Shown in pieces: positions 1 through 48,239 of a DNA stretch of 48,239 nucleotides. The position numbers and the translations under genes are program-made. The stretch comes from Ectothiorhodospira haloalkaliphila ATCC 51935 (GTDB lineage Bacteria; Pseudomonadota; Gammaproteobacteria; Ectothiorhodospirales; Ectothiorhodospiraceae), in NCBI RefSeq assembly GCF_000633935.1, contig NZ_KK214998.1, forward strand, positions 146,112 through 194,350. Direction: 5' to 3'. Position 1 is the stretch's first letter, and each line of letters starts with the position of its first letter. Under the pieces are notes generated by a model that saw only the letters and a list, made by a program, of their open reading frames with translations, was not told the DNA's origin and did not search any database.

Positions 1-2
1 GG

Positions 3-236
3 GGACTGAGCCGCGAGGAACTGCCCGACTACCTGGCCCACCGTCTGCGCCTGGTCGGCTGCGAACTGCCCCTGTTCGAGCCGGAGGCCATCGAGGCCCT
101 CTATCAGGCCACCCACGGCATGCCCCGCCCTGTCGGCCGCCTGGCCCACTACGCCCTGACCTGCGCCGCCCAGCAACAGGTCCGCCAGGTCAGTGCCGAG
201 CACCTGCAGACCGCCCTGGAGGAACTGCGACCATGA
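3..236 (+). CDS. C-terminal end of an ExeA/TniB-like AAA ATPase (transposition helper), cut by window edge
   Basis: Only the last 77 codons are present, read from base 3 to the TGA at 234-236. The visible part carries the segment HGMPRPVGRLAHYAL, which resembles the sensor-2 region (G-x-P-R-x-[IV]-x-x-L) at the end of ExeA/GspA-like and TniB-like AAA ATPases. The tail ends in QVSAEHLQTALEELRP, a usual closing helix for that family. Such ATPases often work next to a DDE transposase as target-selection helpers; the transposase would lie left of the window. The stop overlaps the ATG of the next gene (ATGA), so the two are translationally coupled. The exact subfamily cannot be fixed because the Walker motifs are outside the window. 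Confidence 0.7.
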   Translation, partial: GLSREELPDYLAHRLRLVGCELPLFEPEAIEALYQATHGMPRPVGRLAHYALTCAAQQQVRQVSAEHLQTALEELRP

Positions 237-442
237 ACCACCACCACACCCTCACCATCCCGCTGCCAGGCCACTGGACCCCGGAACAGGCTCTGGCCGT
301 GTGGGAACTGCTGGAGATCCTCACCGAGCATATCGGCCAGCGCTACGACCTCGCCCTGCAGGAAGCCCTGGCCGCCGAGCGAGCGCCCTCCATCGACACC
401 CGCCAGACCTCCCTGTTCGACGACGAGCAGGATCCCTTCTGA
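233..442 (+). CDS. Small acidic hypothetical protein coupled to the transposon ATPase
   Basis: A 69-residue protein whose ATG overlaps the ATPase stop codon by four bases. It starts MNHHHTLTIPLPGHWTPEQA, has a predicted helical middle (residues about 17-48) and an acidic tail TSLFDDEQDPF. No catalytic motif is visible. The overlap and shared strand suggest an accessory protein of the same mobile element, but no function is assigned. About 170 bases without a gene follow, up to the IS200-like transposase. Confidence 0.6.
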   Translation: MNHHHTLTIPLPGHWTPEQALAVWELLEILTEHIGQRYDLALQEALAAERAPSIDTRQTSLFDDEQDPF

Positions 443-612
443 GTCCTTGCCCCCGGGCGCGAGTCACCCAAGGCTCGCGCCCCCAGCTTCCCGCATCCGT
501 TCACCTTCCAGGAATCTTCCACCCGAGGGCATAATCCGGGAAAACACTCGGCCTGTAGCCAGGATCTGTGTGGGGAAAGGGGCGTGGAATAATCTGGGAA
601 ACAACAACCCCA

Positions 613-1044
613 ATGGACGAATATGAGAGCCTAAGCCACTCCAAGTGGGAGTGTAAATACCATGTGGTATTCATCCCGAAATATCGCCGCAGGGCCCTTT
701 TTGGCCAATTGAGGCGACATTTGGGGGAAGTTTTCCATCGGCTGGCGAGGCAGAAGGAAAGCTGGATTGAAGAAGGGTATGTGATGCCGGACCATGTCCA
801 TATGTTGATCTCGATCCCACCAAAGTATGCGGTATCGCAGGTGGTGGGGTACATCAAGGGCAAGAGTGCGATTCACATTGCCCGGGTGTACGGAGAGAGG
901 AAGCGGAATTTTGTGGGACAGAGTTTCTGGGCCAGGGGATACTTTGTGTCGACGGTGGGGCGTGACGAGGAGACGATACGAGAGTACATCCGTCACCAAG
1001 AAGCCGAAGACAAGCGCCTTGACCAGATGAAGCTCTGGAGCTGA
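613..1044 (+). CDS. tnpA: IS200/IS605-family transposase TnpA (Y1 HUH single-strand transposase)
   Basis: A 143-residue protein when started at the ATG at 613; an in-frame GTG at 568 would add residues that do not look like the family. The HUH metal-binding motif is MPDHVHMLI (H-V-H) and the catalytic tyrosine lies in the later helix IREYIRHQE. The N-terminal segment KYHVVFIPKYRRRALFG is a family hallmark. The length fits the usual 130-155 residues, so the copy looks intact. The enzyme cuts and rejoins single-stranded DNA through a 5'-phosphotyrosine link and recognises the hairpins at the element ends. Its codon use is less GC-rich than that of the ribosomal genes on the right. Confidence 0.93.
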   Translation: MDEYESLSHSKWECKYHVVFIPKYRRRALFGQLRRHLGEVFHRLARQKESWIEEGYVMPDHVHMLISIPPKYAVSQVVGYIKGKSAIHIARVYGERKRNFVGQSFWARGYFVSTVGRDEETIREYIRHQEAEDKRLDQMKLWS

Positions 1045-1101
1045 AAGCCACCTTCAGGTGGCTCCATGTTTATGCCGCTTTGAGCGGCTCACAAATTAAA
1101 G

Positions 1102-1120
1102 CCCCCGGCTTTGCCGGGGG
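1102..1120 (+). terminator. Hairpin at the IS200 right end
   Basis: An 8-bp perfect stem CCCCCGGC/GCCGGGGG with a TTT loop. It lies 58 bases after the transposase stop. In IS200-type elements such hairpins form the right-end recognition structure and also act as transcription terminators; no T-run follows here, so the recognition role is more likely. Confidence 0.55.
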
Positions 1121-1192
1121 ATACTTACTGCTTATATTCTTTTGGAGGCTCTTGGGGCTCCAGGTGGATTTCATGTCGTGGAGGGGGCAGTG

Positions 1193-2332
1193 ATGATGTT
1201 CAAGAAATTGCGGATTTTGGGTCTTGGGTTTACCGATGAGGAATATGAATTATATGGACTTGGAGGACTGTCGGACCCCGCTAGAGCGACTCAATACCTT
1301 TCTAATCGTTGGAATGACCTCTATTTTCGTCCAAAAATCAATCGTTGTCAGCAAAGGCATGTCCTCGAAGATAAGTGGGTTACACATCTATATTTTTTGT
1401 CCCTATCGTTGCCCGTGCCTAAAACCTACGGTATGTTTCACGAAAAGCACGGCGTGACCGCTGGCGGGCGGCCGTTGAGGACGGCAGATGACCTAAGAGA
1501 TGCGTTTATTCGAAATTGTGATTTTCCGACTCGTCTGGTATTCAAGCCGAGAGGTGGGCGGCAAGGGCAAAATATTATCGTTTGTGAGGTCGGTCGAGGT
1601 GATGGTGAATCGGTTCATGTTTTGTTTTCCGGAAAAAAGTTTAGCTTACAAGAGTTCACGGGTTTGTTGCCCAGAGACGCTTTCCTCGACTATGGGGGAG
1701 GATATGATGGATGGCTGGTGCAGGAATACATTGATCAGCATCCCTTCATGAAGGAAATTGGTCCCTATACTGTTAATACGTTTCGAGTTATCACATTTAT
1801 TGACCAATCGGGGCACTGTAAGGTTCAGATGGCTGCGCTACGTTTGGGGCGGCAAGGGAGTTCTGCTGATAATTGGGACAAGGGTGGATTATCTGTGGCG
1901 GTCGATCTGAAGAGAGGGCGTCTTGGCAAGGGCGTGTCAAAGCCATCCTACGGTGGCCGCTGGACCGCTTTTCACCCGGATACCCAAGTCCATTTAGAAG
2001 GTAGAGAAGTGCCCGGGTGGAATTCCATCGTAGAGGTTTGTGAACGGGCAGCAAAATCAATATCTGGGGTTAGGTCGGTGGGTTGGGACATTGCGTACAC
2101 TCCGGAGGGGCCGGTGATTATTGAAGGCAATGCTGTATGGAGTTTGCCCCTAACGCAAGTGCATACGAATGGCTACTTAACAGATGATGTGCGTGCGGAT
2201 TTGGCGAATTTTGGCTTGGTTTTTCCTACGGCGCTGCCTGGTCTATTACCTGCTGCCACCTGTTGGCTATCTCGGCAATGGCGTCGTTCCAGAGGGCCTA
2301 GGTTGCTAAAAGAGCTAAGGTCAAAGAAGTAA
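1193..2332 (+). CDS. Sugar-transfer-associated ATP-grasp protein
   Basis: About 379 residues from the ATG at 1193 (a second ATG follows directly); the strong GGAGGGGG at about 1183 sets this start, although the frame is open to 1142. Features match the ATP-grasp family found in polysaccharide loci (PF14397 type): a nucleotide-binding lysine region RLVFKPRGGRQGQNI, then WLVQEYIDQHP, TVNTFRVITF, and a C-terminal metal/ATP motif GWDIAYTPEGPVIIEGNAVW. These enzymes activate a carboxylate with ATP and join it to an amine or similar acceptor; the substrate in polysaccharide clusters is not established. The gene is clearly more AT-rich than its neighbours and follows an IS element, which suggests separate acquisition. 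Confidence 0.82.
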   Translation: MMFKKLRILGLGFTDEEYELYGLGGLSDPARATQYLSNRWNDLYFRPKINRCQQRHVLEDKWVTHLYFLSLSLPVPKTYGMFHEKHGVTAGGRPLRTADDLRDAFIRNCDFPTRLVFKPRGGRQGQNIIVCEVGRGDGESVHVLFSGKKFSLQEFTGLLPRDAFLDYGGGYDGWLVQEYIDQHPFMKEIGPYTVNTFRVITFIDQSGHCKVQMAALRLGRQGSSADNWDKGGLSVAVDLKRGRLGKGVSKPSYGGRWTAFHPDTQVHLEGREVPGWNSIVEVCERAAKSISGVRSVGWDIAYTPEGPVIIEGNAVWSLPLTQVHTNGYLTDDVRADLANFGLVFPTALPGLLPAATCWLSRQWRRSRGPRLLKELRSKK

Positions 2333-2406
2333 AAGGGGGCGTAGGGGCAAGAAGCCAAGTAGGTCCACGCTTGGGCGCCAATATTCGAAATATACGGACT
2401 GTTGCA

Positions 2407-3432
2407 CTATGGCTGGCCCCACTTGGATTTGACTAGACTCATGGCGAGATAACGCCAGTTTGCCAAGGCCTCAGGTTGGTTCCTTGCCGCATGCCAGAAG
2501 GCCCGTAGGGCGAGCATGGGGTCCCCTTCCCAATAATGTCGGTATCCAAAACTGAAGCTGGTCTCGGCGAGTCGTTTTTTGATTGCCTTAGGTTCTGTTC
2601 GCTCCCCATTGGGGCCAACCAAGCCCCAGCGCGCCAGCGCCTTTTCCACCACGATACGTTCGTAGTTTTCGTGGGGCCACTTTTTGGCGCAGCCATTGCC
2701 GTGTAACCGATACAGGGCGAACACCCGATCTAGCTGGTGGATTTGGGTGTGCCGTGAGGCGCGTATCCAGTAGTCATAGTCCTGTCCACGCTTCAACTCC
2801 ACATCGAATGGGCCCACGCGCTCAATCAGGCGACGACGCGCCATGACGGTGATCGTGTGCAAGGCCGATGTAAATAGCAGTTGGTTGTAGAGCCATCCGG
2901 ATTTCTCAGGGACGATGTCGGGCGAATCCTTGGTCGGGTCGTCCGAGGAGGCCAGGAACTCGTCGGAGGGCATGGAGAACTCCTCGTCTGGATCCGGTTT
3001 CCATACACGCCATCGGGAAAAGACCAAGTCGATTTCGGGGTGGCGCAGCAGATGGTGGACCTGGGCGGTTAGCTTTCCCGGTAGCCAGAGGTCGTCGGAA
3101 TCAAGAAATGCGATGAACTCGCCTTGTGCTGCGTCCAGGCCGGCGTTGCGTGCCACGGCCGCCCCTTGATTGGCCTGCGCAATCAGGGTGATGCGATCCT
3201 GATAGGATCGGGCAATGTCCAGGGTTTGGTCGGTCGAGCCATCATCCACCACGATGATCTCCTTGTGGGGATAGTCCTGGTCCAGTGCGCTGTCGATGGC
3301 CTCGCCTATGAAGCGTTCGGCGTTATGGGTGGGGATGACCACAGAGACGAGTGGGCGGGAGGTGTTTTCGTCTTCCCTTTTGGGGGGAGCTGGGGGGGCA
3401 ATCATTGATATCCGCCGGGTTAGGAGTGCCAC
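2407..3432 (-). CDS. Family 2 glycosyltransferase (GT-A fold)
   Basis: About 341 residues from a GTG at 3432, or 332 from an ATG at 3405; neither has a clear ribosome site, and the ATG is my preference because SVVIPTHNAERFIGEAI should lie close to the start. The nucleotide-sugar site is EIIVVDDGSTDQT and the metal-binding DxD-type motif is EFIAFLDSDDLWLPGK. A later RGQDYDYWIRAS segment corresponds to the acceptor-side ED/QDYD motif of GT2 enzymes. No membrane segments are present, so this is a cytoplasmic transferase adding a sugar to a lipid-linked or growing glycan. The acceptor and donor are unknown. It sits downstream of the beta-helix gene on the same strand with an 88-base gap and may share its transcript. 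Confidence 0.9.
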   Translation of the reverse strand: MALLTRRISMIAPPAPPKREDENTSRPLVSVVIPTHNAERFIGEAIDSALDQDYPHKEIIVVDDGSTDQTLDIARSYQDRITLIAQANQGAAVARNAGLDAAQGEFIAFLDSDDLWLPGKLTAQVHHLLRHPEIDLVFSRWRVWKPDPDEEFSMPSDEFLASSDDPTKDSPDIVPEKSGWLYNQLLFTSALHTITVMARRRLIERVGPFDVELKRGQDYDYWIRASRHTQIHQLDRVFALYRLHGNGCAKKWPHENYERIVVEKALARWGLVGPNGERTEPKAIKKRLAETSFSFGYRHYWEGDPMLALRAFWHAARNQPEALANWRYLAMSLVKSKWGQP

Positions 3433-3493
3433 GATGTTGGCAACGTGTTTTACCAGAATCGGGGCTTGTTGGGTACGCCTTGGCTATGGTGCG

Positions 3494-6271
3494 CTAGCAA
3501 TTTGGGCAGTCAAGCTTGAAGGGAGGTCCGATACTGGTTTCACGCCCTGGGTTGCGTGGCTTGGCTCCATCGAAGGCTCCCCAGGTGGCCTGCTCCCGAG
3601 GGCGGTGGTTGTAGTCAAGGTCCAGATGGGGTAGGTGATCCACCGGGGGGATGGCTTTGGTGCGGACCAAGGCGTCGGGGCGTGGATAAAGATCCAGTTG
3701 CTCCAGGCGCGGGGTGGCATTGTGCAGGTACGGCACGGCATATTCCAGAGAGGCGGTGAAGTTGTGTTCGGTGTCGATAGAGGCGATGACCTGCAGCGGG
3801 TTAGGAGAGAAAAGGGCATTCCCTGTCACTTTCTGAGTGTAATCCGGGTCGGCATGTGTGATGTGTATGCCGGTGCCAGCGGTGACCAGGGTGTTTTGCA
3901 GGATGTAAACGGCCTTGGGCACGTCGTTGTGGCGCATGATGATCAACCCAGGTCCTCGACTGTTGAAGAACAGGTTGTTGTACAGCGCCACATTGCCCTC
4001 GCCTTGGAACAGGCGCTCGTGGGGGTTTTCGTGAAACAGATTGCCGTAGATCAGATAGCGATCATGCCGGCCTGGCCCCTCGGTTGGCCAGTGTCCCACC
4101 AGCAGATTGGGGCGTGCCGAGGAGTCGCTACTGGCACGTTCGGCCTTGCTGAACAGATTGTGGCGGATGATGGTTTCCCTGGGTTCGGTGGGGATGCCGG
4201 GTAGTCGGTCACGGACATCTTGATGCTTGATCTGCATGTTGTAGCCCAGCGTACGGCGGATGGCGTTATTCTCGATGAGTCCACCAATGAAGGGAGCGCT
4301 ACCGTCGGGGCGGCCCAGGTATAGGCCTGTGCCGATGTCGTGGATGTGGTTGTTCCGGATGGTCCAATCCCAGGCTGAGGCACGGGTAGTGATGCCCGTG
4401 TGGCCTTGTGAGGCGTCGTAGTTTCTGATGGTGAGATGTTCGAGGGTGATGTGGTGGGCGTAGCGGCCGTTGCGTTCCAGGACGACGCCAGCGGCATTGC
4501 GGCCGCGTCCATCCAGAGTCAAATGCCGAACGGTGACGTGTGCACTGCGACTCAGGCTGATGGTGTTTTCCCCATCGCGTGCTTCAAAGATCGCTGGTTC
4601 GCCGCTCTCGGGTCCAGAGATCACGATGGGGGCTTCGGGGGTGCCTTTTATGTTCTGCAAACGCAGGTTACGTGGATAGGTGCCCGAAGACAGTTGGAGA
4701 TGGTCTCCTGGTTGCAGTGCGCGGATCTTATCCCGGTAGTTGTCTGGGTTTGCCTGGATAACTCGACGAGGTAGGGGTTGGGCAAGTGGTTTTTCCTTGC
4801 CACTATGCACCCGAGTCCAGTCCGGAGGCGCTGGATCCTTAGGTGTCGTTAGTGAGGTGAAAAGGGGGCCATGACGTCTTTGAAGCTCCGTCATCAGATC
4901 GCACTCGCCGGCCTTGTACTCAATGGCACCGAGATCCACCGGGTTGGATCGTTCTTGGCCGCAAAAGTCGTGTGTGACATCGTTCGTCCAACTCCCTTGC
5001 GCCACTAAATCCTGTCCATTCAGTAGCCTCAGGTCGCCGGCTTGTGGGGCCAAGAACCACCGATCGAAACGTCCTACGCCCTTCCCAACGGCGGTATCCC
5101 CCAGGCGCTCCAGTGAGGTTTCCAGGCCGTTGATCATGGTTCGGCTCAGGCGTTTGTGCCAGGCGAGAGCCTGAGTAGGGCTGTCAGATTGGCCCTGTTG
5201 GATGCGACTCTGGATCACCGGGAGGTAGCTGGCCTGCGCCAACCACCCAGTGGTTTTGTTGTCTTCGGCCTTAGCCTCACCACCGTCTCGCTCCCAGATG
5301 TTGCCCGTGAGGATATTGTCGAACACTCGCGCCTGGGTTTCCGGAAAGCGTGCCTGGATGCCGAAAGCGTTGTAAATGGTGTTATTGGCGATAAGCGCTT
5401 TTGATGCGCGATTGAGATAAATTCCAGGTTCCTTGGGGCAGTTGAGGATGATGTTGTTGGTCATCCGACCATTGAGTGATTCGGGGCAATCCGTATCGCA
5501 ATTGCCCAGTCCCCTCCGGTCGAAAATGGCGGGGGAAGAGCCCCCGCCCCCGAGGGAGAGACCAACGCGGTGGCCTCCTGTGTGATGCCACTCGCAGATG
5601 ACGAGATTGCGGTCGAAGATAGCACGCTGGGCCCCGCCTTTGACGAAGGCTGCGCTGGTGTTGCGACCGACACGGTGAGGTGCGTGTGCGATGTCGGCAA
5701 TGAAGTTTTCGGTGATTCGCCAATCCTGGCCTCCGATGATGTCGATGGGGACGACAGAAGATCGGGTGTCTCGGGGGTAGTCGTTGATGAAGATGTTACG
5801 TGTGAGCTGCACATGGTCAGGAAATGTCCTGGGATCGCCCTCACCGTTGGCCTTGATGGCGGCGTGAAAGTTCTGGAAGCGGTTGCCTTCTATACGCGCA
5901 TGATCCGCGTCCTGCACTATGTGCAGGGCGTGGTTGGCATTGCGGCTGCCTTGGAAGTCCAGCCCGATGATGTGCCAGTGGGCTCCGTAGATCTTGAATT
6001 GTGTAGTGTGGTCGGTCCAGATGCGGGCGGCACCAGGGATCAGCGATTCTAGAACAATGGGAGCGTCTCGCTCACCTGATTGTCTCAGGGTAATGCTGGG
6101 TAGGAAGTAGTCACCTGGCAGGAGCGTGATGGTGTCCCCTGCTGTGGCGTTCCGCAGGGCCTCTCTAAGATCGCTGGCGTCCTGAACTTCCTGGGATTTG
6201 GCATGGCTCACACCTGCCAGCAGTGATAGGGTCAGCGTTAACACCGGTAGGCTGATACGAAGCACGTCCAT
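3494..6271 (-). CDS. Secreted protein with two right-handed parallel beta-helix domains (polysaccharide lyase-like)
   Basis: The start at the ATG at 6271 gives a clean signal peptide (MDVLRISLPVLTLTLSLLAG, cleavage near SHA); the frame is open to 6382 but the extra 37 residues have no signal character. The mature protein of roughly 900 residues holds two similar halves. Each opens with a cap (DLREALRNATAGDTITLLPG and later DKIRALQPGDHLQLSSGTYP) of the kind seen in chondroitinase-B/PL6-like beta-helices. Each then has Asn-rich coil repeats such as NNIILNC, IANNTIYNA, GNLFHEN and LYNNLFFNS. It probably binds or cleaves a polyuronate-like polysaccharide in the periplasm or outside. Catalytic residues were not assigned. 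The neighbouring glycosyltransferase supports a polysaccharide role. Confidence 0.78.
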   Translation of the reverse strand: MDVLRISLPVLTLTLSLLAGVSHAKSQEVQDASDLREALRNATAGDTITLLPGDYFLPSITLRQSGERDAPIVLESLIPGAARIWTDHTTQFKIYGAHWHIIGLDFQGSRNANHALHIVQDADHARIEGNRFQNFHAAIKANGEGDPRTFPDHVQLTRNIFINDYPRDTRSSVVPIDIIGGQDWRITENFIADIAHAPHRVGRNTSAAFVKGGAQRAIFDRNLVICEWHHTGGHRVGLSLGGGGSSPAIFDRRGLGNCDTDCPESLNGRMTNNIILNCPKEPGIYLNRASKALIANNTIYNAFGIQARFPETQARVFDNILTGNIWERDGGEAKAEDNKTTGWLAQASYLPVIQSRIQQGQSDSPTQALAWHKRLSRTMINGLETSLERLGDTAVGKGVGRFDRWFLAPQAGDLRLLNGQDLVAQGSWTNDVTHDFCGQERSNPVDLGAIEYKAGECDLMTELQRRHGPLFTSLTTPKDPAPPDWTRVHSGKEKPLAQPLPRRVIQANPDNYRDKIRALQPGDHLQLSSGTYPRNLRLQNIKGTPEAPIVISGPESGEPAIFEARDGENTISLSRSAHVTVRHLTLDGRGRNAAGVVLERNGRYAHHITLEHLTIRNYDASQGHTGITTRASAWDWTIRNNHIHDIGTGLYLGRPDGSAPFIGGLIENNAIRRTLGYNMQIKHQDVRDRLPGIPTEPRETIIRHNLFSKAERASSDSSARPNLLVGHWPTEGPGRHDRYLIYGNLFHENPHERLFQGEGNVALYNNLFFNSRGPGLIIMRHNDVPKAVYILQNTLVTAGTGIHITHADPDYTQKVTGNALFSPNPLQVIASIDTEHNFTASLEYAVPYLHNATPRLEQLDLYPRPDALVRTKAIPPVDHLPHLDLDYNHRPREQATWGAFDGAKPRNPGRETSIGPPFKLDCPNC

Positions 6272-6413
6272 TGAGTGAGCTCGCGTACGGGTCGGTGCGA
6301 GAATTGTCCCGGGTGGCGGCATGGAAATCAATTGGAATGTGCCCGCGTCCGTGCGGCATGCTTGGGTATTGTAGTGGCGCATGCATTTTTTCGGGTTTTG
6401 AGGGTGGGTCTCA

Positions 6414-7919
6414 TTGGCTAGAGGGCTCTCGCATCGAACCAGATTCGCGGTTGCAGCATGGCTGTCCTTGCTGGCAGTGCTCTACGCCACCCTGATGCCT
6501 TTCGAGTTCGGAAACCAGGGTGTCGCCCAGGCCTGGTCACACTTTACCAGTCTCACGTTCCCCAAGATGGGTGCCTCGGCGCGTCAGCAGTGGGTGGCGA
6601 ATATCCTGCTTTTCGTGCCGCTGGGGCTGTTCTGGACGGCCTGGCTTTCCGGCTATGTGCGTGGCGTCTGGGGGCATTGCGTGGTGGGGCTGTTCGTGGC
6701 CCTACTGGCTTTGGCGACCACGGCGACAGTTGAGTTCCTTCAGTACTGGTTGCCCCGGCGTGAGCCCTCGCTGCTGGATATGAGTGGCAACCTCAGTGGT
6801 GGCGTGCTGGGGGTGCTGGCCTGGTTCGGGTTGTCGGGGCCGGGGCGGCGGTGGTTGTCGCTATTGCGCCAGGGTGGGCTCGCCGCTCTCTGGTGGGCTT
6901 TGTTGAGTTACACAGTGGTGTACGTGCTGGTCGCTTGGCTGCCTTGGGACTTCCTGTTGTCCTGGCAGGAAGTGTCCGCCAAGCTGGATTCGGATCGGTG
7001 GGGGCTGTGGCGTGCCCCGGTTTCCGAGGCTGATGTGGGCCAGTGGTGGGTGCTTCGCAGCATGGTGGTGATGATCACCGCGCCGGTTGGGATTCTCTTG
7101 GGGTGGTGGCTACAGAGACGAGCGCCTGCGCTCAGAGGCTTTGGGTTGCTGGTTTCTGGCGCGGTGCCGGCATTAGCGTTTGGCCTGTTTGTGGAGTGGG
7201 GGCAGTTCTTGACGGTCTCGGGGGTTGCCGAGGGCGGTTCTGCCTTGTCTCGTGCCGTTGGGATCGTTCTTGGGTTGGCATTCTTCGCGATGCGGCATCA
7301 CCTCGGCCCCGACCAGCTCAGGCATTGGGCTCGTCCGTTGGTGGCCACTTCGGTGGTGCCTTTTTTGTTGCTGTTGGTGCTCATCAACTGGGGCGGTAAG
7401 GGCTTCGCAATGGAAACTGGGTCGGTGCTGGCCAAGCTGGAGTCGTTGCGGTTTTTGCCTTTCTGGTATCACTATACGGTGCCTGAGGCGGTGGCCCTTG
7501 GCAGCCTGATTTTCCATGTGATGATGTATTTGCCTGTGGGCATCGGGGTGTGGCTGTGGCGTTGGGGGGCGAGGGGCATTACACCCCGGCGGGGGTTGTG
7601 GCTGGCGATTGGAGTGGCATTTCTGCTGGCCTTGGTGATGGAGGCGGGTAAGCTGTTCATGGCGGGGTTGAGGCCAGATCCTACTAGCGTATGGATTGCG
7701 GCTGCTGCTGCTTGGTTGGGGTGGCAGGCTTGTGGGGTGGTTTGGTGGGGGTTGCGGGGCCCTATAGAGCGGAATGCGCGCGCGATGGCTCGCGCTGATC
7801 GTTCGCGAGGGCGTGCCGAGGCTTCTCGGCAGCGCTCGGTGGCTTCAGGGAGTACCTATCCCGGGGTGGAGTCGGCGGATGAGGGGTTTGTGCGGGGAGG
7901 CGAGGGTTCCACGCGCTAG
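6414..7919 (+). CDS. VanZ-like multi-pass membrane protein
   Basis: A 501-residue protein starting at TTG (6414), preceded by GAGGGTGGG; the next in-frame ATG would remove the first membrane helix. It carries about ten hydrophobic segments. VanZ-type signatures appear at the N-terminus (YATLMPFEFG, WVANILLFVPLGLFW, TVEFLQYWLPRREPSLLDM) and again in weaker form in the C-terminal half (FHVMMYLPVGIGVWLW, LVMEAGKLF, PDPTSVWIAAAAAWLG). This suggests internal duplication of the VanZ unit. VanZ proteins are common in exopolysaccharide and exosortase loci but their biochemical role is unresolved. The C-terminal 50 residues are Arg/Ser-rich and probably cytoplasmic. It is transcribed divergently from the beta-helix gene. 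Confidence 0.82.
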   Translation: MARGLSHRTRFAVAAWLSLLAVLYATLMPFEFGNQGVAQAWSHFTSLTFPKMGASARQQWVANILLFVPLGLFWTAWLSGYVRGVWGHCVVGLFVALLALATTATVEFLQYWLPRREPSLLDMSGNLSGGVLGVLAWFGLSGPGRRWLSLLRQGGLAALWWALLSYTVVYVLVAWLPWDFLLSWQEVSAKLDSDRWGLWRAPVSEADVGQWWVLRSMVVMITAPVGILLGWWLQRRAPALRGFGLLVSGAVPALAFGLFVEWGQFLTVSGVAEGGSALSRAVGIVLGLAFFAMRHHLGPDQLRHWARPLVATSVVPFLLLLVLINWGGKGFAMETGSVLAKLESLRFLPFWYHYTVPEAVALGSLIFHVMMYLPVGIGVWLWRWGARGITPRRGLWLAIGVAFLLALVMEAGKLFMAGLRPDPTSVWIAAAAAWLGWQACGVVWWGLRGPIERNARAMARADRSRGRAEASRQRSVASGSTYPGVESADEGFVRGGEGSTR

Positions 7920-8152
7920 CGGGCTGCGGGTGTCGGAATCTCTTACGAGATGCTGTGTCCTACTTCAGCACCGAACAGTACCGCTTGGTCGCTTCACGAA
8001 GCCCTCATATGGAGCGGATCTGGTTGGAAAGCGGTGTTATCGGGATTGCTTTCGGGCAACTTATTCGGGATCATCGCAGGCAGAGTGTGTATTGCTGACT
8101 GGATATCCATTGAGAGTGGCGTCAGATTTGTTTACGTTAGGCGTGCTCTCAA

Positions 8153-8168
8153 TGTGATCTGAATCACA
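8153..8168. promoter_or_regulatory. CRP-like palindrome TGTGA-N6-TCACA upstream of the HPr-rel-A cassette
   Basis: The sequence TGTGATCTGAATCACA is a perfect inverted repeat; one more base on each side pairs (ATGTGAT/ATCACAT). It matches the CRP half-site consensus but lies 44 bases upstream of a sigma-54-type promoter. It could therefore be either a CRP-family operator or the upstream activating site of a sigma-54 enhancer-binding protein. The preceding 230 bases after the VanZ gene show no gene. Confidence 0.6.
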
Positions 8169-8211
8169 TCTTCGTTGTGTTGGGCCCTTGTTTTCATGGG
8201 GTTGCATTTTT

Positions 8212-8227
8212 TGGCCTGTTTTTTGCT
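8212..8227 (+). promoter_or_regulatory. Candidate sigma-54 (-24/-12) promoter
   Basis: TGGCCTG, four Ts, then TTGCT: the invariant GG (8213-8214) and GC (8225-8226) are exactly ten bases apart, as required for RpoN promoters. It matches TGGCACG-N4-TTGCW at all but two positions. It lies 140 bases before the ATG at 8367 and would drive the four-gene cassette. Confidence 0.6.
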
Positions 8228-8366
8228 AATTTCAGTTAAGACGTCTTGAGGTGCGGTTAGGCAATGACAGGTCGGCACTGCTCGGCCGAGAAGGCTTTGA
8301 ACATGTGCGCTTCGCTACTGTCCATCTGTGCTGAAGGCTCGAACGCTATATAGAGGCTGTGACTCC

Positions 8367-9062
8367 ATGTCCAATCGAACTCCCATCACTGACACTAACG
8401 AGCAGGCGAGCACCGAGGCTTGCCCTAGAGAAGGGCCGTCCCGGGAGCGAATGGATCGGGGACGCCGGAAGTTTGCCCTCGCGGCTAGCTCGGCACCAGT
8501 TTTGTTTGCGATGGTGAACAAGCCCTTGATGGCGGGGACTTGTGAGGCTGATACGCCCTCGGGTTTTGATTCAGCCAAGGCGAGCGGCCGGAAGGGGGAT
8601 CGAACAACTCTGGAGTGTGGTCGTTCACCTGGTTACTGGGGGAACAAAGGTAAGGGGGGCGGATCCCATGACTCCTTTCTCCTTGATGAGGAGAACACAT
8701 TTCTCCGTGTGTTCGGTTCCAATGACCACATCAGGCAGTTGGGTGGATACGATAAAGACCTTCTCACGATGAGACATGTTGTCGTCAGGCCATATCACAC
8801 GCCGAATCAGTTGAACTTCCGTGACGAGGGCAATCTTGCCAGGGCTTTTGTCGCAGCCTATATGAATGCATTACGCGTTGATAATTATCCATTGAGTACA
8901 TTGGAAGTTAAGGCGATGTGGGAAGCCATTGATGGTGGTGGCAAGTATCAGGTCTCAGCTGGGGTTGAGTGGGGCAAGCCTGAGGTGCTGACCTATCTTT
9001 GGTCGACCTACGAAGACCCTCCTGAGGACAACGAGGACGAGTATTTTGATGTTGAAGATTAA
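8367..9062 (+). CDS. Putative Tat-exported protein with CGRSPGYW motif, first gene of the HPr-rel-A cassette
   Basis: 231 residues from the ATG at 8367; an in-frame GTG at 8328 is less likely. Residues 32-50 (GRRKFALAASSAPVLFAMV) look like a twin-arginine signal after a long polar leader. A Cys-Gly-Arg-Ser-Pro-Gly-Tyr-Trp motif lies at 84-91, followed by Gly/Lys-rich sequence. A C-terminal half has ARAFVAAYMNAL, NYPLSTLEVKAMW and a WG...VLTYLWSTY stretch, then a strongly acidic tail (218-231). I recognise the SPGYW-type architecture of secreted proteobacterial proteins but no enzyme function. Its place before a PqqD-like protein and a kinase makes it the best candidate for the protein this cassette modifies; that is inference. 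Confidence 0.62.
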   Translation: MSNRTPITDTNEQASTEACPREGPSRERMDRGRRKFALAASSAPVLFAMVNKPLMAGTCEADTPSGFDSAKASGRKGDRTTLECGRSPGYWGNKGKGGGSHDSFLLDEENTFLRVFGSNDHIRQLGGYDKDLLTMRHVVVRPYHTPNQLNFRDEGNLARAFVAAYMNALRVDNYPLSTLEVKAMWEAIDGGGKYQVSAGVEWGKPEVLTYLWSTYEDPPEDNEDEYFDVED

Positions 9063-9125
9063 TCGGGCGCTCGTTGTCCCGGTTGTGATGAGACGGTTAA
9101 TGGGAAACTTTGGTCGCTACAGCTC

Positions 9126-9470
9126 TTGTGGTCAAGTGTGTCCTTGAGTGATCTGAAGGCGGATCTTGTGACGCAAGCTTTGTGTCCTGGGTGGTATTTG
9201 GATTCTTCTCGGCTTGTTATTCGTTACTGGGCGGATGGTGTTGCGGTTTTCCATCTGGAGTCGGGTGACATTTATGTCCTCTCGGCGTTATGTGGGGGAC
9301 TGCTGAGTGAAATGGACTCGGTAAACGGCGTGTTGCGTTTGTCTGGTGAGTTGGTTGAGCGCTTGAGTCAAAACTACACGGGTGCACCTCAGGGAGAGGA
9401 TTTGGGGCAACTTGTCCTGGCTTCATTGGAAAGCATGGAGCGCCTTGCAATCATTAAGAGAGTGGTATAG
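9126..9470 (+). CDS. HPr-rel-A system PqqD-family peptide chaperone
   Basis: A 114-residue protein (start uncertain: TTG at 9126, GTG at 9138 or TTG at 9144; no ATG is suitably placed). The segment RYWADGVAVFHLESGDIYVL followed by LLSEM is the beta-rich core of the PqqD fold as found in the variant that travels with HprK-related kinase A. PqqD domains bind the leader of a peptide or protein and present it to a modifying enzyme. It lies 63 bases after the candidate substrate and 38 bases before the kinase start codon, so the genes probably form one operon. Confidence 0.72.
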   Translation: MWSSVSLSDLKADLVTQALCPGWYLDSSRLVIRYWADGVAVFHLESGDIYVLSALCGGLLSEMDSVNGVLRLSGELVERLSQNYTGAPQGEDLGQLVLASLESMERLAIIKRVV

Positions 9471-9508
9471 ACATTCCTAACACACCACTTCTTCGGGTCG
9501 GGGACTTC

Positions 9509-10405
9509 TTGCCGGCTAATTTCCGAAAGCTCGTTGCTGGATGTGGGGTCGTCATCCAGGCTGGGTCGCTTTCCTTTCGCCTGCGTAGCAATGTTAGACT
9601 GGTCGCGGATGGTGTTCACCATTTGTATCGTTATCATCCTGTAGTCACTTATGGATTAGCCGATTTTTCCGTTCAGGTGACGCCGCCACGCTCTCCCCGA
9701 CGATGGTTAGGCCGACAGGTGAACTTTCGGCATAATGGCGCTGCTACTTTCCTGCCTCTGCCATACGCCCAGGCTTTGCCGCTACTCGAGTGGGGTCTCA
9801 ATTGGTGCGTGTATGAGCATGTGCACGACCGATTGGTGCTTCATGCCGCAGTGGTGGAAAGTGATGCGCGGGCCTTGATTATTCCGGCTCCGCCCGGTTC
9901 GGGCAAGAGTACCTTGGTTGCTGGCCTCTGCTATTCAGGTTGGCGGCTTCTCTCCGATGAGTTGGCGCTGCTGAAGCCGTCTAGCGGTGAGGTGGAAGGC
10001 TTATGCCGACCCATCAGCCTCAAGAATGCTTCTATCGGCGTCATGCGGGAATATGCTGGTGCAGAGCCTTTCTCTCCCACGGTATCGGACACCACAAAGG
10101 GTGATGTGGCGCTGATGCGTCCACCGCTGGATAGCGTGGAGAAAGCGGCAGTGCCTGCGAGGCCGTTTGGGGTTGTGTTCCCTTTGTTCTCTGCAGGAGC
10201 GGCACCTTCCATGACAGAATTGGGACCTGCTTCGGCATTCAGTCAGCTGCTGGAAAGCGCTTTTAATTTGTCGGTGTTGCGCGAGGATGGCTTCCACGTG
10301 TTGGCTGACTTGGTAGAGCATTGCCGGTGTTTTCAGATCAGGTATGGATCCTTGGCTGATGGGATGGCGTTGGTTCAAGAGATTCACGAATCAGGAAAGG
10401 TGTGA
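9509..10405 (+). CDS. HprK-related kinase A
   Basis: About 298 residues from a TTG at 9509. The P-loop is IPAPPGSGKSTLV (Lys about 133), preceded by LHAAVVE (His about 112), the counterpart of the conserved His region of HPr kinase/phosphorylase, and followed by WRLLSDELALL (Asp150-Glu151) where HprK has its Walker-B-like acidic pair. HprK phosphorylates a serine of HPr; this branch lacks an HPr partner gene nearby and its target is not established. In-frame sequence just upstream (IPNTPLLRVGDF) also looks like family sequence but has no ATG, GTG or TTG, so the true start may be an unusual codon. The stop overlaps the next start. Confidence 0.82.
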   Translation: MPANFRKLVAGCGVVIQAGSLSFRLRSNVRLVADGVHHLYRYHPVVTYGLADFSVQVTPPRSPRRWLGRQVNFRHNGAATFLPLPYAQALPLLEWGLNWCVYEHVHDRLVLHAAVVESDARALIIPAPPGSGKSTLVAGLCYSGWRLLSDELALLKPSSGEVEGLCRPISLKNASIGVMREYAGAEPFSPTVSDTTKGDVALMRPPLDSVEKAAVPARPFGVVFPLFSAGAAPSMTELGPASAFSQLLESAFNLSVLREDGFHVLADLVEHCRCFQIRYGSLADGMALVQEIHESGKV

Positions 10406-11505
10406 TGGGCGAGGCGGGGGAATCGCTGCTCTTTTGTGTGCTCAAGGCCCCAGACTTGGCGTGTGATCTCGATCTCAATGAGTGGGATCTGCTGATTCGT
10501 CAAGCGCGGGTAAGTCGTTTGCTCGGCAGTCTGGCCATTGGGATCAATGAGGCTGGCGTGTGGCAGCAGATCTCGGAGGGGCCGCGGCGCCACCTGGATT
10601 GGGCACGCAGGATCTCCCAAACCTACCATGCTGAGCTTGAGTGGGAACTGTCGTGTATCGAAGACGCATTGGGAGGGTTGGGTGCTCCTGTCGTGTTATT
10701 GAAAGGTGCTGCCTATCATGTGGAGGGTCTGAAGGTTTCGGCCGGCAGGATGTTCAGCGATGTGGATATTCTAGTGGATCGAGGACGCTTAAACGCTGTC
10801 GAGGCATGCTTGATGATGCGCGGGTGGGTGAATTCCCACCACGACCCTTATGACCAGCGTTACTATCGAGAGTGGATGCATGAGTTGCCCCCCATGCAGC
10901 ATATCAAGCGCGGAACGACCTTGGATGTGCACCACTCTATCTTGCCGCCGACGGCCCGATTGAAAACGGATCCGCAGCGTCTGATCGACGCTTCGGTTAA
11001 CGTGGACAGGGGCTTATTTCGCGTGCTGATGCCAGAGGACATGTTCCTGCACAGTGCCACGCATCTTTTCTTTTCGGAGGGCGAGATGATGCATGGTTCT
11101 CGTGACCTCTGGGATCTATATCGCATGGCCGAGGAGTTCGGTCATGACGATTTCTGGGAAAGAATTCAAAGTCGAGCGATGGAATTGGGTTTGACGGAGC
11201 CCTTGGTGCTGGCGGTTCATTTCCTGGACAGCTTGCTGGAGGCGCCACTGCCTGAAGATCTGGTGACTTGGGCGGAAGCGTCGTTTCCAAATGGGCTTGG
11301 AGGGATGTTATTGCGAAGTTCCCTTCAATCGGGGCTGGCCGTTCGTGATAGCCACGAGAAGACGCTGGCGGAGACACTGAAGGAATGGTTCTTGATCGTT
11401 CGTGGGCATCAAGAGAAGATGCCAACGCCCCTGCTGATGAAGCATTTGAGCCGCAAGGCTTGGTATGGGGTGTTCCCCAAAGACCCCGTCGCGGGGCGGA
11501 GGTAA
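10402..11505 (+). CDS. Nucleotidyltransferase-fold protein (NTP_transf_5 type) of the HPr-rel-A cassette
   Basis: 367 residues from GTG at 10402, or 366 from the ATG at 10405; both overlap the kinase stop. The core is VVLLKGAAY followed by GRMFSDVDILVDR, in which Ser119-Asp120-x-Asp122 gives the paired acidic residues of a polymerase-beta-like nucleotidyltransferase. An LDVHHSI strand then supplies a third possible acidic residue. The rest is helical. Members of this family often accompany HprK-related kinases and exosortase-type polysaccharide genes. It may transfer a nucleotide or act on the cassette's substrate, but no reaction is established. The tight overlap with the kinase supports joint function. 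Confidence 0.75.
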   Translation: MMGEAGESLLFCVLKAPDLACDLDLNEWDLLIRQARVSRLLGSLAIGINEAGVWQQISEGPRRHLDWARRISQTYHAELEWELSCIEDALGGLGAPVVLLKGAAYHVEGLKVSAGRMFSDVDILVDRGRLNAVEACLMMRGWVNSHHDPYDQRYYREWMHELPPMQHIKRGTTLDVHHSILPPTARLKTDPQRLIDASVNVDRGLFRVLMPEDMFLHSATHLFFSEGEMMHGSRDLWDLYRMAEEFGHDDFWERIQSRAMELGLTEPLVLAVHFLDSLLEAPLPEDLVTWAEASFPNGLGGMLLRSSLQSGLAVRDSHEKTLAETLKEWFLIVRGHQEKMPTPLLMKHLSRKAWYGVFPKDPVAGRR

Positions 11506-11541
11506 TCGATTCGATTCACCTCGCTTGGAGGACTTTCGGAG

Positions 11542-11722
11542 CTTCAGGCCAGTGATGTCACCGGGCGGTGAGCGTTCTCCATGATCCCCGTCTCCCCTCC
11601 GTAGCCGCCTATGCCTGAAAATGTAATCTTACCAGCGGCCTTTAGACCTTGGCCGACATGATTAGTGGGGCCTATTGCTGTGTGGACAAGACGCCCCATA
11701 TCCACCGGTTGGTGACGGAGCT
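11542..11722 (+). pseudogene. 5' remnant of an AAA-ATPase-like/PD-(D/E)XK gene
   Basis: The stretch repeats the leader of the complete copies (TTCAGGCCAGTGATGTCACC is the counterpart of CTCAGGCCAGTGATATCATC at 13090) and then their first codons. After ATGCCTGAAA a frameshift is needed to reach LADMISGAYCCVDKTPHIHR and LVTEL, which match residues about 14-38 of the second complete copy. The homology stops abruptly after GTGACGGAG. It lies in a 650-base stretch with no intact gene; the rest holds the palindrome at 11884 and the upstream region of the PEP-CTERM gene. Confidence 0.8.
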
Positions 11723-11883
11723 ATCAGCGCTCCTGCCCCCCATTTCGCTGTAATCGCTGCACCTGATGCTCTATTCGTGGGTAGGTGGGGAAACTGGTAG
11801 GCGCACCGAGCCGGCGTGGGCGCCCTGGTTTTCTCGGGGTTCTTGATGGGTTGTCGGTGATTCTTACGATACTGTGGTCATAA

Positions 11884-11897
11884 TGAGATCAGTCTCA
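11884..11897. promoter_or_regulatory. Palindrome similar to the one at 8153
   Basis: TGAGATCAGTCTCA has 5-bp arms around TCAG and is followed by CA. Aligned with the 8153 site it keeps AATG-GATC-G--TCACA (14 of 20 positions). It lies 260 bases before the PEP-CTERM gene. Possible shared regulator site; no protein is assigned. Confidence 0.4.
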
Positions 11898-12078
11898 CAA
11901 AACACCGGGCGGGCTACGTCTTGAGCATCCTGAAGGGTGGGGCTCATCTGAAGTTTTTTGGAAAATTCTGTGATTGGTGTCTCAAAAACGAAAACTGATG
12001 GCGGTATGGTTTACAAGCGCATCCGGGTGTGGATCGTCTATTCTTTTAAGTGATTGTAATTTGGAGGAAATATAAGGC

Positions 12079-12094
12079 TGGCATGGTTTGTGTA
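12079..12094 (+). promoter_or_regulatory. Degenerate sigma-54-like element before the PEP-CTERM gene
   Basis: TGGCATG-GTTT-GTGTA has the -24 GG and correct spacing but GT instead of GC at -12. It would start transcription about 50 bases before the ATG at 12157. PEP-CTERM genes of other bacteria are known to be RpoN-dependent, but this match is weak. Confidence 0.25.
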
Positions 12095-12156
12095 TTTGCC
12101 CATTATGGGCGCGTCCTCCCTGGATGTGCCAAGTCTAACGGGTGATGAGGCTTCCC

Positions 12157-12969
12157 ATGCGAAAGATTCTGATTAGGTTTATGGTCCTGGTGCTTGCAGG
12201 CATGGGGGCGGGTAGCTTGCAGGCTGCTCCTATCGTCGGGAACTTATCTGTCGAATTCAAAGGCGTACCCCAAGGTTTTCAAGCTGGCTCCACGACGGGC
12301 GATATCCATGAGCCAAGGTTAAAGACACACGCCGCTGAGGATGGTTGGGTCAGTGGCGTACATGCCGGTATGTATCGGATGACCCTTGGCACCGGTCGTG
12401 ACAGCGTCCCGGAGGAGGATGTCTTTTGGGGGCAAGATGGTGATTTCAATGCGTTTTGCATCCAGACATGGCAAGTGCTCGCTAGCAGCCAGAATCTGCG
12501 GAATGATTATTCGCTTTGGTCTTTGAAAGGTTACCTGGGCTCTTCCATCCACGGTTCGGATGAGCAGTGGGCAGAAGCGACCTTTTCTGAGATATCTGCT
12601 CTTTTTGCCCGGAGCAATTTGGTCGATGAGGATGCTGGGTCGATTGCTCTAGGGGCAACAGCTGAAACGGATGCGGCTTTTCAGTTGGCCCTCTGGGCAA
12701 TCGTCAACGAGTGGGAAGTCAGTGACGCTGACAAGCTTTCATTTTCGGGTTTTGGTGATGCGGTGCACAATGATGTTGAACTGTGGGTTGGCGAAACCCG
12801 AAACGCGAATCAAGTTGCTGCGAGTCTGGACTTCTATGTGCTGAGTTCGGCGACCTCACAAAACCTGCTGGTGTGGAAGACTGCAACCGCAACCGAGGTG
12901 CCTCTGCCCGCCACCCTGTGGCTGATGCTGGCGGGCATCCTGGGAGTCGGGCTGGCCAGGAGGTCATAG
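12157..12969 (+). CDS. Secreted protein with VPLPA/PEP-CTERM sorting signal
   Basis: 270 residues from the ATG at 12157, which has GATGAGG six bases upstream; the GTG/ATG at 12142-12145 are rejected. The N-terminal signal peptide is MRKILIRFMVLVLAGMGAG with cleavage near LQAAP. The C-terminus is a complete sorting signal: motif VPLPA, a hydrophobic helix (TLWLMLAGILGVGL) and a basic end ARRS. Exosortases recognise such signals, cleave them and attach the protein to the surface or to exopolysaccharide. The middle domain (DFNAFCIQTWQ, AAFQLALWAIVNEW) resembles that of many PEP-CTERM proteins with no known enzyme activity. No exosortase is in the window, though two exosortase-A-associated genes are (21962 and 24942). 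Confidence 0.9.
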   Translation: MRKILIRFMVLVLAGMGAGSLQAAPIVGNLSVEFKGVPQGFQAGSTTGDIHEPRLKTHAAEDGWVSGVHAGMYRMTLGTGRDSVPEEDVFWGQDGDFNAFCIQTWQVLASSQNLRNDYSLWSLKGYLGSSIHGSDEQWAEATFSEISALFARSNLVDEDAGSIALGATAETDAAFQLALWAIVNEWEVSDADKLSFSGFGDAVHNDVELWVGETRNANQVAASLDFYVLSSATSQNLLVWKTATATEVPLPATLWLMLAGILGVGLARRS

Positions 12970-13043
12970 GCGGCACTAGGGATGCCTGGGGGGCGTTGGC
13001 GATCCTGGATCGGCTCGATGCCGGGGATCAGCGGAAGAGTTAG
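12969..13043 (+). pseudogene. Tail of a ribbon-helix-helix antitoxin gene
   Basis: The bases encode LAILDRLDAGDQRKS and a stop, one residue different from the end of the complete antitoxin at 16456-16683. The first part is degenerate but alignable (GGCGGCACTAGGGATG against GGCGGCGACAGGGAATG). It is a by-product of the R1/R2 duplication. Confidence 0.8.
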
Positions 13044-13155
13044 ACGGGGGCCTGTGTTGCAGCTGTGTCTGGGGTGGCGGCGGGCTGAACCTCTCAGGCC
13101 AGTGATATCATCGGGCGGCAAGCGCTCTCCCCGATCCTTGCCCCCGGAGCCGCCC

Positions 13156-14718
13156 ATGCCCCAGAAACGCAATCTCCCCATTGGTATCCAGGCGTTCGAC
13201 AAGCTCCGCCGGGGCGGCCACTACTATGTGGACAAGACACCGCACCTGCTTCGGTTGGTGAGTGAAGGCGGGTCTTTTTTCCTCTCCCGTCCCCGCCGTT
13301 TTGGCAAGAGCCTGCTGCTGGATACCCTCAGGTGCCTGTTCGAGGGTCGTCAGGATCTGTTCGAGGGGTTGTTCATCCGGGAGCGATGGGACTGGCAGGT
13401 GCGTCATCCGGTGATTCGCCTGAGCTTTGCCGACGGGGTGCTGACCACGCGGGAGGCGCTGGATGTCCACATTGATGAGTTGTTGCGGGCAGAGGCCTCG
13501 CGGCTTGAGGTGGCTCTGACGAATACCAGCATTCCGGGCCGTTTCCGGGAGTTGATCCAGCAAGCCCATGCCGTTCATGGCCAGCGGGCGGTGGTGCTGA
13601 TCGATGAGTATGACAAGCCGATCCTGGATAACATCACCGAGCCGGAGCGGGCGCGGGCGGTTCGGGAAGGGCTGAAGAATCTGTATTCGGTGCTCAAGGA
13701 CGCCGATCCCCATCTGCGTTTCTGCCTGCTCACAGGGGTGTCCAAGTTCAGCAAGGTGAGTCTTTTCTCGGGCCTGAATAATCTCAACGACATCACCCTG
13801 GACGAGCCTTACGCGGCCATCTGTGGTTATACGGATGAGGACGTGGATACGGTGTTTGCGGCGGAGTTGCCGGGGCTGGATCGGGCGGAGATCCGGGACT
13901 GGTACAACGGCTACCGCTGGGGTGGGGCGGATACGCCCTCGGTGTATAACCCCTTTGATCTGTTGCTGTTGTTCCAGAAGCGCCGGTTCGCGCCTTACTG
14001 GTTTGAGTCGGCTACACCCACTTTCCTGGTGGATCTGTTGAGCGAGCGCGGGGTGTTCACGCCGCGGCTGGAGGCGATGCAGACGGAGGCGGAGTTGCTG
14101 GGGCGGTTCGACGTGGATGGGATTGCCACCGAGGCGCTGTTGTTCCAGACGGGGTATCTCACCGTGCATGCGGTGGAGGAGCCCATGACGGGGTATTGGC
14201 TCTACACCCTCGGGTATCCCAATCGTGAGGTGGAATCGAGCCTGAACCAGGCGTTGCTGCCGGCCTTGGGTGTGCCGGAATCGCCACGGCAGCGGTTGAG
14301 TCTGTTCAGGATTTTGCAGGCCCATGACCTGGATGCCCTGGAGGTTCACTTCAAGGCGCTGTTCGCCTCCTTGCCCCATGACTGGTGTCGGAACAATCCC
14401 ATTGCCCGGTATGAGGGGCATTATGCCAGTGTGTTTTACAGCCACTTTGCGGCCTTGGGGTTGCGGATTTCGGTGGAGGATTCGTCCCATATGGGCAAGG
14501 TGGACATGGCCGTGGAGTTCGGTGGCCATGTGTACGTGTTCGAGTTCAAGGTGGTGGAGCAGGTGCCCCAGGGGCGGGCGCTGCAGCAGATCAAGGATAA
14601 GGGCTATGCGGACAAGTACCGGGGGCGGGGGCAGCCGATCCATCTGATTGGCGTGGAGTTTTCCCGGGAGCAGCGTCAGGTGGTGGGGTTTGAGGTGGAG
14701 ACGGTGCCAGCAACCTGA
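13156..14718 (+). CDS. AAA-ATPase-like / PD-(D/E)XK nuclease-domain protein, copy 1
   Basis: 520 residues from the ATG at 13156, with GGAG six bases upstream. An N-terminal AAA-ATPase-like domain (PF09820 type) has the variant P-loop SRPRRFGKS (44-52), Walker B VVLIDEYDK (146-154) and TGVSKFSKVSLFSGLNN (193-209). The C-terminus is a PDDEXK_9-type domain with GKVD (447-450, Asp450) and FEFK (462-465, Glu463, Lys465). The family is widespread and often multicopy in bacteria; its function is not established, and nucleic acid cleavage is only implied by the fold. Residues 74-144 (RERWDWQVRHPVIRLSFADG onward) differ strongly from copies 2 and 3, while residues after about 255 are almost identical in all three. 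Confidence 0.9.
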   Translation: MPQKRNLPIGIQAFDKLRRGGHYYVDKTPHLLRLVSEGGSFFLSRPRRFGKSLLLDTLRCLFEGRQDLFEGLFIRERWDWQVRHPVIRLSFADGVLTTREALDVHIDELLRAEASRLEVALTNTSIPGRFRELIQQAHAVHGQRAVVLIDEYDKPILDNITEPERARAVREGLKNLYSVLKDADPHLRFCLLTGVSKFSKVSLFSGLNNLNDITLDEPYAAICGYTDEDVDTVFAAELPGLDRAEIRDWYNGYRWGGADTPSVYNPFDLLLLFQKRRFAPYWFESATPTFLVDLLSERGVFTPRLEAMQTEAELLGRFDVDGIATEALLFQTGYLTVHAVEEPMTGYWLYTLGYPNREVESSLNQALLPALGVPESPRQRLSLFRILQAHDLDALEVHFKALFASLPHDWCRNNPIARYEGHYASVFYSHFAALGLRISVEDSSHMGKVDMAVEFGGHVYVFEFKVVEQVPQGRALQQIKDKGYADKYRGRGQPIHLIGVEFSREQRQVVGFEVETVPAT

Positions 14719-14738
14719 TTGGGCGATTCACGGAAACA

Positions 14739-16109
14739 CTACCAGCCGGATTGGGAGGGGGCTGGCGCCTTGGGGGTGGTCAACGCGACTTCCACGGCCT
14801 CCGCTCTCTCCGCTGCCACGGCACGAAAGTCCGAGGATATGCGGTCATCTGCCGCAGCTCGCCGCCAGAAATCCAGGGCCATGGCGCCGCCCTGGCGCCA
14901 TGGCTCGATGCCTCCGTGGGCCGGTGGGGGCTTGACGACCGGTGTCGGTGGTACCTCGCCAGGGCGGGGTGCGTGGAGCATGGGCAGCATGTCATAGACT
15001 GGGGCCAATGCCAGTCGTCCGTCGGGGTGGGGTTGGAGGGTCAGGTTGCCCAGATGCTGGTCGCTGTTCTCGATCCAGTTGGAGAAATTCTGAAGCAGGG
15101 TGACCGTCGTCGGGGTGTCTTCGGTGACCCGTCCTTGCCGGGCGAGGGCTTGGATGGCCAGGCTCCAGCCCCGGCCGATACCGCTGAACTCCGCATCCAC
15201 GGCGAGCAGTGAGAGGGCCGGTAGACGTCCGCCCTGCGCGGTTCGGTCGAAGCGCACCGACTCCAGAAAGAAACGCCTCTCTCGTTCCAGAAGCCGACTT
15301 TCGGCGACCGCCAGTCCGTGTTCCGCGAGCGTGGTCAGGGCCAGGTATTCACAGACCAGGAGGTCGCGCAGGCGCTGGGCCACCGCGCTGCCGTCGTCCG
15401 GCGGCGAGAACTTCACCAGTACCGGGCGCCCCGCCACCTGGGCGGCGAACTTGGGCTGCTCGCCTCCCACCGAGGAGCCGGGAGCGCCCCCGGAGAGGAT
15501 ACGTTGGGCCAGCACAGGGAAGTCATCGATGGTGGCGCGTTCTGGTTGCCATGCTCGCCAACGGTCGAGGGCCGCGTCTCCGAGCAGGAGGTCGCCGGGG
15601 GTGTCGACCGCGTGATCCAGTAGCCATGCGCCGATCTGATCGGTGGACCAGTGCTCCGGGTTGTCTGGAAATGCGGGGAGGGCGCGGGCATTCATGCGAC
15701 CGAGAAAACCCTGGGGCCGCAGGTCCTGTAGGAAGAATGGCAGATCACCGAACAGGCCTGTGCCGACCTCACCCAGGAGCAGGCTGGGCAGCGGGCTGTG
15801 TTGGATGGGGCGCACCAGTATGGCGCCCTGGTCGAGACCGACCAGTTCGGCAAGGGGATGGACATGGCCATCGGGGTCCATGCGATGGATAGGGAGGGTG
15901 GTGTCGGCGCGGTTGAACAGCGGCCCGCGAAGGGCATGGCGGGTGGCGGGCCCACGCCCAAAGGAGACGACCTTTCCCCGGGCTTCGGCATCTCGCAGTC
16001 GCCGGTAGACGGTGGGTGCGCTGGCGCCCAGGGCGGTGGCCAGCTCGGCCCGCGAGGCGCTTCCGAGGGCGCGCAGCCGGGAGAGGAGTTCGTCGCTGGT
16101 CAGGCGCAT
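14739..16109 (-). CDS. yjjJ: HipA-family kinase-like toxin, YjjJ type
   Basis: 456 residues with an N-terminal winged-helix segment (residues 1-55, LLSRLRALGSASRAELATAL, with TVYRRLRDAEARG) fused to a HipA-like kinase. This fusion marks the YjjJ branch, which carries its own DNA-binding region rather than a separate HipB. Kinase features are GSSVGGEQPKFAA (P-loop-like segment), VLVKFSPP (ATP-binding Lys), IENSDQHLGNLTL (catalytic Asp/Asn) and VYDMLPM (metal-binding Asp). HipA kinases phosphorylate tRNA synthetases or related targets and slow growth; the target here is unknown. The last 15 codons lie inside repeat R1. The gene converges on copy 1 with only 20 bases between stops. Confidence 0.87.
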   Translation of the reverse strand: MRLTSDELLSRLRALGSASRAELATALGASAPTVYRRLRDAEARGKVVSFGRGPATRHALRGPLFNRADTTLPIHRMDPDGHVHPLAELVGLDQGAILVRPIQHSPLPSLLLGEVGTGLFGDLPFFLQDLRPQGFLGRMNARALPAFPDNPEHWSTDQIGAWLLDHAVDTPGDLLLGDAALDRWRAWQPERATIDDFPVLAQRILSGGAPGSSVGGEQPKFAAQVAGRPVLVKFSPPDDGSAVAQRLRDLLVCEYLALTTLAEHGLAVAESRLLERERRFFLESVRFDRTAQGGRLPALSLLAVDAEFSGIGRGWSLAIQALARQGRVTEDTPTTVTLLQNFSNWIENSDQHLGNLTLQPHPDGRLALAPVYDMLPMLHAPRPGEVPPTPVVKPPPAHGGIEPWRQGGAMALDFWRRAAADDRISSDFRAVAAERAEAVEVALTTPKAPAPSQSGW

Positions 16110-16130
16110 GGGGGGCGAGTGAAACGATGA

Positions 16131-16312
16131 TGAACCGGTATTTTCTGCCTGTAGGGCTTTTAGATCAAGTGGTTGTATGTTTGCTTGTCGGGATTTTTGA
16201 AACGATTTTTTGCGTTGGTTCCGAGCGGCGTGATGATGTAATCCGTATCATCTCCGCCCGAAAAGCCACCAAACAGGAGGTGAAGCAGTATGTCGAAAGT
16301 ATCGAAAACTGA
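16131..16312 (+). pseudogene. Remnant of a brnT toxin gene (3' half)
   Basis: In one frame the DNA encodes NRYFLPVGLLDQVVV and, after about ten unrelated residues, RDDVIRIISARKATKQEVKQ and a short tail to the TGA at 310-312 of this kilobase. The IISARKATK segment is the C-terminal signature of BrnT RNase toxins. The N-terminal half and the catalytic part are missing. It overlaps the brnA remnant just as intact brnTA genes overlap. Confidence 0.75.
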
Positions 16313-16367
16313 TTGGGAAGGGCTTGCCAAGATGAACGACGAGGACATCGATACCCAGGGATCGTGA
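16290..16367 (+). pseudogene. Truncated brnA antitoxin gene (N-terminal 25 residues)
   Basis: Begins at the ATG at 16290 and encodes MSKVSKTDWEGLAKMNDEDI and DTQGS, matching the conserved start of BrnA (SKTDWERL..M.DEDID). It then runs into the PIN-toxin remnant and stops at 16365-16367. The DNA-binding C-terminal part is lost. Confidence 0.75.
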
Positions 16368-16459
16368 CCCACAATGTGCGTGATCTTGGCCGGGGAGAAT
16401 TGGTCTTTGATCAACTTCGGGTGGTAACACCTGCGCAATGTCTGGAGGAATGGCAATGA
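16361..16459 (+). pseudogene. 3' remnant of a PIN-domain toxin gene
   Basis: Frame 2 encodes IVTHNVRDL, GRGELVFDQLRVVTPAQ and CLEEWQ followed by TGA. THN-x-x-D followed by a V-x-TP-x-x-F/C-L tail is the usual C-terminus of PIN-family toxins. The stop overlaps the ATG of the antitoxin (ATGA), as expected for a toxin-antitoxin pair whose toxin was lost by deletion. The deletion fused it to the brnA remnant near base 16361. Confidence 0.72.
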
Positions 16460-16683
16460 CGACTTTAACGATCCGGTTACCAGACGACACGGCCGAACGT
16501 TTGAAGTTGCTGGCACGCAGCCGTGGTTTGAGTACCAACAAGTTGGTGGAGGAGCTCAGTGCTCGTGCGCTGGCGGCATGGGATACCGAGAATCACTTCC
16601 GCGCCATGGCGGCGACAGGGAATGTCCAGGAGGCATTGGCGATCCTGGATCGGCTCGATGCCGAGGATCAGCGGAAGAGTTAG
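16456..16683 (+). CDS. Ribbon-helix-helix antitoxin (orphan; partner PIN toxin deleted)
   Basis: 75 residues from the ATG at 16456, preceded by TGGAGGA. The N-terminus MTTLTIRLPDDTAERLKLLA followed by RSRGLSTNKLVEE is a ribbon-helix-helix DNA-binding fold. The rest would wrap the toxin. Upstream only the last 32 codons of the PIN toxin remain, so the antitoxin is now an orphan. It may still repress its own promoter or neutralise related toxins in trans. Its last codons are duplicated at 12969-13043. Confidence 0.8.
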   Translation: MTTLTIRLPDDTAERLKLLARSRGLSTNKLVEELSARALAAWDTENHFRAMAATGNVQEALAILDRLDAEDQRKS

Positions 16684-16809
16684 ACGGAGGCTTGTGTTGC
16701 AGGTGTGTCTGGGGTGGCAACCTTCAGCGGTCTACGCACTGAACGTCTCAGGCCAGTGCTATCATCGGGCGGCAAGCGCTCACCCTGATCCTTGCCCCCG
16801 GAGCCGTCC

Positions 16810-18375
16810 ATGCCCCAGAAACGTAATCTCCCCATTGGCATCCAGACCTTCGCCGACATGGTCAGCGGGGCCTATTACTATGTGGACAAGACGCCCCACA
16901 TTCACCGGCTGGTGACGGAGGGGCGTTACTATTTTCTCTCCCGTCCCCGCCGTTTTGGCAAGAGCCTGTTGCTGGATACCCTTCGCTGCCTGTTCGAGGG
17001 GCGCGAAGAGTTGTTCCGCGGGCTGTATGTCGAATCCCGCTGGGACTGGAGTGTGCGTTATCCGGTGGTGATCCTGGATTTCGGGGGCGGGGTGGCGGCC
17101 ACGCGCGAGGCGCTGGATGCGCGGATCCGTGATCAGTTGCATTGGAACCGTGAGCGGCTGGGCGTGAGCCTGGATCGCCAGACGGATATCCCGGGGGAGT
17201 TTGAGGCGCTGATCCGCGGGGCGCATGCCCGTTCTGGTGAGCGGGTGGTGGTGCTGATCGATGAATATGACAAGCCGATTCTGGATAATATCACCGAGCC
17301 GGAGCGGGCTCGGGTGGTTCGGGAGGGGCTGAAAAACCTCTACTCGGTGCTGAAGACGGTGGATGCCCACCTACGGTTCTGCCTGCTTACGGGGGTGTCC
17401 AAGTTCAGCAAGGTGAGTCTGTTCTCGGGGCTGAATAATCTGCGAGACATCACGTTGTCACCGGCATATTCCGATATCTGCGGTTATACGGAGGCGGATG
17501 TGGATAGCGTGTTCTCGCCGGAGTTGTCTGGTCTGGACCGGCAGGAAATCCGTGCCTGGTACAACGGCTATCGCTGGGGCGGGGTGGACACGCCGTCAGT
17601 CTATAATCCGTTCGATCTGTTGCTGCTGTTCCAGGAGCGACGTTTTGCGCCGTACTGGTTTGAGTCGGCTACGCCGACGTTTCTGGTGGATCTGCTGAGT
17701 GAGCGCGGGGTGTTCACGCCCCGGCTGGATGCGATGCAGACGGAGGCGGAGTTGCTGGGGCGGTTCGACGTGGATGGGATTGCCACCGAGGCGTTGTTGT
17801 TCCAGACGGGGTATCTCACGGTGCATGCGGTGGAGGAGCCCATGACGGGGTATTGGCTCTACACCCTCGGGTATCCCAATCGTGAGGTGGAGTCGAGCCT
17901 GAACCAGGCGTTGCTGCCGGCCCTGGGTGTGCCGGAATCGCCACGGCAGCGGTTGAGTTTGTTCAGGGTTCTGCAGGCCCATGACCTGGATGCCTTGGAG
18001 GTTCACTTCAAGGCGCTGTTCGCCTCCTTGCCCCATGACTGGTACCGGAACAATCCCATTGCCCGGTATGAGGGGCATTATGCCAGTGTGTTCTACAGCC
18101 ACTTTGCGGCGCTGGGGCTGCAGATCTCAGTGGAGGATTCGTCCCACATGGGCAAAGTGGACATGGCCGTGGAGTTCGGTGGCCATATGTACTTGTTCGA
18201 GTTCAAGGTGGTGGAACAGGTACCCCAGGGGCGGGCGCTGCAGCAGATCAAGGATAAGGGCTATGCGGACAAGTATCGCAGGCGGGGGCAGCCGATCCAT
18301 CTGATTGGCGTGGAGTTTTCCCGGGAGCAGCGTCAGGTGGTGGCGTTTGAGGTGGAGACGGTGCCAGCAACCTGA
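16810..18375 (+). CDS. AAA-ATPase-like / PD-(D/E)XK nuclease-domain protein, copy 2
   Basis: 521 residues from the ATG at 16810, with GGAG upstream. Same architecture as copy 1: SRPRRFGKS P-loop, VVLIDEYDK Walker B, and C-terminal GKVD...FEFK nuclease core. Its residues 13-40 (TFADMVSGAYYYVDKTPHIH) are a distinct version, shared only with the remnant at 11542. Residues 73-143 (YVESRWDWSVRYPVVILDFG onward) match copy 3. Residues 210-260 (RDITLSPAYSDICGYTEADV) are unique to this copy. The final 260 residues are nearly identical to copies 1 and 3. It follows the orphan antitoxin by 126 bases. Confidence 0.9.
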   Translation: MPQKRNLPIGIQTFADMVSGAYYYVDKTPHIHRLVTEGRYYFLSRPRRFGKSLLLDTLRCLFEGREELFRGLYVESRWDWSVRYPVVILDFGGGVAATREALDARIRDQLHWNRERLGVSLDRQTDIPGEFEALIRGAHARSGERVVVLIDEYDKPILDNITEPERARVVREGLKNLYSVLKTVDAHLRFCLLTGVSKFSKVSLFSGLNNLRDITLSPAYSDICGYTEADVDSVFSPELSGLDRQEIRAWYNGYRWGGVDTPSVYNPFDLLLLFQERRFAPYWFESATPTFLVDLLSERGVFTPRLDAMQTEAELLGRFDVDGIATEALLFQTGYLTVHAVEEPMTGYWLYTLGYPNREVESSLNQALLPALGVPESPRQRLSLFRVLQAHDLDALEVHFKALFASLPHDWYRNNPIARYEGHYASVFYSHFAALGLQISVEDSSHMGKVDMAVEFGGHMYLFEFKVVEQVPQGRALQQIKDKGYADKYRRRGQPIHLIGVEFSREQRQVVAFEVETVPAT

Positions 18376-18394
18376 TTGGGCGATTCCCGGAAAC

Positions 18395-18441
18395 ACTACC
18401 AGCCGGGTTGGGAGGGATCTGGCGCCTTTGGGGTGGTCAAG
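18395..18441 (-). pseudogene. Duplicated 3' tail of the yjjJ-like gene
   Basis: Read on the minus strand, the bases encode LTTPKAPDPSQPGW, the counterpart of LTTPKAPAPSQSGW at the end of the intact gene at 14739. Nothing else of yjjJ is present here. Confidence 0.78.
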
Positions 18442-18487
18442 CAGTTGCCAAGGACATCGAGCGGGAAGTTCAGCCGCGGGTTGCCTG

Positions 18488-18615
18488 ATGCCCCAGAAAA
18501 CGCAATCCATCTCCAGCGTTACCTCCTCCGTCCGCCGGGGTGGCCACTACATATGTGCACAAGACACCGCACCTGCTTCGGTTGGTGAACGCAAGGGGGT
18601 GTTTTCCTCTCCCGT
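18488..18615 (+). pseudogene. 5' remnant of an AAA-ATPase-like/PD-(D/E)XK gene
   Basis: It starts ATGCCCCAGAAAACGCAATC (one extra A against the intact ATGCCCCAGAAACGC). It continues as a frameshifted version of copy 1/3 sequence, including CCGCCGGGGTGGCCACTAC and ACACCGCACCTGCTTCGG. It ends at CCTCTCCCGTC, directly at the stop codon of the MazF-like gene. The N-terminal version is the copy 1/3 type. Confidence 0.82.
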
Positions 18616-18939
18616 CTATTTGGCGATTCCCAGAAACACGGCCAGGCAACGTTCAATCTCCAGCAGAGAATTGGGGTCGATCTGCCCAATGGTGGGGCCG
18701 ACCTTGTCGCGTTTTACCGTCATGGTCTTGTCCACCATGATTTGTGACGGCTTTTGCAAGCCGTTTTCGGCGCTCGGTTGCACTGTGACGCGCAGGAGTG
18801 GTGCATCCACGAGGGTGCTGGTGACGGGCAGGATCGTGATGCTGGCGTTGTCGCTGAACTGGTCGGCCTGGATGATCAGCGCGGGCCTTGGTTTGCCGAA
18901 ATCGCCTTGCATGGTGATGGTCACGAGGCTTCCCCGCAT
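18616..18939 (-). CDS. mazF: PemK/MazF-family endoribonuclease toxin
   Basis: 107 residues from the ATG at 18939. Family features: MRGSLVTITMQGDFGKPRPA followed by LIIQADQF, a central TILPVTSTLV strand, NGLQKPSQIMVDK (conserved Ser and Asp) and a C-terminal helix LLEIERCLAVFLGI. MazF proteins form dimers that cut mRNA or rRNA at short motifs. The ATG overlaps the antitoxin stop by one base (TGATG). The stop abuts the AAA-gene remnant. All usual core residues seem present, so it is probably active. Confidence 0.9.
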   Translation of the reverse strand: MRGSLVTITMQGDFGKPRPALIIQADQFSDNASITILPVTSTLVDAPLLRVTVQPSAENGLQKPSQIMVDKTMTVKRDKVGPTIGQIDPNSLLEIERCLAVFLGIAK

Positions 18940-19163
18940 CAATCCGTCCAGCCATCCGTGTCTGCAAGGGCTTCATCCATAAAGCGCTGCATATTGTCGT
19001 CGACCCTGTCCGCTTCGGCGGTCAAAAGGCATTGACGGCGGCACTCCTCGGCAAAGTCGGGTCGCCGAGTGTCAGGCACCCAGATTTGCACGGGGCGAAG
19101 CCCCGCCTTGCGCAGGGCGTCACGATGCCTCTTCACTCGAGTGTTCACGTGCGTGGTGGCCAT
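18939..19163 (-). CDS. MazE-like antitoxin (DUF3018 type)
   Basis: 74 residues from the ATG at 19163. The segment RVKRHRDALRKAGLRPVQIW followed by VPDTRRPDFAEECRRQ is the hallmark of the DUF3018/MazE-like antitoxin family paired with PemK/MazF toxins. The N-terminus is the DNA-binding, autoregulating part and the acidic C-terminus (ADRVDDNMQRFMDEALADTD) should bind and block the toxin. The frame is open further upstream to 19334 but that part has no family character. Confidence 0.88.
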   Translation of the reverse strand: MATTHVNTRVKRHRDALRKAGLRPVQIWVPDTRRPDFAEECRRQCLLTAEADRVDDNMQRFMDEALADTDGWTD

Positions 19164-19329
19164 GTGGCGTGCCTCTGTTCGAAACGTGTTGCATGCCACC
19201 TGTGTAGCATGGGGGTTTGTTACATGCAACAGTTGGTGGTGCCCCATCAACCGACACGGCCATGTGTTCACGACAGTAAAGCAAATGGGTCGGCGTGCAC
19301 ACGCAGGAGGCACATATTCCAGGCCTTCC

Positions 19330-19362
19330 CTCACATCAGCACTTCCACTGCCGCCGGGTGCC
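19330..19362 (-). pseudogene. 33-base remnant of the 3' end of the PLP decarboxylase gene
   Basis: CTCACATCAGCACTTCCACT and the next 13 bases differ from 21961-21993 at only two positions. On the minus strand they encode RHPAAVEVLM and a stop, against GHPAAVEVLV and stop in the intact gene. The remnant and the intact gene end flank the yefM-yoeB / copy 3 / MNT block as direct repeats. The rest of the 260-base gap between mazE and yefM holds no gene. Confidence 0.75.
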
Positions 19363-19391
19363 TGGCCTTATTAGGGATCGCGACCTATACT

Positions 19392-19410
19392 TGTACTGAA
19401 TTGCCGTACA
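19392..19410. promoter_or_regulatory. Possible YefM operator
   Basis: TGTAC-N9-GTACA inverted repeat, 14 bases before the yefM ATG. YefM-YoeB of E. coli binds TGTACA-cored palindromes at its promoter, so autoregulation here is plausible. A TATACT -10-like hexamer (19386-19391) touches it. Confidence 0.45.
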
Positions 19411-19423
19411 TCAAGGTGCCTTC

Positions 19424-19696
19424 ATGGACACAATGAGCGTAAACAAATTCAGGGAAAACCTGAAAAGCGTTGTAGAGCAAGTGGTTAGCAGGCATGAGCC
19501 GCTCAAGGTGACACGGCGAGCGGGTCAGGATTTCGTGGTGATCAGCGCCGACGACTGGGAGCGGGAACAGGAAACCCTTCACGTTCTCCAAAACAAGGAT
19601 CTCATGCAGCAGATTGCCGACTCTCTCGAAACCCACACCCATGGTAAAGGCTACAAACCCACTGGCGAGCAAATGGATGAGATCACTGGTGTTTGA
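19424..19696 (+). CDS. yefM: YefM-type antitoxin (Phd/YefM family)
   Basis: 90 residues; ATG at 19424, with AAGGTG upstream (a second ATG follows at 19433). The N-terminus MSVNKFRENLKSVVEQVVSR, then PLKVTRRAGQDFVVISADDW is the Phd/YefM DNA-binding fold. The C-terminal half (HVLQNKDLMQQIADSLETH) matches the toxin-binding helix of YefM. It overlaps the next gene by 20 bases. Confidence 0.92.
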   Translation: MDTMSVNKFRENLKSVVEQVVSRHEPLKVTRRAGQDFVVISADDWEREQETLHVLQNKDLMQQIADSLETHTHGKGYKPTGEQMDEITGV

Positions 19697-19961
19697 AGGT
19701 CATACCTGGGAAGCATATGAGGCCATGCGTGAGAACGACAAGCGATTACACAAGGCCCTGTGCAAATTGCTCAAGGAAATGCTGCGAACAGAAGATCCGT
19801 CCTCTGGCCTGGGAAAACCTGAACCACTCAAGCACAACCTCTCTGGCCTATGGTCCAGGCGAATATCACAGCAAGATCGTTTGATCTATCGATTCGACGA
19901 CAAGTCCATTTATATCTTCGCTATTGGTGGTCACTACGATCGTCCGGTCACCCCCGTATAG
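19677..19961 (+). CDS. yoeB: YoeB/Txe-family ribosome-dependent mRNA endonuclease toxin
   Basis: 94 residues from the ATG at 19677. Family features include MRSLVFEGHTWEAYEAMREN, LLKEMLRTEDPSSGLGKPEP, LSGLWSRRISQQDRLIYR and the C-terminal GGHYDRPV. The conserved catalytic set Glu (in KPEPLKH), Arg, His and Tyr (GGHY) is present. YoeB binds the ribosomal A site and cuts mRNA. The overlap with yefM ensures coupled translation. Copy 3 of the AAA/PD-(D/E)XK gene follows after 43 bases. Confidence 0.93.
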   Translation: MRSLVFEGHTWEAYEAMRENDKRLHKALCKLLKEMLRTEDPSSGLGKPEPLKHNLSGLWSRRISQQDRLIYRFDDKSIYIFAIGGHYDRPVTPV

Positions 19962-20004
19962 CCAGACCTCACGCGGTGCTGGCATGATCCGCCCGGAGCT
20001 GCCC

Positions 20005-21561
20005 ATGCCCCAGAAACGCAATCTCCCCATTGGTATCCAGGCGCTCGAGAAGATCCGCCGGGGTGACCATTACTATGTGGACAAGACACCGCACCTGCTT
20101 CGGTTGGTGAGTGAGGGTGGGTATTTTTTCCTCTCTCGTCCCCGCCGTTTTGGCAAGAGCCTGCTGCTGGATACCTTGCGTTGCCTGTTCGAGGGGCGGG
20201 AGGACCTGTTCCGGGGGCTGTACGTGGAGTCCCGCTGGGACTGGAGTGTGCGTTATCCGGTGATCACCCTGGATTTCGGGGGCGGGGTGGTGACCACTCG
20301 CGAAGGGCTGGATGCGCGGATCCGTGATCAACTGCATTGGAACCGCGAGCGGCTGGGCGTGAGTCTGGACCGCCAGACGGATATCCCGGGAGAGTTTGAG
20401 GCGCTGATCCGCGGGGCGCATGCCCGTTCTGGTGAGCGGGTGGTGGTGCTGATCGATGAATACGACAAGCCGATTCTGGACAACATCACGGAGCCGGAAC
20501 AGGCTCGCGAGCTCCGTGAGGGCCTGAAAAACCTCTACTCGGTGCTGAAGACGGTGGATGCCCACCTGAGGTTCTGCCTGCTCACAGGGGTGTCCAAGTT
20601 CAGCAAGGTGAGTCTGTTCTCGGGGCTGAATAATCTCAACGACATCACCCTGGACGAGCCTTACGCGGCCATCTGTGGTTATACGGATGAGGACGTGGAT
20701 ACGGTGTTTGCGGCGGAGTTGCCGGGGCTGGATCGGGCGGAGATCCGGGACTGGTATAACGGCTACCGGTGGGGTGGGGCGGATACGCCCTCGGTGTATA
20801 ACCCCTTTGATCTGTTGCTGTTGTTCCAGAAGCGCCGGTTCGCGCCTTACTGGTTTGAGTCGGCTACACCCACTTTCCTGGTGGATCTGCTGAGCGAGCG
20901 CGGGGTGTTCACGCCCAGGCTGGAGGCGATGCAGACGGAGGCGGAGTTGCTGGGGCGGTTCGACGTGGATGGGATTGCCACTGAGGCGCTATTGTTCCAG
21001 ACGGGGTATCTCACGGTGCATGCGGTGGAGGAGCCCATGACGGGGTATTGGCTCTACACCCTGGGTTATCCCAACCGGGAGGTGGAGTCGAGCCTGAATC
21101 AGGCGTTGTTGCCGGCCCTGGGGGTGGCTGAGTCACCCCGGCAGCGGTTGAGTCTGTTCAGGATTTTGCAGGCCCATGACCTGGATGCCCTGGAGGTTCA
21201 CTTCAAGGCGCTGTTTGCTTCCTTGCCCCATGACTGGTATCGGAATAATCCCATTGCCCGGTATGAGGGGCATTATGCCAGTGTGTTCTACAGCCACTTT
21301 GCGGCTTTGGGGCTGCGGATTTCGGTGGAGGATTCTTCCCACATGGGCAAGGTGGACATGGCCGTGGAGTTCGGTGGCCATGTGTATGTGTTCGAGTTCA
21401 AGGTGGTGGAACAGGTACCCCAGGGGCGGGCGCTGCAGCAGATCAAGGATAAGGGCTATGCGGATAAGTACCGGGGGCGGGGTCAGCCGATCCATCTGAT
21501 TGGCGTGGAGTTTTCCCGGGAGCAGCGTCAGGTGGTGGCGTTTGAGGTGGAGACGGCGTGA
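20005..21561 (+). CDS. AAA-ATPase-like / PD-(D/E)XK nuclease-domain protein, copy 3
   Basis: 518 residues from the ATG at 20005, with GGAG upstream. It is a mosaic: residues 10-40 (IRRGDHYYVDKTPHLLRLVS) follow copy 1. Residues 73-143 (VESRWDWSVRYPVITLDFGG onward, to ALIRGAHARSGER) follow copy 2. Residues 205-260 (LNDITLDEPYAAICGYTDED) follow copy 1 exactly. The last 260 residues are common to all. It ends FEVETA, three residues shorter than the other copies (ETVPAT), and lacks their 3' flank. Its leader also differs from that of copies 1 and 2. The P-loop, Walker B and nuclease residues are intact. Confidence 0.9.
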   Translation: MPQKRNLPIGIQALEKIRRGDHYYVDKTPHLLRLVSEGGYFFLSRPRRFGKSLLLDTLRCLFEGREDLFRGLYVESRWDWSVRYPVITLDFGGGVVTTREGLDARIRDQLHWNRERLGVSLDRQTDIPGEFEALIRGAHARSGERVVVLIDEYDKPILDNITEPEQARELREGLKNLYSVLKTVDAHLRFCLLTGVSKFSKVSLFSGLNNLNDITLDEPYAAICGYTDEDVDTVFAAELPGLDRAEIRDWYNGYRWGGADTPSVYNPFDLLLLFQKRRFAPYWFESATPTFLVDLLSERGVFTPRLEAMQTEAELLGRFDVDGIATEALLFQTGYLTVHAVEEPMTGYWLYTLGYPNREVESSLNQALLPALGVAESPRQRLSLFRILQAHDLDALEVHFKALFASLPHDWYRNNPIARYEGHYASVFYSHFAALGLRISVEDSSHMGKVDMAVEFGGHVYVFEFKVVEQVPQGRALQQIKDKGYADKYRGRGQPIHLIGVEFSREQRQVVAFEVETA

Positions 21562-21562
21562 G

Positions 21563-21853
21563 TCAGGGCCTCTGGATGACCACGCTTTGGCGCCGGATGA
21601 TGTCGCGAAAGCGTTCGTCGGTACTGGCCCAGTCGACGATGTCCACCTTCCAGGGGAGGTCGGAGTCGGCGAAGGCGTCGGTGAGTTCGGTAAGCTGGCT
21701 CAGGGTGAGTGGCCGATCGGTCATGATGGCCAGGTCCAGGTCGGAGTAGGGTTTGGGCTTGCCGGTCGCTCGGGAGCCGAAGGCGCGCACCTGGTATTCA
21801 GAGGCGTGTTTCTGGAGGATGTCCTGGACGATGGCCCAGTGAGAGGCCGCCAT
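21563..21853 (-). CDS. MNT-type minimal nucleotidyltransferase (putative antitoxin)
   Basis: 96 residues from the ATG at 21853. The motif RAFGSRATGKPKPYSDLDLA is the G-S-x(9-11)-D-x-D signature of minimal nucleotidyltransferases; a third acidic residue lies in WKVDIVDW. In HEPN-MNT pairs this protein AMPylates and silences the HEPN toxin. No HEPN gene with an Rx4-6H motif is seen next to it; only a 32-residue frame lies upstream. It may therefore be an orphan. It converges on copy 3 with a one-base gap between stops. Confidence 0.85.
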   Translation of the reverse strand: MAASHWAIVQDILQKHASEYQVRAFGSRATGKPKPYSDLDLAIMTDRPLTLSQLTELTDAFADSDLPWKVDIVDWASTDERFRDIIRRQSVVIQRP

Positions 21854-21866
21854 ATGAACTGGTGGA

Positions 21867-21965
21867 TCAGCGGTTGCGGGCATCCAGTTGCTCCAGCAGG
21901 TGCCGTGCATCATGGATGAATGCCCGCGTGCCTTGGAAAACCTCCCGGGCCTTTTCCTCACTCAC
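21867..21965 (-). CDS. Possible 32-residue protein between decarboxylase and MNT genes
   Basis: A short frame starting GTG, overlapping the decarboxylase stop by four bases (GTGA). It encodes a single Lys/Arg/Glu-rich helix (KAREVFQGTRAFIHDARHLL and a short tail). It could be the stub of a lost HEPN partner of the MNT gene or a chance frame. No motif supports a function. Confidence 0.3.
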   Translation of the reverse strand: MSEEKAREVFQGTRAFIHDARHLLEQLDARNR

Positions 21966-23206
21966 ACCAGCACTTCCACTGCCGCTGGGTGCCCCAGGAA
22001 TTTCTCCGGGCTGGCGGTGAGGCCGTAGGCGCCGGACTGGTAGATGACCACCAGGTCGCCGGGCTGAGCGGGGGGAAGCTCCATGCGGTCGGCCAGCAGG
22101 TCCAGCGGGGTGCACAGGGGGCCGACCACGGAGGCGGTCTCCCGGGGGGTGTCTTCCATGCGGGTGCCGATGGCCACCGGGTAGTTCTTGCGGATGATCT
22201 GGCCGAAGTTGCCGGAGGCGGACAGGTGCTGGTGCAGGCCGCCGTCGGTGACCAGGAAGGGGTGGCCGCGGGAGATCTTGCGGTCCAGAACGCGGCAGAC
22301 GTACAGGCCCGCTTCGCCCACCAGATAGCGCCCCAGTTCGATGACGATCTCGGTGTGGGGCAGTTTGACGGCGGCCTCTTCGACGATGGCCTTGAGGTTG
22401 TCGCCCACGGGGGCGATGTCCAGGGGCTGTTCGCCGGGGAAGTAGGGGATGCCAAATCCCCCTCCCAGGTTGAGGAACTTGACGGGGCCGGGTGCGTCTT
22501 CGGCCAGTCGCAGGGCCAGGTCGAAGCACTGGCGCTGGGCCTCGATGATGGAGTCTGCCTTGAGGTTCTGGGAGCCAGCGAAGAGGTGAAAGCCCTCGAA
22601 GGCCAGCTGGGCGTCGCCGATGCGGGCCAGCAGTTTCGGCACCTGTTCGGCATCCACGCCGAATTGTTTGGGGCCGCCGCCCATTTTCATGCCGGAACTC
22701 TTGAGCTCGAAGTCGGGATTCACGCGCACGGCCACCCGGGCGGGCAGGCCCAGTTCCTGAGCGGCCTTCGCCAGGATGTCCACTTCGCGGAAGGATTCAA
22801 TATTCACCAGGATGCCGGCGGCCACGGCCTGGCGCAGTTCGTTGTCCTGTTTGCCGGGGCCGGCGAAGCTGATCTCGGCGGGGTCGGCACCGGCGTCCAG
22901 GGCCACTTTCAGTTCGCCTGCGGAAGCCACGTCGATGCCATCCACCAGGCCGGCCATGTGGCCCACCAGGGCGGGCATGGGGTTGGCCTTCATGGCGTAG
23001 TGCAGTTTGATGGTCGGCGGCAGGTGTTCCCGCAGGTGTGCCACGCGCCGGGTCAGCAGGGCGCGGTCGTAGGCGTAGAAGGGAGTTCGGCCTACGCGGG
23101 CAGCGATGCGGCTGAGGGGCTGGCCGCCGATGAGCAGTTCGCCGTTGGCGGCGGGGAACTGGGTCATGGGGGTGTGGGTGGGTTTGGATGATTTGGGCGT
23201 GTCCAT
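21962..23206 (-). CDS. Exosortase-A-system-associated PLP-dependent decarboxylase
   Basis: 414 residues from the ATG at 23206 (MTQFPAANGE at 23167 is an alternative). It is a fold-type III PLP enzyme related to diaminopimelate/ornithine decarboxylase: PLP lysine in LHYAMKANPMP, FEGFHLFAGSQN, glycine-rich phosphate loop LNLGGGFGIPYF, ELGRYLVGEAG, catalytic Cys in VVGPLCTPLDLL and the closing YQSGAYG. The order and variant (GPLCTPLD) are those of the branch encoded with exosortase A and an AMP-forming ligase. It probably decarboxylates an amino-acid-like precursor used in the polysaccharide/exosortase pathway; the substrate is unproven. The partner ligase lies 1.7 kb upstream, split off by inserted modules. 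Confidence 0.88.
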   Translation of the reverse strand: MDTPKSSKPTHTPMTQFPAANGELLIGGQPLSRIAARVGRTPFYAYDRALLTRRVAHLREHLPPTIKLHYAMKANPMPALVGHMAGLVDGIDVASAGELKVALDAGADPAEISFAGPGKQDNELRQAVAAGILVNIESFREVDILAKAAQELGLPARVAVRVNPDFELKSSGMKMGGGPKQFGVDAEQVPKLLARIGDAQLAFEGFHLFAGSQNLKADSIIEAQRQCFDLALRLAEDAPGPVKFLNLGGGFGIPYFPGEQPLDIAPVGDNLKAIVEEAAVKLPHTEIVIELGRYLVGEAGLYVCRVLDRKISRGHPFLVTDGGLHQHLSASGNFGQIIRKNYPVAIGTRMEDTPRETASVVGPLCTPLDLLADRMELPPAQPGDLVVIYQSGAYGLTASPEKFLGHPAAVEVLV

Positions 23207-23265
23207 GATCCCGAATGGTCTCAGTATGGCTTGGACGGGGCAAGCGCTTTATCCATGCACTCTGG

Positions 23266-23388
23266 CTATGGGCTGTATTCCCCCGCCAGGCTCTTGCGAT
23301 CGAGTTTGCCGTAAGTGACCGCCGGCGCATCGGGCGTGCGGCGGGCGGAGGCCTGCAGGAGCTGGTGGAGGAGGTAGGTGTTGTCCAT
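23266..23388 (-). pseudogene. Collapsed acyl-CoA ligase copy (first 28 and last 12 codons fused)
   Basis: The 40-codon frame begins MDNTYLLHQLLQASARRTPD and ends KLDRKSLAGEYSP. The first part equals the start of the intact ligase (24942-26528), and the last part matches its end (KLDRKTLAGQYIA). The fusion lies at ACGGCAAAC, a 9-base word found at both the 5' and 3' positions in the intact gene. An internal deletion of about 1.4 kb between short repeats explains it. The 3' part has several synonymous changes, so the copy is not recent. Confidence 0.88.
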
Positions 23389-23420
23389 GGGGTGTTTATA
23401 ACCGATGGGCGGGGGAATGT
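23305..23420. repeat. Duplicated ligase 5' end and leader, also at 26444-26560
   Basis: Apart from a few changes the two stretches are the same, from TTTGCCGTA through the start codon to ATAACCGATGGGCGGGGG. After this point the sequences diverge completely into two different toxin-antitoxin modules. Confidence 0.85.
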
Positions 23421-23463
23421 CAGGGGTGGTAGGGTCGTTTGGTGGGTTGCTTATGATGCACGA

Positions 23464-23472
23464 TGCTATACT
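23464..23472 (+). promoter_or_regulatory. Extended -10 element before the Xre/RES pair
   Basis: TG-C-TATACT, 32 bases before the ATG at 23505. No good -35 is at the right distance, which is usual for extended -10 promoters. Confidence 0.4.
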
Positions 23473-23504
23473 CGTCACGTATGCAACCTTCAGGTAAGTA
23501 AACG

Positions 23505-24167
23505 ATGAGCAGGACCGAGATGATGCCGGACCAGGTGCAGCGGGCGGTCGAATTGCTGGAGAGTCTCCCTGAGCCTTATCAGGGTACGGCTGTCTCGCTT
23601 TTGACCCGGCTGGTGGATGACCTTTCGGCGGTGCCGGAGAAACGCGCCCGCCAGGTGTTCGCCGCGCTGGAGAAGCCGGGCATGACGGACTCGGAGGTGT
23701 TTGCGAAGGTGGCTGAGTTGTCCTTCGTCGGTCGCCAGCGTTCGCCCACCTTGCAGGAGAGCCTTCAACTGAGTCACACGCGCTCGCTGCACCAACTGGA
23801 TCGGTTGATGAGTGAGGCCGGGGGCAGTTGCGGCCTTCCGAAGGCGTGTGAGTTGCTGGGAGGTATTTCCCGTCAGGCCCTGGAAGGTCGCATTGAGCGG
23901 GGTACCATCCTTTGGGCGCGAATCGGTGGGGAGCGCAGGTTCCCTCTGGCCCAGTTCGATATCACCAGATCTCGCGTCCATCCTGGCGTTCGGGAAGTGC
24001 TCGGGGAGTTGCGCCATGTGGTGAGTCCCGTGGGGCAGTTGGTGTTCTTTCTGGCTCCGAAGCCAGCCCTGGACGGTCGGCGGCCCATCGATCTGGTTCG
24101 AACCGGTGATCGCATGGATGAGGTGAAGCGGGCGGCGCGTTTGTATCTGGAGCAGTCCGGGATCTGA
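23505..24167 (+). CDS. MbcA/ParS/Xre-type antitoxin of a RES toxin
   Basis: 220 residues from the ATG at 23505. The C-terminal segment GQLVFFLAPKPALDGRRPID followed by LVRTGDRMDEVKRAARLYLE is the antitoxin toxin-binding domain (DUF2384 type). The middle (KACELLGGISRQALEGRIER) reads as a DNA-binding helix-turn-helix. The N-terminal 90 residues are an extra helical region, making this longer than many Xre antitoxins. It is directly followed by the RES-domain gene, whose GTG touches the TGA. The pair occupies the space between a collapsed ligase copy and a broken protease copy. Confidence 0.8.
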   Translation: MSRTEMMPDQVQRAVELLESLPEPYQGTAVSLLTRLVDDLSAVPEKRARQVFAALEKPGMTDSEVFAKVAELSFVGRQRSPTLQESLQLSHTRSLHQLDRLMSEAGGSCGLPKACELLGGISRQALEGRIERGTILWARIGGERRFPLAQFDITRSRVHPGVREVLGELRHVVSPVGQLVFFLAPKPALDGRRPIDLVRTGDRMDEVKRAARLYLEQSGI

Positions 24168-24182
24168 GTGCGGCGACCCGCC

Positions 24183-24842
24183 ATGTCTCGTCCCCCGCTA
24201 CGTTTCCCTTGGGAATGTCACTGGACTGCTCCGGTGCCGACCTGTTATCCAGCGGGTAGCCTGTTTTATCGCGTGCAGGACGCCGAATTTGACGACCCTT
24301 TTCATTTTGGGCGTGATCCCGAGGGAGATCACCGCTGGAATCCCTCTCAGGATGCGCGTCCTCAGTACGGAGTGCTGTATGCAGGGACGACGCCCGAGGC
24401 TGCGATTGTAGAAACCTTGCTCCACGACGAGGGTGGCGGGGTGATTGGGTTGAGTGAGCTCAAGCAGCGTTCCCTTTGGACCTTTTCCACGGGGAAGCCG
24501 CTCTGCCTTGTGGATCTCGCCGGGCCGGCCTTGAAGCGATTGAGGCATGACGGCAAGTTGCTCGTGACCGATCAACTGGATTACCCCCGCGCCTGGTCCC
24601 ATGCGCTCCACGAGGCCTTGCCTGGTGTGCATGGGCTGCTGTTTCCCGCCCGTCCGGCGCCGGAGTATCGATCTGTGGCCTTGTTTGAGAGGAGTGCCGA
24701 TCGGGTCGGGTGCCCGTCATCTCACGAGGTTTCACGGATCAGATTGCTCGACTGGGTGGATCCGCGCACCGGGCGGAACATCATCGACTGGTTGTGGGAT
24801 TTTGGGGTCACGGTTCATGATGATGGCGTGGGCCTTTGGTAG
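24183..24842 (+). CDS. RES-domain toxin (NAD+-degrading family)
   Basis: 219 residues from the ATG at 24183; a GTG at 24168 right after the antitoxin stop would add five residues. RES features: LFYRVQDAEFDDPFHFGRDP (conserved Arg of the R-x-x-x), GVLYAGTTPEAAIVETLLH (Tyr/Glu region) and later YRSVALFE with conserved Ser. RES toxins deplete NAD+ or ADP-ribosylate targets. The order antitoxin then toxin is usual. The conserved Arg-Glu-Ser set appears intact. Confidence 0.87.
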   Translation: MSRPPLRFPWECHWTAPVPTCYPAGSLFYRVQDAEFDDPFHFGRDPEGDHRWNPSQDARPQYGVLYAGTTPEAAIVETLLHDEGGGVIGLSELKQRSLWTFSTGKPLCLVDLAGPALKRLRHDGKLLVTDQLDYPRAWSHALHEALPGVHGLLFPARPAPEYRSVALFERSADRVGCPSSHEVSRIRLLDWVDPRTGRNIIDWLWDFGVTVHDDGVGLW

Positions 24843-24878
24843 CGGATGAAGCGCCCGTCAGGGCGTGGGAGGTTTGGG

Positions 24879-24926
24879 ATGCGTGCGTTGAGTCGGGTGG
24901 GTCTGCTGGGTGTGGCGCTTCGATGA
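24879..24926 (+). pseudogene. Duplicated 5' end of the trypsin-like protease gene
   Basis: The stretch from GCCCGTCAGGGCGTGGGAGG (24853) through ATGCGTGCGTTGAGTCGG is the same as 27315-27358, including ribosome site and start. It then diverges and stops after 15 codons (MRALSRVGLLGVALR). It lies directly after the RES gene, as the intact protease lies after the DUF4160-DUF2442 pair. Confidence 0.85.
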
Positions 24927-24941
24927 ATTTCCACAGGTGTT

Positions 24942-26528
24942 TCAAGCGATGTACTGCCCCGCCAGGGTCTTGCGGTCCAGTTTGCCGTTGGGGTTTCGTG
25001 GCAGGGGGCCCTCGTGGATGTGGATGCTGGCCGGGACCATGTAGGCGGGCATGCGGGTTTTGCATTCACTCAGTAGGGCCTGGGTGTCCACCGGGCTGCC
25101 TTCCGGGGCGGTGACCACCACGGCGATGCTCTGGCCCAGGGTGTCGTCGGGGACGCCGAAGGCCACGCACTCGCCCACCTGGCGGGTGGCATAGAGGATT
25201 TCTTCCACCTCGGTGGGGCTCACCCGGTAGCCGGAGGTCTTGATCATCTCGTCGCGCCGACCGATGAAATAGAGATACCCTTCTTCGTCGTATTTGACCG
25301 TGTCGCCGGAGAAGACGGCAATCTCGGGCAGGACAAGGCCGGACTGGCGGCCGGGGGCCAGGGTCGGCAGGGGCTTGAAGTGGTGGGCGGTCTTGTCGGG
25401 ATCGTTCCAGTAGCCCTGGGCCACCAGGGCGCCGCGCTGCACCAGTTCGCCGGGTTCGTGGGGGGCACAGGGGCTGCCGTCTTCGCGCAGCACCAGGACT
25501 TCGGCGTTGGGGATGGCCTTGCCGATGGAATCGGGGCGGTTGTCCACTTCTTCCGGGGGCAGGTAGGTGGCGCGGAAGGCTTCGGTGAGGCCATACATCA
25601 GATAAGGGCGTGTACGCGGCAGGTGTTCGCGCAGGCGGTTGAGGGTTTCGCGGGGCATGCGTCCCCCGGTGTTGGCGATGTAGCGCAGGTGCGCGTCGAT
25701 GCCTTCGGGCCATTCCAGTTGGGTGAGCTGGATCCACAGGGGGGGCACGGCGGTGAGGCCGGTGATCCTCTCCCGGGCGAGGGTCTTGATCACGTCCCGG
25801 GGCAGCAGATAGTTGAGCAGCACGACGCGGGCGCCGCTGTGGAAGGCGGTGGTCAGTTGCGAGAACCCGGCGTCGAAGGACAGGGGCAGGGCGGCCAGCA
25901 GGCTGTCGTCGGCGCGGTTTTCCAGGTACTGGGCCACGCTCTTGGCGCCCATGACCATGTTGCGATGGGAGAGCACCACGCCCTTGGGGCCGCCGGTGCT
26001 GCCGGAGGTGTAGAGGATGGCGGCGATGTCGGTGTCGATGACGCGCGGTGGTGGGGCTGCGGGAGCGTCGGTCAGCGATGCCCAGCCATGAACGGCGGCT
26101 CCGGGGAGGGTGTGTTCGTCCGCGGGGGTGTCGGTAAGGATGATATGGCGCAGGTCGTGGCAGTGTTCCAGGGCTTCCTTCAGGGCATTGAAGCGGGCCG
26201 GGGAGGTGACCAGTACGCGCACGTTGCAGTGTCGCAGGATGTAGGCCACCTGGTCGGCCTTGAGCACCGGGTTGACGGGGACGAATACCCCGCCGGCGGC
26301 GCTGGTGCCAAAGATGGCACTCACCGTTTCCAGCCGCTTTTCCAGGAAGATGCCCACCCGTTCGCCCCGTTCCAGTCCCAATGCTTGAAGCCCATGGGCG
26401 AAGCTTTGTGCCGCTTGTGTGGCGGTGGCGTAGTCCTGCGTGTGTTTGCCGTAGGTGACCGCCGGCGCGTCGGGCGTGCGGTGGGCGGAGGCCTGCAGGA
26501 GCTGGTGGAGGAGGTAGGTGTTGTCCAT
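24942..26528 (-). CDS. Exosortase-A-system-associated AMP-forming acyl-CoA ligase
   Basis: 528 residues from the ATG at 26528. An ANL-superfamily adenylating enzyme: P-loop-like LYTSGSTGGPKGVVLSHRN, then YLMYGLTEAF, GDTVKYDEEGYLYFIGRRDE (ATP-binding Asp and hinge) and the C-terminal catalytic Lys in NPNGKLDRKTLAG. This is the ligase branch that accompanies exosortase A and the PLP decarboxylase. It should activate a carboxylate as an AMP-ester and transfer it to a thiol or amine; the substrate is not known. The N-terminus (MDNTYLLHQLLQASAHRTPD) is the same as that of the collapsed copy at 23266. It faces the protease gene with a TA pair between them. Confidence 0.9.
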   Translation of the reverse strand: MDNTYLLHQLLQASAHRTPDAPAVTYGKHTQDYATATQAAQSFAHGLQALGLERGERVGIFLEKRLETVSAIFGTSAAGGVFVPVNPVLKADQVAYILRHCNVRVLVTSPARFNALKEALEHCHDLRHIILTDTPADEHTLPGAAVHGWASLTDAPAAPPPRVIDTDIAAILYTSGSTGGPKGVVLSHRNMVMGAKSVAQYLENRADDSLLAALPLSFDAGFSQLTTAFHSGARVVLLNYLLPRDVIKTLARERITGLTAVPPLWIQLTQLEWPEGIDAHLRYIANTGGRMPRETLNRLREHLPRTRPYLMYGLTEAFRATYLPPEEVDNRPDSIGKAIPNAEVLVLREDGSPCAPHEPGELVQRGALVAQGYWNDPDKTAHHFKPLPTLAPGRQSGLVLPEIAVFSGDTVKYDEEGYLYFIGRRDEMIKTSGYRVSPTEVEEILYATRQVGECVAFGVPDDTLGQSIAVVVTAPEGSPVDTQALLSECKTRMPAYMVPASIHIHEGPLPRNPNGKLDRKTLAGQYIA

Positions 26529-26611
26529 GGGGTGTTTATAACCGATGGGCGGGGGGTGTGTCAGCGTGTGGCTTAAATCCTATCCGCTTAGGTTTATGCT
26601 AGTCTTGGCGT

Positions 26612-26860
26612 ATGCCCACCGTCTTGCGTTTTGATGGTCTACGAGTTGTGATTTATCCGGCGGACCACAGGCCTGCCCATGTGCACGTCATCGGCTCTCA
26701 GGGAGAGGCCGTGTTCGTGCTTGGGTGCTCGGGTGGTTATACAGAGCTGAGGGAAAATCATGGTTTTCCCGGCCATGAGGTCAGGCGTATCAGCAAGGTA
26801 CTGGATCAGCACAAAGAGGCCCTGTGTGGCCAGTGGAGGCAAATTCATGGTGATGACTGA
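26612..26860 (+). CDS. DUF4160 protein (putative toxin-antitoxin component)
   Basis: 82 residues from the ATG at 26612. MPTVLRFDGLRVVIYPADHR, then PAHVHVIG, then a C-terminal GFPGHEVRRISKVLDQHKEA is the DUF4160 pattern (PF13711). These genes are usually paired with DUF2442 genes, as here, and are regarded as likely toxin-antitoxin pairs; the activity is not established. Its 3' end overlaps the next gene by 14 bases. Confidence 0.88.
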   Translation: MPTVLRFDGLRVVIYPADHRPAHVHVIGSQGEAVFVLGCSGGYTELRENHGFPGHEVRRISKVLDQHKEALCGQWRQIHGDD

Positions 26861-27254
26861 CCAGGACATCGAGCAGGCCAACGGCAGGATGACCGCGCTT
26901 CGGCAGACCGGTCATGCCGTGATGGCCCGCTACGACGAACAGCGCGATCGAGTCATTGTTTCACTGCAAACTGGCGTCGAAATCACTTTCCCCCCGCATT
27001 TGGCCGAGGGATTGTCCGGCGCGACGGCGGAGGCGTTGAGTGAGATAGAGATTACTCCGTCCGGTTTGGGGCTGCATTGGCCCCGATTGGACGCGGATGT
27101 CTACGTGCCTTCCATCCTGCAAGGCGTATTCGGATCCCGTCGGTGGATGGCTCAGCAGTTAGGGGCGCAGGGGGGAAAGGCCCGCACGGATCGCAAAGCC
27201 AGCACTTCAAGGGAAAACGGAAAGCTTGGTGGGCGGCCCCGTAAACATGCTTGA
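26847..27254 (+). CDS. DUF2442 protein (partner of DUF4160)
   Basis: 135 residues from the ATG at 26847 (another ATG at 26853). The core VSLQTGVEITFPPHLAEGLS, then EIEITPSGLGLHWPRLDADV and YVPSILQGVFG is the DUF2442 fold. The C-terminal tail is rich in Gly, Lys and Arg (GGKARTDRKASTSRENGKLG), suggesting nucleic-acid contact; it reads as the DNA-binding or antitoxin side of the pair. The stop is 87 bases before the protease start. Confidence 0.85.
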   Translation: MVMTDQDIEQANGRMTALRQTGHAVMARYDEQRDRVIVSLQTGVEITFPPHLAEGLSGATAEALSEIEITPSGLGLHWPRLDADVYVPSILQGVFGSRRWMAQQLGAQGGKARTDRKASTSRENGKLGGRPRKHA

Positions 27255-27340
27255 AGACTCGGAGCTCAGCGTGTGGAGAGGCTTCAGGTCGTTTCGTTAA
27301 GCAGACGGACATTTGCCCGTCAGGGCGTGGGAGGTTTGGG

Positions 27341-28123
27341 ATGCGTGCGTTGAGTCGGATTGGTTTAGGGGTGGTGTTGTTTTGGGCGCTTTGGTGGGTG
27401 CCGCTGGCGTCGGTGGGGGCTTCAGAGCTGGCGGATACCATCGAGAAGATCAAGCCGTCGGTGGTGGGGGTGGGGACGTTTCAGCCTACGCGCTCGCCCC
27501 GGGCGCAGTTGCTGGGTACCGGGTTCGTGGTGGGGGATGGGCGGCATGTGATCACCAATGATCATGTGATTCCGCACATGCTGGATTCTGAAAATCGGGA
27601 GCATCTGGCCATCTTCATTCCCGGGCGGGGGGATTCGGGAGAGATGCGCCAGGCGCGGCGGGTGGCCTCCGATCCCCTGCGGGATCTGACCTTGCTGCGC
27701 TTTGAGGGGCGCGGGTTGCCGGCGCTGCGGGTGGGGGATTCCGACCGGTTGCGAGAGGGTGAGACCGTGGCCTTGACCGGTTTTCCCATTGGTGCGGTGC
27801 TGGGGCTGGTGCCGGCGACCCACACGGGGATCGTTTCGGCCATCACGCCCATTGCCATGCCCGTGCGTTCCACCCAGAACCTGGATCCGGCCATGATCCG
27901 TCGGTTGCGGGATCCTTACACCGTGTTTCAGCTGGATGCCACGGCCTACCCCGGGAACAGCGGCAGTCCTCTGTATCGGCCGCAGACGGGTGAGGTGATC
28001 GGGGTGCTGAATATGGTGTTCGTGAAGGAGGGGCGTGAGCGGGCGCTGGATCGGCCCAGTGGGATCAGTTATGCCATCCCGGGGAATTATGTGCGGGAGT
28101 TGTTGCGGGAGGCGGGGCTTTAA
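27341..28123 (+). CDS. Secreted trypsin-like serine protease (S1C/DegP-like, no PDZ)
   Basis: 260 residues from the ATG at 27341, set by GGGAGG. The signal peptide is MRALSRIGLGVVLFWALWWV with cleavage near VGASE. The triad is His in VITNDHVIPH, Asp in DPLRDLTLLRFEG and Ser in AYPGNSGSPLY. No PDZ domain follows, so it is shorter than DegP. It should act in the periplasm. Trypsin-like proteins of this length occur near polysaccharide/exosortase genes; a role in processing is inference. Its 5' end is duplicated at 24853-24926. Confidence 0.88.
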   Translation: MRALSRIGLGVVLFWALWWVPLASVGASELADTIEKIKPSVVGVGTFQPTRSPRAQLLGTGFVVGDGRHVITNDHVIPHMLDSENREHLAIFIPGRGDSGEMRQARRVASDPLRDLTLLRFEGRGLPALRVGDSDRLREGETVALTGFPIGAVLGLVPATHTGIVSAITPIAMPVRSTQNLDPAMIRRLRDPYTVFQLDATAYPGNSGSPLYRPQTGEVIGVLNMVFVKEGRERALDRPSGISYAIPGNYVRELLREAGL

Positions 28124-28132
28124 CGTGCCCGT

Positions 28133-28150
28133 TCGCTGGCCTGCCAGCGA
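28133..28150 (+). terminator. Stem after the protease gene
   Basis: TCGCTGGC/GCCAGCGA stem (8 bp), 10 bases after the protease stop, without a clear T-run. It may be a transcript-end structure between convergent genes. Confidence 0.35.
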
Positions 28151-28207
28151 GGGGGGCGGAGCGCGACCACATTGCCGGCTTGTGGCATGCGCCCGCCCGC
28201 GAAGGGC

Positions 28208-28408
28208 TCAGAACGACCGCATCACCAGCACCTGCACCTTGAACAGCACGGCCGCCACCATGAGGGCAACGCCGCCGGTGAGGACCACCAGGAGTTCCAG
28301 ACCCATCAAATAGTATTCGCCCATGAACCAGGTGCCGCCCACGGCGGCGCAGACGATGAGGCCGGCCAGCCCGATGAGGGTGCCCAGGATGTTGAGAAGT
28401 GTATCCAT
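28208..28408 (-). CDS. Small two-helix membrane protein, unknown
   Basis: 66 residues from the ATG at 28408. Two hydrophobic helices (LLNILGTLIGLAGLIVCAAV and LMGLELLVVLTGGVALMVAA) are separated by a short GEYY turn and closed by a basic end VLVMRSF. No family is recognised. It lies downstream of galE on the same strand with a 127-base gap. Confidence 0.6.
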   Translation of the reverse strand: MDTLLNILGTLIGLAGLIVCAAVGGTWFMGEYYLMGLELLVVLTGGVALMVAAVLFKVQVLVMRSF

Positions 28409-28535
28409 GGTGTGGTGATCCCCGTTATTGGTTGTTGGTGTCGTGGCTATGGTAGGGGCTTTTCGTGAGGCAGGCCCGCCCTCGCAAGCGGGGAATGGGG
28501 AAAAGCTGACTCAGGTCAGGCACCGGGGCATGGGA

Positions 28536-29522
28536 TTATCGGTCGGCCAGTTTGCGCTCCCATTCCAGTGAGGTGCGCACGATGAATTCCAGGTCATCGT
28601 GCTGCGGTTCCCAGCCCAGCACCGCGCGGATGCGCTCGGCGGCGGCCACCAGGCTTGGGGGGTCGCCGGCGCGGCGGGGCTCTTCGCGGATGTCCAGGGG
28701 CTTGCCGTTGAGCCGTTGCACCGTATCCAGCACCTGGCGCACGCTCAGGCCGTGGCCGTAGCCCACGTTGAAGGTGTCGGAGGCGCCGCCGCCGCGCAGG
28801 TAATCCAGGGCCTTGAGATGGGCGGCGGCCAGATCCGTCACGTGGATGTAGTCGCGCACGCCGGTGCCATCGGGGGTGGGATAGTCGGTGCCGAACACGG
28901 AGATATGAGAACGCTTGCCCACCGCCGCCTCGCAGGCCACCTTGATGAGCAGGGTGGCCTTTTCCGTGGACTGGCCGATGCGCCCTTCCGGGTCGGAGCC
29001 GGCCACGTTGAAGTAGCGCAGCGCTACATGACGCATCGGGCTGGCGGTGGACAGGTCCCTGAGCATCCATTCGCTCATGAGTTTCGAGGTGCCGTAGGGG
29101 TTGATGGGGGCGTTGGGGGTGTCTTCCCGGGCGACGCCGTCGGTGGGGATGCCGTAGACGGCGGCGGTGGAGGAGAAGACGAAGTGCTTGATGCCGGCCT
29201 CCTGGCAGCATTGCAGAAGGTTGCGGGTGCCGCAGGTGTTGTTGCGGTAGTACTTGAGTGGGTCGGCCACGGATTCCGGCACGATGGTGTGGGCGGCAAA
29301 GTGCATCACCGTGTCGATGTCGTGTTCGCGCAGCAGGCTGGACACCAGGGGGGTGTCGGCCATGTCGCCGATGATGAGGTCGGACTGGATGACGGACTCG
29401 GCAAAGCCGGTGGAGAGGTTGTCCAGGACAACGACGCGCTCACCGGCCTCGGCAAGCATGAGGGCCACGTGGGCGCCGATGTAGCCGGCGCCGCCGGTGA
29501 CGAGGATGCCTTTTTTTTCCAT
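28536..29522 (-). CDS. galE: UDP-glucose 4-epimerase
   Basis: 328 residues from the ATG at 29522. Short-chain dehydrogenase features: NAD-binding VTGGAGYIGAHVA, HFAAHTIVPESV, FSSTAAVYG, catalytic Tyr-x-x-x-Lys in NPYGTSKLMSE, and the epimerase segment RYFNVAGSDPEGRIG. GVRDYIHVTDLAAAHLKAL is typical of GalE. It interconverts UDP-glucose and UDP-galactose in the cytoplasm to feed polysaccharide synthesis. Codons 2-4 are an A8 run just after the start, a possible slippage site. It is five bases downstream of the UDP-sugar dehydrogenase and surely co-transcribed with it. Confidence 0.94.
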   Translation of the reverse strand: MEKKGILVTGGAGYIGAHVALMLAEAGERVVVLDNLSTGFAESVIQSDLIIGDMADTPLVSSLLREHDIDTVMHFAAHTIVPESVADPLKYYRNNTCGTRNLLQCCQEAGIKHFVFSSTAAVYGIPTDGVAREDTPNAPINPYGTSKLMSEWMLRDLSTASPMRHVALRYFNVAGSDPEGRIGQSTEKATLLIKVACEAAVGKRSHISVFGTDYPTPDGTGVRDYIHVTDLAAAHLKALDYLRGGGASDTFNVGYGHGLSVRQVLDTVQRLNGKPLDIREEPRRAGDPPSLVAAAERIRAVLGWEPQHDDLEFIVRTSLEWERKLADR

Positions 29523-29527
29523 GTGGT

Positions 29528-30859
29528 TCAGCCCTTTCTCCCGCGCCCGATGGCATAGTAAGCAAAACCCATGTCTTCCATGTGCTTGGGCTCGTACAGG
29601 TTGCGGCCGTCGAAGATGGCCGGTTCCTTGAGCTGCTTGCGGATCAACTCGAAATCCGGGCTGCGGAAGACATTCCATTCGGTGACGATGGCCAGGGCGT
29701 CGGCGCCTTCCAGGGTTTGCTCGTGGTGATCGCACAGCACCAGGTCGTCGCGCTGGCCATAGATGCGGGTGCATTCTTCCATGGCCACCGGGTCGTGGGC
29801 GCGCACCCGGGCGCCGGCGGCCCACAGGGCCTCCATGAGCATGCGGCTGGAGGCCTCGCGCATGTCGTCGGTGTTGGGCTTGAAGGCCAGGCCCCACAGG
29901 GCGATGGTGCGACCCTTGAGGTCGCCGTTGAAGTGGGTGTGAATCTTCTGGAACAGGCGCTCTTTCTGGCGTTCGTTCACGTCCTCCACGGCGGTGAGCA
30001 GTTGGGCCTTGAAACCCACCTGGCGGGCAGTGCGCTCCAGGGCCTTCACGTCCTTGGGGAAGCACGAGCCACCATAGCCGCAGCCGGGGTAGATGAAGTG
30101 GTAGCCAATGCGTGGGTCGGAGCCGATCCCCTGGCGCACGTGCTCGATGTCGGCGTCCAGGGCCTCGGCCAGGTTGGCCAGCTCGTTCATGAAGCTGATC
30201 TTGGTGGCCAGCATGGCGTTAGCGGCGTACTTGGTCAGCTCTGCGGAGCGGATGTCCATGACCATGACCCGGTCATGATTGCGGTTGAAGGGGCCGTAGA
30301 GCGCACGCATCAGCTCGCCGGTGCGTGGGTTGTCGGTGCCGACGATGATGCGGTCGGGCTTCATGAAGTCATCCACCGCGGCGCCTTCCTTGAGGAATTC
30401 CGGATTGGAAACCACGTCGAAGTCGATCTGCGCGTTGCGACCCTGCAGGGTGGTGGCCATGGCCTCGTGCACCTTGTCGGAGGTGCCGACGGGGACGGTG
30501 GATTTGGTCACCACGGTACGGTATTCATCCATATGCTCGGCCACGGTGCGGGCCACCGCCAGCACATGACTCAGGTCCGCGGAGCCGTCCTCGTCCGGGG
30601 GGGTGCCCACGGCGATGAACTGGAACAGGCCGTGACGCACGCCCTCGGCGGCGTCGGTGGTGAATGCCAGGCGGCCTGACTGCACGTTATCGGCCACCAT
30701 GTCCTCCAGGCCCGGCTCGTAGATGGGGATCTCGCCCCGGTTGAGGCGGGCGATCTTGTCCTGATCGATGTCCACGCACAGGACCTGGTTGCCCACTTCC
30801 GCCAGGCAGGCGCCCGTAACCAGGCCCACGTAGCCGGATCCGTAGATGGTGACCTTCAT
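29528..30859 (-). CDS. ugd: UDP-glucose 6-dehydrogenase (UDP-/GDP-sugar dehydrogenase family)
   Basis: 443 residues from the ATG at 30859, with AGAGGA upstream. The Rossmann start [50 protein letters not shown], the catalytic Cys in [12 protein letters not shown] and [15 protein letters not shown] are all present. The enzyme oxidises the C6 of UDP-glucose to UDP-glucuronate with two NAD+. GDP-mannose dehydrogenases are close relatives, so the substrate is likely but not proven; the galE partner favours UDP-glucose. It makes the uronic-acid donor for the neighbouring polysaccharide genes. Confidence 0.93.
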
Positions 30860-30957
30860 TGGTGTGAAATCCTCTGGTTCGTTCCGAGATGGTGGATGGT
30901 TGTCAGTCCGGGATCGTAGCAAAAGCCCGTGTCATGATCATTAAGCGCAAAAGGTGG

Positions 30958-30986
30958 TTGACAGGCGGGGGCTGGATAAGAATAAT
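30958..30986 (+). promoter_or_regulatory. Sigma-70 promoter of the tRNA-tufB region
   Basis: Perfect -35 TTGACA, 17-base spacer, then AATAAT (five of six -10 consensus). The tRNA-Tyr starts 16 bases after it. The spacer is GC-rich and a G/C-rich discriminator follows, as expected for stringently controlled tRNA genes. Confidence 0.8.
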
Positions 30987-31002
30987 ACCGGCCTTCGCAT
31001 CT

Positions 31003-31087
<85 letters not shown>

Positions 31088-31279
31088 GATTCAGTACGGC
31101 GTCGATCACGGCCCACAGCAAGGGCTTTCATCGGCGGCGTTGCAATATGGCGGTTTTGGGTTTTGAGCGTTATGCTTGCAGGGTTGGCTTCCCGGGCCCC
31201 ATCGCATCGGCTGGTTGGCCGGGGGCTGAGCGGCCAGGTTCGGATGGCTCAGGGTAGCGCATCCGGGGCGGCGGTTTTT

Positions 31280-31353
31280 GCGGGTGTAGTTCAACGGTAG
31301 AACCTCAGCCTTCCAAGCTGATGATGTGGGTTCGATTCCCATCACCCGCTCCA
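31280..31353 (+). tRNA. tRNA-Gly (TCC)
   Basis: Acceptor GCGGGTG/CACCCGC, anticodon TCC in CAGCCTTCCAAGCTG, GGTTCGATTCC T-arm, TCCA end encoded. The 190 bases between it and tRNA-Tyr contain no gene. Confidence 0.97.
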
Positions 31354-31399
31354 GTTCGAGTAGAAGTTTCGGCAGCGCTTGGCGCGCCTTTGTGTTTTT

Positions 31400-31475
<76 letters not shown>

Positions 31476-31540
31476 TCTTTCAGTACAGTGCTGGGCTCTC
31501 AAGGCCCTGTTAAGTAGAACATCAGCCGGGGTGCTAGACC

Positions 31541-32731
31541 ATGTCGAAGGAAAAGTTCGAGCGTAAAAAGCCGCACGTGAATGTGGGGACGATTGGTCAC
31601 GTTGACCATGGCAAGACCACGCTGACGGCAGCACTGACGGTGTGCCAGGCCAAGAAGTTTGGTGGTGAGTCCCGTGCTTACGACCAGATTGATAATGCCC
31701 CGGAAGAGCGGGCCCGTGGTATCACCATTGCGACGGCGCACGTGGAATACGAGTCCGACGTGCGTCACTACGCCCACGTGGACTGCCCCGGTCACGCGGA
31801 CTATGTGAAGAACATGATCACGGGTGCGGCGCAGATGGACGGCGCCATCCTGGTGGTGTCTGCGGCTGATGGCCCGATGCCCCAGACCCGTGAGCACATC
31901 CTGCTGGCCCGCCAGGTGGGCGTGCCGTGCATTGTGGTGTTCATGAACAAGGCCGACATGGTTGACGATCCGGAGCTGCTGGAACTGGTGGAGATGGAAG
32001 TCCGCGATCTGCTGTCCAGCTACGAGTTCCCTGGTGACGACACCCCGATCATCACCGGTTCCGCGCTGAAGGCGCTGGAAGGTGATACTTCCGAGATTGG
32101 CGTGCCGGCCATCGACAAGCTGATCGAGGCCCTGGACACCTACATTCCTGAGCCCGAGCGTGCCGTGGATGGTGCGTTCCTGATGCCTGTGGAAGACGTG
32201 TTCTCCATTTCCGGTCGTGGCACCGTGGTGACGGGCCGTATCGAGCGCGGCATCTGCAAGGTGGGCGACGAAGTGGCGATCGTGGGTATCCACGACACCA
32301 AGAAGACCACCGTGACCGGCGTTGAGATGTTCCGCAAGCTGCTGGATCAGGGTCAGGCGGGTGACAACGTGGGTGTTCTGCTGCGTGGTACCAAGCGTGA
32401 CGAGGTCGAGCGTGGTCAGGTGCTGTGCAAGCCCGGTTCGATTACGCCGCACACCAAGTTTGAAGCTGAGGTGTACGTGCTGTCCAAGGATGAGGGTGGT
32501 CGTCACACGCCGTTCTTCAATGGCTATCGTCCGCAGTTCTATTTCCGGACCACTGACGTGACCGGTTCCTGTGATCTGCCTGAAGGTGTCGAGATGGTGA
32601 TGCCGGGTGACAACGTCAAGATGACGGTGTCGCTGATTGCGCCGATCGCTATGGAAGACGGTCTGCGTTTTGCAATTCGCGAAGGTGGCCGTACCGTCGG
32701 CGCCGGCGTGGTTGCCAAGATCATCGAGTAA
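31541..32731 (+). CDS. tufB: Translation elongation factor Tu (first copy)
   Basis: 396 residues from the ATG at 31541. GTP-binding motifs GHVDHGKTT (G1), [12 protein letters not shown] (G3), NKADMVDD (G4) and SAL (G5) are present, followed by the two beta-barrel domains with the usual tRNA-binding GSITPH and [11 protein letters not shown]-Tu delivers aminoacyl-tRNA to the ribosome. It is co-transcribed with the upstream tRNAs as in E. coli tufB. Its first 212 bases differ from the second tuf copy at only two places. Confidence 0.98.
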
Positions 32732-32853
32732 GTAGTTCACGACTCATGTCGTGCTGTAGGTGGTACCTGCGGGTGATTTGAAGAATTGAGGGGCTGCGCC
32801 TCTGGCGTTTGCTCCTCAGTCCCTGTATCCTCCCTCTCGTACCTGTTTGTTAC

Positions 32854-32929
<76 letters not shown>

Positions 32930-32971
32930 TTTCTAGCAACCCTTCAGGTTGCAATCGGGTCACTTTATCCC

Positions 32972-33343
32972 ATGGCAGGTAAAGCGGAAGAAGTAGAAGG
33001 TGCCGGCTTCGACACCGTCAAACTGCTGGCGGCCGTCGGGCTGCTGGTGGCGGGCGTCACCGGCTTTTACTGGTTTGCGGATCAGTCCACCCTGCTGCGC
33101 GTGTTGGGCCTGCTGGCCTTCGCCGCCGTTTCGGTGGGTATCATTTTTACGACGGCCAAGGGTCGTACTCTGGCCGCCTTCCTGACGGATGCCCGCACGG
33201 AAGTGCGCAAGATGGTCTGGCCCTCGCGGACCGAGACCCTCCAGACCGCCCTGGTTGTTATTGCGATCACCATCCTGGTTGCGATCTTCCTGTGGCTGAT
33301 CGACATGCTGCTCGGCTGGTCGATCCGTGAATTCATCCGTTGA
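32972..33343 (+). CDS. secE: Preprotein translocase subunit SecE
   Basis: 123 residues from the ATG at 32972. Three membrane helices (VKLLAAVGLLVAGVTGFYWF; LLRVLGLLAFAAVSVGIIF; TALVVIAITILVAIFLWLID), the three-helix form of gammaproteobacteria. The conserved amphipathic stretch DARTEVRKMVWPSRTETLQT marks SecE. It stabilises SecY in the inner membrane. It precedes nusG by 17 bases and forms one unit with it. Confidence 0.96.
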   Translation: MAGKAEEVEGAGFDTVKLLAAVGLLVAGVTGFYWFADQSTLLRVLGLLAFAAVSVGIIFTTAKGRTLAAFLTDARTEVRKMVWPSRTETLQTALVVIAITILVAIFLWLIDMLLGWSIREFIR

Positions 33344-33360
33344 GCGATTAGGAAGTCAAG

Positions 33361-33894
33361 ATGGCCCTGCGTTGGTATGTCGTACATGCGTACTCCGGTT
33401 TTGAGAACCAGGTGAAGCGCTCCCTGCGGGAGCGGGTCAACCGGATGGGCATGGAAGACAAGTTCGGCGAGATCCTCGTGCCCACTGAAGAAGTGGTGGA
33501 GATGCGCGATGGGCAAAAGCGCAAGAGCGAGCGCAAGTTCTTCCCCGGCTATGTGCTGGTGCAGATGGAGATGGACGAGGACAGCTGGCACTTGGTCAAG
33601 AGTGTGCCCAAGGTCCTTGGTTTCATCGGTGCCAGTCAGGACAAGCCTTCCCCCATCACCGAAAAAGAGGCCGAAACCATTCTCCAGCGCATGCAGGAGG
33701 GGGTCGACAAGCCGCGCCCGAAGGTGTTGTTCGAGGCCGGCGAGGTGGTGCGTGTGACCGATGGTCCGTTCAACGACTTCAATGGCGTGGTGGAAGAGGT
33801 CAACTACGACAAGAGTCGTCTGCTGGTGGCTGTGCAGATCTTCGGTCGCTCCACGCCGGTGGAGCTTGAGTTCCATCAGGTGGAGAAGACCTGA
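33361..33894 (+). CDS. nusG: Transcription termination/antitermination factor NusG
   Basis: 177 residues from the ATG at 33361. The NGN domain ([40 protein letters not shown]) is followed by a KOW domain ([20 protein letters not shown]) at residues about 124-177. NusG binds RNA polymerase at the clamp helices and links it to Rho or the ribosome. A strong terminator lies 53 bases after its stop. Confidence 0.97.
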
Positions 33895-33947
33895 TCAGGC
33901 AATGATCGGGATGCTGGCAGGCGTGCCGGCGATCAAATCCTTGAATG

Positions 33948-33986
33948 GCGGCAAATCCCGGGCGTGACCCGGGATTTGCCGCTTTT
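33948..33986 (+). terminator. Strong rho-independent terminator after nusG
   Basis: A perfect 15-bp stem GCGGCAAATCCCGGG/CCCGGGATTTGCCGC with loop CGTGA, then TTTT. It separates secE-nusG from rplK, so the ribosomal genes should have a promoter in the 50 bases that follow; a TAATAC hexamer is the only -10 candidate seen. Confidence 0.88.
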
Positions 33987-34035
33987 CCCCAGGGGAGCCG
34001 AAAGGCGCTAATACCCATACTCAGGAGTTCATACC

Positions 34036-34467
34036 ATGGCTAAGAAGATTGAAGCTTACATCAAGCTTCAGGTGGCGGCCGGCAAGGCCAATCCCAGTCC
34101 TCCGGTGGGCCCGGCGCTGGGTCAGCGCGGCGTGAATATCATGGAGTTCTGCAAGGCGTTCAACGCCCAGACGCAGGACGTGGAACCGGGTCTGCCGATT
34201 CCCGTGGTCATCACCGTGTATTCCGACCGCAGCTTCACCTTCATCACCAAGACGCCGCCCGCGGCCGTGTTGCTGAAGAAGGCTGCCGGTATCAAGAGCG
34301 GCTCCGCGACCCCCAACACCGCCAAGGTGGGCAAGGTCACCCGCGAGCAGGTGGAAGAGATCGCCAAGACCAAGTGGCCTGACCTGACCGCCGCCGATAT
34401 GGATGCCGCTGTTCGCACCATCGCTGGAAGTGCCCGTGCCATGGGCCTTGACGTGGAGGGCCTCTAA
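34036..34467 (+). CDS. rplK: 50S ribosomal protein L11
   Basis: 143 residues. [20 protein letters not shown], then [20 protein letters not shown] is the L11 start, and the C-terminal RNA-binding part is [21 protein letters not shown]11 binds the GTPase-associated region of 23S rRNA and is required for RelA response. It ends one base before rplA. Confidence 0.98.
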
Positions 34468-34468
34468 G

Positions 34469-35164
34469 ATGGCTAAACTGAGCAAGCGCATGCGGGCCAT
34501 CCGCGAGAAAGTGGAGCCCGGCAAGTTCTATCCCCTGAATGACGCCCTGCAGATCCTCAAGGACACGGCTTCCGCCAAGTTCGCAGAGTCTGTGGATGTG
34601 AGCGTGAACCTGGGCGTTGACCCCCGTAAGTCCGACCAGGTGGTGCGTGGTTCCACCGTGCTGCCCAACGGCACCGGCAAGTCCGTGCGCGTGGCCGTGT
34701 TCACCCAGGGCGCCAACGCTGATGCCGCCCGGGAAGCCGGTGCCGATATTGTCGGCATGGACGACCTGGCCGAGCAGGTGAAGGCCGGCAATCTGGATTT
34801 CGATGTGGCCATCGCCAGCCCCGACGCCATGCGCGTGGTGGGTCAGTTGGGTCAGATCCTGGGCCCGCGCGGCCTGATGCCGAACCCCAAGGTCGGCACC
34901 GTGAGCACCGATGTGGCCACGGCAGTGAAGAATGCCAAGGCAGGTCAGGTGCGTTACCGCACGGACAAGGCCGGTATCATTCATTGCACCATTGGCAAGG
35001 TGGGCTTTGAGCCTCAGGCGCTGGAGGAAAACCTCAATGCGCTGTTGAGCGATCTGCAAAAGGCCAAGCCGTCTGCTGCCAAGGGTGTGTATATGAAGAA
35101 GGTGACGGTCTCCACCACCATGGGCCCGGGTGTTCCCGTGGACCAGGGAAGTCTGTCCATCTGA
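34469..35164 (+). CDS. rplA: 50S ribosomal protein L1
   Basis: 231 residues from the ATG at 34469. Conserved L1 parts: [54 protein letters not shown] and the closing [15 protein letters not shown]1 binds the stalk of 23S rRNA and in many bacteria represses its own L11-L1 mRNA; a matching target near rplK was not examined in detail. 240 bases of leader follow before rplJ. Confidence 0.97.
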
Positions 35165-35202
35165 TTTTGAAGTTTGGGTAGGACTGCCGGCGGTTGCCGG
35201 CA

Positions 35203-35300
35203 TCCGTCCAAGACCGCAGGTGTGCCGGGGAGGCCTGGCACTTAATGGGACAACGGTCTCGCCTGCGCAGACGGTGTCTCCCGATTCAGGTTCTTCCTGC
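35203..35300 (+). ncRNA. L10(L12)4-binding leader of rplJL
   Basis: The sequence GACCGCAGGTGTGCCGGGGA followed by the conserved loop CTTAATGGGACAACGGTCTC and GCCTGCGC has the pattern of the L10 leader seen in gammaproteobacteria. The L10-L12 complex binds it to repress rplJ translation. The remaining 100 bases to the rplJ start hold a strong AGGAGG. Confidence 0.82.
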
Positions 35301-35404
35301 TGAGGGTACGCCGTGAAAGGGGTCGGGGAATTTTTCCTCGGCTTTATCACACAGCGTCGGAGGCGTAGTGAAGCCCCCGTCGTCAGACAGGAGGTAGGTA
35401 ATCC

Positions 35405-35935
35405 GTGGCACTGAATCTCGAAGACAAGAAAGCGATTGTCTCTGAGGTCGCCGCGGTGGCCGCTCAAGCACATTCGGCTGTGGCTGCCGAATACCGTGGA
35501 CTGTCCGTTGCGGAGATGACCGAACTGCGCCAGAAGGCGCGGGACACCGGTGTCTACCTGCGGGTGGTGAAGAACTCCCTGGCCCGCCGCGCGGTTCAGG
35601 GGACCGATTTCGAGTGCATGCAGGAAGGTATGGTGGGTCCGCTCATCATCGCTTTCTCCCAGGAAGATCCTGGTGCAGCCGCTCGTCTGGTCAAGGACTT
35701 CTCCAAGGACCACAAGAAGCTTGAGTGCAAGATGGTGTCCGTGAGCGGGCAATTGCTGGGACCGGCGGAACTTGAACGCCTGGCCAGCATGCCGACCCGC
35801 GATCAGGCCATCAGCATGCTCATGGCGACGATGAAAGCCCCGCTCGACAAGTTTGCTCGCACTGTCAATGAAGTGCCTGGCAAGCTGGTTCGTACCGTGG
35901 CCGCCATCCGGGACCAGAAGCAGGCCGCCGCCTGA
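35405..35935 (+). CDS. rplJ: 50S ribosomal protein L10
   Basis: 176 residues from a GTG at 35405, fixed by AGGAGG upstream. Conserved parts: LNLEDKKAIVSEVAAVAAQA, YRGLSVAEMTELR, VKNSLARRAV and the C-terminal helix MATMKAPLDKFARTVNEVPG that anchors L12 dimers. It forms the stalk base. It is 48 bases before rplL and shares the regulated leader. Confidence 0.97.
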   Translation: MALNLEDKKAIVSEVAAVAAQAHSAVAAEYRGLSVAEMTELRQKARDTGVYLRVVKNSLARRAVQGTDFECMQEGMVGPLIIAFSQEDPGAAARLVKDFSKDHKKLECKMVSVSGQLLGPAELERLASMPTRDQAISMLMATMKAPLDKFARTVNEVPGKLVRTVAAIRDQKQAAA

Positions 35936-35983
35936 CCCAAAATTGAACTGAATCGGGTATTGCACCCTCTTAGGAGTTAAATC

Positions 35984-36361
35984 ATGGCAGTTTCGAAAGA
36001 AGACATCCTGGAAAGCATTGGCAACATGACTGTCCTGGAGATCGTTGACCTGATCTCCGCGATGGAAGAGAAGTTCGGCGTTTCCGCCGCAGCCGCCGTC
36101 GCTGCTGCTCCGGCCGCCGCTGCCGCTGGCGAAGCCGCTGAAGAAGTCAAGGATGAGTTCGACGTGGTGATGTCCAGCTTCGGCTCCAACAAGGTTGGCG
36201 TGATCAAGGTCGTGCGCGGCCTCACCGGCCTGGGCCTGAAGGAGGCCAAGGACATGGTGGAATCCGCTCCGGCCACCATCAAGGAAGGTGCCAACAAGGA
36301 CGACGCCGAGAAGATGAAGAAGGAACTGGAAGAAGCCGGCGCCACTGTCGAACTGAAATAA
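35984..36361 (+). CDS. rplL: 50S ribosomal protein L7/L12
   Basis: 125 residues. The N-terminal dimer domain is followed by an Ala-rich hinge ([20 protein letters not shown]) and the factor-binding domain [25 protein letters not shown] lies upstream. It recruits EF-Tu, EF-G and other GTPases to the ribosome. Confidence 0.98.
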
Positions 36362-36409
36362 GGCGTTGGTCTGGTCCTTTGTTGAAAGACCAGGTCCTGT
36401 CAGTACAGG

Positions 36410-36434
36410 GGCTGGCGGTGATGCACCGCCGGCC
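36410..36434 (+). terminator. Attenuator-like hairpin between rplL and rpoB
   Basis: GGC-TGGCGGTG-ATG-CACCGCC-GGCC followed by CTCTTTCT. A second short stem (CTGGTC/GACCAG) precedes it. The E. coli rplL-rpoB gap has a partial terminator at this place that sets the lower rpo expression. Confidence 0.65.
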
Positions 36435-36510
36435 TCTTTCTGCTTGTCCCAGCTCACCGGTTCGTGTGAGTGGCGTGTCGATTCTGTCGATTCTAGTGTG
36501 AGGAATCACA

Positions 36511-40593
<4,083 letters not shown>

Positions 40594-40594
40594 T

Positions 40595-44842
<4,248 letters not shown>

Positions 44843-44872
44843 CCACCAATCCCACGGACTCAAGTCCCCTGC

Positions 44873-44901
44873 TTGACAGGGGCCTTGAGTCTGCCTAACA
44901 T
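44873..44901 (+). promoter_or_regulatory. Sigma-70 promoter of the str operon
   Basis: TTGACA, a 17-base spacer, then TAACAT, 67 bases before the rpsL start. The -35 lies inside the loop and arm of an inverted repeat (ACTCAAG-T-CCCCTG / CAGGGG-C-CTTGAGT) that closes the rpoC 3' region. Confidence 0.78.
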
Positions 44902-44911
44902 ATCGCACCCT

Positions 44912-44947
44912 CGACAGGCCGGTTGGGTCCGGCCTGTCGTTGTTTTT
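44912..44947 (+). terminator. Terminator-like hairpin just after the str promoter
   Basis: An 11-bp perfect stem CGACAGGCCGG/CCGGCCTGTCG with loop TTGGGT, followed by TTGTTTTT. It would end rpoBC transcription; because it starts about ten bases after the -10 element it would also be the 5' leader of the rpsL mRNA. Confidence 0.78.
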
Positions 44948-44967
44948 GGGCTAGGAGAAAAGCTTTC

Positions 44968-45345
44968 ATGGCAACAATTAACCAGTTAGTGCGCAAGCCC
45001 CGCAAGCGCCCGACGGAAAAGAGCAATGTGCCGGCCCTTGAGGCCTGTCCGCAGAAGCGTGGTGTCTGCACCCGCGTGTACACCACGACGCCGAAAAAGC
45101 CGAACTCTGCGTTGCGTAAGGTGGCTCGTGTGCGCCTGACCAATGGTTACGAAGTGTCCAGCTATATCGGCGGTGAAGGCCATAACCTCCAGGAGCACTC
45201 CGTGGTGCTGATCCGCGGCGGTCGTGTGAAGGACTTGCCCGGTGTGCGTTATCACACGGTTCGCGGCAGCCTGGATACCCAGGGTGTGCAAAATCGGAAG
45301 CAGGCTCGCTCCAAGTACGGCGCGAAGCGTCCCAAGAAGGCCTAA
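44968..45345 (+). CDS. rpsL: 30S ribosomal protein S12
   Basis: 125 residues from the ATG at 44968, with AGGAG upstream. Conserved [39 protein letters not shown] (wild-type lysines of the streptomycin region) and [21 protein letters not shown]12 sits at the decoding centre. First gene of the str operon rpsL-rpsG-fusA-tuf. Confidence 0.98.
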
Positions 45346-45357
45346 GCGGCCTGTTGA

Positions 45358-45834
<477 letters not shown>

Positions 45835-45875
45835 GACGGCGGCATAGGCAATAGATTCTTCGAGGTATTTCTACA

Positions 45876-47975
45876 GTGGCACGCAAAACTCCCATCGAGC
45901 GCTACCGCAATATCGGTATCATGGCGCACATCGACGCCGGCAAGACGACCACCACGGAGCGGATTCTGTTCTATACCGGTGTGTCCCATAAGCTCGGTGA
46001 GGTGCACGACGGTGCCGCCACCATGGACTGGATGGAGCAGGAGCAGGAGCGTGGTATCACCATCACCTCTGCGGCGACCACCTGCTTCTGGCCGGGTATG
46101 GAAAAGCAGTTCCCGGAGCATCGCATCAATATCATCGATACCCCCGGGCACGTGGACTTCACGATTGAAGTGGAGCGGAGTCTGCGTGTGCTGGACGGCG
46201 CCTGCGCCGTGTTCTGTGCCGTGGGTGGTGTGGAGCCCCAGTCCGAGACCGTGTGGCGCCAGGCCAACAAGTACCAGGTACCGCGCATGGCGTTCGTCAA
46301 CAAGATGGACCGCCCCGGTGCCGACTTCCTGCGCGTGGTGAAGCAGATCAAGGATCGCCTGGCCGGCAATCCCGTGCCGCTGCAGCTCCCTATCGGTGCC
46401 GAGGATGCCTTTGAAGGTGTGGTGGACCTGGTCAAGATGAAGGCCATCTACTGGGACACGGATAACCATGGCATGACCTTCCAGGAAAAGGACATTCCCG
46501 CCGAGATGCAGGACGACTGCCAGACCTGGCGCGAGCATCTGGTGGAAGCAGCGGCTGAGTCCTCCGAAGAGCTGATGGAGAAGTATCTCAACGATGGCGA
46601 GCTGAGCACCGAGGAGCTCAAGCAGGGTTTGCGCAAGCGCACCCTGAACAACGAAATCGTGCCCGCCCTGTGTGGTTCTGCCTTCAAGAACAAGGGCGTG
46701 CAGGCCATGCTGGATGCCATCGTGGAATACATGCCGTCGCCGACGGACGTGCTGGCCATCAAGGGTCACCTGGATGATGCCAACGAGACCGAGGCCCTGC
46801 GTCATTCCACCGACGATGAGCCCTTTGCCGCTCTGGCGTTCAAGATTGCCACCGACCCGTTTGTGGGTACGTTGACCTTCTTCCGGGTGTACTCCGGTGT
46901 GGTGCAGTCCGGTGACACCGTGTACAACCCCGTGAAGGGCAAGCGCGAGCGCATTGGTCGTATCGTGCAGATGCACTCCAACTCCCGCGAGGAGATCAAG
47001 GAAGTGCGTGCCGGTGACATCGCTGCGGCCGTGGGCCTGAAGGATGTAACCACGGGTGAAACCCTGTGCGCCATGGACAGCGTCATCACGCTGGAGCGCA
47101 TGGAATTCCCCGAGCCTGTGATCTCGGTGGCCGTGGAGCCCAAGACCAAGGCAGACCAGGAGAAGATGGGCGTGGCCCTGGGCAAGCTGGCTCAGGAGGA
47201 CCCGTCCTTCCGCGTGCGGACTGACGAGGAATCCGGTCAGACCATCATCTCCGGAATGGGCGAGCTGCACCTGGACATCATCGTTGACCGCATGAAGCGT
47301 GAGTTCAAGGTTGAGGCCAATGTGGGCAAGCCGCAGGTGGCCTACCGCGAAACCATTCGCAAGCAGGTGGAGCAGGAAGGCAAGTTCGTTCGCCAGTCAG
47401 GTGGTCGCGGTCAGTACGGCCATGTCTGGATCCGCATTGAGCCTCAGGAGCCCGGCGAAGGTTATGCCTTTGTGAACGCCATCGTGGGTGGCGTGGTGCC
47501 CAAGGAATATATCCCGGCAGTGGATAAGGGAATCCAGGAGGCCTGCAAGAACGGTGTCGTGGGTGGCTTCCCGCTGGTGGACTTCAAGGCGACGCTGTTT
47601 GATGGTTCCTACCACGACGTGGACTCCTCCGAGTCCGCGTTCAAGATCGCCGGCTCCATGGCGTTCAAGGAAGGTGCTGCCAAGGCGAATCCCGTGCTGC
47701 TCGAGCCGATGATGAAGGTGGAAGTGGTGACGCCGGAAGAGTACATGGGCGATGTGATGGGCGACCTGAACCGTCGTCGTGGTCTGGTGCAGGGCATGGA
47801 TGATGCCCCCGCCGGCAAGATCGTGCGTGCTGAGGTGCCACTGGCCGAAATGTTCGGTTATTCCACCGATCTGCGTTCCGCCACTCAGGGCCGCGCCGTG
47901 TACTCGATGGAGTTCTGCAAGTACGCGGAAGCGCCTGCCAGCGTGGCTGAAGCCGTCATCAAGAAGGCGTCCTGA
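45876..47975 (+). CDS. fusA: Translation elongation factor G
   Basis: 699 residues from a GTG at 45876. GTP motifs [31 protein letters not shown] and [10 protein letters not shown] are present. Domains II-V follow, with [20 protein letters not shown] in domain III and [16 protein letters not shown] in domain IV. EF-G drives translocation on the ribosome. It is 41 bases after rpsG and 52 before the second tuf. Confidence 0.98.
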
Positions 47976-48027
47976 TCCAGGGCCATTGTGGCCCAGCCAG
48001 ATTTGAATTCTTTGAAGGGGTAGAAAG

Positions 48028-48239
48028 GTGTCGAAGGAAAAGTTCGAGCGTAAAAAGCCGCACGTGAATGTGGGGACGATTGGTCACGTTGACCATGGCA
48101 AGACCACGCTGACGGCAGCACTGACGGTGTGCCAGGCCAAGAAGTTTGGTGGTGAGTCCCGTGCTTACGACCAGATTGATAATGCCCCGGAAGAGCGGGC
48201 CCGTGGTATCACCATTGCGACGGCACACGTGGAATACGA
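48028..48239 (+). CDS. tufA: Translation elongation factor Tu (second copy), cut by window edge
   Basis: The first 70 codons are visible, starting at GTG (48028) with AGAAAG upstream. The DNA is the same as the first tuf gene apart from the start codon (GTG for ATG) and one synonymous change at 48225 (GCA for GCG). It is the last gene of the str operon, as in other gammaproteobacteria with two tuf genes. Confidence 0.97.

Follow-up and report, generated by a model that had tools for sequence, protein, structure and literature searches.

A twin-arginine signal protein as the probable client of the HPr-rel-A kinase cassette of Ectothiorhodospira haloalkaliphila

A gene encoding a protein with a twin-arginine signal is a regular fourth part of the HPr-rel-A cassette, and no NCBIfam model matches its product. 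In the window (the whole stretch of 48,239 nucleotides of E. haloalkaliphila ATCC 51935 DNA that was analysed), this gene stands ahead of the genes for a PqqD-like protein, an HprK-related kinase and a nucleotidyltransferase-fold protein (Table 1), and its product is very probably the client of the four-gene system. The NCBIfam models of HPr-rel-A stand for a kinase (TIGR04352) and a peptide chaperone (TIGR04353), and an adjoining nucleotidyltransferase-fold gene belongs to the set. The window cassette has in common with it a kinase over the cut-off, a protein of the PqqD family and an NTP_transf_5 neighbour, but it has the client gene besides. We know of no established reaction for HPr-rel-A, and a search of an open library found no paper on it. 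The first-gene protein is the best candidate so far for the substrate of the three enzymes. Its identity as the client is strongly supported, and the chemistry that we propose for its modification is an extrapolation from PadeK and PsmN, two enzymes of lasso-peptide tailoring.

Table 1. Coordinates of the cassette genes and of the residues discussed in the text
Feature	Position	Strand	Evidence
Client (candidate substrate), Tat signal, class 1, 231 aa	8367..9062	+	Profile match; no Pfam/NCBIfam family
Client twin-arginine signal region, residues 30-57	8454..8537	+	R33/R34 at 8463-8468
Client Ser65, first candidate phosphosite	8559..8561	+	81/81 homologues; 45/45 in alignment A3
Client Ser69, second candidate phosphosite	8571..8573	+	81/81 homologues; 45/45 in alignment A3
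Client CGRSPGYW motif, residues 84-91	8616..8639	+	C84, P88, W91 largely kept among 81
PqqD-like RRE protein (alternative start GTG 9138 possible)	9126..9470	+	TIGR04353 below cut-off; AF2 fold
HprK-related kinase A	9509..10405	+	TIGR04352 (HprK_rel_A) 326.4 bits, cut-off 200
Kinase P-loop GSGKST; DE pair 9956-9961	9896..9913	+	Kept across kinase loci
NTP_transf_5 nucleotidyltransferase; K 10702, D-x-D 10759-10767, third D 10924	10402..11505	+	PF14907 176.8 bits, cut-off 31.2

The linkage between client and kinase is observed at several levels of sampling. In a class sample of 369 genomes, all 30 genomes with a strong client match (E<=1e-10) have a TIGR04352 kinase over the cut-off on the same contig and within about 2 kb. 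Of 98 distinct kinase loci, 97 contain a match to a client profile, once in each except L114, which has two cassettes and two matches, and all four genes occur together in 97 of the 98. As the first profile had been partly seeded from loci on which it was tested, a hold-out profile was trained on 24 loci and tested on the 74 others; it recovered 72 of these cassettes (L055 and L099 were missed), and none of its 73 matches in 11,616 reading frames lay outside a cassette. In four of the 97 four-gene loci the client gene is found behind the nucleotidyltransferase gene, and the linkage thus outlasts rearrangement. One strong class-1 match (G340:C20) has no kinase near it; the genome concerned carries a cassette at another place. 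A simple client sequence pattern, which reached 64 of 80 loci and partly only false frames, was discarded in favour of the profile. The client has no match among Pfam or NCBIfam families or in a plasmid collection, no relative by sequence in the PDB and, for the fold of its mature part, no PDB match (best E 2.9).

The preliminary description of this DNA had proposed the first gene as the client of the set, and had named as a refutation the case in which its homologues would mostly be found without the other three genes. This comparison was run with the opposite outcome, and the proposal is well supported. It is extremely improbable that the first gene lies beside the other three without any relation to them: nothing was found in favour of this reading, and the co-occurrence counts (30/30 genomes, 97/98 loci and 72/74 in the hold-out) argue against it. 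The question of operon structure is decided by neither promoter nor terminator signals. All four of the open reading frames described are present on the + strand, those of the third and fourth genes sharing 4 bases, but the candidate promoter said to precede the first of them was not recovered, a sigma-70-like consensus scan of positions 7900-12200 having given no + strand site (2 sites in total versus 2.7 expected, no better than shuffles).

Residue conservation in the client was counted over 81 non-redundant homologues and in an alignment of 45 rows (A3). Only R33, R34, S65 and S69 are unchanging in all 81. The signal takes an [S/T]-R-R-x-[F/L]-like form followed by a hydrophobic stretch, the second position after the arginine pair being L in 44 homologues, F in 33, V in 2, I in 1 and A in 1. 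The client thus has the twin-arginine motif and hydrophobic stretch of a Tat substrate, and a tatC gene is present in its own genome; it shares the signal pattern of Tat precursors (RR in 81/81), but no known cofactor-binding domain was found in it. No conserved RRE-binding motif was seen by eye upstream of the arginine pair. The two serines lie in a motif (C-x(2,4)-S-[GA]-x-x-S and variants of it) and are never replaced by threonine; S69 was absent from the pattern by which the client seeds were gathered. The RRKF signal and the CGRSPGYW motif had both been described correctly, the latter being kept to a variable degree (C84 in 75/81, P88 in 69/81 and W91 in 72/81) and missing in some clients, such as that of L028. 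The modification targets suggested earlier fared less uniformly: the serines of SSAP in the signal are not conserved, nor are the threonines of TCEADTPSG, but the serine of its TPSG segment is the invariant S65.

Together with the catalytic residues of the kinase, this pattern of conservation makes phosphorylation of the client on serine more likely than not. S65 and S69 could instead be structural or processing residues, for instance in a turn adjoining the point of signal cleavage or as the first part of the modelled helix 64-73, with the modification, if any, elsewhere. S65 does begin a short helix predicted at these positions with modest model confidence; the flanking C59 (78/81) and C84 are nearly as conserved as the serines, as in a disulphide-bound motif, and N167 in the folded domain is likewise nearly invariant (77/81, and 45/45 in alignment A3). 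Nonetheless, outside the arginine pair no further residue is identical in 81/81, and a purely structural role would often allow the Ser-to-Thr replacement that is never found, so that we hold this explanation to be improbable.

The kinase scores well above the TIGR04352 cut-off, and its intact P-loop was correctly noted from the beginning. All 98 loci keep the catalytic H, GKS and DE (a pattern recognised them in 97, reading by eye in 1 more), as do 56 of 57 loci of the phylum sample (53 by pattern, 3 by eye), the 57th match ending before the motif. The window kinase thus has the residues of an HprK-type Ser kinase (H, P-loop K and catalytic D-D/E). With HprK itself it shares the P-loop kinase core and a weak profile match to 1jb1/2qmh (E 0.047), but it reaches only 12.4 against the TIGR00679 cut-off of 240 and is accompanied by no HPr-like client.

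The PqqD-like protein had been recognised as such, and an RRE fold was recovered for it both by profile (TfuB1, E 3e-4) and by an AF2 model (pLDDT 87.9; best PDB matches TbiB1 5v1u/5v1v and TfuB1 6jx3), but its 20.6 bits against TIGR04353 do not reach the cut-off of 35. As this family is matched at E<=0.01 by 46 of the 47 proteins in an alignment (A4) of the window protein with 46 of 62 relatives collected, we regard the protein as a divergent relative of PqqD_rel_X with a modelled lasso-peptide-type RRE fold. For the fourth protein the nucleotidyltransferase assignment held, and its profile is matched in 98/98 distinct loci. In the profile alignment of these loci, one of which has a gap at the active site, K, G and the second D are kept in 97/97 and the first and third D in 96/97 each. 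These counts replace an earlier one of 55/55, which was partly circular in that the pattern itself required KG and [DN]xD. The simple patterns for the nucleotidyltransferase (found in 55/98 loci) and for PqqD (63/98) were both superseded by profiles.

A parallel comes from lasso peptides. The serine kinases PadeK, ThcoK and PsmK have a His-Lys-Asp-Asp catalytic set, and PsmN, annotated as a nucleotidyltransferase, is proposed to act after PsmK on the phosphate of pseudomycoidin (PMC9266682); PadeB1 is the leader-binding protein of paeninodin (PMC5067487). The window cassette shares with these systems, as likened by motif and annotation, an RRE protein, the serine-kinase residue set and a nucleotidyltransferase partner. 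The window kinase retains the H, K and D of this set and ends it in E, unlike the kinases described there, which end it in D. Their precursor is short, whereas here the client is a 231 aa protein with a twin-arginine signal, whose candidate serines are, in class 1, N-terminal. Seven proteins scanned, those of the four genes included, gave no family match to a lasso B2 protease or C cyclase; with no B2/C and no short precursor, the four-gene unit is not a lasso peptide cluster.

By this analogy, the client would be synthesised in the cytoplasm, where the PqqD-like protein, as its lasso B1-like fold suggests, would grip the leader or signal region and present it to the kinase. The latter, to judge from its catalytic residues and the invariance of the serines, would phosphorylate one or both of S65 and S69, which closely follow the signal; the nucleotidyltransferase-fold enzyme could then, in the manner proposed for PsmN, extend this phosphate with a nucleotidyl or sugar group, a decoration that we put forward tentatively. 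The invariant arginine pair and the tatC gene suggest that the modified client would exit by the Tat route, which would carry a cytoplasmic, NTP-dependent modification to the cell surface. We place this scheme of presentation, phosphorylation, decoration and Tat export, taken as a whole, just on the probable side.

Two other divisions of labour deserve consideration. Kinase and nucleotidyltransferase might act on separate residues, with, for example, a Tyr, Ser or Thr of the folded domain nucleotidylated independently of phosphorylation. The retention of the nucleotidyltransferase active site (96-97/97) would agree with this, and the preliminary description gave phosphorylation and nucleotidylation as alternatives, but the second enzyme of pseudomycoidin is proposed to act on the phosphate left by the first (PMC9266682), and we consider separate targets rather improbable.

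Alternatively, the client could be a co-exported partner that binds, or carries through Tat, a small molecule or polysaccharide end modified by the enzymes. Cofactor-loaded proteins are the classical Tat cargo, the E. haloalkaliphila genome has an exosortase, and for some relatives exosortase/EPS genes surround the cassette: among 61 long loci, counted by cluster representative, 17 have an XrtA chain-length determinant, 24 a PEP-CTERM response regulator and 8 an exosortase acyltransferase. However, presentation of a peptide is what one would expect of a lasso B1-type RRE, the HprK relatives of known substrate act on Ser in proteins or peptides, and two serines are unchanging in an otherwise very variable client family; a partner role is unlikely.

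Should the serine-modification scheme be true, the RRE-guided kinase tailoring of lasso peptides would extend to full-size Tat-exported proteins across the Pseudomonadota, and HPr-rel-A may yield a phosphoserine-linked surface modification, of which we have met no description. A client with two unchanging serines turns the question of HPr-rel-A function into a mass-spectrometry experiment. A bolder idea, which we offer as speculation and think unlikely in its entirety, is that HPr-rel-A is a widespread bacterial pathway building phosphoserine-linked glycans or nucleotidyl groups in the cytoplasm on Tat-exported surface proteins. In this view the RRE would recognise the signal region; each cassette would have a single dedicated client, quick to evolve and with a mature domain exchanged on at least two occasions; and the exported protein would be tied to the exopolysaccharide/exosortase matrix, whose gene region houses it in some of the species.

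Elsewhere in the phylum the same slot is occupied by other twin-arginine proteins, and an RR client of some type accompanies 52 of the 59 evaluable cassettes of the phylum sample. The remaining seven kinase loci (L171, L176, L185, L187, L195, L202 and L209) have none nearby; the genome of L185 (G520) has a class-1-like gene on a separate contig. A reading frame with the arginine pair and a hydrophobic stretch lies ahead of 93/97 cassettes and 47/54 phylum cassettes, versus 125/476 control frames. S65 and S69 are unchanging in class-1 clients only, the other types being without that motif: near their C-termini, type-2 clients carry CWxS[FLI] (28/28) and type-3 clients C[FY]ASL (8/8). As these types have a different Cys-x-x-Ser at the opposite end, a modification site, should there be one, does not coincide with a single conserved motif.

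On the kinase tree client types 1-3 require 2 changes (88 rows), versus at least 25 in 100 shuffles, a clustering that is also explicable by shared descent; the seven rows of client-less loci are scattered on it, with 6 changes. Among HprK-like kinases that score under the TIGR04352 cut-off there were 12 matches, one of them (L230) without upstream sequence. When the cassette test was applied to the other 11, small proteins with an RR signal were found in four (L160, L229, L231 and L233), so that the association is not general among these kinases, yet not absent. At L225 and L227, also in this group, matches are present that are not signal-like.

The four plus-strand reading frames that the preliminary description had assigned to the HPr-rel-A cassette were confirmed (see the table), the first three being separated by 63 and 38 bases and the kinase and nucleotidyltransferase genes overlapping by 4. 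The product of the first gene, hereafter the client, a 231-residue protein with a twin-arginine (RR) signal, had no match in Pfam or NCBIfam at E<=0.1, and no credible family was found for 13 of its homologues (five searched against NCBIfam, eight others against both Pfam and NCBIfam), the four weak matches obtained (E 0.0037 to 0.097) being far under their respective cut-offs. The candidate promoter previously placed ahead of the client gene is not supported, because no sigma-70-like promoter was found on the plus strand of 7900-12200.

Cassette genes and neighboring features of the window
Feature	Position	Strand	Remarks
Beta-helix/chondroitinase-B-like protein, large	3494-6382	-	divergent from the VanZ-family gene
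VanZ-family membrane protein	6414-7919	+	
Client	8367-9062	+	no Pfam/NCBIfam family
PqqD-like protein	9126-9470	+	TIGR04353, 20.6 bits (under the family cut-off, 35)
HprK-related kinase	9509-10405	+	TIGR04352, 326.4 bits (cut-off 200)
Nucleotidyltransferase	10402-11505	+	PF14907 NTP_transf_5, 176.8 bits (cut-off 31.2)
Secreted protein, VPLPA/PEP-CTERM-like tail	12142-12969	+	~640 bases behind the cassette
Long paralogous reading frames (three)	12982-14718, 16792-18375, 19924-21561	+	
HtrA/DegP-like serine protease	27251-28123	+	also at L093:3218-4087 (a collected locus)

The client gene belongs to the HPr-rel-A set. Of 47 genomes in the window's family, 24 have a kinase over the TIGR04352 cut-off and 10 a match to the client, each match adjoining such a kinase; in the remaining family cassettes the same position is filled by a divergent protein of like architecture, a twin-arginine signal followed by a C-x(2,4)-S-G-x-x-S-like motif. 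When an alignment of 15 kinase sequences was used to search a collection of named genomes, at least 548 relatives were confirmed; the best 80 loci, including Thioalkalivibrio, Halorhodospira, Thiobacillus, Massilia, Duganella and Sulfuricella, were kept and combined with the 24 family loci, giving 104 loci, or 98 distinct ones after removal of six duplicates. In this best-80 plus family set, a client N-terminal profile matches 103 of the 104 loci, and client, PqqD-like protein, kinase and nucleotidyltransferase are all present in 97 of the 98 distinct loci, the last (L099) having an RR protein that scores below threshold. Four loci (L098, L113, L115 and L117) differ in gene order, the client following the nucleotidyltransferase. 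Because the seeds of this profile came from the loci on which it was tested, a hold-out profile was trained with the 24 family loci alone and run against the other 74: it matched in 72 (L055 and L099 were missed), and every one of its 73 matches in 11,616 reading frames fell within a cassette, one of them in the second, divergent cassette of L114. Of 97 cassettes, 93 were preceded by a frame positive in a crude RR-plus-hydrophobic test; the phylum cassettes gave 47 of 54, and other long frames in the same loci 125 of 476, a background that is high because false frames were counted too. The two cassettes of L114 lie back to back in divergent orientation, each with its own client; in L088 a single client gene has PqqD and then nucleotidyltransferase genes ahead of it and kinase and then nucleotidyltransferase genes behind it, as though two cassettes shared it.

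The association was also examined in reverse in a class sample of 369 genomes, where 31 strong client matches (profile E<=1e-10) occurred in 30 genomes. In every one of these genomes an over-cut-off kinase shares the contig of a match and lies ~2 kb or less from it, in line with membership of the client gene in the set. The 31st match (G340:C20, L158) is a client resembling class 1, the window's kind, on a contig other than that of its genome's cassette; no kinase was seen beside it, and by eye a PEP-CTERM-like gene lies behind it. An over-cut-off kinase was present in 41 of the 369 genomes. Among the 11 of these without a strong client match, four (G103, with stop codons in the matched stretch, G152, G330 and G366) show a weak match beside the kinase, six (G061, G137, G179, G258, G347 and G358) have by eye a different RR-signal protein there, and in G303 a contig end cuts the neighborhood. 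Only matches weaker than 1e-10 were found in 13 of the 369 genomes: those four, G329 and G229, whose RR-signal proteins are close to a different kinase (one with 81 bits to TIGR04352 and one HprK-like by eye, respectively), and another seven whose matches (E 5e-5 to 1e-3) are short or interrupted.

In a phylum sample of 398 genomes, an over-cut-off kinase occurs in 61, all of whose neighborhoods were inspected (G000, the window's own genome, G152, G366 and G391 are shared with the class-sample inspection), and a class-1 client (E<=1e-6) in 10, nine of them adjoining the kinase and one (G520) on a different contig. Contig ends cut L208 and L217; in the 59 evaluable loci, an RR-signal protein precedes the kinase in 52 (by script, partly by eye; that of L206 is short), and none is nearby in seven (L171, L176, L185 of G520, L187, L195, L202 and L209). 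Type-2 clients, in a count that leaves out L219 and L223, assigned to this type by the script and actually class 1, have RRRKLLKGLAAGVPAIVTLQSGAALA-like signals and a C-terminal C-W-x-S-[FLI] in 28 of 28 loci, and type-3 clients a C-terminal G-F-T-C-[FY]-A-S-L in all 8 aligned loci. On a FastTree phylogeny of a subsample of 102 kinases, with weak support on 41 of 99 inner branches, types 1-3 (88 rows) require 2 changes versus at least 25 in 100 shuffles, and with "other" and "none" included 11 versus a shuffled mean of 46. This pattern fits inheritance of client and kinase together, as well as plain descent.

Of the 11 evaluable kinases that score under the TIGR04352 cut-off, only 4 are preceded by an RR-signal protein, which limits the client rule to the TIGR04352 family; those four (L160, L229, L231 and L233) may be sister systems. 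Short RR-signal proteins, of ~80-105 residues and RRxFLKKxAxYxxPAxxxL-like, stand before HprK-like kinases under the cut-off in L159, L160, L229 and L231, again possibly sister systems. L160 has three in tandem, and L159 a PqqD-like frame by eye. In L227 (G168:C423), a pair of RR-signal peptides carrying long runs of threonine is encoded on the other strand from an HprK-like kinase.

Only R33, R34, S65 and S69 (window numbering) are a single letter in every row of 81 non-redundant client homologues, followed by C59 (78), N167 (77), C84 (75), F112 (73) and W91 (72); in a 45-member alignment (21-53% identity to the window protein) N167 is invariant as well. The seed-collecting pattern included RR and S65, with S69 outside it; homologues found by profile alone keep both serines, and no aligned row has threonine at either position. 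The serine motif is confined to class-1 clients.

Judged by their motifs, the cassette enzymes look intact. All 98 kinases of the first locus set retain the H, P-loop GKS and DE (97 by pattern), as do 56 of 57 in the phylum set (53 by pattern), the rest being read from the sequence and the 57th match being cut off ahead of these residues. In the profile alignment of 98 nucleotidyltransferases, one gapped, the K, G, R, second D of D-x-D and both H are each conserved in all 97 scored, and the first D of D-x-D (one E) and third D (one N) in 96. The PqqD-like protein gives a good model (pLDDT 87.9), and both its fold and its sequence profile are matched best in the PDB by TbiB1 and TfuB1, which bind the leaders of two lasso peptides. 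In the client model, a domain at ~80-215 is mostly confident, and no match was found in the PDB.

In the most likely working of the cassette, the whole chemistry of which we infer by analogy with lasso-peptide tailoring enzymes, the PqqD-like RiPP recognition element (RRE) protein would present the client, the kinase would phosphorylate S65 and/or S69, the nucleotidyltransferase would extend that phosphate, and the modified client would be exported by Tat. Export through Tat instead of Sec would suit a client that has to be modified with cytoplasmic NTPs beforehand; tatC was found in the window's own genome.

The system name HPr-rel-A is already known. Searches of the open-licence literature found no paper for HPr-rel-A, TIGR04352/HprK_rel_A, TIGR04353/PqqD_rel_X or HprK-related kinase, nor for PqqD, HprK and nucleotidyltransferase together, twin-arginine with RRE and kinase, or exosortase with PqqD and kinase. 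RRE-Finder's main text (PMC7470986) mentions neither "kinase" nor "twin-arginine," and the papers found to co-mention PqqD with HPr kinase and precursor concern lasso peptides. What appears to be new within this literature is the client family with its invariant serines, and the replacement of clients across groups.

Protein clusters of exopolysaccharide/exosortase type, named from one representative each, occur near cassettes in 8, 17 and 24 of 61 long loci, and the window's own genome has an exosortase (G000:C4:106794). Since such genes flank part of the cassettes, they weakly suggest, together with this exosortase, a surface or matrix role. The PEP-CTERM-like tail behind the window's cassette scores just under the cut-offs (22 vs 25.35 and 17.2 vs 20.7 bits). 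In 18 of the 61 long loci, a protein cluster of HtrA/DegP-like type precedes the kinase at a median distance of ~2.7 kb. Further out from the beta-helix and VanZ-family pair is a glycosyltransferase, and the three paralogous frames have, by eye, near-identical C-terminal halves and a P-loop ATPase/nuclease-like look.
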